This document shows positions 1 to 64,000 of a stretch of 64,000 nt of DNA, one piece after another. This DNA is from Bremia lactucae (taxonomy: Eukaryota > Oomycota > Peronosporomycetes > Peronosporales > Peronosporaceae). Below the pieces are notes generated by a model. It did no database searches, was not told where the DNA came from, and saw only the letters and a program-made list of their open reading frames with translations. Both the position numbers and the translations under genes were made by a program. The first letter of the stretch is position 1; every line of letters begins with the position of its first letter. Location: contig NC_090612.1 of the NCBI RefSeq assembly GCF_004359215.1, positions 297,600 to 361,599 on the forward strand. The letters run 5' to 3'.

Positions 1-1480
1 ATCGGTCTGATAGCTTTTCGCCTTCACCGTCCCCCTCACCCGAACGACGCTCGACTCACAGTCGGCGTCACCATCGGTCTCCTTAACCAGATGGGGGTAT
101 GTGACCTCATTTGGGTCTACATACCGTTTCAGACGACCCACGTAAAATACGGGGTGCGTCTTCATATACGGGGGAAGGGTGAGCCTATAATTTAGGTCTC
201 CAACCTCTTCAACCACCGTAAAGGGCCCAATGAAACGCGGCAACAACTTCGTAGTACCTCCAGGTAGTACAGAAATTGCATTTTTAGGTAGGGTAGCAGT
301 ACTTAATAGTACTTTTTCACCCACTCTAAAGCATTCATTATTTTTGCGACTATTTCGGTCCGCATATTCTTTTTGCTTGTCCTGCGCGCTTGCCATTGCG
401 TCACGGACTGTACGTGTGATGGCTAATCGCTCATCCACAAAGCGTTGAGCTTTGCTCACGCTTTTAGCATCAAACTCGCCTATGATACCGCCGAGAGGTC
501 GGTCATAAGACTTAGTTTTATTGACCACTGCTAAACTGGCAGGGTCACTAGGCCAGGTTTCTGTCTTTGAGATTATACCCTCACGGGTCATCGTCGTATT
601 GACGAAACTATGTCCCTCTTTCGCACCGAGCATAGTAAGGGTCCCTCCCCCACTAAGACTCGGGCTGCGCACAAACGAGACTTGCTTCCGAGGATGGCGC
701 AGTCCGTTAATATTAAACGGTGTCTCACCCGTACTGGCGTGGACACTGTTATTTATAGCGCCCACAAAGGGCAATTCCTTGCTCCACTCTTTAGGAGTTG
801 CTATAGTGCGTAAAACATCCGCCACGACCCGATGGGCACGTTCTGTTTGGCCATTGGTCTCGGGATGATCTGCGGTCGACATGTGGAGCTTGCTACCTAG
901 CAGCTCAAACACATGTCGCCAAAAACCAGACGTAAAACGTGGATCCCGGTCTCATACTATGGACTCGGGCATCCCGTGTAGTCGAGAAACATTATCCAGG
1001 AACGAGAGAGCTGCCTCCTTGCCTGTATTAGATGTTTTACATGGTGCTAAATGCACCATATTGCATAGTCTGTCTTCAAAGACGACGAGCCCCATCCGAC
1101 CCCTATGATCCGGCGGCATGCCAAACATAAAGTCGAGACTTACTGACTTCCAACAGTTGGTTGGAATCGGTAGCGGCTTCAGTGGCGCACTGCTGGACGG
1201 TGCAATCTTAATGCGCTGACACTGTTCGCAAGAGCGAATATAGTTGGCCACCCATCTATACAGGTGTGGCCAGTAAAATTCCTCTGACACTCGTAAGAAT
1301 GTCTTTTCACGGACAAGATGCCCTTTAGATGGTGCATCATAGAGCTCGTGAAGGATCATCAGCTTGAGATCTGTGTCATGAGGCACAAAGATTCTCAAGG
1401 GATCACAAGGTGACAGCTGATACCATAACAGTCCATCGCTGTAGCTAAAGCGATTTAGCTTAGCTTTCAGGTGCGACAGA
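1..1480 (-). pseudogene. Family A Ty3/Gypsy pol fragment: integrase and C-terminal part
   Basis: Read on the minus strand, 1398-952 encodes an integrase H2C2 zinc-binding region (an HELYDAPSKGH stretch followed by SCEQCQRIK) and the start of the catalytic core (SLDFMFGMP). Positions 950-1 continue with the rest of integrase and the post-integrase region that precedes the chromodomain in better copies of the same family (55.3-58.5 kb and 22.4-20.2 kb). Several frames are needed, so it is dead. The catalytic Asp of SLDF is present, but the second acidic motif (SDRD) is broken near 950. The 5' part of pol is missing upstream, where Copia sequence takes over at about 1.6 kb. The left end is cut by the window. 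Confidence 0.85.
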
Positions 1481-1689
1481 AGGGAAACCTTTCGTCAACC
1501 AAAGTGACCCAACAGCAGGCGACAATGGTCATCCTGACTGCAATTCTCTTTTATTTCAGAGGCTAATGAGCTCGTCACGTGGTATGCCTTCATGGCTACC
1601 AAGACGATTAAAAACATCAGCATGTGTTTCGTGTCGTTAGCAAGAGAGAGCTTATTGGATTCGCGGATGCAATTTGGGCAGGCGCCTTA

Positions 1690-2155
1690 GACACCTGGCA
1701 TTTTTCAACAGTAAATGTATTCTTCCTGAACAGCGAAACGATCTCTGGACTCTAAGCGCCAGGTGATCGTTGCGATATCAAGCACGGAAGCAGAGTATAT
1801 GAGTCTAGGTAGCGCAACTTAAGAGCCAGTCTGGCTTCGAAATTTGATACAAAGCTTGTAGTAAAGAATGGATACGGCGACGACGATTATTCAAGACAAT
1901 CAAGGATGTATTGCGCTGGCCAAGAATCCTCTCTACCATTCGCACGCACACTAAGCACGTCGACGTCAAGTTTCATTTCTTGCGTGAAAAGGTGGCAAGT
2001 GAGGTAGATGCATGCGCTGATTTACAACCTGTCAGAAGAAATGATCGCAGACGGTTTAACCAAGGCTCTTTATAAGGGACGAGCACACATAGTGTATCAT
2101 GGGTTTCGGCATGGCGGCATAAGGTCATACACTTAGGGTGCACATCAAGGGCGAA
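1690..2155 (+). pseudogene. Ty1/Copia RNase H / pol 3' end fragment
   Basis: Plus-strand translation in shifting frames gives typical Copia RNase H pieces: SKRQVIVAISSTEAEYMSLG at about 1755-1815, then DNQGCIALAKNP and HTKHVDVKFHFLREKV at about 1895-2000, and a MIADGLTKAL terminus near 2042. Order and spacing match the C-terminal end of a Copia polyprotein. Frameshifts and stops make it a pseudogene. It ends at a TGTTGTAGA sequence that probably begins its 3' LTR. Confidence 0.75.
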
Positions 2156-2280
2156 TGTTGTAGATTGATGTGTACACCGAAAGTTTTGCGCATTACGCAA
2201 TTGTGTGTTGAAGGATATAAACACATGAAAGTAAAGGGATCGTTTGGCAGGCATGATAGGGAGAAATATTGAGAGGCAGA
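2156..2280 (+). repeat. Probable Copia 3' LTR fragment
   Basis: TGTTGTAGATTGATGTGTAC follows directly on the Copia RNase H reading frame. A diverged reverse-complement copy lies at about 31165-31290, starting with the same TGTTGTAGA. The right end is not defined. Confidence 0.4.
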
Positions 2281-2285
2281 AACCA

Positions 2286-2355
2286 TGCGCTGTAGCTCAG
2301 TCGGGAAGGCATGGCAGTGCCATCCCACAGGTCACCGGTTCGATACCCGGCAACG
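2286..2355 (+). repeat. tRNA-like, SINE-type head with Pol III boxes
   Basis: Contains a perfect A box (TAGCTCAGTCGG, 2293-2304) and a perfect B box (GGTTCGATACC, 2337-2347) separated by 32 nt, as in tRNA genes. The T stem has mismatches and no clear acceptor stem or anticodon arm forms, so it reads as a tRNA-derived repeat rather than a tRNA. A second copy is at 31093-31163 on the other strand. Confidence 0.5.
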
Positions 2356-2609
2356 AGAAAAAGTAAAACCTTCGGAAACTGGGGTTTGGGGTTTTCAGCA
2401 CTGTCCTGCCAGACAGTGACGTTTCCCATTTTATGGTGCATGAAAGGAAAGAGATAAAGGTAGGATGGATGTTAACGGTAGGATCGGGATAACCTCAAAA
2501 CACAACTCACTTTCCGGTTTTGCAATCCCGACCGTAATCCCAACTACAAGCTCATAGGGTAACATAATTTAACAAGATTTAGCCTAAGAAACGACTCCGC
2601 TTTTAAGAT

Positions 2610-4500
2610 TGAGTCTTTGATGGCTCAAACTACGTTCGTCTTCAGGAAATCTGAAGACGAAGTCAATAAATACTGGCTGCCAACACTAGGCAAAAGTTGT
2701 AACGAGCACCGGATAAAGCACTGGGCTTCACCCGTTGACAAACTTTGCAAGCACGTATGTACTGGGGACGAGCTCATACCGGCGTGGCCAGTAGAAGTCG
2801 CGGCTTATCGTGAGATAAGTCTTCTCACGTACACGATACCCACTTATCGATGCAACTTTGCACTCATACATGATGCGTAAACGCAATTCATTACGGGTGG
2901 GAATGACGACACGAGGTGTGTCGCCAGCAATGGCTGTGTAATACAGTAACACATTGCGTATTATGTATCAATCCGTTTACGATCGATACAATTTCAACAA
3001 TCCTTCAAGAATTGTTGTGATGACTTTCTAAAGCAGTTTGTCAACCCTTTAAAAGCCTTATCTTCTTGATAGGCTCTTCTAACGTCGTCAAGTAATGTTG
3101 ACGACGGAGCAAGTATTTTTGCAACAGTGCACTATTGGTTTGCGCAGCCGTTAAAATCGGGCCGTAGCGAAGAAGCATCAGCTACGACATTAGATCGTCT
3201 GGTTCGTATTCCAGGTAAAGGTTTACTCAGCAATAACTTACAACCATCCTGTTATTCTTTGCGAGAGGTGTGGACTGTTTACGGCCGTCCGCAGAGACGC
3301 ATGGTCCGTATAAACAATGAACGGTCTATCTCCACGAGAGATAGACCCTAAACGTAGCCAGTACACATTTCATGGCAAGGAGTTCCATGTCATGCACTGG
3401 GTAATTGCGTCCAGCTGGTTGAAGCTGATGAGATTGATAGCAGACGGCGCACTCTGCACCGTCTGTGTCATATTGCATTAGCGCGCAGCCGATTTGCTTA
3501 ATCGCTGGTGCCACATTATTATAAAGGTCTGTCTTGGTCCGAAATTGCCATGTTAGTCGATTGCATCAAGCTTTGTTTGATTCCTTCAAAAGAATGCTGG
3601 CAATCAGGATTCCATGACCACTTTACATTTTATCTAACAAAGCGAAATATGTACTTTCGTTTCGGAATAATTGCGGGAGTACTTATGTAAGAGCGCCTCT
3701 AACCCGAAGACATTCGAAGTCCCTTTATATTGACTGGCACAGGCCAGTCACTGATCGTCTTGATCTTTTTAGGATCAGAGCGTACACCGTGTTTACCTAC
3801 GATACGATGCATCTAAGAAGTGGTATTTCGCTTGCGACGAATATACACGTCTTGAGATTTGCATACTACTTATGCTTACACATAAGTGTAAGAAAGTTTC
3901 AGACGTGGGTACGGAGTTTCAACGTCAGACTTTCCGTTCATGGCTCTGCTATGAACGAAGACGTCATGAAAAAACTCGGTGCGAAATTCCGCACCGATCT
4001 TAACGGATTGGTCACACTTCTGTTGCATAACTAGCCACTGCCACATCATTCCGCTTGGAGTGCTTACTGCTGTGAACGGGGTATCTTGTTCACGCATAAA
4101 GTTATGATAGAATCCATCCATCAGGTCCATTGACGTATAGATAAAGTTGGCACTTTTTAAAAGACGTTAATCAGATGGCCTTCTTATGAACAAGAGGCAG
4201 GCATCGTCACGGCTTCATGCTGACAGTTTATGCATGGCTCGTACTTTCTCAGCCATGGTAATCCAAGGATGACATAAAGTTTGTCATCCAAATTAGTACG
4301 ATGAAATTAGCATCGTACTGTGTACTCTTTAACGCGTATTGGATACCAACAACATGTTTCTTGAATGTTACAGATGCACCTATTGCTAGGCGCACTGTCA
4401 TCCTCGTTAGGGATATATCGCGCTCGATAAAATAAGTCTGCGGTCTTTTAGCGATTGGCGGTGAATTAAATTGTTCGACGCCCCGCAATTGCCTAGGGAC
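2610..4500 (-). pseudogene. Family C Ty3/Gypsy pol remnant (PR, RT, RNase H, INT)
   Basis: Read right to left: protease-region sequence at 4488-4249, reverse transcriptase start (MDLMDGFYH) at 4130 with a degenerate YFDD area around 3960-3870, RNase H (GCALMQYDTDGAECAVCYQS) at 3514-3326, and integrase zinc-binding sequence (LRLRIMYECK, then RDFYWPRRYEL) at 2952-2728. Stops and frameshifts lie throughout. It is the diverged reverse complement of the copy at 28.95-30.72 kb and is related to family B at 33.7-37.6 kb. Like those, it is rich in short inverted repeats. Confidence 0.85.
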
Positions 4501-5079
4501 ATAAGTGACAATTTATTTGCAACTAAAACTAAAATTCTTGGTGATGAGGTTAAAATCATCACCTAAGGAAGTTACTCAAAAATTTTCTTGTGATGAGCAA
4601 CTTTCGCCAAAGGTTTGTAAATTCTTTTGACGTTTGCTGGATCAGTAGGGCGCCACACACCTAATTACCCCGTCAATTTTTTGAAGATCCGCCTCGCCGT
4701 TGCGATTTCGTACCGGTGTCGGATCCGTGTCATCCGCTGTTTCCAGTGGATGGTCGATCACTTCGCTCAGAGTTTCTAGGCAATGGGCGTGGGGCACTAC
4801 AAGTGGCCCGTTATCTGACAACGATCGGTTTTAAACATTTGTATGTAACTTGAAGAGCAACGTTTTTCACGATCTATATACGAGAGGTCCATAGGTTTCG
4901 GATCTCCGTTCTCTTGTCGTCTGCTTGAAATATAAGCACCGGAATGGACGAAAGCCTGATTCAGGATAAGTCCTACTGTTCCGCTACGGAGATCGCTTCC
5001 TCAAGCGACTCTTATTCGATCCGGAACGGGTGAGCCTTGACAGGACCGTCTGCATGACCCGTAACGAGCACAGTTACCT

Positions 5080-5500
5080 GTGTTTTTCATCTGTTGGATG
5101 GCTCACGATCTTTCCGCTAGCGGGCCGACGCTTTCGCGTCGACCCGAAAGCTTAAAGAAAGAAATCTCTAAGTTCAGAGCAGTCGAATTCAACTTTCTTT
5201 TGAGATGGTTCGTCGAATTAGACGCCATAGAAGCCCATGACGATGCGACGAAATTGAAGTTTGGCATGTACAACTTGGCCGGACGTATCAAATCTTGGGC
5301 CTTAAGGCTAAAGCTTCACGACTCGATTGCCTGTGGGTCGTATGAGGTCTTCAAGACCCGGCTCATGCAAACCTTCGAGCCACCACGTGCCAAATTCAGG
5401 GCTCGAGCAGAGCTCATGGATTTGAAGCAGGGCAAGCGTGACCTTCACGCTTTTGCCCAACATACACGATACCTTGTAAGTTCATGTAAATGCTGCTGTC
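5080..5500 (+). pseudogene. Family C gag capsid region, inverted relative to its pol
   Basis: Encodes a retrotransposon gag capsid segment: LLRWFVELD, then GRIKSWALRLKL, FKTRLMQTFEPP and LMDLKQGKRDLHAFAQHTR. It aligns along its length with family B gag at 32.7-33.0 kb. It lies on the plus strand while the neighbouring family C pol is on the minus strand, so gag and pol diverge. The second copy (28364-27972, minus) shows the same divergence. The frame runs to 5649, but sequence after about 5490 is unrelated to gag. Confidence 0.85.
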
Positions 5501-5726
5501 TCACTTTATTAGCTGTTGAGCACCGTGTTCTCTTAACACCTCCGCGTATGATAGCCTTGCTGGTGAAGCAAGGCTACTTTTTTTACGGGCCCGTCGAGTT
5601 TTTGTTGATGAACTCGGCTTTATCCGCATGTTCTTTTTATGTGATTTGAATGAACTTCATGGCCCCATAGACTGGCCCGCCTACGCCCAAACCATTTTCA
5701 TCAAACATGTCCATGTTGAATGGAAC

Positions 5727-6097
5727 CAACGACCTAAGTACCTTAGTACAAGTACGTCACGGAAGCCGTAATCCGTCTTCACGTGAGCGCTTTGTAACTA
5801 GGAAATAGTTATAAGACTGTTTTTATTTAATCGAATTGATAATTAATGATTTCAACCAATCAATGGATGCCACCCCTGTAGACGCGCGTCCCTACATGTC
5901 GAGCGTAATATTCTCAATACCTCGGATTACGGATGGCGCTAGTCGTCATCCATCCTAATGTGAATACACCTATGAGCATCACATACATAACTATGTGAAT
6001 CACAAGTTGCAGGTCTAAATACTTCACATGAAGTAATTGACCATCTTGTTAGTATATATAGTTGACTTAATGGGTTTGTGTATCATATAAATTTTAG
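5727..6097 (-). repeat. Family A-like LTR (variant), minus orientation
   Basis: Similar to the reverse complement of family A LTRs (compare 18720-19119), ending at 6097 in ...CCTGTTACA, which is the TGTAACAGG 5' edge on the minus strand. It abuts an LTR of type D. The same pair in the same orientation occurs at 27318-27912. Confidence 0.6.
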
Positions 6098-6574
6098 CCT
6101 GTTACATAGATATTATTTTTATAAAACGAATATTAAATAATATTTCCTATTAGAGGAAATATATGAAGAATTACAAATATTTATCCCTAAATGATTTTAA
6201 CTTAAAAGCTCCAATATTATCAAATTATTAATATCACGCAATAAGACATTAATTCTTTTGATTGGTATTTAAGTTTGAGTCAACCCCGACAATTGTTACG
6301 ACTCACAATTATGCGGTGCGCAAGGAGGCGTTTATCATAGTTAGTTAATAATATACAGTAGATAGATGATCGTTATGATAGAACTTAATATACTGATACA
6401 GTTTTACTTTTTCTCTTGTTCTAAAATTTTAGTTTCGGCCTCTGGCAGCTAAGACCTCCAAGCTACTTGTAAGCTTCCTCTGCACGTAATTGTACGTGAA
6501 GAATCGAGGCACCTCACCTTAACTGTAATCAATGTAGGTTGACTAGTACTGCTGTCAGTACTACTCCGTTTTCA
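6090..6574 (+). repeat. LTR of type D, plus orientation
   Basis: Shares long blocks with 50141-50871 and 61627-62111, including the GGTGCGCAAG block near 6316 and AT-rich stretches. It is followed by two bases and a TGGTAGCA primer-binding site at 6577, so it is a 5' LTR. Its internal region is replaced almost at once by family A LTR sequence. Confidence 0.65.
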
Positions 6575-6576
6575 CC

Positions 6577-6588
6577 TGGTAGCACTTC
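6577..6588 (+). promoter_or_regulatory. Primer-binding site (initiator tRNA-Met type) of element D
   Basis: TGGTAGCA is complementary to the 3' end of eukaryotic initiator tRNA-Met (TGCTACCA). It sits 2 nt after the LTR, the same spacing as in families A and B. Confidence 0.6.
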
Positions 6589-6604
6589 GTGGTCCATCCA
6601 ACCG

Positions 6605-6755
6605 CCCTACGCACGTGTGAGGTCGCTTAGGCGCCCACCAACTATCTTACTGCACGTAAAAGAAGACGGTCAAACCGCTTCCTATGTGCGAAGATATGTG
6701 CGTAAATAGAGCTTGGCTGCTATAGTAGCGCCCGCCTTCACTTGGTAGCACTCGA
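6605..6755 (+). repeat. Family A 5' LTR remnant and primer-binding site
   Basis: The last 130 bp or so of a family A LTR (compare 51460-51593), ending at about 6740, is followed by TGGTAGCACTCG at 6743-6754, the primer-binding site of the element running to 11.69 kb. The 5' part of the LTR is lost at the junction with element D. Confidence 0.7.
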
Positions 6756-6789
6756 GTCCTTCTGACGACCCGTCTCTTTCAGCGTGTCA

Positions 6790-7710
6790 CTGAGTATGAG
6801 CCTTTTTATCTATTGAGCTCATTTCCCCACCTCTCTTAACATCATCGGGATGTTGCAGAGCACATGGCGCAGGGACTTGGTGAGCAAGCCCTGGCCAGAC
6901 TCTCGGGTAGTCCTCCTGAGCACATATTGCTTTCTTGGAGCAGTTTGAGATATTTTGCTCTGACAGCGAAGAGCACGTCCGAGGTACAGAGCCATGCTGC
7001 GGCGAAGTCCGTCACTAAGACTGAGGATGAGCTTAAGCGTGAGCAGGCTCGGTGCGAAGCTCTCGACAGGACTGTTGAGATACTCTCCGCCCGGCCGCAT
7101 CAGCCAAGGCCCATTCGAATGGACCCGCCCAAGTTTGATGGAACTGCAGCGCACAGGTTTGTCCACTGGCTTTTAGCCATGGATCAATGCGGTGTGATGC
7201 AGCTCACGAGGAAAACACTCGGATGGTGTTGTACGCCATGTCACATTTTGCGCGGTAAGGCCTCAAGGTGAGCATACTCGGCCCTTATGGCTGATGGTAA
7301 GGCGTTCCCTTCATTGGCGATCTTTAAGACAAAGATTCGCGCCATGTATCAGCCGTCGAACGACGGAGTGTTGCTTCAGGCGCGCATCTTTGGTGCTCGA
7401 CAGGCGAAGCGATTCCTGCAAGAATGTGTGCCGGAGATGCGCTCGCTGTTGGCGTCCGTTATTGTGGTTTTAATACCGTAACATATTAAGTTGCCCACGT
7501 TCATGAACGGACTGCGACAAGGCCCATCGTGACAGGCCCTTCTTAGAAATGTGCCGTCGACGATGGAAGAGGCAATCCGAATTGCCTTAGTTGGGGAGCA
7601 ATCATTCAACAGTGCCTCGGCGACTTCTTAGTATCAGCCGTCGGCCGAGAGGTCGGATGCCACTCCTATGGAGTTAGGCAATGTAGACGATGTGCGGCAA
7701 GCGCATTATT
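6790..7710 (+). pseudogene. Family A gag (copy A1)
   Basis: Broken gag frame matching the better copy at 51647-52550: GLGEQALARL near 6868, PIRMDPPKFDGTAAH near 7110, then YAMSHFAR, AIFKTKIRAMYQPSND and IFGARQAKR. Stops and one-base shifts occur around 7270 and 7480. The position expected for the CCHC knuckle (about 7690-7710) keeps only the CGKR core. Gag would form the particle of the retrotransposon; this copy cannot. Confidence 0.85.
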
Positions 7711-7869
7711 ATATTGGCTCTGTCATCCCAGAGCCCCTGCTGGGGCCAAGACGTTCAGCAAGAGGATCCTTGCCCGAAGTGTGATGGCAAGAGCCAGTGT
7801 GGGAGACGTGTGATTCTGCATCAATTACTGAGGATCCGGACCATGCAAAAGCGCAGTAGGGGCGGATTG

Positions 7870-9560
7870 CCCTACTGACGCGAACTGTGGAGCTACACTT
7901 AAGTTTCGAGCTATTAAACATATGTGTAGCACAGTCCCTGAGGTCTCGAAGTTTCGAGCCCCAACTATGCTGGTCTATAGCGTTCGAGTACGAAGCTATG
8001 ACCAGGTGGTGACCCTTCTCGTGGATTCGGGTGCATCACAAAATTTTGTAAAACTCGCGGCTCGAAGAAAGAGGCCGGCGATGTTCGAGTCGCTTTACCA
8101 GGATGGCAAGCGAGAAGAGGCGGCCGTTCTTTTAGCGAACGGCGCGCTCGTTAAATCTGAGGGAGTTCAGGTAGAACTCGCCTTCAGCTTTAGTGACTTC
8201 TCTTGTAAAGAGAAGCTCACAGTGCTAGGTACTGAGAGTCCGTAAGACCTCATCCTTGGCATGCCATGGTTGGCAAAACACCAACCATGGATTGACTGGC
8301 GTACACGCACAGTTGCGAACTCTACGCAGGACACCGGAAAGGATGTGCTCCTGTGAGAGGCTTATGCAACTGATGTCGTGTTGAACACAGTTGGGGGCGC
8401 GTTGACGGGATGTCAAACGTCACCAATTCCTACCCAGCTCGTGGAGACTGGGGCAGTGAAAAAGACGATGACAAGAAGTCATGCGTCCGAATGTCCTGCA
8501 CAGAGGGAACCTGTGGCAGTAGACGGTGAGCTGAAAGGAATTGATGCGTCGCATAAATCAACACAGTGCCTAGAGCCTGGTGCGGTTGGAAGGGGTGCGT
8601 TAGCCAGGAGTGCAGCGGCACCCGCTTCCCAGAAAAAGGTCGTGGTGACTTGAAGAACGAGTACCCGACAGATTAGGACGATCACGTGCACGTCTTAACG
8701 AGTGATCTTTGGATCAGTTCCTTATAAAAAGGACGGGCCTTCGAACGAGGTGTTCGAGGATGCCAAAGACGAAATTGCGGAGGCATCCTCAGTTGAGGTG
8801 CTCCGGCAAGTCTTTAAATCTCCCGAGGAGATAGTAAATCTCCCGGAGATGTCGTGGAATCTGTTGCTTGCCAAGTTAAAGGAAGGAAAGATCCACGAAA
8901 TAGTCACACCAGTTACAGACGAGAACTTGGTGGATTGTTGCTCGTCGTCTAAAATGGACGAGAGCGTCCTTGAACGGACGAAAAGGACAATTCCCTGCTC
9001 AAGGCTGGGATACCTCGTGAGACATTCGCTCTTTGAGGTTCTGTAGAAAGATCGCGATGTGTTCCGGGAAGAAGTGCCAACCCGCCTACATGCGGATAGG
9101 GGCATCGGGCACGAGATAGACCTCGAACCTGGCACCAAGTATTGTGTGACCAGGCAATGGTCGTTGCCGAAAAAATAAGTCGATTATATCAATGAGTTCT
9201 TCGACAAGCGAGCCAAGGCGGGACATGTGCGTGAGAGCAAATTGCCTCACTGCAGCCCGACCTTTTGTGTGCGTAAAGCCAGACGTGGATGGCGCGTGGT
9301 TCATGCTTATAATAAGCTGAACACGGCGACGATACCGGCTCAAACGCCAATCCCGCGGAAAGATTTTTTGTTGAACTCCATAGAAAAGTAAACTACCTTT
9401 TCCGCGTTGGATTTGAAAGATGGCTACTATCACATACTCATGAGAGAGTCCGATGTAGCGAAAACAGCTGTAATCATCCCAAGCGGTATGCTTTGGGAGT
9501 TGCTTGTGGTGCCCCAAGGGTTGAAAAACACACCAGCGTCATTCAACTGAATGGTGGCTC
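7870..9560 (+). pseudogene. Family A protease, linker and start of reverse transcriptase (copy A1)
   Basis: The aspartic protease motif LLVDSGASQNFV is at about 8010-8045. A Thr/Ala-rich linker spans 8380-8650. An acidic stretch (VFEDAKDEIAEASSVEVLRQ) opens at 8740. Reverse transcriptase starts with GHEIDLEPGTKYCVTRQW near 9110 and reaches FCVRKAR and VHAYNKLNTAT near 9270-9330. It then stops: from about 9580 the sequence jumps to the 3' end of pol, so the RT palm, RNase H and integrase are deleted. Several in-frame stops are also present. Confidence 0.85.
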
Positions 9561-9582
9561 ACGTGATGCGTCAGCACCGTGC

Positions 9583-10999
9583 CTACGCGCCCCAAATTCG
9601 TGTATAGCAGGGCTGACGACCGCTCCCACCACGAACAGAACTTGGAGAGCGAGGGAAATCACGCGAGTAACACGGATTACTCAGCATATTTTTCTCAAAG
9701 ATGTCCAAGCGAGTCTTCAGGCGTGTATAACCCTGACGAGCCTTCGCTCGGACATCAAGAAGATCCGAGATCAGTCGCGAGACTTGACCCTCGAGATTCG
9801 CAATACATTGGTCAGCAGTGCTTAACGCCTGCGACTGAAAGGACGAAGGTAAGGTAGCCGCGACGAGGTGAGCGAGATCGCAACTTATATCGGGCGCCGC
9901 CTGCACTAATGGATGCGTGTGGGAATCAACACTTCCTTGTTAGAAGATTGCTTGCCCACCGCTCCGTGAGGCAAAGGTATCAGATCCTTGTCTAATGGAA
10001 AGGCTACCCGACGATCGTTCCCTACGTATTGATGTGCTCAGCTTGGTGGCTGCCAATGAAAAGGAGCAGCAGCTGAGGCCTCTTCGATAGTCTCAAATAG
10101 ACTTGCAGAAGTCGCGTTGTGAGAAGAAACAGGGGGTACAGTACCGCCCATGGTTTCTTTCACACGCAAGCGGGCAAAATTAATTTGTTGCGACCCGCAG
10201 CTTCATCGCAGCGTAATGCGGCTGAATGCGGCGCAGGATTGGGCGTTTCATTTGAACGCAACACGACCGGGATCGGGCAAATACGCTCAAGCGATTTTCC
10301 CTGAGCCCTCCATGATTTGAAGACGCCATAATATTTATGTCCGTCTAGAAGAGCGAGCTCTAGGAGCGACGCTCTTGGCCCTTTTAAACGAGGCAATTTT
10401 GATGGAGGGGGCATCATAGAAATGCCACCCGTCACATAGCTACGTTCTAAGCGATTGGCTTGTGACACCAACTGAGCACGTTCACGCGTCGTCGACGGAG
10501 CTTTGACCTCCGAATCCTCTATGTCAGAGCCATTATGGATTATGGTCTGAGCATAAGACGTTGTAGTCATACCCAACGGAGAAGCGGCTGCGGCTTTGTA
10601 GGCAGCGCTCTCATTAATAGTCGCTGCGCTATTAAGCGCAGACGACGAGACAGCATTCGTTATTGTTGCTGTCTCCATGTTGTGAGCTATGAGAGAAATT
10701 TGGATGGGCAATAATGCGCCATCATCCTCCCTCATGAGCTCGTTGTCCGCATCACTGCTATGAGGTGACGGCAACGGTGTCGACTCATTGTAGTCGACAA
10801 TGAGCGGCAGATCAGCATCCTCACAATTAAAGTGGGATGGATCCTTTAGCCTCGTTAACGCAACAGCAGGAGTAGTTGTCGGCGTTTCGACTAAGGCATT
10901 GGACGCGGCCGGCGAGTTAACGCGGCGCGTGCGCTTAGTGTGAGGTTTTGTGGGCGTCTTTGTAGATGATCTACCAACATTGCCCCTGTTAGGTGGCAT
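9583..10999 (-). CDS. Antisense ORF of family A (copy A1), broken into two parts
   Basis: A long minus-strand ORF opens with ATG at 10999, 134 bp from the 3' LTR, and runs without a stop to about 10160 (about 280 codons). A second part (9906-9583) continues after a frameshift. The N-terminus is basic and rich in Lys, Arg, Ser and Pro. An acidic/Ala-Thr-rich middle follows, then a conserved block with SKLPRLKGPRASLLE and YGVFKSWRAQGKS. The second part has heptad-like sequence (NLEGQVSRLISDLLDVRAKA) and an Arg/Ser-rich end. Copies at 19.24-20.76 kb and 57.88-59.37 kb are collinear. I recognise no domain. Antisense ORFs are known in some plant Gypsy elements, but I see no homology to claim. Confidence 0.6.
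9590..10095 (+). pseudogene. Family A pol 3' end with chromodomain remnant (copy A1)
   Basis: Corresponds to 57960-58455 in copy A3, where a chromodomain (RYQILVQWKGYPKSFDSWEP) is readable. Here that segment is at about 9975-10030 with a stop and a deletion. The opposite strand of the same bases carries the C-terminal half of the antisense ORF. Confidence 0.7.
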
Positions 11000-11114
11000 C
11001 TTTGGCGCCGTGTATGAAAACAATGGTCGCTAGAGTGATTGAGTGAAGTAGCGGCGCGTAAAGCTGCTCGCAGTTCCTCGCTCCTCTTTGACGCATTTAA
11101 AATGAAAATTCGTT

Positions 11115-11132
11115 CTTTAAGGGGGGAATCGG
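11115..11132 (+). promoter_or_regulatory. Polypurine tract of family A copy A1
   Basis: TTTAAGGGGGGAATCGG lies immediately before the 3' LTR. Equivalent tracts precede the 3' LTRs of copies A2 and A3 and of families B and D. Confidence 0.65.
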
Positions 11133-11688
11133 TGTATCTGGCTAAAGTTGCTTTAATGTTACACAATCCTCGTTAAATACACTTAATGAACTTAAGGGGA
11201 TGGTCAATTACTTAATTTAAGTAATTAGACCCAGCACTCGGGTGTGGTTCACATTTGTGACCAACCCTTGTGTATGCGATGCACATAGGTGCATTCGCAT
11301 TAGAGGGATGACGGCTAGCGTCATCCGTGATGACGGCTAGAGTCATCCATTGCGCGAGGTTTCTAGAAAGATTCGCTCGCAATACATATTAGTGTTATCT
11401 ACAGATGACATTTAATGATTGGTAAAAATAGGTTTTTATATTAGATACGATTAAATATAATCCAGTATCAAGAACAACTTCCTTCTTGGTAAGTGCGCAT
11501 GAGGAAACAAATTACCGCTCCCGTTACGACATTTTATTCGAGTACTTAGTGCGTTGGGGGAGATCGCTAAGGCGCCGACCACAACAACCTCACGACACAC
11601 GAGAGTAGACGGTCAAACCGCTTCCTCGCTGTGCTAGGGTGTGTGCGTAAGTAAAGCGTGGCTGCATTAAGACGTGCCCGCCGATACA
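11133..11688 (+). repeat. Family A 3' LTR (copy A1)
   Basis: 556 bp starting TGTATCTGGCTAAAG and ending ...CGATACA, collinear with the LTRs at 51038-51593 and (reversed) 18587-19119. The canonical start TGTAACGGGC is mutated here. Confidence 0.8.
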
Positions 11689-11730
11689 CCGTTTTTACAA
11701 ATTTTTGTAATCACACCCCTCTTCCTTGAA

Positions 11731-11985
11731 CTATTTTATCGAAGCAGCGTAGCCTTTACCACTTGTATAAGACTGCACAGCATCCTGAAGCTGCTCCCGG
11801 CTGACAAACTCACCCTCCGGGGGAGGAAGAATGATATTGTGTGGTGATGGTGTGGATGAGGACGACACAGGCAATGACAAAGCAGACTTAAATGGCGCGG
11901 GAGATGAAGTCATGATGGTATTGGAGGACATGGATGATGAGAGAGAGATTCCAGTCGGCCCGACCAAATCGAAGGATAGGAACAT
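11731..11985 (-). pseudogene. Possible FAR1/MULE-type transposase N-terminal scrap
   Basis: Minus-strand ORF of 84 codons: Ser/Pro-rich sequence followed by EGEFVSREQLQDAVQ and YTSGKGYAASIK. This resembles the start of FAR1-like zinc-binding domains in Mutator-type proteins of oomycetes. There is nothing downstream to confirm it, and it could be an unrelated low-complexity ORF. Confidence 0.3.
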
Positions 11986-12029
11986 TGGTGGTGAGTTCCG
12001 GGCATGTTGGTGTGGTTGGTTGACAAAGA

Positions 12030-13090
12030 GTGCAACTTGTCAGGAGTCTACATTTTTCGAGGCATCCTCTTAAAGCTTACACGAACTTACAGGTTATGAG
12101 CGGAACGGGTAATGCCGTTGCCGCGGGTGAACACCTCGCGCAGCCTAAAGCACAAATTGGTCGCGAAAGGGCCAGTATTCGTAAAGGCGAAGCTAAAGAG
12201 GTTAAGGCTGATGACAATGCCAAGCCAACGCAGGAGGTGTAGCTTCTCGAGCTGATCACAGGATTTGCCGAGCGCATGGAGCGGCTCGAGGCATCACAGG
12301 ATGAGATGGAGAGGATCAAGGACGATAAAAGCGTTTTCAATTCTGCACTAAGTCAAGGACTGGCGACGCATCGCCGTGCCTTCGATGTAACGCCATTGCG
12401 TGCTCCTTTGCCAGCGGTATCGCCAGGAACTTACTTTGGGTTTCAACAGCAGGGATACGCTGAGACGGCGGCGAATGTGGAGATGGCTCAGGCGCCATAT
12501 CAACCTCTGCCATAGCACTACGTGCCGCAGCCAGCGTATCGCCAGGCACCGCAGCAGATGAGGGATCCTGGCCCATATCTTGGACGAGTCCCTAACACGA
12601 GGGAGAGAAAACTAGGAAACCGACCGTTTGATGGTAAGGAGTTATACAACGGACTCGGAAGTCGTGGGGCAAGAGGTTCGTGAGACAGATCATGTTCGCG
12701 GTTCGAGCAAGTAGTTTGTATTGAAATAAAGGCGTCAAGGTGAACGTCCTCGGACACCAATTGGCCAGTATGGCGGAGCGGTCATACAACCGTCGGGTCG
12801 AAGGATGATGGGACGAGCAGCCGACACTCGAGCACGCGAAGCAGCGTTTGCTCCACACGCTCGCGGCAAAGAACACTCCAGCCCCGAGTATGAAAATATT
12901 TACGGCACTTAAGAGCCCGAAGCGAAGTTGGACTGATCACTACTTGTACTTGGTGGCTGTGAGTAAAGCGTGTGGAGGCGCTGACAATATGGTTCAACTC
13001 AACATTGTGCATTATGCAGATACCAGTATGAGGGTGTCAATACTGGCAAGGCCGAATCTCACGCTCATCGACTATCTGCGATAGGCGGAA
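12030..13090 (+). pseudogene. Ty1/Copia gag remnant
   Basis: Frames in sequence give a Gly/Ala-rich start (SGTGNAVAAGEHLAQP near 12096), a coiled stretch (FAERMERLEASQDEMERIKD), a Tyr/Gln/Pro-rich segment (12430-12560) and RKLGNRPFDGKELYNGLGS at about 12607-12663, all typical of oomycete Copia gag. Stops at 12240 and 12514 and later shifts break it. Confidence 0.6.
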
Positions 13091-13214
13091 GAGCTTGCAC
13101 ACTTCGCACAGTAACGGAGATAGAGCTGCGCAGGAAGCACATCGGTAGGATCGTGGTCACTACGAGCATCGAGACGCACGAAAGCTTCGACCAGATGGTC
13201 GTTAGGATCACGAG

Positions 13215-13440
13215 CTTGTTCTCAAGTGTTAGAAGTGTGGGAAGCCAGGGTACCTGAAGCAGCGCGTCTAGAGAGCAGCACTGAGCTAAAAGTGACGGAT
13301 GAGGTCGATTACGCCCTGGCGATCGGCAGCTCAGCCGTTAAGGAAGAATACGAAGTCCTTGACAGTGGGTCAGCCGATCTGGTGAACAATGTTCAATGCT
13401 GGAAGACCCTGATGAATACGTCAGCGAGTGTGTAGCTGCA
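13215..13440 (+). pseudogene. Copia zinc knuckle and protease remnant
   Basis: Around 13230 the sequence reads C-stop-K-C-G-K-P-G-Y, a CX2C knuckle interrupted by TAG with its His changed to Tyr. The protease active-site region VLDSGSADLVNN follows at about 13350-13390 and keeps the DSG triplet. Confidence 0.6.
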
Positions 13441-13599
13441 CATGGACGACGCCTGCGCATAACGAGTCGAGGGAGTGTAGTAATAATGACAAAAGTGATG
13501 GGGGGAAAGGACCAAGGTGCGACTGACGGATGTATATTTCGCGGAGAACGTGAAAAGGAATATCATCTCGTCTGGATTACTAGAGGCTAAAGGGTAGAT

Positions 13600-14480
13600 T
13601 ATCGTACCGAGGCCAATATCGTGTGGGTGCCGCACTGAGCAATGGGCCTGCTGTGTTTGACGTAGACACATGCAACAACATTCTGGTTGTGCAAGCGCAA
13701 AGCTGCTGACGAGCACCAAAAAATGGGGAAGACCTGGTGATGTCAGTACTAGCGCAGAATGAGACGAAATTCGGTCAGGACCTTCAGAAAGGGACGCTTA
13801 TGCATTTTCACAGGAGGCTAATGCACCTGAGTTACGACAATAACATCTAGATGACCGAGGACTCCGCGTCCGGAATCCAACTCACTGACAGGTTACGAGT
13901 CAATTGTTTGGCTAGGGAAGCAGACACAAATCAGCAGTCGCTAAAATATATTGAAAGAAACACCCATTGACGTGATCGGAGGAGTCATATGCTCCGATCT
14001 GAAAGGACCGATGACTCTTCGTGATAGATTAGCAAACCGTTATCCAGTTAATTTTATCGACCACCGATTGAACTACTGCAGTGTGTTCTTGACGAAGTCA
14101 TAGAATATCGTAGTTCAAAACTTTAAGGACTTTATGGCCTTTTTTTGAGCGATAATTCAGCTGCCGTATTCACATATGGAGGACGGATGGTGGAGGTGAA
14201 TATAGGACGCTTGACTTATTTTGCAAGGATGTCGGTATTGCGCGACCAATAAGTGAGCCGCGTAACCAAGCATGCAACAGTGCGGAGCGTGGTTTTTGCT
14301 TGTGGGCTACCGTCTAGTCTCGGGTGATGCTGCGGAATATGCGGCCTTTTCAGCCCAAGCAAGGTGAATTCGGAGAAGTAGCCACCACTGTAGATGCTTA
14401 CAAAGAAGGTCCCGAACCTGAGCGACAGTGTGGTATTTTGGTCTCCTTGTTCGGTGCATCGAGACGCGCGGAACAAGTCG
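13600..14480 (+). pseudogene. Copia integrase remnant, copy 1
   Basis: Decayed integrase in several frames. It is recognised by its match to the second copy at 16.68-17.29 kb, where KAERMHRTIMNMVRSMVFA and LTKKVPNLSDSVVF (integrase end) are legible. Here LTKKVPNLSDSVVFWSPC is at 14395-14447. Confidence 0.65.
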
Positions 14481-14499
14481 CTGGGTGAGCGCAAAAGAC

Positions 14500-15713
14500 A
14501 AGGGCTCATCATTGGTAGGAGGGATGAAATGAAACGGTATAGGGTCTTCAGCCCTAAAGAGAATATAGGCATCGTCACGCAGCATGTGTGTAACGTAGAG
14601 ACATTGACTAAGAAGCAGAATGCGCAGTTACATCGTGTGCTTTTCGCGAAAATGATGTGTCAGCTAGGGGAAGTGAGGTATTCGCCAGGAGGTACTCCTC
14701 TGATGGATTCTAGACGAGAGTCCAAGCCACGAGGGCGGAGGAGTAGCTGGAAGCGCGAAATACACATGACCAGGACAGCAGCGCGAAAAGCGCGCAAAAA
14801 AACGCTGAAGGAAACGAGGCAGAGAAGTTTTACGACATGGCAAACGGCGTGCGGGAAGTGGACCCAAGAATTATGGGCAGGCCGTGAAGTGTGAGTAAAA
14901 GGACAAGTAAATGGTCGCGATGGCAGAAGGGCTGCAAGCGTTCGAAAACAACGAAGTATTGGTGGTCGTGGTGCTGCCAAACAAGAGTCATGTGCTGATA
15001 TACAAGACCAAGACTGATGCTGATGGGAACATTGAGCATTTCAAGGCGAGACTGGTCGCGTGTGGCAATGAGCAGATATTTAATGTGGACTTTGGTGCTG
15101 TTATGGAGTTAAGCACGGTAAAGATGATTCTGGTGTTTGCGCCGCGCTGGGGAGTGCCTGCGAGACACGGGATAATCCCGAACGGGTACGTAAAGGCCGA
15201 TGAAGAAGAAGATCTGGATATTCTCCTGGCGATTTAACAGCGGAAGGAAATTGCGGATGGCACTTACAGGAATTTGACGTCAAGGACAAGTCAAAATTAG
15301 CGCTGAAATTGAAGAAATACCTCTATGGACTCAGATAGGCGAGTTGATTGTGGAGCGAGCTTTATCACGTAAGCATGAGGAGGCTAGGTCTCCGTGATGC
15401 GGAAATGATATGTGCCTATATTTCAGACGCCAAGACAGCAATATTACTATTGTCGGTATTTACGTGGACGACTTACTAGTCACTGGGTCCAGCCAAAAGT
15501 TGGTCGATGATTTGTTTGTCGATAAAGGATTTGAGATAAGTTGTCAAATTTTTCCGGATGTGCGTTAATTTTGGTAACCTAAATGCGTATTCGGTGGACC
15601 ACCAAGCGTCGATTGAGGGGATGCTGCAACATCATAGTCTTTCGGAAGAAAATGGTACTCGCGTGCCTTTTAGCGAGGAGGTGAACGAAGTGGAGAAGTA
15701 TCCTGTGTATCTG
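14500..15713 (+). pseudogene. Copia linker and reverse transcriptase remnant, copy 1
   Basis: Basic linker (14700-14870), then RT: QAFENNEVLVVV near 14934, YKTKTDADGNIEHFKARLVACG at about 15001-15066 (the conserved K-x-K and KARLVA region), and a YLRGRL/WVQPK area near 15450-15490 equivalent to the YVDD region. A stop at 15236 and later frameshifts kill it. The second copy (17.75-18.45 kb) is more than 90% similar by eye. Confidence 0.7.
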
Positions 15714-15820
15714 CCGTGTAGGCAGACACGTCGTAATACGGTCACGCTACTTAGCCACACACCCTAGCACAGCGAGGAAGCGGTTTTACCAGCTTCTCTT
15801 GCGTGCAGTGAAGTAGTTGA
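15714..15820 (-). repeat. Family A LTR fragment
   Basis: TGTAGGCAGACACG through the CTAGCACAGCGAGGAAGC region matches the reverse complement of the last 100 bp of family A LTRs (compare 18587-18690). It is truncated at about 15820, where internal family A sequence joins directly. Confidence 0.65.
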
Positions 15821-16676
15821 CGAGCCTACGCTCGGACATCACAAAGATCCGAGGACAGTCCCGAGACTTGACCCTCGAGATCCGCAATACGTCGTTCAAC
15901 AGCGCAAACTGCCTGTTACTGAACGGACAAAGGTAAGGCAACCGCGACAAGTTGGGCGAGATCGCCACTCCTATCGGGCGCCGCCTTTCTGATGGTTGCG
16001 TGTGGGAATCAACGCTTTCTTGTTGGAAGGTTGCTTGCCCACCGCTCCATGAGGCAAAGGTATCAGATCCTTGTCTAATGGAAAGGTTACCCGAAGCGTT
16101 TTGACTCTTGGGAACCGATCGTACCCTACGTATTGATGTGCCCGGCTTGGTGGCTGCCAATGAAAAGGAGCAGCAGCTGAGGCCTCTTCGATAGTCTCAA
16201 AGGACTTGCAGAAGTCGCGTTGTGAGAAGAAACAGGGGGTACAGTACCGCCCATGGTTTCTTTCACACGCAAGCGGGCGAAATTAATTTGCTGCGACCCG
16301 CTGCTTCATCGCAGCGGAATGCGGCTGAATGCGGCGCAGGAATTCCGCCTCGTATTGGTCGGGCGTTTCATTTGAACGCAACACGACCGGGATCGGGAAA
16401 ATACGCCCAAGCGATTTTCCCTGAGCCCTCCATGATTTGAAGACGCCATAATATTTATGTCCGTCTAGAAGAGCGCGCTCTAGGAGCGACGCTCTTGGCC
16501 CGTTTAAACGAGGCAATTTTGATGAAGGGGGCATCATAGATATGCTACCCGTCACATAGCCACGTTCTAAACGACTGGCTTGTGACACCAACGAGCACGT
16601 TCACGTGTCGTCGACGGAGCTTTGACCTCCGAATCCTCTATGTCAGAGCCATTATGGATTATGGTCTGAGCATCGG
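15821..16676. pseudogene. Family A 3' internal fragment with chromodomain (+) and antisense ORF (-)
   Basis: The plus strand carries the region before and including the chromodomain (KGYPKRFDSWEP at about 16081-16115). The minus strand 16676-16283 carries the conserved block of the antisense ORF (SKLPRLNGPRASLLE, YGVFKSWRAQGKS, NETPDQYEAEFLRRI). It is sandwiched between two Copia fragments with abrupt junctions at about 15820 and 16676. Confidence 0.75.
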
Positions 16677-18586
16677 AATCCAACTCACTGACAGGCTACA
16701 AGTCAATTGTTTGGCTTGCGCCCTAGGTAAGCAGACACACAACAGCAGTCGCTAAAATATATTGAAAGAAACACACCCATTTACGTGATCGGAGGAAACA
16801 TATGCTCCGATCTGAAAGGACCGATGACTCTTCGTGATAGATTACCAAACCGTTATCCGATTAATTTTATCGACCAACGATTGAACAACTGCAGCGTGTT
16901 CTTGGCAAAGTCATAGGATATCGTAGCTCAAAACTTTAAGCACTTTATGGTCTTTTTTGAGCGATAGTTCAGCTGCCGTATTCTCATATTGAGGACGGAT
17001 GGTGGAGGTGAATATAGGACGCTGGACTTATTTTGCAAGAATGTCGGTATTGCTGCAACAAATAAGTGAATCGCGAAACCAAGCAAGCAACGGAAAGGCG
17101 GAGAGAATGCATCGCACTATTATGAATATGGTGCGGAGCATGGTTTTTGCTTGTGGGCTGCCGTTAAGTGTGGGGAGATGCTGCGGAATATGCGGCCTAT
17201 TTAGCCCATGCAAGTTGAACTCGCCACCACTGCAGATGCTTACAAAGAAGGTCCCGAACCTGAGCGACAGTGTGGTATTTAGGTCTCCGTGATCGGTGCA
17301 TCGCGACGCGCGGAACAAGTCGCTGGGTGAGCGCGGAAGACAAGGGCTCATCATTCGTAAGTGTGATGGAATGAACGGGTACAGGGTCTCCAACTCTAAA
17401 GAGAAGATCGACATCGTCACGCAGCATGTGCGTAACGTAGAGACATTGACTAAGAAGCAAAATGCGCAGTACATCGTATGCCTTTTGCAGAAATGATGTG
17501 TCAGTTAGACGAAGTGTGGTATTCGCCAGGAGGTACTCCTCTGATGGATTCTAGACGAGAGTCCAAGCCACGAGGACGGAGGAGTAGCTGGAAGCGCGAA
17601 ATACACATGACCAGGACAGCAGCGCGAAAAGCGCGCAAAAAAAACGCTGAAGGAAACGAGGCAGAGAAGTTTTAAACGACATGGCAAACGGCGTGCGGGG
17701 AGTGGACCCAAGAATTATGGACAGGCCATGAAGTGTGAGTAAAAGGACAAGTAAATGGTCGCGATGGCAGAAGAGCTGCAAGCGTTCGAAAACAACGAAG
17801 TATTGGTGGTCGTGGTGCTGCCAAACAAGAGGCATGTGCTGATATACAAGACCAAGACTGATGCTGATGGGAACATTGAGCGTTTCAAGGCGAGACTGGT
17901 CGCGTGTGGCAATGAGCAGATATTTAATGTGGACTATGGTCTTACATTTTCTGCTGTTATGGAGTTAAGCACGGTAAAGATGGTTCTGGTGTTTGCGCCG
18001 CGCTGGGGAGCGCCTGCGAGACACGGGAATATCCCGAACGGGTACGTAAAGGCCGATGAAGAAGAAGATCTGGATATTCTCCTGGCGATTCCACAGCGGA
18101 AGGAAATTGCGGATGGCACTTACAGGAATTTGGCGTCAAGGACAAGTCAAAATTAGAGCTGAAATTGAAGAAATACCTATATGGACTCAGAGAGGGAGCC
18201 AATTGTGGAGCGAGCTTTCACACGTGAAGCTGGAGGAGGCGAGTTTCTCGTAATGCGGTACTGATATGTGCCTATATTTCAGACGCCAAGACAGCGATAT
18301 TACTATTGTTGATATTTACGCGGACGACTTACTAGTCACTGCGTCCAGCCAAAAGCTAGTGGAATTGTTCTTTCAGGCGATGATTTGTTTGTCGATAGAG
18401 GATTTGGGAGAAGTTGTCAATTTCTCGGGATGTGCGTTAAATTTGGTGACCTAAACGCGTACTCGGTGGACCAACAAGCGTCGATTATAAAGATGCTGCA
18501 ACATCATGGTCTTTCGAAAGAAATGGCGCTCGCGTGCCTTTGGTGAAGAGGCGAACGAAGTGGAGAAGTATCCTGTGTATCTGACG
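16677..18586 (+). pseudogene. Ty1/Copia integrase-RT remnant, copy 2
   Basis: Direct repeat of 13.87-15.71 kb. Integrase end: QASNGKAERMHRTIMNMVRS near 17080-17130. Linker at 17500-17700. RT core: YKTKTDADGNIERFKARLVA at about 17845-17905, a VDYGLTFSAV segment near 17930 that is absent from copy 1, and VDIYADDLLVTASSQKLVEL, the YADD catalytic motif, at about 18308-18370. It is interrupted on the right by a family A LTR. Confidence 0.8.
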
Positions 18587-19119
18587 TGTAGGCGGGCACG
18601 TAATAATGCGGCCACGCTCCAATTAGACACACACCCTAGCACAGCGAGGAAGCTGTAAGACCGTCTTCTCTTGCGTGCAGTGAGGTAGTTGTGGTGGGCG
18701 CGTTAGCGTCCTCACCCAACGCACTAAGTACTTTCGTTAAGTGTCGTCACGGGAGCGGTAATCCGGCTCCTCGTGCGCACTTACCAAGTAGGAAGTAGTT
18801 TTCAAACTGATTTATATTTAATCGAATTAAATATAAATACCTATTTATTACCAATTAAAATGTCATCTCTATAGATAACACTAATATGTATTGCGAGCGT
18901 TTCTTTCTAGATGCGTCGAACAATGGATGGCGCTAGGCGTCATCCCTTCTAATGTGAATGCACCCATGTGGATCACTTACACAAGGGTTGGTCACAAATG
19001 TGAACCACACTCGAGTGCTGGGTCTAATTACTTCAATTTAGTTATTGACCATCCTCTTAAGTACACCAAGTGTACCTAACGGGGACTGTGTAACATTAGA
19101 GCAACTTTAGCCCGTTACA
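18587..19119 (-). repeat. Family A 3' LTR (copy A2)
   Basis: 533 bp. On the minus strand it begins TGTAACGGGCTAAAG at 19119 and ends ...CCGCCTACA at 18587. The polypurine tract (minus-strand TTAAGGGGGGATGG, 19120-19133) adjoins it. Confidence 0.85.
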
Positions 19120-19243
19120 CCATCCCCCCTTAAAGAACGAATTTACATTTTAAAATTCGTTAAAGATAAAGAAGGAACTGCGAGCTGCTGTACGCGCCGC
19201 TAGTTCACTCAATCACTCTAGTGACCTGTGTTTCCATACACGG

Positions 19244-20760
19244 ATGCTTCCTAAAAGGGGCAATGTTGGTGGGTCGTCTGCGAAGACGCCAACTCAACCT
19301 CACACTAAGCACACGCGCCGCGTTAATTCGCCGGCCGCGTCCAATGCCTTAGTCGAAACGCCAACAGCTACTGCTGCTGTCGCGTTAATGGGGCTAAAGG
19401 ATCCGTTCCAGTTTAACAGTGATGAGCTGATCCGTCTGCTGGACGGTGCAGGCTTAATGCGCTGACACTGTTCGCAAGAGCGAATATAGTTGGCCACCCA
19501 TCTATGCTCATTGTCGACTAAAATGAGTCGACACGGTTGCCGACACCTCATACGAGTCATGCAGACAACGAACTCATGAGGAAGGATGATGGCGCATTAT
19601 TGCCCATCCAAAATTCTTTCATGGCTCACAACATGGAGACAGCAACATTAACGAATGCTGTCTCATCGTCTGCGGTGGATAGCGCAGCAACTATAAATGA
19701 GAGCGCTGCCCACAGAGCCGCTGGCGCAGCTCCGTTGGGTATGAGCACAACGTCTAATGCTCAGACCATGATCCATAATGGTGCCGACGAAGAGGATTTG
19801 GAGCCTAAAGCTCCGTCGACGACACGTGAACGTGCTCAGTCGGTGTCACAAGCCAGTCGTTTAGAACGTAGCTATGTGACGGGTGGCATATCTCTAATGC
19901 CCCCTCCATCTAAATGGCCTCGATCAAACGGGCCAAGAGCGTCGCTCCTAGAGCGCGCTCTTCTAGACGCACATAATTACTGTGGCGTCTTTAAATCATG
20001 GAGGGCTCAAGGAAAATCATTTGAGCGCATTTTCCCGATCCCGGTCGTGTTGCGTTCAAATGAAACGACCGACCAATACGAGGCGGAATTCCTGCGCCGC
20101 ATTCATCCGCATTCCGATGCGATGAAGCAGCGGTCGCAATGAATTAATTTCGCTCGCTTGCGTGTGAAAGCAATCATGGGCGGTACTGTACCTCCTGTTT
20201 CTTCTCACAACGCTTCTTCTGCTAGTCCATTTGAGACTATAGAAGAGGCCTCAGCTGGTGCTCCTTTTCATAGGCAGCCACCAAGCCGGGCCCATCAATA
20301 CGTAGGGTATCGATCGGTTCCCAAGAGTCAAAACTCTTCAGGTAACCTTTCCATTGGACGAGAATCTAATACCTTTGCCTCACGGAGCGGTGAGCAAGCA
20401 ACCTTTCAACAAGGAAGCGCCCGCATCCATCAGTGCAGGCGGCGTCCGATAGGAGTGGCGATCTCGCCCACCTACTCGCGGCTGCGTTACCTTCGTCCGT
20501 TCAGTCACAGGCGTTAAAGCTGATGAATGACGTATTGCGGATCTCGAGAGTCAAGTCTCGCGACTGACCTCGGATCTTGTTGATATCCGAGCGAAGGCTC
20601 GTCAGGGTTATGAACGCCTAAAGACTCGCTTGGACCTCTTTGAGAGGATAATACTGAGGGATCCATGTTACTCGCGTGATGTGCCTCACTTTCCAAGCCC
20701 TTTAGTGGTGGGAGGAGTCGGTCGGTCCGATAGCTTTTCGCCCTTACCGTCCCCTCGCCC
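19244..20760 (+). CDS. Antisense ORF of family A (copy A2), broken
   Basis: Runs opposite to the pol of copy A2. It starts ATG at 19244, 125 bp from the 3' LTR. Parts: 19244-19430 (basic N-terminus, KRGNVGGSSAKTPTQPHTK); a disrupted stretch at 19431-19536 carrying integrase-like sequence on the other strand; 19537-20142 (about 200 codons with SKWPRSNGPRASLLE and NETTDQYEAEFLRRI); 20158-20517; then a heptad-rich segment and Pro/Ser-rich end to about 20760. Its last 500 bp overlap the chromodomain-encoding minus strand. Function unknown. Confidence 0.6.
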
Positions 20761-22470
20761 GAACGACGCTCAACTCACAGTCGGCGTCACCATCGATCTC
20801 CTTAGACGGATGGGGATATGTGACCTCATTTGGGTCTACATACCGTTTCAGATGACCCACGTAAAATACGGGGTGCGTCATCATATACGCGGGAAGGGTG
20901 AGCCTATAATTTAGGTCTCAAACCTCTTTTACCATCGTAAAGGGCCTAATGAAACGTGGCAACAACTTCGTAGTACCTCCAGGTAGTACAGAAATTGCAT
21001 TTTTAGGTAGGGTAGCAGTACTTAATAGTATTTTTCATCCACTCTAAAGCGTTCATTATTTTTGCGACCATTTCGGTCCGCATATTTGTGTTTGTCCTGT
21101 GCGCTTGCCATTGCTTCACGGACTTTACGTGTGATGGCTAATCGCTCATCCACAAAGCGTTGAGCCTCGCTCACGCTTTCAGTATCAAACTTGTCGATGA
21201 TACCGCCAAGAGGTCGGTCATAAGGCGTAGTTTTATTGAACACTGCTAAACTGGCAGGGTCACTAGGGCAAGTTTCTGTCGTTGAGATGATACCCTCATA
21301 AGTCATCGTCATATTGACGAAACTATGTCCCTCTTTCGCACCGAGCATAGTGAGGGGCCCTCCCCCATTAAGATTCGGGCTGCGCACAAACGAGACTGGT
21401 GTCCGAGGATGGCGCAGTCTGTTAACATAAAACGGTGTCTCACCCGTACTGGCGTGGACACTGTTATTTATATCGAACTCCACAAAGGGCAATTGCTTGC
21501 TCCACTCTTTTGGAGTTGCTATAGTGTAATAGACATCCGCCACGACCCGATTGGCACGTTCGGTTTGGCCGTCGGTCTGGGATGATCTGCGGTCGACATG
21601 TGGAGCTTGCTACCTAGCAGCTCGAACACATGTCGCCAAAAACCAGACGTAAATCGTAGAATCCCGGTCCGATACTATGGACTCGGGCATCCCGTGTAGT
21701 CGGTAAACATGATCCAGGAACAAGAGAGCTGCCTCCTTGCCTGTGATCGATGTCTTACATGGTGCTAAATGCACCATCTTGCTCAGTTTGTCTACAAAGA
21801 CGACGAGCTCTGTCCGATTCTTCTGATCGAGCGGCATGCCAAGCATGAATTCTAGACTTACTGACTTCTAACAATCTGTTGGAATCGATAGCGCTTCAGT
21901 GGCGCACTGCTGGATGGCACAGGCTTAATGCGCTGACACTGTTCGCGAGAGCGAATATAGTTGGCCACCCATCCATATAGATATGGCCACCAAAATTCCT
22001 CTGACACTCGTAAGAATGTCTTTTCACGTCCCAGATGCCCATTAGATAGCGCATCATGGAGCTCATGAAGGATCATCAGCTTGAGATTTGTGTCATGAGG
22101 CACATAGATTATCATGGGATCACAAAGTGACAGCTGATGCCATAACAGGCCATCGCTGTAGCTAAAGCGATTTAGCTTACCTTCAGGTGCGACGGAAGGG
22201 AAACCTTTTGTCCACCAAAGTGATCCAACAGCAGGCGACAGTGGTCGTCCTGACTGTAGCTCTCTTTTTATTTCAGAGGCTAGTGAGCTCGTCACGTGGT
22301 ATGCCTTCTTGGCTGCCAACGTTGAGGACTGAGGTTGTGTTTTAGCACTAGACACACTTTCCTGGTGTCTAACCTCAAAGTCTGGTCTGCGCGATAAGCC
22401 GTCAGACAATCCATTAGACCTACTCGGCTTGTATTCAACTTTAAAATTAAATTCAGAGAAGAATGTAAGC
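20200..22470 (-). pseudogene. Family A integrase, C-terminal region and chromodomain (copy A2)
   Basis: Minus strand. Integrase zinc region (KLMILHELHDALSNGHLGREK, then SREQCQRIKP) lies at 22130-21920. Core: MLGMPLDQKNRTELVVFVDKLSK from 21846, with MPESIVSDRDST keeping the second acidic motif. Then KEWSKQLPFVEFDINNSVHA and the C-terminal region at 21543-21022, and the chromodomain at about 20400-20230. At least four frameshifts separate these pieces. Confidence 0.85.
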
Positions 22471-23720
22471 TATCTTGTCATTCTAGGCGACACGTGTGGT
22501 GAGTTTATTGCGGTCCACAGTGATGCGTGATTCGTATTAACTACAAATGGTTCGGTGCCCAATAGGTGCACACGAAACTTGACGAAGCATTCTTTATTGA
22601 AACTAGATCTTTATCATGCATGGGGTATTCAGTTCCGCGGCTTTCAAAAGCCGGGACTGATAAGAGATGACGCGGTCAACACCGTCGTCATACTTCTGCA
22701 TGAGCGCGCTGCCGATTGCAAAAAAATAACTTGCATCGCAGACGTCTGGCAATGCCAAGACCGTTGCCTCAACAAGAGATTGCTTCACTGTTGTGAGCGC
22801 ATCTTCTTGTTCTTTTAACCAAAACCATTCTGCGTCCTTTTTCAGGAGGTCAGATAATGGTTAAGTTTGCTCAGCATAATTCTTGCTATATTTATGCAAG
22901 TAATTAGCGAGTCCTAAGAATCGGCGCAAATCCTTCACATGCCGTGGGATTGGTCATAACTTTACTTTTTTTACCTTCTCTGGGTCTACTCGTACACCAT
23001 GTGTACCTACTATGCAGCCCTGAACAGATATCGCAGGGACCCCTATGACGCACTTTTGCAAGTTGGCGTTCGATTCGGCGTCCTTCAAAGTCTGCAACAC
23101 AGCGTCTAAATGACGCTTGTACGACTCTACTGCGCTCAGTCAGTCCTCAGCTCTACTATGCACGAATATGGGGCACGTAGGCACGGTGCTGACGCATCAC
23201 GTGAGCCACCACTTGGTTGACTGGTGCGTTTCTCAACCCTTGGGGCATCACAAGCAACTCCCAAAGCATAACACTTGGGGGGCTTACAGCTGTTTTGGCT
23301 ACAATGGATTCTCATGAGTACGTGATAGTAGCCATCCTTTGAATCCGACGCGGAAAAGATAGTTGACTTTCCCTATGGAGTTCAACAAGACATCTTTCCG
23401 CGGTATTAGCGTTTCCACCGGTATGGTCGCCGTGTTCAGCTTATTGTAAGCATAAACCACGCGCCATTCACCTGTGGCTTTACGCACACAAAAGGACGGG
23501 CTGCAGTGTGGTGATTTGTTCTCACGCCCATGTCCCGCCTTGGCTCGCTTGTGGAAGAACTCATCGATACAATCGACTTGTTCTTTCGGCAACAGCCATT
23601 GCCTAGTCACACAATATTTGGTGCCAGGTTCGAGGTCTATCTCGTGCCCGATGCTCATATCTGCTGGTAGGCGGATCGGCCCTACTTCTGGAACACATCG
23701 CGATGATTCCACAGAACCTC
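22470..23720 (-). pseudogene. Family A reverse transcriptase and RNase H (copy A2)
   Basis: Minus strand 23712-23299 is an uninterrupted RT N-terminal half (GHEIDLEPGTKYCVTRQWLL, FCVRKATGEWRVVYAYNKLN). The palm is degenerate at 23300-22900. RNase H (ISYQSRLLKAAELNTPCM) is at about 22700-22600. It is collinear with 55316-56200. Confidence 0.8.
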
Positions 23721-24550
23721 AAAGAACGGACTGTCTCTCAAGGCATTCAACCTTGATCAGCGAACCGTTTCTTTTTGTCCGTTTCTAGGACGCTCTCGTC
23801 CATTGTGGACGACGAGTAACAGTCCACCAAGTTCTCTTCTGGAACTGGTGTGACTATTTCGTGGATCTTTCCTTCCTTTAATTCGGCAAGGAACAGATCC
23901 CACGACATCTCCGGGAGATTTACTATCTCCTCGGCAGATTTAAAGTCTTGCCGGAGCACCTCAACTGAGGATGCCTCCGCAATTTCGTCTTTGACGGCCT
24001 CGAACACGTCGCTCGAAGGCCCGTCCTCTTTGATAGGAACTGATCCGAAGGTCACTCGTTTAGACGTGCCTTTGATCGTCCTAATCTGTCGGGTACTCGT
24101 TCTTCGAGTCACCACGACCTTTTTCTGGGAAGCGGGTGCCGCTGCACTCCTGGCTAACGCACCCCTTCCAACCGCACCAGGCTCAAGGCACTGTGCCGAT
24201 TTATGCGACGCATCAATTCCTTTCAGCTCACCGTCTACTGCCACAGGTTCCCTCTGTGCAGGACATTCGGACGCATGACTTCTTGTCATCGTCTTTTTCA
24301 CTGCCCCAGTCTCCACGAGCTGGGTAGGAATTGGTGACGTTTGACATCCCGTCAACGCACCCTCAACTGTGTTCGACACGACATCAGTTGCATACGCCTC
24401 TCGCAGGAGTACATCTTTTCCGGTGTCCTGCGTAGAGTTCGCAACTGTGCGTGTACGCCAGTCTATCCATGGTTGGTGTTTTGTCAACCATGGCATGCCT
24501 AGGATGAGGTCATACGGACTCTCCATACCTAGCACAAGAGAAGTTCAAAA
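23720..24550 (-). pseudogene. Family A protease end and linker (copy A2)
   Basis: A 262-codon open frame (24535-23747): YDLILGMPWLTKHQPWIDWR, the C-terminal half of the protease domain, then a Thr/Ser/Ala-rich linker with repeated AVKKTMTRSH and AVGRGALARSAAAP blocks, and an acidic segment (DVFEAVKDEIAEASSVEVLR). It is the longest intact piece of copy A2. Confidence 0.75.
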
Positions 24551-24795
24551 AATACAGGAATACCATTGATCTTGTGTTCATCTTCGGGAAATCCAAAACG
24601 AAGTCTATAGATTCGGATCGCCAACACTAGGCAGAGGTTGTAATGAAGCACGGGATGAAGCACTGGGCTTTACCCGTTGACAAACTTCGCAAGACTTATG
24701 TACTTACGGACGAACTCATAGTGGCGTGGCCTGTAAAATTCGCGACTTATCGTGAAATTTTTTTTCACGTCCACGATGACCACTTACTAAAGCTG
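24550..24795 (-). pseudogene. Family B/C integrase scrap inserted in copy A2
   Basis: About 245 bp resembling the reverse complement of the B/C integrase zinc-finger region (compare 2640-2800 and 36.95-37.1 kb). It splits the family A protease. Confidence 0.5.
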
Positions 24796-26190
24796 AAGGT
24801 GAGTTCTACCTGAACTCCCTCAGACTTAACGAGCGCGCCGTGCGCTAAGCGAACAGTCGCCTCCTCTCGCTTGCCATCCTGGCAAAGCGATTCAAACATC
24901 GCCGGTCTCTTTCTTAGAGCCGCGAATTTACAAAATTCTCTGATGCACCCGAATCCTCGAGAAGGGTCACCACCTGGTCATCGATTTGTATCGAACGCGA
25001 AAGACCAGCAGGGTTTGAGGTCCGAAATTTCGAGACCTCAAGGACTATGCTACACACTTGTTTGATAACTCGGAACTTAGAAGTAGCTCCATAGTCCACA
25101 TCAGTAGGGCATACCACCCCAACTGCGTTTTGCATGGTCCAAATCCTCAGTGGTCTATGCAGATCTCACACGGCTCGCACGCTGGTTCTTGCCATCGCCC
25201 TTTTGGTAGGGAGTATTCTTGCTGGGCATCTTTGCCCCAGCAGGGACCATGGCATAGCAGCGAGCCATCATATGGCCGCGCTTAAATTGCCGCATTTATA
25301 ACAGGCAACGTCTGCATCGCCCAACTCCATGGGAGTGGCATCTGACCTCTCGGCCGACGGCTTATACCAAGCTGTCGCCGAGGCACTGTTGTAGGATTGA
25401 TTCTTAACCAACGAATTTCGAATTGCCTCTACCATCGTCAACGGCACCTTTCTAAGAAGGGTCTGTCACGATGGGCCGTGTCGCAGTCCGTTGATGAACA
25501 AGGGCAACTTAATATGTTCCGGTATTGGAACCACAGTAATGGACGCCGACAGCGAGCGCATTTTCTGCATATATTCTTGCACTAATCGCTTCGCTTGTCG
25601 TGCACCAAAGAGCGCCTGAAGCAACACTTCGTCGTTTGACGGCTGATACATGGCGCAAATCTTTGTCTTAAAGATCGCCAATGAACGGAACGCCTTACCA
25701 TCAGCCATAAGCGCCGAGTATGCCCACCTTGAGGCCCTACCGCGCAAATGTGACATGGCGTACAACACCATCCGAGTGTTTTCCTCGTGAGCTACGCTAC
25801 GATGCATTGATCCATGGCTAACAGCCAGTGGACAATCCTGTGCGCTGCAGTTCCATCAAACTTGGGCGGGTCCATTCGAATGGGCCTTGGCTGATGCGGC
25901 CGGGCGGAGAGCATCTCAACAGTCCTGTCGACAGCCTCTACCGATTCTACTCACGCTTAAGCTCATCCTGAGTCTTAGTACGAACTTGGCAGCATCATGG
26001 CTCTGTGCCTCGGACGTGGCCCTTCGCTGTCAGAGCAAAATGTCTCAAACTGCTCCAAGTGAGCAATATGTGCTCAGGAAGACTACCCGAGAGCCTGGCC
26101 ACAGCTTGCTCACCAAGTCCCTGCGCCAAGTGATCTGCAACATCTGGATGATGTTGAGAGAGGTGGGGAAATGAGCCTCAATAGATATTG
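24796..26190 (-). pseudogene. Family A gag and protease start (copy A2)
   Basis: Minus strand: gag from about 26185 (GLGEQAVARL, then PIRMDPPKFDGTAAH at about 25890-25850), YAMSHLRGRASRWAYSAL and IKLPLFINGLRHGPS in 25807-25466. The zinc-knuckle area (25310-25260) is broken by a small insertion. The protease motif LLEDSGASENFV is at about 24975-24940. Confidence 0.8.
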
Positions 26191-26243
26191 AGGCTCATAC
26201 TCAGTGACACGCTCAATGAGACGGGTCGTAAGGAGGACTACGA

Positions 26244-26450
26244 GTGCTACCAAGTGAAGGCGAGCGCTACTATAGCAGCCAGGCTCTTCTTGCGCATATA
26301 CCTTCAGGCCTTGAGGAAGCGGTTCGACCGTCTTCTTTTACGTGCAGTGAGATAATTGGTGGGCGCCTACGCGACCTAACCAAACGAACTAAGTACCTTA
26401 GTAAAAGTGTCGTCACGGAAGTAGTAGTCCGTCTTCACGAGAATGGCGCG
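26244..26450 (-). repeat. Family A primer-binding site and 5' LTR remnant (copy A2)
   Basis: Minus-strand TGGTAGCACTCG at 26253-26242 is the primer-binding site. The end of a family A LTR follows to about 26450. The rest of the LTR is missing. Confidence 0.65.
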
Positions 26451-26539
26451 ATGGCTATCCTTTTTTGCGGAATACAACTTCGAGGTGAATGGAAGACTCT
26501 TTAAAACACTTGCCTTAAAGAGGGTAACTAAAGACTGTA

Positions 26540-26660
26540 TTTAGCATAAGGCGGGAGACCGCCCGTACACGCGAGCTTCAGACACTCAATGACGGTGGTC
26601 TTGCCGCATCCATTATCACCCAAGAGGATCGTCAGAGGATGATAGAACTCGTAGAACATC
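26540..26660 (-). pseudogene. RAD50: Captured fragment of RAD50 (P-loop exon)
   Basis: The minus strand from about 26652 reads [20 protein letters not shown] and then [13 protein letters not shown]. This matches the N-terminal Walker A region of RAD50, the SMC-like ATPase of the MRE11 complex, including the diagnostic ECLK-x-x-CTG continuation after GKTT. Only about 35 codons are present. Upstream it joins, at a CTACGAG, sequence like the family B/C stretch downstream of protease (compare 34385-34425). It is a host gene piece carried or trapped by a retrotransposon, not a gene. Confidence 0.7.
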
Positions 26661-27316
26661 CACGCGCTTGTGGTAGCTCCAAGGCGTTCATCAGAAGACT
26701 CTATTTTGAAAGAGAGACAGGCATCGTCACGGCTTGATGAACGCCGACAGCTACTGCTGTTGTCAAGTTAACTGGGCTGAATGATTCATCCTAATTTGGC
26801 AGGTCGTGCCAAAACTTGGGCACTAGGCCTGCCAGAAGGCAGGGCACAAAACCTGCCTCACGTTAAGGGGCGCAGCGAACGATAGGAAAGTGATAACGGT
26901 ATGTTACAGTTAACGGTACGATAAATATAGACTCAAAATATAATGAAACGCGTAGTGAAATTTCACACGTTAAGAGATTTACAGTACGATGATGATTTCA
27001 TTCTGCTGTGGATTCTCCATAAAACGCGACCCATAGCCTACAGCAGCACCATTTGCTCCAACAAGCGACGCTTACCGCGCTCTTTGCGCTTGATCTTTTA
27101 AACCCACTGGTTCCAATAGCGTGTTGTCCTGTCGGTATCTTTGTAGCCCGAAATACTTCACGAATTGCATTGAATCCAGTTCAGCTCGAATTGCCTTGCG
27201 CCAATGAAGCTGATCCGGTCCATTGAAATGTGGTTGCACTGGGTAGTTGCGTTCAGCTGGTTGCAGCTGACGCGATTGGTAAGAGACGACGCGCTCCGCG
27301 CGTCGTCTCTTACTAA
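26661..27316 (-). pseudogene. Mixed retrotransposon scraps (family C and Copia)
   Basis: The minus-strand frame 27320-27072 begins with the Gypsy RNase H end (VVSYQSRQLQPAERNYPV) and switches inside the same frame to Copia RT-like sequence (FNGPDQLHWRKAIRAELDSM). 26940-27020 resembles family B/C protease DNA. No intact gene. Confidence 0.55.
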
Positions 27317-27317
27317 T

Positions 27318-27628
27318 CATAATGGTTATAAGACTGATTTTTTATTTAATCGAATTAATAATGAATAATTTCAACAAATCAAAAATGAATGCCACCCGTG
27401 TAGACGCGCGTCCCTACATTGCGATCGTAATATTCTCAATACCTCGGATTACGGATGACGCTAGCCGTCATCCCTCCCAATGTGAATACACCTATGAGCA
27501 TCATATACATACTATGCGATCACACCCAAGTGGCAGGTCTACATACTTCCACATGGAGTATGTAGACCATCTTGTTAGTATATAAAGTGGACTTAACGGG
27601 TTTGTGTATCATATGAAACTTAGCCCGT
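27318..27628 (-). repeat. Family A-like LTR fragment (variant)
   Basis: Closely similar to 5800-6097 and in the same orientation. It ends ...TTAGCCCGTTACA at 27628. Confidence 0.6.
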
Positions 27629-27912
27629 TACATATATATTATTTTAAAAAAAGAATATTAAATAACATTTCCTATCAGAGAAAATATATATGAACATCAA
27701 GCAATAAGACATTTGTTCTCTTGATTGGTTGATTTAAGTTTGAGTCAACCCCGACAATCCTTACAAGACACAATTAGGCGGTGCGCAAGGAGGCGTTTTA
27801 CATAGTTAGCTAATATATTAAAGTCATTAGACAGATGATCGTTATGATAGAACTTAACATACTACTACAGTTTACTTTTTCTCTTGTTCTATAATTTTAG
27901 CCTCTGCCTCGG
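27620..27912 (+). repeat. LTR of type D, partial
   Basis: Continues from the shared GTTACAT edge and matches 6095-6440. It is truncated at about 27912, where family C sequence begins. Confidence 0.55.
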
Positions 27913-27971
27913 GTAGCGTGCTGAACACTTAATAAAGTGAGACATCAGCATTTACATAAACTTACAAGGTA

Positions 27972-28540
27972 TCATGTATGTTGGGCAAAAGCGTGAAGGT
28001 CACGCTTGCCCTGCTTCAAATCCATGAGCTCTGCTCGAGCCCTGAATTTGGCACGTGGTGGCTCGAAGGTTTGCATGAGCCGGGTCTTGAAGACCTCATA
28101 CGACCCAAAGGCAATCGAGTCGTGAAGCTTGAGCCTTAAGGCCCAAGATTTGATACGTCCGGCCAAGTTGTACATGCCAAACTTCAATTTCGTCGCATCG
28201 TCATGGGCTTCTATGGCGTCGTCTAAATCGACGAACCATCTCAAAAGAAAGTTGTATTCGACTGCTCTGAACTTAGAGATTTGTTTCTTTAAGGTTTCGG
28301 GTCGACGCGAAAGCGTCGGCCCGCTAGCGGAAAGATCGTGAGCCATCCAACAGATGAAAAACACAGGTAACTGTACTCATTACGGGTCATGCAGACGGTC
28401 CTGTCAAGGCTCACCCGTTCCGGATCGAATAAGAGTCGCTTGAGGAAGCGATCTCCGTAGCGGAACAGTAGGACTTTATCCTGAATCAGGCTTTCGTCCA
28501 TTCCGGTGCTTATATTCCAAGCAGACGACAAGAGAACGGA
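27972..28540 (-). pseudogene. Family C gag capsid region, second copy, inverted relative to its pol
   Basis: Minus strand 28364-27972 encodes FLLRWFVDLDDAIEAHDDAT through LMDLKQGKRDLHAFAQHT, differing from the copy at 5.08 kb by scattered substitutions and one extra codon. 28540-28365 is the same upstream sequence as 4920-5080. The zinc-knuckle region and pol that follow at 28550 are on the plus strand. Confidence 0.85.
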
Positions 28541-28550
28541 GATCCAAAAC

Positions 28551-28950
28551 CTATGGACCTCTCGTATATGGATCGTGAGAAACGTTGCTCTTCAAGTTAC
28601 AAACAAATGTTAAAAAGCGATCGTTGTCAGATAACGGGCCACTTGTAGTGCCCCACGCCCATTGCCTGGAAACTCTGAGCGAAGTGATCGACCATCCGCT
28701 GGAAACAGCGAAGACGCGGATCCGACGCCGGTACGAAATCGCAACGGCGAGGCAGATCTTCAAAAAAATGGACGGGGTTACTAAGTGTGTGGCGCCCTAC
28801 TGATCCAGCACACGTCAAAAGAATTTACAAACCTTTGGCGAAAGTTGCTCCTCACAAGAAAAATTGTGAGTAACTTCCTTAGGTGATGATTTTAACCTCA
28901 TCACCAAGAATTTTAGTTGCAAATAAATTATCTCTTTAGTCCCTTGGCGA
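28551..28950 (+). pseudogene. Family C nucleocapsid region remnant
   Basis: Matches family B 33668-34050 (starts ATGGACCTCTC in both). No intact zinc knuckle can be read; it is crossed by stops. Confidence 0.55.
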
Positions 28951-30720
28951 TTGCGGGGCGTCGAACAATTTAATACACCGCCAATCGCTAAAAGACCGCA
29001 GACTTATTTTATCGAGCGCGGTATATCCCTAACGAGGATGACAGTGCGCCTAGCAATAGGTGCATCTGTAACATTCAAGAAACATGTTGTTGGTATCCAA
29101 TACGCGTTAAAGAGTACACAGTACGATGATGATTTCATCGTACTAATTTGGATGACAAACTTCATGTCATCCTTGGATTACTATGGCTGAGAAAGTACGA
29201 GCCATGCATAAACTATCAGCATGAAGCCGTGATGATGCCTGCCTCTCGTTCATAAGAAGGCCATCTGAGTAACGTCTTTCAAGAAGTGTCATCTTTATAT
29301 ATACGTCAATGGACCTGATGGATGGATTCTATCATATCTTTATGCGTGAACAAGATACCCCGTTCACAGCAGTAAGCACTCCAAGCAGAATGATGTGGGA
29401 GTGGCTAGTTATGCAACAGAAGTGTGACCAATCTGTTAAGATCGGTGCGGGATTTTGCACCGAGTTTTTTTATGACGTCTTCGTTCATAGCAGAGCCATG
29501 AACGGAAAGTCTGACGTTGAAGTACACCGTACCCACGTCTGAAATATTCTTACACTTATGCGTAAGCATAAGTTGTATGCAAATCTCAAGAAGTGTATAT
29601 TCGTCGTAAGCGAAATACCACTTCTTAGATGCATCGTAGGTAAACACGGTGTACGCTCTGATCCTGAAAAGATCAAGACGATCAGTGACTGGTCTGTGCC
29701 AGTCGATATAAAGGGACTTTTTAAGTTTCTCGGCTTAGCGGCGTACTTACATAAGTACTCCCGCAATTATTCCGAAACGAAAGTACATATTTCGCTTTGT
29801 TTAAATAAAAGTGTAAAGCGGTCATGGTTCGCTGATTGTCAGCATTCTTTGGAAGGTATCAAACAAAGCTTGATGCAATCGACTGACATGACAATTTCGG
29901 ACCAAGACAGACCGTTTATGTGAAGGTGGCGGCAGCGATTTAGCAATCGGCTGTGCGCTAATGCAACATGACACAGACGGCGAGAGCGCGCCGTCTGCTA
30001 TCAATCTCGTCAGCTTCAACCAGCTGGACGCAATTACCCAGTGCATGATAAGGAAGTCCTTGCCATGAAATATGTACTGGCTACGTTCAGAATCTATCTC
30101 TCATGGAGATAGACCGTTCATTGTTAATACGGACGATGCGTCTTCCACACATCTCCAAAAGAATGGCGAGATGGTTTTAATTTATTGCTGAGTAAGACTT
30201 TTCCCTTGAATACAAACCAGACGACCTAATGTCGTCGCTGATGCTTCTTCGCGCCGGCCCGATTTTGAGCCGGCTGCGCAAACCAACAGTGCACTGTTGC
30301 AACAATACTTGTTCCGTCGTCAACATTACTAGACGACGTTAGAAGAGCCGATCAAGAAGATAAGGATTTTAAAGGGTTGACGGATTAGCTTAGAAAGTCA
30401 TCACAACAGTTCTTGAAAAATTGTTAAAATTGTATCGATCGTCAACGGATCGATACATAACACGCAATGGGTTACTGTATTACACAGCCATTGCTGGTGA
30501 CATACCTCGTGTCGTCATTCCCACCCATAATGATTTGCGTTTACGCATCATGTATGAGTGCAAAGATGCACCAATAAGTGGGCATCGTGGACGTGAGAAA
30601 GCTTAACTCACGATATGCCGCGACTTCTACTTGCCACGCCAGTATGATTTCGTCCCCAATACAAACTTGCTTGCAAAGTTTGTCAACGGGTGAAGCTCAA
30701 GACTTTATCCGGTGCTCCGG
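28951..30720 (+). pseudogene. Family C pol remnant, second copy (PR, RT, RNase H, INT)
   Basis: Protease-region sequence at 28951-29190. RT from 29309 (MDLMDGFYHIFMREQDTPFT), with a damaged YFDD equivalent (FFYDVFVHSRAM) near 29467 and KLYANLKKCIFVVSEIPLL at 29567-29625. RNase H (GCALMQHDTDGE) is near 29950. The integrase zinc region (NDLRLRIMYECKDAPISGHRG) is at about 30525-30595. Interrupted by stops. It is the reverse-complement partner of 2.6-4.5 kb. Short inverted repeats are dense here too, e.g. 29554-29573, 29588-29626, 29743-29758 and 30093-30113. Confidence 0.85.
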
Positions 30721-31092
30721 TACAACTTTTGACTAGTGTTGGCAGCCCGTATCTATGACTTCGTCTTTCGATGTCCTGATGACGAACGTAGTTTGAGCCA
30801 TCAAAGGCTCAATCCGAAAATCGGAGTCCTTTCTTGGGCTAAAGCTTGTTAAACTATGTTATCCTATGAGCTTGAAGATGGGCTTACGGTCGGGATTGCA
30901 AACAGGAAAGTGAGTTGTGTTTTGAGGATATCTCGATCCTACCGTTAACATCTATCCTACCGTTATCTCTTTCCTATCACGCGGTGCGCCCCTTACTCAC
31001 ATACGTGGACCACCATAAAATGGGAAACGTCACTGTCTGGCAGGACAGTGCTGATAAATCCCAACCACCAGTAACCGAAGGTCTTACGTTTT

Positions 31093-31163
31093 GTCGTTGC
31101 CGGGTATCGAACCGGTGACTTGTGGGATGGCACTACCATGCCTTCCCGACTGAGCTACAGCAC
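31093..31163 (-). repeat. tRNA-like, SINE-type head (second copy)
   Basis: Reverse complement of the element at 2286-2355. Perfect A box (minus strand TAGCTCAGTCGG, 31157-31146) and B box (GGTTCGATACC, 31113-31103). Confidence 0.5.
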
Positions 31164-31538
31164 ATTATTTATGCTACACACTATTTCTCCTTATCATGCC
31201 TTCCAGACGATCCCTTTACTTTCATGTGTATATATCCTTAAACACTCATGTGCATAATGCGCAAAACTTTGTACACATCGTCTACAACAAATTTTTCATT
31301 GGCAAGAGCTCTATCCAACTTGTAAGAGAGTAGACGTTTCTGCGAGGTATCTCTTTGAGGATACGATCTGTACGTTCTGTCTGACCATTTGTTTCAGATG
31401 GTCGGAAATTGACATTTCACCTGTGTACCAAGCTATTTGAACACTGATTGCCAGAACTCCGCCGTGATTTTGGGGTATCAATCGAAGACTAGTTCACGGG
31501 ATAACCTAAGGAGTCGAAATATCGTTTTAACAAAGACA

Positions 31539-31859
31539 ACTTAATATGTATTGCGAGCGTATCTTTCGAGATACCTCGCGTAACGGATAACGCTAGGCGT
31601 CATCTTCTCTAATGGGAAGGCACCTAAGGGCACCACATATGTAACGGGGCACTGCCGACTGTACTGTTTCAGTACAAGTCCACTTCGCACTGCTTTAGTG
31701 CGAGTGGTGCCTCGCGTCAATACACGTACACTAGTACGTGCAGATGAATACTCTCTTTATAAACACTTGCTTTAAAAAGGGTTAAAAGTAAACTGTATAT
31801 ATTACGTAATTCAGTTCTTCTGTTTCTATCTATTTAATACTATTTTAATTATAACTAAT
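31539..31859 (-). repeat. Family A LTR scrap and truncated family B LTR
   Basis: 31539-31638 matches the middle of family A LTRs in reverse. 31640-31859 is the 3' half of a family B LTR in minus orientation (starts TGTAACGGGGCAC), cut off by the plus-strand family B LTR at 31860. Confidence 0.6.
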
Positions 31860-32297
31860 TGTAACGGGGTGTATCGTTACATGAAATTAACACTTAAAGG
31901 TTGTTTATTAATATATTATCTAAAAGTTAGATAATATTTGGAGGATATTGCTTTACATGGTAATATTCTAAAGGCTTATCCATTAATAGATATAGACCAT
32001 TATATCTACTTTCTCCGCGGTCCAGTCAGCGCTGGAGGCGCGCAAAGAGAAAGACAGATAAGACTTTTAGTACATATTTTGTGCTAGTTTATAATTAAGC
32101 TAGTATTAGTAGATAGAAAAGTAGAGCTTAATCATATCAATACAGTTTTATTTAACCCTCTTTAAAGCAAGTGTTTTAAAGGGAAGATTTCCTCTGCACG
32201 TACTAGTGTACATGAAGTGACGTGAGGCACCACTCGCACTGCGGCAGTGCGAAGTGGACTTGTACTGAAGCAGTACAAGTCGTTGTGCCCCGTCACA
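31860..32297 (+). repeat. Family B 5' LTR (element B1)
   Basis: 438 bp from TGTAACGGGGTGTATCGTTACA to ...GCCCCGTCACA. The first 22 bases form a hairpin (TGTAACG / CGTTACA). Near the end are further hairpins (ACTTGTACT / AGTACAAGT at about 32258-32280). The partner 3' LTR is at 39738-40147. Confidence 0.85.
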
Positions 32298-32299
32298 CC

Positions 32300-32311
32300 T
32301 GGTAGCACTTT
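32300..32311 (+). promoter_or_regulatory. Primer-binding site of element B1
   Basis: TGGTAGCA two bases after the LTR, complementary to the 3' end of initiator tRNA-Met. Confidence 0.7.
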
Positions 32312-32469
32312 GTAGCACTTTGTAGTCCGTCCAAGGACCACATTTCCTTCATCTTTCATGGACATGTTAGATGATAGTGGGGATACGCATCACGTGAGAG
32401 CTACTCCTTTCTAAGTGACATAGAAAGGAGTGCGGTCGAACGAATAAGTTCGACCGTAGGAAACGATGC

Positions 32470-33001
32470 AATCTTGGCAATGCTGTCCAATTTGGACAGA
32501 GATATGCCCTCCATTCAGCCATCGCCAAGTTCTTACAACATGAACTTGACGAGATGAAGGAGAAGGTAGCCTTGCTGCATCAGCAAGGCTCTCAACAGGC
32601 AGAACTGATGAGGTTTCAACAGGTACAGACCCCTGTACCTGGGATGACGCAAACGCATCGTCCCGAAACCGTAAAGAATGACACCTAGGGGAGTAAAAAA
32701 AGACTCCCTCTTGAGATGGTTTGTCGAGTTGGATAATGCCATAAAGGCACGTCACATTGTCGACGAGCAAATGCAAGTCGCATTCGCTCAATCAAATTCG
32801 GCAGGTCGTGGCAAAACTTGGGCATTGGGCCTTAAGTTGCGCGACCCATACGTCTTTGGGTCGCTAGAGGCTTTTAAAGCCCGGCTCAAACAGACGTTTA
32901 AACCGCCAAGGGCTGAGTTCAGAGCTCGATCAGAGCTTCTGAAACTCAAGCAAGGCAAGCGTGATGTTCACGCATATGCCCAGCACATACGACTCTTAGC
33001 G
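32470..33001 (+). pseudogene. Family B gag (element B1), 5' part
   Basis: A helical segment (KFLQHELDEMKEKVALLHQQ, about 32530-32590) precedes a stop. ATG at 32678 opens the capsid frame: DSLLRWFVELDNAIK, then GRGKTWALGLKLRDP, FKARLKQTFKPP and LLKLKQGKRDVHAYAQHIR, running into the assembly gap at 33002. It is homologous to family C gag. Perfect inverted repeats include 32841-32864 and 32869-32881. The frameshift before 32678 makes it unlikely to be functional. Confidence 0.85.
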
Positions 33002-33664
33002 NNNNNNNNNNNNNNNNNNNNNNNNNNNNNNNNNNNNNNNNNNNNNNNNNNNNNNNNNNNNNNNNNNNNNNNNNNNNNNNNNNNNNNNNNNNNNNNNNNN
33101 NNNNNNNNNNNNNNNNNNNNNNNNNNNNNNNNNNNNNNNNNNNNNNNNNNNNNNNNNNNNNNNNNNNNNNNNNNNNNNNNNNNNNNNNNNNNNNNNNNNN
33201 NNNNNNNNNNNNNNNNNNNNNNNNNNNNNNNNNNNNNNNNNNNNNNNNNNNNNNNNNNNNNNNNNNNNNNNNNNNNNNNNNNNNNNNNNNNNNNNNNNNN
33301 NNNNNNNNNNNNNNNNNNNNNNNNNNNNNNNNNNNNNNNNNNNNNNNNNNNNNNNNNNNNNNNNNNNNNNNNNNNNNNNNNNNNNNNNNNNNNNNNNNNN
33401 NNNNNNNNNNNNNNNNNNNNNNNNNNNNNNNNNNNNNNNNNNNNNNNNNNNNNNNNNNNNNNNNNNNNNNNNNNNNNNNNNNNNNNNNNNNNNNNNNNNN
33501 NNNNNNNNNNNNNNNNNNNNNNNNNNNNNNNNNNNNNNNNNNNNNNNNNNNNNNNNNNNNNNNNNNNNNNNNNNNNNNNNNNNNNNNNNNNNNNNNNNNN
33601 NNNNNNNNNNNNNNNNNNNNNNNNNNNNNNNNNNNNNNNNNNNNNNNNNNNNNNNNNNNNNNNN
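33002..33664. other. Assembly gap (663 N)
   Basis: Undetermined bases inside element B1 gag. Open frames that seem to cross it on either strand are artefacts of translating N. Confidence 1.
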
Positions 33665-33930
33665 AACCCATGGACCTCTCTTACGTCGAAAGCGAGAAAC
33701 CTCGCTTTTCGAGCAATAAGCGATTGCAGAAATGCCATCGCCGCCAGAAATTAGGACACTACGATCAGGAGTGTAGTGCCCCACGCCCAGCACCGAAAGG
33801 CACTGAACGTAGTTTTGGACCGTATGCCAAAAAGGGCAACGGTCGCGGGTCCGACGTTGTTGCGAATCGCAACAGCGACGCGGACCGCCAGAAAACGGTC
33901 AAGGTCAGTAGGGGCGCAACGCTCTACTGA
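33665..33930 (+). pseudogene. Family B nucleocapsid region (element B1)
   Basis: From ATG 33670 the frame reads a Ser-rich lead, then KCHRRQKLGHYDQEC at about 33732-33775. This is a retroviral-type zinc knuckle C-X2-C-X4-H-X4-C in which the second Cys is replaced by Arg (TGC to CGC). A basic tail follows, to a stop at 33930. Confidence 0.75.
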
Positions 33931-35160
33931 TCCAGCAACCTCAAGAGAATTTGCAAATCAAGTTGCTCCAGACACACAATCAATATGTGTCTGCACCTGG
34001 TGATGAGGGATACCTCATCACCTTGAAATTAAAAGTGACAAATGATTGTCACTTAGAGCCCTAGTGGACTGCGGAGCGTCGAATAACTTTATTCGTCGCC
34101 AGTCACTAGAGGGTCGTAGGCTCAAATATCTTGAGCGCGACATCCCTCCAACGAGGATGACGGTGCGTCTAGCGACATGCGCATCTATAACAGTTATGAA
34201 ACGCGTAGTGAAATTTCACATGTTAAAAGATTTACATAACGATGATGATTTCATCGTACTGGATTTGGATGACAAATTTGATGTAATCCTAGTTTACCTT
34301 GGCTCAGCAAATACGAGCCAAGGATCAGCTGGCAGCATCGATCCGTAAAGATGCCTGCCACTTGTTCATCAGAGGGCCATCTGATGAACGTCTTGGAGCG
34401 TCCACAAGCGTTTGGATGTACTACGAGTGAGTGGGATGGCCTCACTTGTGGTACGGTCGCTAGTACAACCGCACAAGATCACAGTGTGATTACTAATCAC
34501 ACTGTGGCGTCAGCTGCCGGCGGCTGTGCGAATGCACAGGTAGCGCCGAAATTTCACCACTCGAAGAAGTCGAGTGGATTGAGACATGAATGTACGCTTA
34601 GCGGGCGACATTCAAGGATGATACCGGTTGCCCAGAAGGGGCATCACGATAATCCTAGGTCAAGTAGAGAGTCGACCGTAGAGGACCCGACTGTGATAGT
34701 GCAACCACACTCGGAAGACGTTGAGGGAATAAGTTTCCACGTACTTGAAGAGAAAACTCCTCAAATAGTAAATGCTGAAGTGAATAGACTTCAGTTTTTC
34801 GAGGAATTAACCCCTCGGCAGCCTGTGGATAAATCCTTGAAAGAAGAAACCGAGACATTGATAGTCGTGGTTAATGACGGCTCAAGCGTAGGCGCTTATA
34901 CGCTTGATCCGTATGCGCCCCCGAAGTAACTTCGGAGATAAATCAATTACCAACCCTAAGACACAAGCGGTTCTTAAAAGATCTGCATAGTGGTAGAATC
35001 AAGCAGATCTGCGTACTCGTCACAGAGGACGAATACGTAACCGATATACGGTCAGCGGTAATTTTTGCAGAGAACGAACGGGTTCTCAGCAGCTCATCGA
35101 TGGACGAAAGTGTCCTCGATGTGAAGACTCGGATTGAGAGATATGAGAGAGATACAACTC
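33931..35160 (+). pseudogene. Family B protease and linker (element B1)
   Basis: The aspartic protease region opens at 34046 with LRALVDCGASNNFIRRQSL; the usual DSG is DCG here. It ends near 34348. A 192-codon linker frame (34351-34929) follows, rich in Thr, Ser and acidic residues, ending before RT. The bases contain many hairpins, e.g. CGATGA / TCATCG near 34242-34257. Confidence 0.7.
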
Positions 35161-35164
35161 AATC

Positions 35165-36700
35165 CTGGGAGTCAATGAAGACAATCCTTTATATAAGGAT
35201 TTGATTGAATTCAGTTATGTAATCTCTGAAACAGTTCCATGCGAGTTGCCTAAAGATAAAGGCACTCGACATGAGATCGAGCTCAAACCGGGATCGAAGT
35301 ACTGTGTCATGAAGCAGTGGCCACTGCCTCGTGAACAAGTACTTGCGATCGATAAAAGCTTTATCAATCGATTAAAAGCGGGCCATGTGAGGGAGTCAAC
35401 CTCCCCACATAGCTCTCCGACCTTCTGTGTGTGAAAGGCCACAGGAGGGTGGCGGATAGTGCACGCATTCAATAAACTGAATGCTGCTACGGTATCGGCT
35501 CAAACGCCGATACCTAGAAAAGACGTACACATAGATGGTACGTCTAAGAGTACCATCTTTCATCCATGGATCTGATGGATGGATTTTATTAGATCCTTCT
35601 GCGTGAACGGGACATCCCGTACACAGCAGTGAGCACTCCTAGCGGAATGCTCTAGGAATGGCTAGTAATGCCACAGGGGCTTAGTAACGCCCCTGCACCA
35701 TTCAACAGATGCGTAACGAATCTGTTGAGACCGGTGCGAGAATTTGCGAGAATTCGCACCGAGTTATTTTGACGATGTATTCGTCCATCGCCGAGCCATG
35801 GACGGTAAGACGGACGTGGAAGTTCATAAAACTCACGTTCGTCAGGTTCTTACACCTTTGCGAAAGCATACGTTATACGCAAATCTCAAGAAGTGTATAT
35901 TCGCTGTAAGCGAAATACCACTTCTTGGGTGCATCATCGGTAAACACGGCGTGCGCCCTGACCCCAAGAAATCAAGGCAATTACCGACTGGCCAGTTCCA
36001 GTCGATGCCAAGGGACTTAAAAAGTTCCTCGGATTAGCGGCGTACTTGCACAAGTACTCCCGCAATCTTGCCGAGATGACAATTCATTTCTCTCGTCTCT
36101 TGCAAATAGACGAGAAATGGCAATGAAACGCTGATTGTCAGCGTTCCTTTGAAGATATCAAGCAAAGCTTGATGCAATCGCCCATTTAGCGATTGCAAAT
36201 CATGACAGACCATTCCATGTGGGCTTTGACGCCAGCGATTTCGCAATCGGCTGTGCGTTAATGCAATACGATACAGACGGCGCGGAGCGCGTCGTCTGTT
36301 ACCAATCGCTCCAGCTGCAACCAGCTGAACGCAATTACCCAGTGCATGAAAAGGAACTTCTTGCCATGAAATATGAACTGGCTAAGTTTAGGGTCTATCT
36401 CCTCGGAGATAGACTGTTTATCGTATATACGGACCCCATGCGTCATTTCGCACCGCCGTAAATAGCCCACACCTCTCGCAAAGAATGGTGAGGTGGTCTA
36501 CCTTTTCGCGGAGTATAATTTCTCCGTGGAATATAAACCAGGACGACTAAATGTCGTCGTTGATGCGTTATTACGCCGACCCGATTTCGAGCCGCCTGCG
36601 CATTCCAACAGTGGTAATAATCCCACAGTTGCAACACTCATTTCAAGTGCTCCGTCATCAACCTTATTTGATGACATAAAGGAAGCCTACGCAGAAGATA
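35165..36700 (+). pseudogene. Family B reverse transcriptase and RNase H (element B1)
   Basis: RT: GTRHEIELKPGSKYCVMKQW at about 35260-35320, then SPTFCV, a stop, and KATGGWRIVHAFNKLNAAT. A stop also falls in the MDLMDGF segment. The catalytic motif YFDDVFVHRRAMDGK is at about 35765-35810. RNase H: GFDASDFAIGCALMQYDTDG at about 36222-36280, then ERNYPVHEKELLAMKYELAK and YTDPMRH. At least five stops or shifts, so inactive. This stretch shows the densest hairpin pattern in the window: twelve perfect inverted repeats with arms of 7-9 bp between 35465 and 36414. Confidence 0.9.
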
Positions 36701-38640
36701 ATGACCTTTGCGTTTAAAGGATCATCTGATGAATCCATCCGATAATTATGTTGAAGATTTACCGGCTTTATATCGCTCGTCATCCGATCGATACACAACA
36801 CGCAACGGCATATTGTATTACACAGCTGTTGCCGGCGACACTCCACGTGTAGTCGTCCCAACTCACAATATTTTGCGCTTGCGCATCATGTATGAGTGTC
36901 ACGATGCACCAACAAGTGGGCATCGTGGACGTGAGAAAAACTCATCTCACAGTAAGTCACGAACTGATACTGGCTTCGCCAGTATCAGTTCGTGCGCAAC
37001 TACATTCGTGCTTGCGAGGTATGTCAACGGGTGAATCCTAGTCCGTCTTCCCGTGCACCTCTCCAACCTCTACCAGTGTTGGCAGTCCGTATCTATAGAT
37101 TTCGTCTTCGGATTTCCCAAAGACGATCACAAAAACAATGGTATCCTTGTTTTTGTAAGCAGATTCAGCAAGATTATACATCTTGCTGCAGTACCAGAGT
37201 CAATCACGGCTCCGGGCTGTGCTCGTGTCTTTATCGACACGGTAATCAAACTCCACGGGTTACCCCGTGAACTGGTCTCGGATAGAGATCCACGGTTTAC
37301 GGCGAAGATTTGGCAATCCGTGTTCCGATCTCTCGGAACACGGCTGACTATGTCAACTTCTGATCATCCAGAGACAGATGGTCAGACGGAACGCGTAAAT
37401 CGCGTCCTCGAAGAGATACTTCGAGGTTACGTCCAATCGTATCCGAACTGGAGCGAGTTTTTACCGATGGTCATATTCGCCATCAATAATTCGGTGCATG
37501 CGTCTACGACGCATACCCAACCAATTAGAGGGACCCTCTATTTAAGGGTTGAATCGCACAAGCAAAACCATTTCTGGCTCATGATCATCACGCGTCGAAG
37601 TTAACAACGACGCGAATGATATCGATGTCGAAGCAATCGACATCGAAGTTGAGAAAACTCTTATGGCAGTGCGCACAAAGCGCACTGAAAAAGACAAAAC
37701 AAATGAGTCAGCAGAGGAACTTCGGCTGACTCGAGAATCAGTAATCCGTTTCGTACAGGATTCCATTGCTAACGCAGTGGACCGTCAGAAACGGAACGCA
37801 GACAAACATGGAAGAGCAAACGTTCTTTCATTAAAGTTATTGCCCCAATACTACTCTCTACGGATAACTTACCTAAGCGTGTCGTCATTAATGTGGGTAG
37901 CAGTAAACTATTACCCAAATTCATTGGACCATTCCGTGTACTGCATCGCAGAGGCAATGCGTACACAATAGAATTGCCACGTAGGATGCGAACGCATCTT
38001 ACGTTCTACGTTGTTCGGTCGTACAATCAGTACGCGGTTTCTTCCGAGGACGGATCTGACCACCCTCTTCAAGAATCCCTAAAAGACTCTTGTGGTCACG
38101 AACCAGAATCTCATGCTGAATCTGGAGATTCTCATGTCGGGTCCGAAGGTCCTCGAAACCGCGGTGAGCTGACGACAGCTCATCACGAAGAGCGTGACAA
38201 TTCCGTTCGTACTACAACATAGAGCACGCACTCTTCGAACGGTCTTCTAACCGTTCGATATGGTGAGCATGCACCGTCTGCTCTAACGAGCGACGCTTAC
38301 CGCGCTCTGATCAAGTCCCTCCTCCAAATTATGGAGAAGCGATTGAGTTTGTCGATCTTCGACTCTAGATCCGACACATGGGTCGGATCTACTTTTCCCT
38401 CCTCCGCCACAACCATTGGTGGATCCCCACGGTGGTCAACGTTTCCATGTTGAACATATCCAAAACCACCGTGATGTGAAGGGGCAGCGAACGAGTTATC
38501 TTGTTCTCTGGCGCGGTTATCCACCTTCACATGACAGCTGGGAGCCTCGTTCCCAGAAGGTCCATCGAAAAACACGCGCCGTTGGCGCCTGTAAATCGAT
38601 TGAAAAACGTCAATCGCATCGCGCATCCCGATAGAGATGC
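36701..38640 (+). pseudogene. Family B integrase and chromodomain (element B1)
   Basis: Zinc-binding region: LRLRIMYECHDAPTSGHRGR near 36870-36930, then a frame break at a 37-base perfect hairpin (36958-36994), then NYIRACEVCQRVNPSPSSR from 36998. The core lies in 37053-37604: SVSIDFVFGFPKDD, ELVSDRDPRFTAKIW, ETDGQTERVNRVLEEILRGY, which retain the D, D and E of the DDE triad. The C-terminal region (LLPKFIGPFRVLHRRGNAYT) is at about 37900-37965. The chromodomain (RFHVEHIQNHRDVKGQ, then YLVLWRGYPPSHDSWEPRS) is at about 38437-38560, overlapped by the antisense ORF. Confidence 0.9.
36958..36994. repeat. 37-base perfect hairpin inside integrase
   Basis: Seventeen-base arms around a TTC loop: CACGAACTGATACTGGC and its exact reverse complement. 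Homologous family C copies (about 2780-2820 and 30610-30650) have only the inner TACTGGC / GCCAGTA pairing or less. The extended left arm replaces the expected RDFYW codons and breaks the frame. Confidence 0.85.
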
Positions 38641-39620
38641 GAGCCCTTCCCCAGGGCAAAGAAAGGAAATAGACATCCCCTTTTACTCGCTTCGTGTTGT
38701 CAACACAACACGGACAGGGATCACCCCACGTAAGACATCGAAGTCCTGCCTCACGTGACAACCGATGCAATTTATATCTTGCACTGGTTATAGTTCGTTT
38801 CTCAAACTTAACGCGAATCGCGTTAAGTCTATGAAGCCAGGCTTCGCGTCCAATGTTTTTGACATTGCGAATGAACGCGTTCCAGGCTTGCATAAGCTAG
38901 ACTTTGTCTTCCTATTGTTGCCACTATACCATCGATTGAAAAAAGCATCAAGATAAAAATCTTCCTCAGCGAGAAAGTTCTTCGCGCTGGGATCAAGGCC
39001 ATGTAGCTTTGTCGCAAAAATAAGAGATATTTATTGTGAGGAGTAGACTCTCCAGACAAGAAATTATTTGCTGCTCGGGTACAAGCCACGGCTTCTTCTC
39101 AGGAGCAAGACAATACATTTTAGTGTCTACGATCCCCTGGGTGGTACCCACTGAAGCACGGGTACGACAAGAACTTATATTACGATGGCTTACGCCATTG
39201 TCATCACCAAGCACAGAAATATGTGCGGGTGACGGCACGGGAGACGGTGCTGGCGATGAGGAATCATTCTCATCGTCGGAACCGAACATGCTGTAGCGAA
39301 TGCTACCAGCACGTCTACTCGAACGAGCCCCCTCATTCGAAGGGCTCATATTCAGCCGCCTGCCAATGATCAGGCGACTGTTCTGTTCTCCCCGAGTCGG
39401 CCATTTCGTCCGACTCGCATTCGTAGTCGACCTCCAAAGAGGGGTCGCATTCACGTGGCGTATCACCACGTGCGTCCGCAACATTTAGAGTTGCGGGAGA
39501 AGGTGACACTACGGCAGACGGAACGTCTGCCGCAAGAGACAATAATGCGTCGCCCGCGGCTGCATGAACCGCAGCCGAAGGCGCCGCACTAGTCGCATAC
39601 CGCATGGACTTGTTAACCAT
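38297..39620 (-). CDS. Antisense ORF of family B (element B1), broken
   Basis: Starts ATG at 39620, 118 bp from the 3' LTR, and reads back into pol. Parts: 39620-39333 (Ala/Ser-rich, then acidic VDYECESDEMADSG), 39484-38993 (SDDENDSSSPAPSPVPSP, EKKPWLVPEQ), then 38893-38297 (AWNAFIRNVKNIGREAW, KLHRLSREAGLRCLTWGDPC, PCCVDNTKRVKGD, and a last segment DLESKIDKLNRF). The Cys cluster CLTWGDPCPCC could bind metal (inference). The last part overlaps the chromodomain on the plus strand. A second copy is at 54107-55099. I recognise no family. Confidence 0.6.
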
Positions 39621-39723
39621 GCGATATATTTAAAAATGATAAATCTGACCAATCAAAATCTTTTTTAATGAAGTGGTCTTATAGTGACCACTCTACCCAA
39701 TGGCATTCAGAGTGATTGTCGTT

Positions 39724-39737
39724 TAAGGGAGGGGTGA
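39724..39737 (+). promoter_or_regulatory. Polypurine tract of element B1
   Basis: TAAGGGAGGGGTGA adjoins the 3' LTR. The same tract, reversed, follows the family B LTR at 53988. Confidence 0.7.
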
Positions 39738-40147
39738 TGAAACGGGATGTATCGTTACATGAAACTAACACTCAAAGGTTGTTAATTAATATATTATTCA
39801 AAAGGTACATAATATTTGGAGAATATTACTTTACATGGTAATATTATAAAGGGCTTATCCATTGCTAGATATAGACCATTATATCTGCTATCTCAGCGAT
39901 CCAGTCAGCGCTGGACGCACGCCAAGAGAAATACAGATAAGACTTTTAGTACATATTTTGTATTAGTTTATAATTGAAGAAGAACCTAATTATATTATTG
40001 CAGTTTTTATTTAACTCTCTTTAAAGCAAGTGTTTTAAAGGGAAGACTTCCTCTGCACGTACTAACGTACGTGAAGTGACGTGAGGCACCACTCGCACTG
40101 AAGGAGTGCGAAGTGGACTTGTACTGAAGCAGTCAAGTCGCGTTACA
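39738..40147 (+). repeat. Family B 3' LTR (element B1)
   Basis: 410 bp from TGAAACGGGATGTATCG to ...GTCGCGTTACA, collinear with 31860-32297 but lacking some bases near its end. The bases flanking the element (ACTAAT and GGTGTC) do not form a target-site duplication, so one boundary has been rearranged. Confidence 0.8.
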
Positions 40148-40331
40148 GGTGTCCACTGATTTTGAATCATTCGTCGCTGTCACGCTTAATGTCGTAGAAT
40201 CAGTTGGCCCGGGAATATCTTTCGAGATAATGTCGATTGCTGAATCTGGTTCTTTATTGACTCAACGTTTCTTTGCTGAAGTCCTGGAAGCAATAGCAAC
40301 AGCGTCTAACGTTTCTTGCGTCGAGGTCTAG
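40148..40331 (+). pseudogene. Possible 3' end of a host gene cut by element B1
   Basis: Sixty codons open directly from the LTR edge (40149) to a TAG at 40329-40331, ending NVSCVEV. It is hydrophobic with regular composition and starts exactly where the retrotransposon ends, which suits a truncated coding exon. No similarity recognised; it could be chance. Confidence 0.25.
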
Positions 40332-40442
40332 CTAGACATTTTCTTAAATAATCTGTTTCTTTCTACATCTAACCATTTTGACGAGAGGTTTAGGGGGAAA
40401 TTTGCCTTCTTCAAAAATTTCAAAAATGTACAAAACTCGACG

Positions 40443-40460
40443 CGTTTCATTTTTTTATTA
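40443..40460 (+). promoter_or_regulatory. Oomycete-type Inr candidate upstream of the CCT gene
   Basis: GTTTCATTTTTTTATT, 30-45 bp before the ATG, fits the oomycete initiator (C-A-N-T-Y-Y core). Confidence 0.35.
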
Positions 40461-40489
40461 TTTCAATTCTTGTGAAGAGCAGCGCAATA

Positions 40490-42436
40490 ATGAGCACTCG
40501 CGTGTTTGTCCGGCTTTACGATGGCACAATGCAGAATGAAACAGGTGACGAGGTACTCGAGCTGCCGCCACCACCACTTAAGTGGAAGTGCGCTATTACT
40601 GCCATGGTGGCGGCGTTGAGTAAGCAGACTGAGTACGAGGACGGCGTGACGACGCCAAAGGCGCGTCTCTTTCTTTTGCCGACAGAGACAACCGGTATCG
40701 CAGCTGAGGTAAGTTTCATGCTGCGAAATGATTCCACGGCACAATTTATCTAATAGTTTTGTTTGGGTGTGAATTTATAGCTTAATGCCCGATCGCTGCG
40801 CTTTGGTGTTCGTGAGAACGACCGTTTCGTAATTTGTTTACGTGGTGAAGATTATCAGCAGCCTAGCGAGCGTCAAACTGATATAATGTTTACAAGTACC
40901 ACTGAAATCTCGAACAGGCCATTACCTGGACCATTAAAGCCTAGCAATGTCAGCTCGCAATCTACTATCGCGCACTGTTCTAGTGTCCAAAGTTCTGGCG
41001 ATTACGGAATGGATGGAGCGAGAAAAGAACCCCCTCGAGGTGGAATGGGATTCGGCATTTCGTTAGAGAAAGTTAATAGGTGTAAGCGATACCGTAGTAT
41101 CTCTGGCAAGATGGCTGCTATCAAATCGCTAGGTGATAAAGGTCTAATATCCAACGTCGATCGAGGACACCTGAAAGATCTGCTTTTGAATGATGACTCG
41201 CCTCAGCTACAAGAAGCACTGGACACGTATAAAAATACTGGTGACTTTCAGGCAGTTAAAGACCTGTTGCTAAGGGAGATAAATAATCCGTCATCAAAAC
41301 GCAACAGTGGTGATTGGCTTTCAGAAAGTTTTGTCAACGAAATTGCTCTTAATCTCATCCCCTCGCCACAAGCTACTAAGCGTGAGCATATGCCCTTGCA
41401 AAAGGATTTCAATCTGGGTCGTATCAATGACGTATCTGCAGCTTTGAACGCACCGACTAATGCATTTGCCTACCAGACGAGTCAATCAGCGTCGATAAAG
41501 GATACAAGCTACGCACAGAGTTCTCCCGACGCATTTAATTACTATTCAAGTCTTCGAAGTCTAGAAGCTCCTGCTGCTGCTGGAAGTTTCTTATCCATTA
41601 ACAGATTCCCTACTGAAATTTCTATATTAAATGGCTACTCGTCTTCACCTATGATGACACAGCAGTATCACCAGCCACAATTTTCAACAAGCAATATGTA
41701 CGCTCCACAAATCAACCAACCTCTTCGGGATGGCGCATACATGAAGCGTGATTTTGAATCGGATTCAGCTCAAAATTTGAGAGGTATGGACTCACTTGCC
41801 GGTTCACTTGCAGGACCCGCACATTTGACACTGAATGGTTACAGCTCACAGCAAGACTTTTCTATGAATCAAGTGCCGTATCCAGCAAATGTTATATACC
41901 AGTCCCAGCAGCCCTTGAATTCGCTGACGCCCGCCTCCTTAAATGACTTCGGCTGCAACATTTACATGCAGCAGCCTCAATATGCTTTAAATCGATACGG
42001 ATACGGCAGTATGCAGCCTGACACGGGATATAATTTTTACGCTGCAGGTTATGGATTTGATAAAGCTCAACTTCGAGCAGGCCCTGGAGGAAAATGGACC
42101 ACTGCACCACCGACGCCTTCGTACCCTCCGGCGTGCTCAAAGGAAGAAAAGAAGGACAAAATTTCCAGATGGTTGAAAAAGCGCGAAAATCGCAACTGGT
42201 CCAACAAGCCTTCGTATCCTGTGAGGCACAGTATCGCCAAAAATCGAAAGCGAGGAGAAGACGGTCGTTTTATTACGAAAGCGCGCCTCGCTGAGATGGC
42301 GGCTGAAGAGGCCGCCATGGATGTTGGAAATGAAATTAAGCCGCAGACGGCATCTCCTCCGCCGTCTTCTTCTGGCGATGCTGCCGGCTTCGCAACCTCG
42401 CAAAAAAACATGCTGCCTATTACGTCCGTACCGTAG
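40490..42436 (+). CDS. CCT-motif protein (putative nuclear regulator)
   Basis: Two exons, 40490-40708 and 40781-42436, joined over a 72-bp GT-AG intron (gtaagt...tatag) to give 624 residues. The first ATG is at 40490; the upstream in-frame GTG is not used. Residues 1-110 form a compact region without clear family (FVRLYDGTM, RSLRFGVRENDRFVICLRGE). Around residues 145-205 is a helical block (MAAIKSLGDKGLISNVDRGH, LKDLLL). The middle is long and Gln/Tyr/Pro/Ser-rich. Residues about 530-575 match the CCT motif of CONSTANS/TOC1-type proteins: KISRWLKKRENRNWSNKPSY, then RHSIAKNRKRGEDGRFITKA. CCT motifs act in nuclear localisation and DNA or partner binding in plants. A transcriptional role here is inference. 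The bipartite basic stretch inside the motif could serve as an NLS. Confidence 0.8.
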
Positions 42437-42674
42437 ATTCCAACTCATTTGTAAGATCGCCGTGTATGTGTTTAACTAATAGAATAAGCAGAATCGCAGC
42501 ATTGATAAGCGCGGAGGCATTTTTTTTCGAATATGGTGTTCGCGAACATTGCATGCGAACCATAAAATTTGTATCACTCACAACGTATTTAAAATGTATT
42601 CGAACACGTTTCAAATAACTAGCGTGCACCACTCAACTTATGATTTGAATTGAAAAATACCAAGCAGGACACTA

Positions 42675-43623
42675 ATGCTGAATCACTCGGACCGTATGCT
42701 GCTGCAGCGCATGATGGTCGCTCAATTTATCTTTTAAACAAAACTCAGATGTTAATGAATAAGCTTGATTCATATGTTGTCATTACTGCAGGCAGCCGGT
42801 GCGATGGAAGACCAGGAGGTACGGCACTTGGCCAGCCAACTCACAGGAAAAGGTCAGTCGGTATTGTCATGAATAACAACACACTTAGTGTTAACAAAAT
42901 AATTCCATGTGCAGATATGACGGCCTCGGACGTTGACCAAATGGTGAACAAATTGGCTGAGAATGTTCGACCATTTTCCCTAGATGTGCGTCGCGGTATG
43001 TATGATGATGGAAAAATGTACCTATCTGTGGTGAACACGGTGAGATAGCAGCACATTGAGTTATATGCAAAATTTTCACAGTATTAAATGCTGTAAAAAT
43101 TGGTTAGAGTAGTGACGCACTCATCGCGTTTGGTAGCAACTTTAGGCCTTGGGAAATTGAATTTTTGCGCAAGGTTATGGAAGAGATCGTGGATACGTAA
43201 GAATTATTTTTGTAGCAATTCCAGATTAATTTCGTCACTGACCGAATAAGCTCCATAATCCTTAGAGACGAGGCAGCTCTAGATGATGCAATCTTGTTTA
43301 ATCTTCGCAAGGGCTCCACCACTTTAAACGAAGTTGAGGAGCTACTTCGCAAATTGACAGCTGAGAAGTGGCTTGCTCCTATCGCTAGGCAATTGCAGGT
43401 GCGCTCTTTTACGCTGGGGCCACGCGCTTACCTGGAGCTGATCGCATTCTTACGCGATTTACAAGTCAAGAAATGTCTAATCTGCCAGTACGAGTTGCTT
43501 CAAGGAGCTAAATGCTATTCCGAAACCTGTGACATTTTGGTCCACCACAGCTGCATCGACAAGTATGAGAATAATGGAATAAGCTATAAGTGTCCTACTT
43601 GCCAGCATAAGCTGCGACGTTAA
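42675..43623 (+). CDS. NSE1: NSE1, RING-like subunit of the SMC5/6 complex
   Basis: Five exons: 42675-42716, 42792-42852, 42915-43039, 43108-43196 and 43266-43623. They are joined by GT-AG introns of 75, 62, 68 and 69 bp and give exactly 224 residues. The start LLQRMMAAGAMEDQEVRHL and the following winged-helix region line up with NSE1 proteins, as does RRGMYDDGKMYLSVVN. Residues 176-218 form the NSE1 RING-like domain: C176, C179, C189, C194, H199, C202, C215, C218 (C4HC3). NSE1 is the E3 ubiquitin ligase-like partner of NSE3/NSE4 in the nuclear SMC5/6 complex, which acts in DNA repair. The first donor, GTCGCT, is weak, but protein alignment across the junction is continuous. All splice phases agree. 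Confidence 0.85.
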
Positions 43624-43739
43624 TAGTGCTATATTGAGCGAAACAACACTAACATCAACTGGATCAAATAGATGCAAATGAACGCAATAGCTTGAGACAT
43701 ACAAGAGCTGCTGAACTTATTGAAGTACTAGTCTATCAT

Positions 43740-44473
43740 TTACAGATTCCCAGCATTTGGATCGCATGGCAGCAGCGCAGCAACCACGGGGCGGTCTTCG
43801 GCATTTAGTATATTAAAAGTCGCACAGGCATTGACAGTATCCATGTATTCCACCACGATACCATTCACTTTCAGCAATTCTTTCAGCTCCGCAGGAAGTC
43901 CATGGCTGATTCGTTCACCGCACCCTAGCACCAAAATTTCTGAAAGAAACTTTGCATCAGTTGATAAACGATGTCGGTAATTACAAGATTACCAAGCGGA
44001 GGATTGGAGACCATAAAGACGGCTAAGTGCTCGCGTGTGATCTCCTCGATTTTTCTCGGCTTCCAGAGCTGCAGCGATTAGCGAACATTAAATCGTTCAG
44101 GATAGTCTGTAATATTGCTTAGCCTCAGACTTTACCATGGCAATCTCGGAAAAAAGCGCAACTCCACCCCGCATATTCTGTGACGAACTATTAATTACCA
44201 ATTATTCGATACTGCGATTACGAACGTACCACACCATTAATGACAAATCCCCCGTCGTCGTACTCTGTCACCGACACCTTGGCAGTGCCATTAAGCATTT
44301 CCTGTCTCATGATATCATTCGCGCACCAGATTGAGATCAATTCTGGATAAAGAGCATAGAGCGCTTGTAACCTGGTGCATGTCGTGGCCATAATTTATCC
44401 AACGACGCGGGAGATGCGTAAGTTGCCGCGACGCTCTGGGGCAACGACGGAATCGCAGCAAGATCGTGTTCAT
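43740..44473 (-). CDS. NDUFAF3: NDUFAF3-like mitochondrial complex I assembly factor (Mth938/DUF498 domain)
   Basis: Minus strand, five exons: 44473-44372, 44301-44230, 44177-44136, 44068-43993 and 43939-43740, giving 163 residues. Introns are 70, 52, 67 and 53 bp, all GT-AG, phases consistent. The N-terminus MNTILLRFRRCPRASRQLTH is Arg-rich without acidic residues, as in a mitochondrial presequence. The body has YDDGGFVINGV, MRGGVALFSE, WKPRKIEEITREHLAVF, ILVLGCGERISHGLP and the signature MDTVNACATFNIL near the end. The family helps assemble the NADH:ubiquinone oxidoreductase membrane-arm/Q-module junction. An in-frame ATG at 44605 exists, but it would run through exon 1 of the divergent TAD2 gene, so 44473 is preferred. 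Confidence 0.8.
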
Positions 44474-44533
44474 AAGAACGTATTTAAGCTTTAGCTTACG
44501 TAATTGACAAATACCTACCCTAATCGCTGAAAA
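44474..44533. promoter_or_regulatory. 60-bp bidirectional start region between NDUFAF3 and ADAT2
   Basis: The whole space between two divergent start codons. It must hold both transcription starts, or these must lie inside the opposite gene. Confidence 0.45.
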
Positions 44534-45333
44534 ATGCAACGAGAGCATCACGAGCGCTTCATGCGCGAAGCTCTTCTTGAGGAAAGCGGGCAAAGACAGT
44601 AACATTTTTTGCTGATGAAGTTGTTATCTAAGCTTTCACTTCGACTTGTTACGACAGGCAGAAAAAGCATTGATACGAGCAGAAGTGCCGGTGGGGTGCG
44701 TTTTCGTCTACAAGGGCGAAATCATCGCACGCGCGTCCAACCGTGTCAACGAGCTCTACAATGTGCGAAAACCAAGTAAATTACATTATGGTGGGCTGAT
44801 AAACGACGAAGAACGGTTACATTACTCATTTAGGCCACGATGCATGCCGAAATCGTAGCGATCGAATTTATTGCGGCCAAGTACGGCGACAAGGCGAGCA
44901 AAATGCTGGCTGACTGCTCGTTGTACGTCACTTGCGAGCCATGCATCATGTGTGCAGGAGCTCTTGCACACGTTTTCATAAAGCATGTGTACTTTGGCTG
45001 TCATAATGACCGATTCGGGGGTTGTAGCTCCGTGCTCAGCTTACACGAACGCTCGTACGTGCATACTTTTTTTAGGCGTCTTTCAACTTACGAATGCGTT
45101 TAATTTGTTATCGTGTTAGTGCTCTTCCTGATAGCAAACTTCATCGTGGCTATATGTGCGTATCCGGCATTCTTAAAGATGAGGCTATCGCACTTTTAAA
45201 AAAGTTCTATGTCAGCGAAAATCCACGAGGTAAGAATTGGGGCCGAAAAGTTGATTCAACTAATATTTACAACACGCATTGTGCTCTAGTGGAAAACTCG
45301 AAAAAGAAACGTAAACTTGCGAATCTGAACTGA
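44534..45333 (+). CDS. ADAT2: tRNA-specific adenosine deaminase catalytic subunit TAD2/ADAT2
   Basis: Exons 44534-44581, 44658-44762, 44834-45054 and 45120-45333 give 195 residues. The deaminase fold is plain: FMREALLE-AEKAL, AEVPVGCVFVYKGEIIARAS, then NATMHAEIVAIE with zinc ligand H55 and proton-shuttling E57, and TCEPCIMCAGAL with ligands C88 and C91. FGCHNDRFGGCSSVL follows. With ADAT3 the enzyme converts A34 to inosine in tRNA anticodons. Introns 2 and 3 are GT-AG (71 and 65 bp). Intron 1 (44582-44657) aligns the protein only if its donor is GA (GAAAGC) rather than GT (GTAAGC), so there is either a non-canonical site, a base error or a damaged allele. The start codon is 60 bp from that of the divergent NDUFAF3 gene. 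Confidence 0.8.
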
Positions 45334-45363
45334 AAGAATCTAAATCCTGAAAGAGGCAAAAGA

Positions 45364-46330
45364 CTAATATTTGCAATATTTTTTTTCAAGAGCGTGAGCG
45401 TATGGCGGGTTAATGGGCATTTGTAGAGATCCTTGGTACACATACGCATCAATCTTGCGTGCTGCCATTTCGCTCACCTCACTTTCTTCTAGCGGATACG
45501 ACTGGTCAGCATCATAGCCGAATACATCACCGGCACTCAAAAACACCACGTCAGTACAAATACCAGGCGTCGCTGAAACGTCGCTAACATACCAGTCATC
45601 AAAATTATCGGCCTCGCTATCCTCAGTGTACCGCAAATCCAGCAAATTCCGCTCCATGTCCGGCACAAAAGTTTTGGGTAAGCGAAAGTCTTTACAAACG
45701 ACAAATGCCTCGAAACTGGAGTTGCGACTAGTTTTGGGCTTGGCACATAACACCTCGCTAAAAAATCGACGCAGCTGGGCAAACAACAATGACACTTCTT
45801 TGCCGCGAAAAAGTTTTGCTACGAAGCTGCCGCCGGCTTCAAGAATGTGGAGGCTTATATTGAGTCCGGCCAGAACGAGCTGCGCCTGTAGGTACTCATC
45901 CAAATCATGTAATCCAAGGACATCTGGAGCCCCGTCACTAACGACGACCTGTGCCTTCTGGCCGTCAAATTGCGCCACAATTCTATCCGCAGTCGCCTTG
46001 AGCGTGATGTCGCCCTGTAGTTGCACCACACCGTCCAAAGGCGCCATCTCCATAAGGTCCACGGCGACGATAACGCTTTCCTTTGGTAATCGCTCGGCAA
46101 GAACCTGGCTCCAACCGCCAGGGGCTGCACATAAATCAACTACGCGTGTGGTATCGCGCAAAAGTCCAAACTTGTCATCCAGCTGTATTAATTTAAACGC
46201 CGAGCGCGCGCGGTAGCCTTGTTGCTTGGCCTTGCGGTAATAAATATCCTAGAATTGCATAAATGAGGCAAGCATTCAAATAAAGGCAGCTCAAGCGACG
46301 CACCCGCTTGTCCTTGGAAGTCCTACCCAT
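45364..46330 (-). CDS. TRM7: tRNA 2'-O-methyltransferase TRM7/FTSJ1
   Basis: Minus strand, exons 46330-46304 (nine codons) and 46248-45364, joined over a 55-bp GT-AG intron, 303 residues. The start [28 protein letters not shown] is highly characteristic. The FtsJ/RrmJ Rossmann domain shows the SAM-binding motif VVDLCAAPGGW (45-55) and the K-D-K-E catalytic tetrad K28, D114 (VVSDGAP), K154 (FVAKLFRGK) and E189 (SSFEAFVVC). TRM7 methylates the ribose at positions 32 and 34 of tRNA anticodon loops, with helper proteins encoded elsewhere. Residues 195-303 form an acidic C-terminal extension ending in a short tail. It lies tail to tail with ADAT2, 30 bp apart. Confidence 0.9.
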
Positions 46331-46461
46331 AGATTAAAGATTACACTAATGCGACACGATGGTTAAATCTATTTATTGTGGCCGCAAGCCTGTGAAAGCC
46401 ACGTATTCTAACCACCTAGACTAGTTTAAATGCTTTTTTCAGGTATTTGCTGACTAGTGCT

Positions 46462-46541
46462 TGGCCAATGTGGGATTCGAACCCACGCCCTTTCGGACCA
46501 GTGCCTTAAACTGGCGCCTTAGACCGCTCGGCCAATTGCCA
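46462..46541 (-). tRNA. tRNA-Leu (anticodon AAG)
   Basis: The minus strand folds as a type II tRNA: TGGCCGAGCGGTC D-arm start, anticodon stem CCAGT/ACTGG with loop TTAAGGC (anticodon AAG), variable arm TCCGAAAGGGC, T arm GTGGG-TTCGAAT-CCCAC. The 3' acceptor strand is ATTGGCC followed by A. The 5' strand (TGGCAAT) pairs at only five of seven positions, as if one base were missing, so the gene may be impaired. It has no intron. Confidence 0.65.
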
Positions 46542-46698
46542 CTATGGCCGCAAGCCTGTGGCCTGTGATTAAAGGTATTTCAAAGGGATTTGATAAATGA
46601 ATCCATGCGATAGATTATCGTAAACATCACAACGAGTATGCCTTTCACTAAATTGAAGTATTCTAGTATGGAACACGACTCACTCGGGTTCACGAATG

Positions 46699-46723
46699 CT
46701 TCATTTCGTGATTTTCAAACGTT
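46699..46723 (+). promoter_or_regulatory. Inr/FPR-like start region of the coiled-coil gene
   Basis: CTTCATTTCG at 46699-46708 fits the oomycete initiator and is followed by GATTTTCAAACG, close to the flanking-promoter element. The ATG follows 21 bases after the presumed start. Confidence 0.4.
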
Positions 46724-47947
46724 ATGAGCAACTTCGCGGACCACACTAATTATCACACTGGCAGCTATCCAAACGTTAACAGATATTACCAGACACCGCA
46801 GCCCTACGTCCCATACCAGCCACAATTCTCGTACGCCCAACCTCAGTCTCAAGAAATCCCATTCGCCGTGCCAGTGGAAGCCTCCGCAATGTCCTCCTTA
46901 CCGTGCGACGAAGCAGTCGACTACTCGCGCCCGCAAACTTGGCGCAACTTGCCCCAGCAGCAGGATCGTGGAATGAATGAGAGCCCCACCGACGCTTATC
47001 CTGGAATCCTTACCTCGGAGCAGCTTACGAACAGTGGACGTCGCTACTCTAATGATGTTGAACCCCTAAAAAATATCAGTACGGCGCCGTCGTTGCTCCA
47101 CGACGACTCCGCAACGACTGCTGCTGCATCCGGTGCTGATATTCCCGAAGCCAGCTTTAGAACGACTGTTTCTAGTGCGAACAGCACCGCAGTGGATACG
47201 ATGTGGGAAGCTCGACGCTTAAGAGAGATAACAGAGATGGATGCAGACCAAAAGCTGATCGATGCGGTCTGTAAAGCCTCGCTTGCTGAATTTAACCAAA
47301 GAGAACGAGCGTTGAAGCTTTATGAGTCTGAGACGTCGCAGAGATCGCTTGAATACCAGTCATCTTCAGCAACTTTGCAAAAAGCCAAGAGCGAAGCTGA
47401 GCAGCGTAAGCACGCAGCTTTGCAGAATGTAATTTCTTGTAAGACACGCGCTAAAGAAATGAGTGATAAGGCCCGCGAGGCTACCTCGTTGTATGAGCAG
47501 AAGAATTGTGAACGTCTTTCAAAGCAAGCTGAGCTAGAAGACCTTAGACTTCGCAATGCCCAGGATGCAGAGCTTTTCTCTATGCAGAAGCGTAAGGATG
47601 TAGCTATGCGGAAACGATTGGAGGCAGAACAGAAGGCTTTTGAAGCTCGCGAAAAGGCGGAAGCAATGCGGCGTGAGGCATTTCACGCTGCGTCTAAAGT
47701 CCGCGCAAATTCTCGGATACAGATCGAAAGCCAGCTGAATGTGGAAGAAGCCCAACGCCAGCGCGAAAAGGAGTGCAAGCTAAATGAAATTAAAAAGAAT
47801 AGGGAACTAGCTCGCCAACGAATGGTAGCAGCTGCTAAGAGAGCAGAAGACGCTCGGCTTCGAGCCGAAGAACTTCGTTTAAAGGCAGAACAGGCCCATC
47901 TAGGGCTTAAACATTCTGCCCAGACCTCATCGTCATCGACGGCTTAA
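46724..47947 (+). CDS. Coiled-coil protein of unknown function
   Basis: Single exon, 407 residues, ATG at 46724 just after a good initiator match. Residues 1-150 are Tyr/Pro/Gln/Ser-rich and look disordered (YYQTPQPYVPYQPQFSYAQP). Residues about 160-395 are one long charged helix with heptad spacing and very high Ala/Glu/Lys/Arg content (SEAEQRKHAAL, KRLEAEQKAFEAREKAEAMR, KRAEDARLRAEELRLKAEQA). There is no signal peptide, membrane segment or catalytic motif. A scaffold or cytoskeletal role is possible but not shown. It is convergent with the kinase gene, with 128 bp between stop codons. Confidence 0.75.
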   Translation: MSNFADHTNYHTGSYPNVNRYYQTPQPYVPYQPQFSYAQPQSQEIPFAVPVEASAMSSLPCDEAVDYSRPQTWRNLPQQQDRGMNESPTDAYPGILTSEQLTNSGRRYSNDVEPLKNISTAPSLLHDDSATTAAASGADIPEASFRTTVSSANSTAVDTMWEARRLREITEMDADQKLIDAVCKASLAEFNQRERALKLYESETSQRSLEYQSSSATLQKAKSEAEQRKHAALQNVISCKTRAKEMSDKAREATSLYEQKNCERLSKQAELEDLRLRNAQDAELFSMQKRKDVAMRKRLEAEQKAFEAREKAEAMRREAFHAASKVRANSRIQIESQLNVEEAQRQREKECKLNEIKKNRELARQRMVAAAKRAEDARLRAEELRLKAEQAHLGLKHSAQTSSSSTA

Positions 47948-48075
47948 AGATTTGGTTTACTAGTTCAAATTCCAAATTGTCACTACTTATACTAGAGCTC
48001 ATATTTAGCCAAGTATAATTGTTTTCTAAATTCTTACCCATGCTAGTAAATGTAGTCTGGAACAACGCGTTCCGT

Positions 48076-49421
48076 TCACGACTGAGCAGGCATGGTAAGT
48101 CTGCGCTTCAAGGTGTCCTCGAGACTTGCGCTCGAGCTGTATGTACAATCAGAGCTACTGGTACGACGATAAGAGAGCGAGCGATAGCGAACGTCGTCGT
48201 TCAGCTGGCTTGAAAGCTTCGAGCACAAATCTTCCGCCTGATAGCTAGAAATAGCAGTGACATTGTTTTCAACTGACCTTTCGAACCAGTTGTGCGACAA
48301 CAGATCTGTAATCGTCGGCCTCATTTGTGCATCTGCCACTAAAATTTTCATGAGCAAATCTCTTGCCTGGTTGGAAATGTATGCAGGAAAATTGATGCGG
48401 TTGCGCGATACATCACGGCGCAGCCGGTGAAAATTCGAGTCGTCGAAAGGGGCGCATCCTGTTAAGAGCGCAAAGATCAACACGCCTACGCTCCAAACAT
48501 CAGCAGGTCCGCCAAGAAAACCATTGCGAGCAGCCTCAATCGATGTATGGAGGAACAAAATCTCAGGGCTGCAATACAATGGTGTACCACATACCGTCTT
48601 GAGTGGCTGATCCGGACAGGTCACTACTTCGGATAAGCCAAAGTCAATAAGTTTCACTTTCAGGTCTTTGGTAATCATAACGTTTTCCAGCTTTAAATCT
48701 CGGTGATATATATTACGATGGTGAAAGTACTCCAGTGCTGACAGCAGCTGTTGGAACACACCAACAGCTACGTTCTCTGGCATTTTACCGTTTTCAAGAA
48801 GATGCTCTAGAAGATCCGATCCTCGTACAAATTCTTGGACGATGCAAATGCGGTGCGAAGTCTCGTAAGCACCCAAGTACTTAACAATATTAGGATGGTC
48901 GAGAGACTTGGCAATCTCCAGCTCCGATACGAGTTTCAACAGGCGTCGACGTACACGGTCAACAGCCTTCTCGATTACGTATTGACCGTCTGCTACCATA
49001 GACCGGCGCGCCTCCACCATTGAGGCTTTATCAAAAACCTTGACCGAGACGTACCTACCCGATTTAGTCTCAACTGCTTCATACACTTTAGATGTAGCAC
49101 CAGTGCCCAGCACACGCACGAACGAGAGCTATAACATTCAAATAAAAGACGTTAGTGTTCAGCCGCGTTGTACGCCACTAAAAATTGCAAAATCTGTCGT
49201 TTACATACATGCTGATTAAGCTCTTCCTCGCTAATTACATCGCCGATGAGCGCTCGAAGCCTGTCGTCGATCGACAGCTTAGATAGCTTCTTATGACGTG
49301 ACAAACTTCTACGGTCCAGGAGCGCTTGGCATTGAGAGGCATTTTGGGGTGAGACGCGTCGCTCGCTCATGCAAAAGATAGACGCGTAGTTGTCGATCAA
49401 CTTATTAAGAAGCGATGTCAT
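48076..49421 (-). CDS. Serine/threonine protein kinase, CAMK-like
   Basis: Minus strand, exons 49421-49209 and 49128-48076 with an 80-bp GT-AG intron (gtatgt...ttatag), 421 residues. Residues 1-71 are a non-kinase N-terminus. The kinase domain spans about 74-290: glycine loop VLGTGATSKVYEA, ATP-anchoring K101, an unusual insert of about 30 basic residues before helix C, catalytic loop YHRDLKLEN with D215, DFG-type motif IDFG 232-235 and SPE 258-260 in place of APE. HRD-LKLEN with the CGTPLYCSPE activation loop suits the CAMK/SNF1-like group. The C-terminal 60 residues are Ser-rich. All catalytic residues are present, so it should be active. Substrate unknown. Confidence 0.85.
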
Positions 49422-49448
49422 TTATTAATACTTCAAGATATACTTGTA

Positions 49449-49472
49449 GTCGCAAAATTTATAGTGATTCAG
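49449..49472 (-). promoter_or_regulatory. Inr/FPR-like start region of the kinase gene
   Basis: On the minus strand, ATCACTATAAATTTTGCG combines an initiator core (TCACTAT) with a TTTTGC flanking element, 30-45 bp before the ATG at 49421. Confidence 0.35.
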
Positions 49473-50140
49473 AAACCGTTGCATTAAGTAAAATATTTCT
49501 TTTAACACAAAGTGGACGATGGCTCGTCGCCGACGGATAGCTGAACCTAACCTCTCTTTAGCAAAGACAAGCCCGGGAGGATGGTCGCAATTCGCTGTAG
49601 CTTTGTATCATATGGGACAGCTAACCCCGATTGCGTATATGGATTGATAACTTTCAAGTATTAATTTCTTAAAGCCCTCTCTGTGTCGTACAGTAGCCAT
49701 TCCTTGTAGAGAATAATAAATTGCGCAGACGCGCGGACATCGTTCTTAACACTCCAGACGTTTTTACAACAAACGTTATCATATAAATGCCATTCTATTT
49801 CCTTACTTGCGCAAGCAACCCAGGGTTACAAACAGGGTCAGATGAAAAAACAAAGTGGCTCTCGTGCGTGCTTCCAGCACGTACTTGGGACAACCTTGAT
49901 TTGGGCTTATGTATTCAAACGAGCTTCGACGGACCTGATAACGGCACCGAGATTAACATAAAATAGGTTAATATTACGCGACGCTTCATGCATGAGCAGA
50001 ACCTCAACCACCAGCTATAATGGTCGAATTCAAACCTCAGATAAATAGCGTGTTTGCCTAGCTCCACGTTCTAGGGAAACGCCCTCATCTAGGTGCGTCG
50101 ACACAGCTTTGGCTCAGAAATTGACGAGCGTTAAGTGCAG
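49473..50140. other. Intergenic, no gene seen
   Basis: No open frame of weight, RNA gene or recognisable repeat. AT-rich upstream flank of the kinase gene, ending at an LTR. Confidence 0.6.
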
Positions 50141-50871
50141 TGTAACGGGATGTTCCGTTACATAAATATTATTTCCTATAAGAGGAATAATTAATATTAA
50201 ATCCTATGAGAGGAAATATATTATAAAGGTCAAAAATATTATCTCAATTAATTTTGACTTAATAGTTCCAATATTCTCAAAACTATTAATATTGACGCAA
50301 AATACATTAGTTTATTGATTGGTTGATTTAAGCTTTAAAACAACCGCAGATTGTCATAAGACACGTTTGTGCGGTGCGCAAGTAGGCGCCATACATAGTT
50401 CGTTATTCATTGTAATGGGGCACACATTGGTTGTTGAACCGTTATTGTGGTACATTTACTTTATAAATAAATACTCTCTTATCCTATTTTAAAATAGTTA
50501 ATTACTTAAATCCCATTTATTATGGGTAACAAATGTGGTCGCCGCCAGATAAAAATCAGGATAGCTAAAGTAAGGTTCTAGATTGCATATTTAAATAAAA
50601 AGCAGTTCCCCCTTTTTATCTCTAAGCGTCTAGTGCCTTCTAAGGCTTGCGCATTGATCTGTAAGAGATAGAAGCCTTTCTAAGGTATATGCTCTTAGGC
50701 ACTAGTTGCCACTTTGGTTCTACAAACCCCTGAATCCCTTAAACTAGGATTTATTAAGCTTTAATAGCTTGTACGACTCCCTGAGTTGTTAAACTTATTG
50801 GAACTATAAAACAAAGAGACTCTTCGAGCCTAAAAGTCTTCCTCTGACTTTAGCAAGGAAGCTCCGCTACA
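50141..50871 (+). repeat. LTR of type D (5' LTR, 731 bp)
   Basis: Starts TGTAACGGGATGTTCCGTTACA, an 8-bp-arm hairpin, and ends ...CCGCTACA, followed by CC and the TGGTAGCA primer-binding site at 50874. Blocks are shared with 6090-6574 and 61627-62111. It is longer than those copies, probably through an insertion around 50410-50760. Confidence 0.7.
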
Positions 50872-50873
50872 CC

Positions 50874-51037
50874 TGGTAGCACGCGTAGTCAATTTATGTC
50901 ATGTCTTTATAAGACTAAGCCTTTACTGAAATGGAAGAGTTTCCAAAACTTTCAGAGGCGCAACGTGCAGCTTATGACAAGCTCAAAACTTCGCTTGGGC
51001 TTGATCATATAGAGCTCATAATATTCCAGGGGCCAGA
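50874..51037 (+). pseudogene. Element D primer-binding site and gag start, truncated
   Basis: After the PBS, ATG at 50931 opens MEEFPKLSEAQRAAYDKLKT with a plausible gag-like helix, but after 35 codons a family A LTR interrupts it at 51038. Confidence 0.45.
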
Positions 51038-51593
51038 TGTAACGGGCTAAAGTTGCCCTAATGGTTACACAGTCCCCGTTAAGTACACTTGGTGTACTTA
51101 AGGGGATGGTCATTTACAAAATTATAGTAATTAGACCTAGCACTCGGGTGTGGTTCACATTTGTAACCAACCCTTGTGTATGTGATGCACTTGGGTGCAT
51201 TCACATTAGGAGTGATGACGCCCAGCGTCATCCGTGATGACGGCTAGTGTCATCCGTATCGCGAGGTATCTAGAAAGATACACTCGCAATACATATTAAG
51301 TGTTATTTATAGAGATGACATTTTGATTGATAAAAATAGGTATTTATAATTAACACGATTAGAAATAAATCAGTCTGAAAACTACTTCCTACTTGGTAAG
51401 TGCGCACGAGGTACCGGATCACCGCTCCCATGACGACACTTTACCAGAGTACTTAGTGAGTTGGGTGAGGTCGCTGACGCGCCCACCACAACTACCTCAC
51501 TGCACGCAAGAGAAGACTGTCTAACCGCTTCCTCGCTGTGCTAAAGTGTGTGCGTAAGTAAAGCGTGGCCGCATTATGACGTGCCCGCCTACA
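51038..51593 (+). repeat. Family A 5' LTR (copy A3)
   Basis: 556 bp, TGTAACGGGCTAAAG to ...CCCGCCTACA, the best preserved LTR of this family. CT and the primer-binding site TGGTAGCACTTG (51596-51607) follow. Confidence 0.85.
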
Positions 51594-51646
51594 CTTGGTA
51601 GCACTTGAAATCCTTCCCACAACCCGCATCTCTGCGAGTGTACGTG

Positions 51647-52597
51647 ATGATGAGCCTCAATATTGATTGTGCTCATTTCCTCCACCTCTCCGAACATCAT
51701 CGGGAGGTGGCAGGGCTTATGTCGCAGGGACTTGGTGAACAAGCCCTGGCCAGGCTCCTAAGTAGTCCTCCTGAGCAACATGTTGCTCACTTAAGGCAGT
51801 TTGAGGCATTCGTGATCGGACAGCGGAGGGCCGCGTGCGAGGAACAGGGCCATGCTGCGGCGAAGTCCGTCACTCAGACTCAGGATAAGCTGAAGCATGA
51901 GCAGGGTCGGAGCGAGGTTCTCGACAGGTTTGTTGAAATGCTCTCGGCCCGGCCGATTCAGCAGAGGCCCATTCGGATAGACCCGCCCAAGTTCGATGGA
52001 ACTGCAGCGCACACGATTGTCCACTGGCTTTTTGCCGTGGATCAATGCGGTGTCGCGCAGCTCATCGAGGACGACAGCCGGATGGTGTCGTACGCCATGT
52101 CGCACCTGCGCGGTAAGGCCTCAGAGTGGGCTTACTCGGCTCTTATGGCAGACATTAAGGCGATCCCTACATGGGCGATCTTCAAGACAAAGATTCGCGC
52201 CCTGTACCAGCCGCCTAACAACGAAGTGTTGCTTCAGGTGAGCTTTTTTGGAGCGCGACAGGCGAAGCGATCTCTGCAAGAGTATATATGTGCAAGAGGT
52301 GCGCTCGCTGTCGGCGTCCATTACCGTAGGTCCGATTCCGGACCACATTAAGGTGCCCATGTTTATGAACGGACTACGGCATGGCCCATCGCGACAGGCC
52401 CTTTTCGGAAAGGTGCCGTCGACGATGGAAAAAGCAATTCAAATGGCCTTGGTTGAGGAGCAATCCTACAACAGTGCCTCGGCGACAGCTTGGTATAAGC
52501 CGTCGGCCGAGAGGTCAGATGCCACTCCCATGTAGCTGGGCAATGCAGACGTTGTCTGTTATAAATGCGGCAAGCGCGGCCACATGATGGCTCGCTG
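51647..52597 (+). pseudogene. Family A gag (copy A3), nearly intact
   Basis: ATG 51647. The frame is open to 52351 and then continues one frame over (52260-52535), so a single shift near 52260-52290 breaks it. Capsid landmarks: GLGEQALARLLSSPPEQHVA, PIRIDPPKFDGTAAHTIVHW, YAMSHLRGKASEWAYSAL, AIFKTKIRALYQPPNNEVLL. An intact zinc knuckle CYKCGKRGHMMARC is at 52556-52597, after a TAG at 52534. Confidence 0.85.
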
Positions 52598-53541
52598 CAA
52601 TGTCAGGGTCCCTGCTGGGGCGAAGACGCCCAGCAAGAGGACTCCCTACCCAAAGGGCGATTGCAAGACCAGCGTGCGAGACGGATGAGTTCTGCATCGA
52701 CCACTTAGGAGTCGGGAAATGCAGGATCGCAGTAGATGCGGGATGCCGTACTGACGCCGACTCTGAAGCTACCCCTAAGTTCAGAGTTGTAGAACAAATG
52801 GGTAGCATAGTCCCTGAGGTCTCGAAATATCGGACCTCAACCCTGCTGATCTATAGCGCTCAAGTAAGAGTCTATGACCAGGTGATGACCCTAGTGGATT
52901 CGGGTGCATCACACAATTTTGTGAGACTCGCGGCTCTAAGAAAGAGACCGGTGATGTTTGAGTCCTTTGCCAGGATGGCAAGCGAGAAGAGGCGACCGTT
53001 CGTTTAGCGAACAGCGGGCTCGTTAAGTCCGAAGGAGTTCAGGTAGAACTCCTTCAGCTTTAGTGACTTCTCTTGTAAAGAGATGTTCACAGTGCTAGGT
53101 ATGAAGAGTCCGTATGACCTCATCCTAGGCATGCCATGGTTGGCAAAACACCAATCATAGATAGACTGCCGTACACGCACAGTTGAGAACTCTTCGCAGG
53201 ACACCGGAAAGGATGTGCTCCTGCGAGGTGTATGCAAATGATGTCGTGTCGAACACAGTTGAGGGTGCGTTGACGGGATGTCAAACGTCACCAATTCCTA
53301 CCCAGCTCGTGGAGACTAAGGAAGCGAAAAGGACGATGACAAGTAGTCATGCGTCCGAATGTCCTGCACAGAGCCGAGAACCTGTGGCAGTAGACGGCGA
53401 GCTGAAAAGAAGTCATGCGTCGCATAAACCGGCACAGTGCCTAGAGCCTGGTGCGGTTGGAAGGGGTGCGTTAGCCAGGAGTGCAACGGCACCCGCTTCC
53501 TAGAAAAAGTTCGCGGTGACTCGAAGAACGAGTACCCGACA
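52598..53541 (+). pseudogene. Family A protease and linker (copy A3), cut by a family B element
   Basis: Protease motif MTLVDSGASHNFVRLAALRK at about 52883-52942. YDLILGMPWL is near 53110. The Thr/Ala-rich linker (GRGALARSATAPAS) ends near 53503. At 53541 a family B LTR begins in the opposite orientation. The same element resumes at 55316 with RT. Confidence 0.8.
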
Positions 53542-53988
53542 TGTAACGGGGCACTACGACTTGTACTGCTTCAGTACAAGCCTACTTCGCACTGCTTCAG
53601 TTGGAGCGGTGTCTTACGTTATTTCACGTACACTAGTACGTGCAGAGAAGGAGTTCTCTTTAAGGCAACTAGCTTAAAGAGGGTTAAATGAAAACTGTAT
53701 TAATATAATTAAGTATCTCTTCTTTCTATCTGTTAACTCTAACCAAATTATAAACTAATACTAAACATGCAATTGAAATCTTATCTTATCTGTCTCTCTC
53801 TTTTGTTTACATCTACAGTTGATTTGTATGCGTGATAAATAGATATAATGGCCTATGCCTATTTATGGTAAAGATTTCTGAACATTACTATTTAAAATAA
53901 TATCCTCCAAATATTATCTACCTTTTAGATAATATATTTACTAACAACCTTTAAGTGTTAAATTCATGTAACGATACACCCCGTTACA
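53542..53988 (-). repeat. Family B 3' LTR (element B2)
   Basis: 447 bp in minus orientation, from TGTAACGGGGTGTATCGTTACA (start at 53988) to ...GTGCCCCGTTACA (53542). The polypurine tract adjoins at 53989-54006, which shows it is a 3' LTR of an element extending to the right. Confidence 0.85.
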
Positions 53989-54106
53989 TCACCCCTCCCC
54001 TTAAACGACAATCACTCTGAATGTCATTGGATGGAGTGGTCACTATGTGACCACTTAATTTAAAAACGATGTTGATTAGTCAGAACCATCATTTTAATTC
54101 CGTCGC

Positions 54107-55099
54107 ATGAAGAACAAACTCATGCGGGGTGTTGATAGTGCTGCGCCTTCGGGGCTGCGGATCGTGCAGCTGCGGGTGACGCACTATTATCTCTTGCGGC
54201 AGACGATACGTCTGCCGTAGTATCTTCCACTCGTACAACACTAGATGTTGCGGGTGCACGTGGTGATTCACCACGTGAATACGACCCCTCTTTGGAGGTC
54301 GACTACGAATGCGAGTCGGACGAAATGGCCGACTCGGGGAGAATAGAACAGTCGCCTGATAGACGTCAGGCGGCTGACTATGAGCCTTCGTATGAGTGGG
54401 CTCATTCTGATAGACGAGTTATAGTCTATTTGGTTCCGACGATGAGGACGATCCCTCACCGCCCGTTCCGTCTCCCGTACGGTCACCTGCACCTGTTTCT
54501 GTGCAAGGTGATGACGATGGCGTAAGCTATCGTAATAAAAGTTCTCGTGGTACCCCTGCTTCAGTGGGTACCACTCAGGGGAGTGAAGACAGTAAAATGT
54601 CTCATCTCGCCCCTGAAAAGAAGCCGTGGCTTTTGCCAGAAAGGCTCATCAATATCTTGTCTGGAGAAACTACTCCTCACAATAAATATCCCTTATTTAT
54701 TGCGACAAAGCTACATGGCCTTGATCCCAGCGCGAAGAACTTTCGCGCTGAGGAAGATTTTTATCTCGATGCTTTTCTTCAGCATCGATGGTTTGGTGGC
54801 AGCAATACGCGAGATAAAGTCTCGCTTATGCGAGCCTGGAGCGCGTTCATTCGCAATGTCAAAGACATTGGACGCGAAGCCGGGATTCAAAAACTTAACG
54901 CGAATCGCGTTAAGTTTGAGAAACGAACTCCAAACGGTGCAAAGTATAAATTGCATCGGTTGTCACGTGAGGCTGGGCTTCCATGCCTCACGTGGGGTGA
55001 TCCCTGTCCGTGTTGTGTTGACAACTCGAAGAGGGTAAAAGGGGATGTCTATTCCCTTTCTTCGCCCTGGGGAAGGGCTCGCATCTCTATTGAGATGCG
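54107..55099 (+). CDS. Antisense ORF of family B (element B2)
   Basis: Runs opposite to element B2. ATG 54107 aligns with 39620 in B1 and is 119 bp from the LTR. After frameshifts near 54150 and 54400-54500 a clean frame of about 200 codons (54501-55099) reads APEKKPWLLPERLINILSGE, SLMRAWSAFIRNVKDIGREA, HRLSREAGLPCLTWGDPC, PCCVDNSKRVKGDVYSL, and is cut off by a single N at 55100. Protein similarity to B1 is high, including the Cys cluster. The bases hold strong hairpins (54729-54749, 54854-54870, 54891-54917). Confidence 0.6.
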
Positions 55100-55107
55100 N
55101 TAGTGCT

Positions 55108-55187
55108 TGGCCAATGTGGGATTCGAACCGACGCCCTTACGGACCAGTGCCTAAAACTAGCGCCTTAGACCGCTCGGCCAATTGACC
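55108..55187 (-). tRNA. tRNA-Leu-like copy (anticodon TAG)
   Basis: Near-identical to the tRNA-Leu at 46.5 kb over 80 bp plus flank (TAGTGCTTGG). The anticodon loop is TTTAGGC, giving TAG. The acceptor stem GGTCAAT/ATTGGCC pairs fully with one G-T. The T stem has one mismatch (GTCGG/CCCAC). It lies between a single N (55100) and a 100-base gap, so its place in the contig is doubtful. Confidence 0.5.
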
Positions 55188-55215
55188 ACCTTCAGTTCCA
55201 TTTCCCGCAACACAA

Positions 55216-55315
55216 NNNNNNNNNNNNNNNNNNNNNNNNNNNNNNNNNNNNNNNNNNNNNNNNNNNNNNNNNNNNNNNNNNNNNNNNNNNNNNNNNNNNN
55301 NNNNNNNNNNNNNNN
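55216..55315. other. Assembly gap (100 N)
   Basis: Scaffold gap between the tRNA-like copy and family A reverse transcriptase. Confidence 1.
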
Positions 55316-56400
55316 CAATCCCGCGGAAAGATGTCTTGTTGAACTCCATGGGAAAGTCAACTATCTTTTCCGCGTTGGATTTGAAGGATGGCTACTATCA
55401 CGTACTCATGAGAAAGTCCGATGTAGCCAAAACGGCAGTAAGCACCCAAGCGGTATGGTTTGGGAGTTGCTTGTGATGCCCCAAGGGTAAAAAAACGCAC
55501 CAGTCAACCAAGTGGTGGCTCACGTGATGCGTCAGCACCGTGCCTACGTGCCCCATATTCGTGCATAGTAGGGCTGAGGACTGACTGAGCGCAATAGAGT
55601 CGTACAAGCGTCATTTAGACGCTGTGTTGCAGACTTTGAAGGACGCCCAATTGAACGTCAACTTGCAAAAGTGCGTCATAGGGGTCCCTGAGATATCTGT
55701 TCAAAGCTGCATAGTAGGTACATATGGTGTACGAGTAGACCCAGACAAGGTAAAAATAGTAAAGTAATGACCAATCCCACGGCATGTGAAGGTTTTGCGC
55801 CGATTGCTAGGACTCGCTAATTACTTGCATAAATATAGCAAGAATTATGCTGAGCAAACTTAACCGTTATCTGACCTCTTGAAAAAGGACGCAGAATCGG
55901 TTTGGTTAAAAGAACAAGAAGATCCGTTCACAACAGTGAATCAATCTCTTGTTGAGGCACCGGTCTTGGCATTGCCAGACGTCTGCGATGCAAGTTATTT
56001 TTTTTGCAATCGGCAGCGTGCTCATGCAGAAGTATAACGACGGCGTTGACCTCGTCATCTCTTATCAGTCCCGGCTTTTGAAAGCCGCGGAACTGAATTA
56101 CCCCATGCATGATAAAGATCTAGTTTCAATAAAGAATGCTTCGTCAAGTTTCGTGTGCACCTATTGGGCTCCGAGCCATTTGTAGTTAATACGAATCACG
56201 CATCACTGTGGACCGCAATAAACTCACCGCACGTGTCGCCTAGAATGACAAGATAGCTTACATTCTTCTCTGAATTTAATTTTAAAGTTGAATACAAGCC
56301 GGGTAGGTCTAATGGCTTGTCTGACGCTTTATCATGCAGACCAGAATTCGAGGTTAGACACTAGGGAAGTGTGTCTAGTGCTAAAGCACAACTCCAGCCC
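55316..56400 (+). pseudogene. Family A reverse transcriptase and RNase H (copy A3)
   Basis: Begins inside RT (PRKDVLLNSMGKVNY equivalent at 55322), palm region at 55560-55760 (LQTLKDAQLNVNLQKCVIGV in shifted frames), LGLANYLHKYSKNYAEQT near 55810-55860, RNase H with VISYQSRLLKAAELNYPMHD at about 56058-56115, ending near PGRSNGLSDALSCRPEFEV at about 56300-56350. Several stops. Confidence 0.8.
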
Positions 56401-57960
56401 TCAACGTTTCAGCCAAGAAGGCATACCACGTGACGAGCTCATTGGCCTCTGAGATAAAAGAGAGCTACAGTCAGGACGACCATTGTTGCCTGCTGTTGGA
56501 TCACTTTGGTGGACGAAAGTTTTCCCTTCCGTCGCACGTGAAAGGTAAGCTAAATCGCTTTAGTTACAGCGATGGCTGTTATGGCATCAGCTGTCACTTT
56601 GTGATCCCATGTGCCTCATGATACAGATTTCAAGCTGATGATCCTTCATGAGCTCCATGATGTGCCATTAATCGGATCTGGGCTGTGAAAAGACATTCTT
56701 ACGAGTGTCAGAGGAATTTTGGTGGCCACATCTATATAGATGGGTGGCCAACTTTATTCGCTCTTGCGAACAGTGTCAGCGCATTAAGCCTGTGCCGTCC
56801 AGCAGTGGGCCACTGAAGCTGCTATCGATTCCAACGGGTTGTTGGAAGTCAGTTAGTCTGGACTTCATGTTTGGCATGCCGCTCGATTATAAGGGTCGGA
56901 CGGGGCTCGTCGTCTTTGTAGACAGACTGAGCAAAATGGTGCATTTAGCACCATGTAAAACATCGATCACAGGCAAGGAGGCAGCTCTCTTGTTCCTGGA
57001 TCATGTTTACCGACTACACGGGATGCCCGAGTTCATAGTATCGGACCGGGATCCTCGTTTACGTCTGTTTTTTGGTGACATGTGTTTGAGCTGCTTGGTA
57101 GCAAGCTCCTATGTCGACCTCAGATTATCCTCAGACCGATTGCCAAACCGAACGTGCCAATCGGGTCGTGGCGGATGTCTGAAACTCCCAATGAGTGGAG
57201 CAAGCAATTGTCCTTTGTGGAGTTTGCTATAACGGTACGAGTGAGGCACCGTTTTATATTAACGGACTGCGTTATCTGACGCCAGTCTTGTTTGTGCGCA
57301 GCCCGAGTCTTTTGGGGGAGGGCCCCTCGCTCTGCTCGGTTCAAAGAGGTGCATAGTTTCGTCAATATGACGATGACCCGTGAGGTATTCTTTCAACGAC
57401 TGAAAGTTGCCCTAGTGACCCTGCCAGGTTAGCAGTGTCAATAAAACTACGTCTTATGACCGGCTTCTTGGCGGTGTCATAGGCGGGTTTGATGCTAAAA
57501 GTGTGAGCGAGGTTAACGCTTTATGGGTGAGCGATAAGCCATCACACGTAAAGTCCGTGACGCAATGGCAAGCGCACAAGACAAACAAAAAGAATATGCG
57601 GACCGAAATGGTCGCAAAAATAATGAACGCTTTAGAGTGGGTGATAAAGTACTATTAAGTACTGCTACTCTACCTAAAAATGCAATTTCTGTACTACCTG
57701 GAGGTACTACGAAGTTGTTGCCACATTTCATTGGGCCCTTTACGGTGCTAGAAGAGGTTGGAGACCTTAATAATAGGCTCACCCTACCCCCGTATATGAT
57801 GACGCACCCCGTATTTTACGTGGGTCATCTGAAACGGAATGTGGACCCAAATAAGGTCACATATCTTCATCCGTCTAACGAGACCGATGGTGACGCCGAC
57901 TGTGAGTCGAGCGTCGTTCGGGTGAGGGGGACGGTGAAGGCGAAAAGCTATTAGCCGATT
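56401..57960 (+). pseudogene. Family A integrase and C-terminal region (copy A3)
   Basis: From 56705 a clear integrase frame: EEFWWPHLYRWVANFIRSCE, QCQRIKPVPSSSGPLKL, SVSLDFMFGMPLDYKGRTGL, VVFVDRLSKMVHLAPCKTSI, HGMPEFIVSDRDPRL. Shifts occur at about 57060 and 57200-57500. The C-terminal region 57565-57954 is open: RFRVGDKVLLSTATLPKNAI, LLPHFIGPFTVLEEVGDLNN, HPVFYVGHLKRNVDP. Confidence 0.85.
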
Positions 57961-59374
57961 GACTCCTCCTACCACGAACAGGACTTGGAGAGCGAGGGAC
58001 ATCACGCGAGTAATGCAGATCCCTCAGCATTATCCTCTCAAAGAGGTCCAAGCGAGGCTTCAGGCGTTCATAACCCTGACGAGCCTTCGCTCGGACATCA
58101 ACGAGATCCGAGGTCAGTCGCGAGACTTGACCCTCGAGATCTGCAATGCGTCGTTCAGCAGCGCTAAACGCCTGTGACTGAACGGACGAAGGTAAGGCAG
58201 CCGCGATTATTTGGGCGAGATCGCCATTTATATCGGGCGCCGCCTGCACTAATGGATGCGGGTGGGAATCAACGCTTCCTTGTTGGAAGGTTGCTTGCCC
58301 ACCGCTCCGTGAGGCAAAGGTATCAGATCCTCGTCCAATGGAAAGGTTACCCGAAGAGTTTTGACTCTTGGGAACCGATCGATATCCTACGTATTGATGT
58401 GCCCGGCTTGGTGGCTGCCTATGAAAAGGAGCACGAGCTGAGGCCTCTTCTATAGTCTCAAATGGACTAGCAGAAGTAGCGTTGTGAGAAGAAACAGGGG
58501 GTACAGTACCGCTCATGATTTCTTTCACACGCAAACGGTCAAAAATTATTCGTTGCGACCGCTTTTTCATCGCATCGGAATGCGGATGAATCCGGCGCAG
58601 GAATTCCGCCTCGTATTGGTTGGGCTTTCATTTGAACGCAACACGACCGAGATCGAAAAAATATGCCCAAGCGATTTTCCCTGAGCCCTCATGATTGAAA
58701 GACGCCATAATAATTCTGTGCGTCTACAACAGCGCGCTTTAGGAGCGACGCTCTTGGCCCGTTTAAACGAGGCCATTTAGATGGAGGGGACATCAATGAT
58801 GCCACCTTCACATAGCCACGTTCAAGACGACTGGCTTGTGACACCGACTGAGCACGTTCACGTGTCGTCGGCGGAGCTTTAGGCTCCGAATTCTGATGTA
58901 TAAACCATTATGATTATGGTCTGAGCATAAGGCGTTGTGATTATACACAACGGAGAAGCGGCTGCGGCTTTAGGGTCAGCGCTCTTGTTATCTGTCGCTG
59001 CGCTATCCAGCGCTAACGACGAGACAGCATTCGTAAATGTTACTGTCTCCATGTTATGAGCCATGAGAGAAGTTTGGATGAGCAATAATGCGCCATCATC
59101 CTCCCTCATGAGCTCGTTTGTCTGCATCACTATTATGAGGTGACGGCAACGGTGTCGACTCATTGTAGTGGACAATGAGCGACGGATCAGTATCCTCACT
59201 GTTAAAGTGGGATGGATCCATTAGCCCCGTTAACGTGACAGCAGCAGTAGCTGTCGGCGTTTCGACTAAGGCATTAGACGCGGCCGGCGAGTTGACGCGG
59301 CGCGTGCGCTTAGTGCGAGGTTGAGTGGGCGTCTTCGCAGACGACCCACCAACGTGGCCCCTTTTAGGTGGCAT
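57875..59374 (-). CDS. Antisense ORF of family A (copy A3), broken
   Basis: ATG 59374 (MPPKRGHVGGSSAKTPTQPR), 132 bp from the 3' LTR. The N-terminal frame runs to about 59096, a shifted frame 59199-58879 follows, a gap of damage at 58880-58570, then a clean 231-codon frame 58570-57875: GTVPPVSSHNATSASPFETI, coiled-coil AAERRIADLEGQVSRLTSDL, ERLKPRLDLFERIM, and an RS-type tail with SPSPSPSPERRSTHSRRHH. This last frame covers the sense chromodomain completely. About 500 residues if intact. The basic and Ser/Arg-rich ends suggest nucleic-acid or splicing-type binding (inference). Confidence 0.65.
58174..58455 (+). pseudogene. Family A chromodomain (copy A3)
   Basis: FLVGRLLAHRSVRQRYQILV, QWKGYPKSFDSWEPIDILR: the three-strand plus helix chromodomain of chromovirus-type Gypsy elements, thought to steer integration to marked chromatin. 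The opposite strand is open over the same bases, so about 280 bp are potentially read in both directions. Confidence 0.8.
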
Positions 59375-59487
59375 CTTTGGCGCCGTGTATGGAAACACAG
59401 GTGGCTAGAGTGATTGAGTGAACTAGCAGCGCGTAAGGCTGCTCGCAGTTTCTCGCTCCTCTTTGACGAATTTAAAGATGTAAATTT

Positions 59488-59552
59488 GTTTAAAAAGGGG
59501 GGTTCGTGAAACGGGCTAAAATTGCCCTAATCTTACACAATCCCCCTTTACT
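59488..59552 (+). repeat. Family A polypurine tract and truncated 3' LTR (copy A3)
   Basis: AAAAAGGGGGGTTCG is followed by TGAAACGGGCTAAAATTGCC at 59506, the start of a family A LTR that ends after about 47 bp. Confidence 0.65.
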
Positions 59553-59760
59553 CTTGGCATGATATTTGCAGCCGAACATCTCTCGGCTTACGTTTTGAAG
59601 CAGCAAGGTCTTACAGATTTGCCAATCACTCACAGCCGAAGCTTATCATAGCCATCATCGTTTGCGCAGATAATATTGGTGATGTGTTCCTTGCTCCTTG
59701 TATGGTACACAAGTTGTTTTGTTGCCAGTGAGTTATCAGCTTGCAAGCGCCAGAAAAGGT
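59553..59760 (-). pseudogene. Pogo/Tigger-type (DDE_1) transposase scrap
   Basis: The minus strand reads ITNIICANDDGYDKLRL, a stop, then VIGKSVR-CCFK. This is the conserved core before the second acidic residue in pogo-like transposases (ICAN-x-DGSDKL-x-x-x-VIGKS). Confidence 0.5.
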
Positions 59761-61600
59761 ATGTCTCGTTCAAGTTGTAAATATCTTAAAGCTCGAACGC
59801 ATTTAAAATCGGAGGTATCCTTGAAAGTGCTACCCCAATTGCCTCCATATCTGCCGAAATCACACACGATTTATGTATGCTACGGACACACCTCTAAAAT
59901 TTAATTTTGTCTCCAGCCCTATTTCTAATAGCCCTATTTCACCCCCTTTCACAATATCGCCCACATCCGTATTGTTATAACTAAATAAAGGAGTCTACTC
60001 TTAAGTTTTTTATCTAATGCTGTACGGAAACTTTTGTGGTGGGGCAATTTTGACAACGCAGGTAATGCTAGCGCAAAAAAGGTTCTGGGTAGGCAATATA
60101 GGGCTGGCCATGACTGCAGATAGATTCAAAATGTCTTGGGTAGGCAAAACATGGCTGGCCATGACTGAAGCTAGAAGACTTGAGCAATTAGTTGACGAAC
60201 GCTTAGGTAATTGGACAACCAAAGCTGTCACGGGCTCGCATTGATCTGCCAAGAAAGTTTGAAAGGTGGCTTTGGGGGCCACATGGCCGTAGTGTTATAC
60301 AGAGGCGAAAAAATGGTGGCGTCCTGCAAACAAAAGTCCGGGTGGGGAAAGTGTGCGCTTAACTTGGCCAGCTTGGCCGAAAACAGTACGCACTGGCGAC
60401 TTTCCAGCACTGCAGACCTGATTGTCGTGCATGCTTACCGTGAATGAGCAACACACGCGACGATTTGACAGTATCATTATCGCTCTCGTTCTTAAAGGAG
60501 ATTTTGCGGAACGGGTGGCTGCCATGTCGTCACACTTGAGTACTAGGTCGAGTAGCGTAGCAATCGATTAATGAGTTAGATGTGCGTCTTAAAGGGGTCT
60601 GTGACAAGTTTGTTCCGCTGAACACTTCGTTAACACTTGGCTGACAAGAAGCCTTTTCTCACGCTTGGCCGAGATAAAAAAGTTTGCTTGCCACTGCTTG
60701 CCAAAGGTAGCTGATTCTACACACGAAATGTTTATCGTAGATTATAATGGTCGATTGAAATGACGTTTTTTTTTAAATTCCATGGTTTCATTTTTTCTAA
60801 AATAGGTGAGATTTACGCCTGGAATCAAAATTATACTTCTAGATGTGTGTTCGGAGCATAATTTGTGTGTATCCGCAGTAATTCCCTAAAATATTATTAA
60901 ACTTACGACACTGAGCAAACATATGTCCCGCCATGGTGGCGGTATTGCGAAAGGATCGTCGTGCCAAAGGTTTACTGAAGGTATCCGTCACGCAATTTGT
61001 AAGCATCTTTTTCAAAATACTAGCCAACATTGTGTAATCGGTGGAAAGACACACAATTTGATTGTTATGCGAGCAACAATTTCATCACGTTAAAAATGGT
61101 GCAAAACCTGCGGTTTTGGATATTGCGTCAGAAAAAACAGCATCATATTAAATTCCATCGCGAAATAAAATACCCTCGCCTTGATGATGCACTATTTGCA
61201 TGGCTTAAAACAACCGAAGAGCACATCATTTCTCTGGTAAGATCTTAGAACAACTCTGCATTTTTAAACTCTTCGCTGCTAGCTGAAGCTTTCATCTGCA
61301 GGCGACCTGATTAAAATCAACGCTGCCCAATGTCTTTAGAGCTGGTAACTTTTACCCCGCAGTAGATACATTAGCGTTACTGAAACATTTGCATCGCTAA
61401 CAGCTGACTGAGCCGTGCAGCTGCCAGCTTTGCTGCCTCACAGGCGACGCGAACGGATTTAGTTGCCATGCGCAAACAAATTGATTTTGAACAAAATTAA
61501 TAATACAATAAGTTGGGGTCTTTTAAAAAAGAAACCTATAATGAAAAAATAAAAAGGAAAGAAATGATGATATTTATCTGTCATTCCACATCAGTTACTT
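59761..61600. other. Unassigned repeat-derived DNA
   Basis: Only short frames. An imperfect tandem repeat of about 33 bp lies at about 60085-60116 and 60134-60168 (GGGTAGGCAA...GGCTGGCCATGACTG). 61075-61248 (+) reads LRFWILRQKKQHHIKF and IKYPRLDDALFAWLKTTEEH, faintly like the CENP-B-type DNA-binding region of pogo elements. I see no gene I can support. Confidence 0.35.
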
Positions 61601-61611
61601 TTGTGACTGTT

Positions 61612-62111
61612 AGTTAAGGGGGGTGATGTAACGGGTGTCCCTTTTCATATAAAGCATTTTCTATAGGCGGAAAATAAGTATTATTTTTAATGAGAGGAAA
61701 TAAGTTAAATAGTACAAAATTACTATATTTATTTATTCTGACTCAATAGTTCCAATATTACCAAATTTAGGAATATTGACGCAATAAAACATCAGTTCTA
61801 TTGATTCGCTGATTTAAGTTTATATCAACCCGCCAACCATCATAGAACACGATTGTGTGGTGCGCAAGTAGGCGCCATACATAGTTAGTTATTAACATTA
61901 TAAAGTTAGTAGTAAATTGAAGATCACTACGTAGGAACTTAATAAATTAATACAGCTTTACTTATTCTCTATTCTAAAGCATTAGAATGTACATTTAGTA
62001 GCTAAGATTTCTTCGGTACTTTCAACTTCCCTCTGCACGTCGTGTACGTGAAGTAGTCGAGGCGCCTCACCTTCACTGTAATCAGTGTAGGTTACTAGTA
62101 CTGTTACCGTG
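61612..62111 (+). repeat. Element D polypurine tract and 3' LTR
   Basis: TTAAGGGGGGTGA is followed by TGTAACGGGTGTCCC at 61627. Blocks are shared with 50141-50871, including the GGTGCGCAAGTAGGCGCCAT region. It should be a 3' LTR, but no element D internal region is recognisable to its left. Confidence 0.6.
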
Positions 62112-62112
62112 T

Positions 62113-62336
62113 TGTGACGATTGGCGGGGTTGATTCAAATTTAAATCAACCAATCAATAGAAGTGATATTTTATTGCGTTAATATTACCAAATTTGTATT
62201 TATTGAAGTTGTTAAGTCGAATTAGTAATAGATAATAATTTCGTACTTCTTTATTTACTTCCCCTTATAGGAAATAAAAAAAATCAATTATTCTTTACTG
62301 ACTATATTATGTAAAGGAAAACCCGTTGCATCACCC
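62113..62336 (-). repeat. LTR of type D, partial, inverted
   Basis: Reverse complement of the first 220 bp or so of LTR D, ending ...CCCGTTGCATCA and a polypyrimidine run (the tract of a minus-strand element). Together with the preceding LTR it makes an inverted pair. Confidence 0.55.
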
Positions 62337-62479
62337 CCTTTTAACATCAGTCACTATAGTGACTGATGTAGAGTGGCTGAGAGTAATATTACGTCTGTCT
62401 CTGTTAATTAGCACTTGTTGACTTTATTTAAATTCCAACTTTAATTGCGCATGCTATAGATCCACTCGCGCGTAGTAAA

Positions 62480-62671
62480 TAAACCGCTTTTAATTCAATT
62501 AGAAATTCAGAAAATATTTCGATGAATAGTGGAGAAGCATACACTGTCATTGAAGCTCCTGAAGGTGAATATGGTGTTTATTTAATATCTAATGGAACAA
62601 ATAAACCCTATCGATGTAAAATAAAATCTCCAGTGTTTTTCCATTTACAAGCTTTGGAAATAACTCACTAA
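62480..62671 (+). pseudogene. nad7: Nuclear copy of mitochondrial nad7 (fragment)
   Basis: From ATG 62522: [20 protein letters not shown], then [20 protein letters not shown] and HLQAL, then TAA at 62669. This is the C-terminal part of NADH dehydrogenase subunit 7, encoded by the mitochondrial genome in oomycetes. Upstream NSENIS is in frame from about 62500. The DNA is more AT-rich than its surroundings, as expected for mitochondrial sequence. It is truncated at both ends and frameshifted near 62655, so it is a dead insertion. Confidence 0.7.
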
Positions 62672-62899
62672 AAGTAAATAAAAGCATACCGTTTTTGTGA
62701 TTTGGCTTCGTCAACTTCGCGAGTAAATCTTCACTACGATGTCAGAAATGATTGATGATTCCCGCATTAAACGAGTCGTTCACGTAAGCCTCAGCGATCT
62801 GTGTCCGGATCTGTAGTTCAGGACTCGAAACCATCTTATTCAATCCCAAATCAATACAGCATTCACAAATTTCATCGTCGTCATCATCATTCTCTGGCT

Positions 62900-63950
62900 G
62901 TGACCCAGGTCACGACGGGGATCATAATTTGGGCATCCAAACAACGCGTAGCAAGAAATTCGACGGTGATTCGATTGCGCGCATGGGAGCTGCCCAACGA
63001 TGAGTAGTTTTAGAGTTATCGCGAACGTCATTCTTGCCTGGCTTGTAATACACCACGAACTTGTATTCGGCGAAGAACGACAGCCAAAGAGCCATACGCT
63101 GGGACAAGTGAGTACACTTGACGGCGGGGCGCAATGAAGTATGATCTGTATAGATCAAAACGTCTTCTCACCCAGTAAATATACCCCGCACTTGATTAAT
63201 GCGTAACGCATAGCCAAAACCTCCTCATCAAACACAAGATAATTCTTATCAGCAATTTTCATCGGTCGTGACTGAAGCTCACGACTCGCTTTCTACTCAA
63301 ATTATAGAATTGCATGAGAGCCCATCCTATCGCAAAGTACTCGCGTCACATACGACATGAAAAGGCTTTGTGTCATCAGGGGAGCATCAATACCGGTACT
63401 GCAGACAAGCTATTCTTCACGGAGTCGAAGGCCGTTTATTGTTTTGCGCCCAACAACCAGACGGCGTCGTTCGTGATGAATGTCACAATAACTGAATTAG
63501 CTCAGCATATTTTATGTATACATGTGCAGGTAATTTGCCAGGCCGAGCTATTGTTGTATTCAGTCGGGTACCTGGGTGTCGGCCAGGAACATATCGACGA
63601 TGCCTTCTCAGGACCAGCGCGGACACCTTTCTTGCTGACGTTGCAACCAAGTACTGGAATCTTGAGAGCACAGAAGACTCATTTCTTCAAAATCGCATTA
63701 AATTTGTTTTTGCGCATCACTTGAATCACCCGCTATAAATGTCGAAGATGCACCTTTGTAGCGCCGAGCTGATGCTCAGCGCGGCTGAGAGCAAATATGT
63801 CATCGAAATAGCTGGGGCGAAATCGCGAAGCGAGCGAAGTAGTTGTCACCATCCGATTGAACGTATCTGGAGCGTTCTTAAACCTTGTGGCATGACTAGC
63901 CACTCCAAAAGCATCTCGCTTGGGGTTCTGACCGCAGTGACGCATTAGAA
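62900..63950 (-). pseudogene. Another Ty3/Gypsy RT-RNase H remnant
   Basis: Minus strand: RT with KNAPDTFNRMVTT and the catalytic YFDDIF at about 63920-63780, damaged RNase H (GWALMQF near 63330, CLMRRFWL near 63220), then IYTDHTSLRPAVKCTHLSQR and EYKFVVYYKPGKNDVRD at 63155-63010. Different in sequence from families A-C. The window ends just upstream of its RT. Confidence 0.8.
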
Positions 63951-64000
63951 TCCGCCTGTCCGATCAATAACACTGAAGATCTCGCACGGTATCCAGTACC

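Follow-up and report, generated by a model that had tools for sequence, protein, structure and literature searches.

Ordered RNA structure on the scale of a whole genome is known from RNA viruses. Structured RNAs tolerate G-U pairs, and the arms of Dicer substrates and microRNA-like hairpins measure some 20 bp or more. Isolated cases of template switching at inverted repeats are known. Homogenisation of the two arms and inversion of the spacer by this route are described for yeast genes and RNA genes (PMC8604942, PMC8794818), and the yeast account gives significant template-switch support for 30 of 68 yeast genes, with ten spacer inversions (PMC8604942). For yeast Ty3 RNA about 24% of the nucleotides are reported to lie in highly probable pairs (PMC11381356). 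No description of a hairpin-saturated oomycete Gypsy element, or of such a retrotransposon in general, was found in our literature searches, in agreement with the preliminary description of the present DNA, which knew of none.

The DNA analysed here, referred to as the window, is a stretch of 64,000 nucleotides from Bremia lactucae (contig NC_090612.1, positions 297,600 to 361,599). It contains one long copy and one fragment of a Ty3/Gypsy element, family B, together with two copies of family C. Hairpin densities in parts of the long B copy refer to arms of at least 7 bp.

31860-40140, plus strand: family B Ty3/Gypsy element with chromodomain, degraded, with LTR pair, Pfam domains and hairpins over its entire length
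31860-32297, plus strand: 5' LTR of B, 20.5 hairpins per kb
34046-38640, plus strand: B protease-to-chromodomain coding part, frames broken in the window copy, 12.8-13.8 hairpins per kb
35460-36420, plus strand: RT-RNase H stretch in which the hairpins were first noticed, 15 perfect hairpins, each with arms of 7 bp or more
38641-39736, no strand assigned: B 3' region with antisense ORFs, 15.5 hairpins per kb
39737-40140, plus strand: 3' LTR of B, 22.3 hairpins per kb
53557-55099, minus strand: second family B fragment (3' part and LTR), 13.6 hairpins per kb
2156-5523, minus strand: copy of family C, its aligned parts about 77% identical to B, 5 hairpins per kb
27918-31289, plus strand: family C copy, 5 hairpins per kb

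With its LTRs, gag, protease, RT, RNase H, integrase and chromodomain, B is a Ty3/Gypsy element with a chromodomain, of the kind named chromoviruses. The two LTRs are about 85-90% identical. The order gag, protease, RT, RNase H, integrase was found, with positions taken from the window and single domains partly from sister copies. In the window copy Pfam matched RT_RNaseH, rve and Chromo, the last behind the integrase at 38347-38634 (44.7 bits, cut-off 25.1); RVT_1 fell below its cut-off, and 663 gag bases are N. Among the sister copies, gag and protease were matched in L017, RVT_1 and RNase H in L026, and the integrase zinc finger in L016, where rve was below cut-off. Two antisense ORFs (38297-38893 and 38993-39484, minus strand) lie in the 3' part, the former without a Pfam match, and a frame of L026 ends, by eye, in a related peptide. 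An inverted LTR fragment (31640-31859) adjoins the 5' LTR, its positions 31640-31854 being 82% identical to 32089-32297 reversed.

A genome search with the 961-base RT-RNase H stretch, in which 40 of 3728 first-pass candidates were scored, gave at least 41 matches with identities of 84-100%, counting that of the window itself. Twenty copies were fetched with their flanks; L052 and L055 had been fetched as controls and proved to be B. Among the best 120 of 1283 protein matches to the RT of a B copy, the best named relative was from Peronospora matthiolae (87% identity), with others from Pythium oligandrum (83%) and Phytophthora (about 64-73%), and an unnamed protein was 96% identical over 82% of the query; the same 120 included related RT proteins from Peronospora, Phytophthora, Globisporangium, Pythium and Aphanomyces. 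No relatives in viral contigs were matched by the patterns used.

All twelve inverted repeats listed in the preliminary description for 35460-36420 were found in place and perfect, with arms of 7-10 bp and loops of 2-14 nt. Counting non-overlapping hairpins with arms of at least 7 bp and loops of 2-16 nt gave 15 in this stretch, versus a mean of 0.6 and a maximum of 4 in 100 dinucleotide shuffles, so that the earlier chance estimate of 0.8 was about right. Five hairpins had arms of at least 9 bp, versus 0.07 in the shuffles. The same stretch held 5 to 16 hairpins in the 20 fetched copies (0.45 to 0.95 shuffled), and 1 and 7 in two more distant copies at 75% identity. Of the twelve hairpins, nine retained 6 or more consecutive pairs in 13-18 of the 21 B rows counted, a number that does not include the two 75% copies. 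A further one, 35732-35761, was shared with a shorter loop by 16 of 23 rows; the window copy has here a 10-bp insertion, resembling a tandem duplication, which extends the shared loop from 4 to 14 nt. The full arms of 35491-35514 and 35521-35545 were found only in the window copy, and for the latter 6 pairs were kept in 5 of 21 rows.

35491-35514, plus strand: 9-bp hairpin perfect only in the window copy, with one C.A stem mismatch in most other copies

The whole element is saturated with hairpins, and these are shared among its copies and in part with family C. A column table anchored on the window was built from 20 loci together with the window copy and the second B fragment of the window, at a mean depth of 14.5, using pieces of at least 79% identity that did not largely overlap a better piece, and a site was accepted when each of its pairs was Watson-Crick in at least half of the copies with letters there. 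It contained 161 sites with at least 6 pairs, 118 of them with arms of at least 7 bp, versus 15-19 and 3-5, respectively, when false rules (mirror and two wrong complements) were applied to the same table. This corresponds to about one hairpin per 47 nt over the 8-kb element, and to 47% of the covered bases. The shared arms are 6-13 bp long and mostly end at 6-11 bp, with loops mostly of 2 to 10 nt. Hairpins are present in every part of B, more numerous and longer in the noncoding LTRs and leader (19-22 per kb, arms of at least 7 bp) than in the coding parts (13-18). Among the B hairpins with arms of at least 7 bp that could be aligned to C, 15 of 33 keep at least 6 consecutive pairs there (0 of 96 in slid controls), and thus some are old while others have turned over. 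A loopless 13-bp palindrome was observed at L024:3352-3377 and also in L014, L015, L026 and L028, with 12 bp in L027.

The spacing of hairpin centres has a coefficient of variation of 0.52, versus 0.51 for random non-overlapping placement. A regular array or packaging lattice was rejected on this ground, and shielding of siRNA targets was rejected because 66 of the 161 gaps between hairpins exceed 21 nt.

Hairpin density falls from B (10.5-13.6 per kb) through C (5) and A (2.4-3.2) to host sequence (1.0). Against shuffled controls the values were 10.5 versus 0.76 for B, 13.6 versus 0.94 for its second fragment at 53.6-55.1 kb, 5.0 versus 0.79 for C, and 2.4-3.2 versus 0.7-0.8 for the contrast family A (6617-11689, 18586-26421 and 51038-59557). 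The host region at 40.5-49.4 kb had 9 hairpins in 8.9 kb, or 1.01 per kb versus 0.90, and is in this unlike B. The extent given in the preliminary description, namely B with its LTRs and antisense ORF, and C, but not apparently the host genes, therefore holds in its main lines; however, C has only about half the density of B, and A is also raised.

The coding sequence does not explain the hairpins, since 25 open frames (25.6 kb) held 235 of them versus 25.5 in codon-preserving shuffles, the control proposed in the preliminary description. These frames were the 25 longest of 47 stop-free frames from the B loci and the window copy, taken unaltered, with the 22 shorter ones left out; two of them (462 and 457 aa, from L011 and L015, which may lie outside B) hold only 2 and 1 hairpins. 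Three host ORFs had 3, 2 and 1 hairpins versus 0.8, 0.8 and 0.6 in codon shuffles, in total 6 versus 2.2, which are small numbers. Among them are two host genes on the minus strand, 40886-42436 and 48076-49119, which encode a CCT-motif protein and a protein kinase and account for the 3 and 1 hairpins versus 0.8 and 0.6. With dinucleotide shuffles, codon-preserving shuffles and false pairing rules taken together, chance and composition were rejected.

Other elements and places in the genome were compared in the same way. Twelve loci, labelled as probable non-LTR from the length of their RVT_1 match, had 25 hairpins in 45 kb versus 38.9 shuffled. The Gypsy-like L043, L044, L045, L054 and L056 were at chance, L041 and L042 had 2.7-3.3 hairpins per kb, and the family A-like L053 had 2.0. 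The Copia-like L046-L048 had 1.3-2.7 per kb (0.6-1.1 shuffled), with just 2 to 4 hairpins each. Among three arbitrary places one was at chance, one was all N, and one had 4.7 per kb and is similar to the terminal parts of family A, which are probably its LTR. L049, all N, does not enter the densities. DNA at the copy loci that is unlike the window had 1.9 hairpins per kb versus 0.96 shuffled, while window-like DNA had 8.4; flanking DNA thus stands, as does host sequence, at a much lower level than B. At 63023-63940 the window has a fragment of another Gypsy family, 76% identical to L041/L042.

The hairpins do not have the appearance of a sense-RNA structure under selection. If secondary structure were selected in the sense (genomic) RNA, in the form of ordered genome-scale structure or dispersed packaging signals, this could account for the pairing-preserving double changes described below and for folding z-scores of the sense strand between -3.6 and -4.9 in five B segments, versus about 0 in two host segments. 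However, the antisense strand folds about equally well. The sense and antisense scores were -3.9 and -4.6 in pol, -4.9 and -4.9 in L010, -3.9 and -4.2 in L016, -3.8 and -4.1 in the B 3' region, and -3.6 and -2.7 in the 5' LTR, the last from 4 windows only; C had -2.3 and -2.4, and the segment of A that was tested had -2.6 and -2.0. No advantage of sense over antisense was found in pol, L016 and the 3' region, where antisense was slightly better; the LTR was opposite. The arms are Watson-Crick paired, and G-U was no commoner than A-C in three comparisons. At the first unpaired position outside the stems, G-U accounted for 22.6, A-C for 34.5 and other combinations for 94.2 of about 151, near the values expected from composition (15.8% G-U and 17.4% A-C). 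Single stem changes in 33 diverged pieces were 235 A-C, 229 G-U and 345 other, and family C, at B stem pairs with single changes where both C copies agree, had 14 G-U, 21 A-C and 32 other. In the opposite direction, 10 of the 161 stems (arms of at least 6 bp) resumed beyond one outer mismatch, versus 2.5 expected, though this mismatch was mostly not G-U (G-U 1.1 and A-C 4.5 of 10). The spacing of the hairpins is irregular, and no Rfam family reached its gathering score in 31500-40400. On these grounds we consider selection on the sense RNA very improbable, and the packaged-RNA structural code suggested in the preliminary description is disfavoured by the lack of G-U preference, the like folding of both strands and the random spacing. 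Its other suggestion, a defence against or target of small RNAs, gained no positive evidence, as the gaps above 21 nt are many and the shared arms of 6-13 bp do not have the length of Dicer-substrate or microRNA-like hairpins.

Between individual copies we observed rewriting of single arms, inversion of loops and an inverted insertion with a nearby template, and these support the third reading in the preliminary description, the footprint of a copying error. The hairpins concerned that have coordinates in the window copy are:

36958-36994, plus strand: perfect 17-bp hairpin, present in the window copy alone of 17 aligned copies, left arm rewritten
33999-34022, plus strand: 10-bp hairpin with the 4-nt loop inverted in the window copy (GATA versus TATC in 7 of 10 loops; GATC in L026)
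36173-36197, plus strand: hairpin common to most copies, with an inverted loop in L019 by copy comparison
37318-37343, plus strand: 11-bp hairpin with the loop inverted in L009 and two L026 pieces, two exact and one with a further change

In the first of these, the left arm of the window copy has 3 substitutions and an insertion of 1 bp, and every one of these changes helps to make it fully complementary to the right arm. In the 16 other copies the right arm is the same apart from scattered private changes, and the left side pairs over about 7 bp. One of the three substitutions is also present in L028, and two loop bases differ as well, which the arm rewrite does not account for. Further one-arm clusters of 2 to 4 stem-completing changes were found in L019, L020, L025 and L017, among them private clusters with 3 or 4 changes in one arm in L019 (34384), L020 (39284) and L025 (38140). 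The L019 and L020 clusters have one further change in the other arm, and the one in L025 includes loop changes that template switching does not explain. L021 carries a private 19-nt insertion which is the reverse complement of adjacent sequence, contains L021's own variants and is absent from 12 other aligned copies, and L018 has a foldback whose arms measure 34 and 24 bp; both could be assembly chimeras.

Loop inversion was examined for loops of at least 4 nt, with the flanks checked. Nine of 740 non-modal loops, at 7 of 128 sites, came nearest to the reverse-complemented modal loop, while the same 740 loops gave 1 for the reversed and 0 for the complemented decoy. At 512 pseudo-sites the count was 3 of 2519, with reversed also 3, and the difference between real and pseudo-sites was significant (Fisher p 0.0002, or 0.002 with one count per site). 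The clearest cases are the exact inversions in L026 at 32433 (6 nt) and in L019 at 38538 (7 nt), and 4-nt loops are inverted in L016 at 33719, in the window copy at 33999, and in L009 and L026 at 37318. The inverted loop at 36173-36197 in L019 is one base shorter, and an inner pair of the hairpin is altered on both sides. Since the inversion at 37318 is present in more than one copy, it is probably one inherited event that arose in a replicating lineage and was passed on through replication.

Double changes that preserve pairing numbered 101 in the relatives versus 25-35 in slid controls, although these cells are not independent because the relatives overlap, and 69 versus 16-34 among the B copies; the comparison with relatives used blast pieces of more than 250 columns and below 78% identity. 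Template switching predicts such changes just as RNA selection does. Against template switching, compensatory changes lean to transitions (79 versus 22; single changes 463 versus 341). A permutation test gave 20 hairpin-completing private clusters of at least 2 changes versus 17.2 +/- 3.2, and 7 of at least 3 changes versus 3.7 +/- 1.9, a weak and not significant excess; the test is conservative, because under its null a shuffled change frequently recreates the same base. Outside the shared sites, 21 hairpins with arms of 8 bp or more were counted in 120 kb, about the shuffle rate of 0.18 per 0.96 kb. From these two results it follows that events per copy are few, and most of the hairpin pattern is inherited from the source lineage.

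In noncoding parts of the relatives, stems picked by majority pairing diverged by 0.105 versus 0.142-0.151 for loops and spacers, and stems are less diverged in coding parts too. This may reflect purifying selection on the stems or a bias from the way they were picked. Read as selection, it would accord with a strand-symmetric advantage of the hairpins, felt by the two RNA strands alike or by single-stranded cDNA, for instance by shielding sense and antisense RNA from silencing or by compacting cDNA, with template switching merely supplying the variants. Because such hairpins would be useful on both strands or in cDNA, only Watson-Crick pairs would count. The persistence of B hairpins in C beyond the slid controls, the clustering of arms at 6-11 bp and the folding of both strands far better than shuffles agree with this, as do the less diverged stems of coding and noncoding parts. 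Nevertheless, the random spacing and the many gaps above 21 nt mean that there is no tight shield or lattice, and the loop inversions and the rewrite with an inserted base are marks of a process acting without evident benefit. We regard selection of this kind as unlikely, though it deserves to be weighed seriously; it overlaps with the explanation that we prefer, and the probabilities of the two need not total one.

The two LTRs of a copy are identical at insertion and so record what came after. In five well-paired within-copy LTR couples, 379 stem pairs had 5 double changes (about 4.8 expected, worked by hand), one of which keeps pairing, so that no post-insertion excess of paired double changes was seen in this comparison of low power. 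A sixth LTR pair, that of L019, which does not enter the expected value and at 76% identity is perhaps not from one insertion, has 5 doubles, 3 of them pairing-preserving. With the same low power, the result fits a process acting before insertion. It bears on a further alternative, that the switching was done by host replication or repair on the integrated copies and not in reverse transcription. Inverted-repeat template switching by host polymerases is described in the yeast account (PMC8604942), and the flanking DNA stands at twice its shuffle level. Against this, the trait is lacking in the host sequence and the probable non-LTR RT loci, both noted above, as well as the post-insertion excess in the five LTR pairs, at low power. 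An origin in host replication or repair is in our judgement quite improbable.

Our preferred explanation, which we consider probable without being certain of it, is that the hairpins are mainly the accumulated footprint of recurrent inverted-repeat template switching during the copying of the element. Where an inverted repeat is imperfect, the growing strand would fold back on itself or jump to the complementary strand, and one arm would be copied from the other, so that the arms become perfect complements; the same switch could add or remove bases and leave the loop inverted. Repeats made perfect in this way would presumably act as better substrates, and hairpins would therefore accumulate in the replicating lineage and be re-perfected after mutation, while dead copies would inherit them and then decay. 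As the trait follows the element family, we infer that the switching takes place in reverse transcription, carried out by the enzyme of the element itself, and this process alone, without selection for hairpins, may suffice to hold 161 of them. A pure drive of this kind does not predict arms mostly ending at 6-11 bp, and the doubled hairpin level of the flanking DNA relative to its shuffles also speaks against the explanation. In a more far-reaching form, which we put forward only tentatively, a palindrome drive would be at work: the replication machinery of this oomycete Ty3/Gypsy clade would switch so often that its genome becomes tiled with perfect hairpins, balanced only by protein coding and limits on stem length, and the resulting two-strand hairpin genome may be co-opted, for example against silencing.

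The marks in B are those of quasipalindrome correction as described for yeast and RNA genes (PMC8604942, PMC8794818), with homogenised arms, multi-base changes in one arm (36958-36994 and the other private cases), indels and loop inversion, and without G-U intermediates being required; an inverted insertion with a template was seen in L021 and a foldback in L018, either of which may be an assembly error. Unlike those cases, B is saturated over a whole 8-kb retrotransposon, with hairpins common to many copies. Hairpin saturation also sets it apart among the Ty3/Gypsy elements with a chromodomain, and none is mentioned in the outlined yeast Ty3 RNA structure (PMC11381356). The folding energy of B is far below that of shuffled controls over coding sequence. 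In this it is like the ordered structure known from RNA viruses, from which it differs in being nearly strand-symmetric, with short perfect stems and no G-U preference.

The class of mutation is thus a known one, and its dominance over an entire retroelement has, as far as our searches show, not been described. With related RT proteins in several oomycete genera, public genomes offer a way of testing the template-switch reading. Template switching appears to have shaped a mobile element in its entirety, and the many copies of this element are replicates within one genome. If the element's RT is responsible, B would be a natural record of an enzyme's foldback error, and dense, covarying and perfectly paired structure could arise without selection for RNA folding, which calls for caution with methods in which compensatory changes are taken to prove that an RNA structure is functional.
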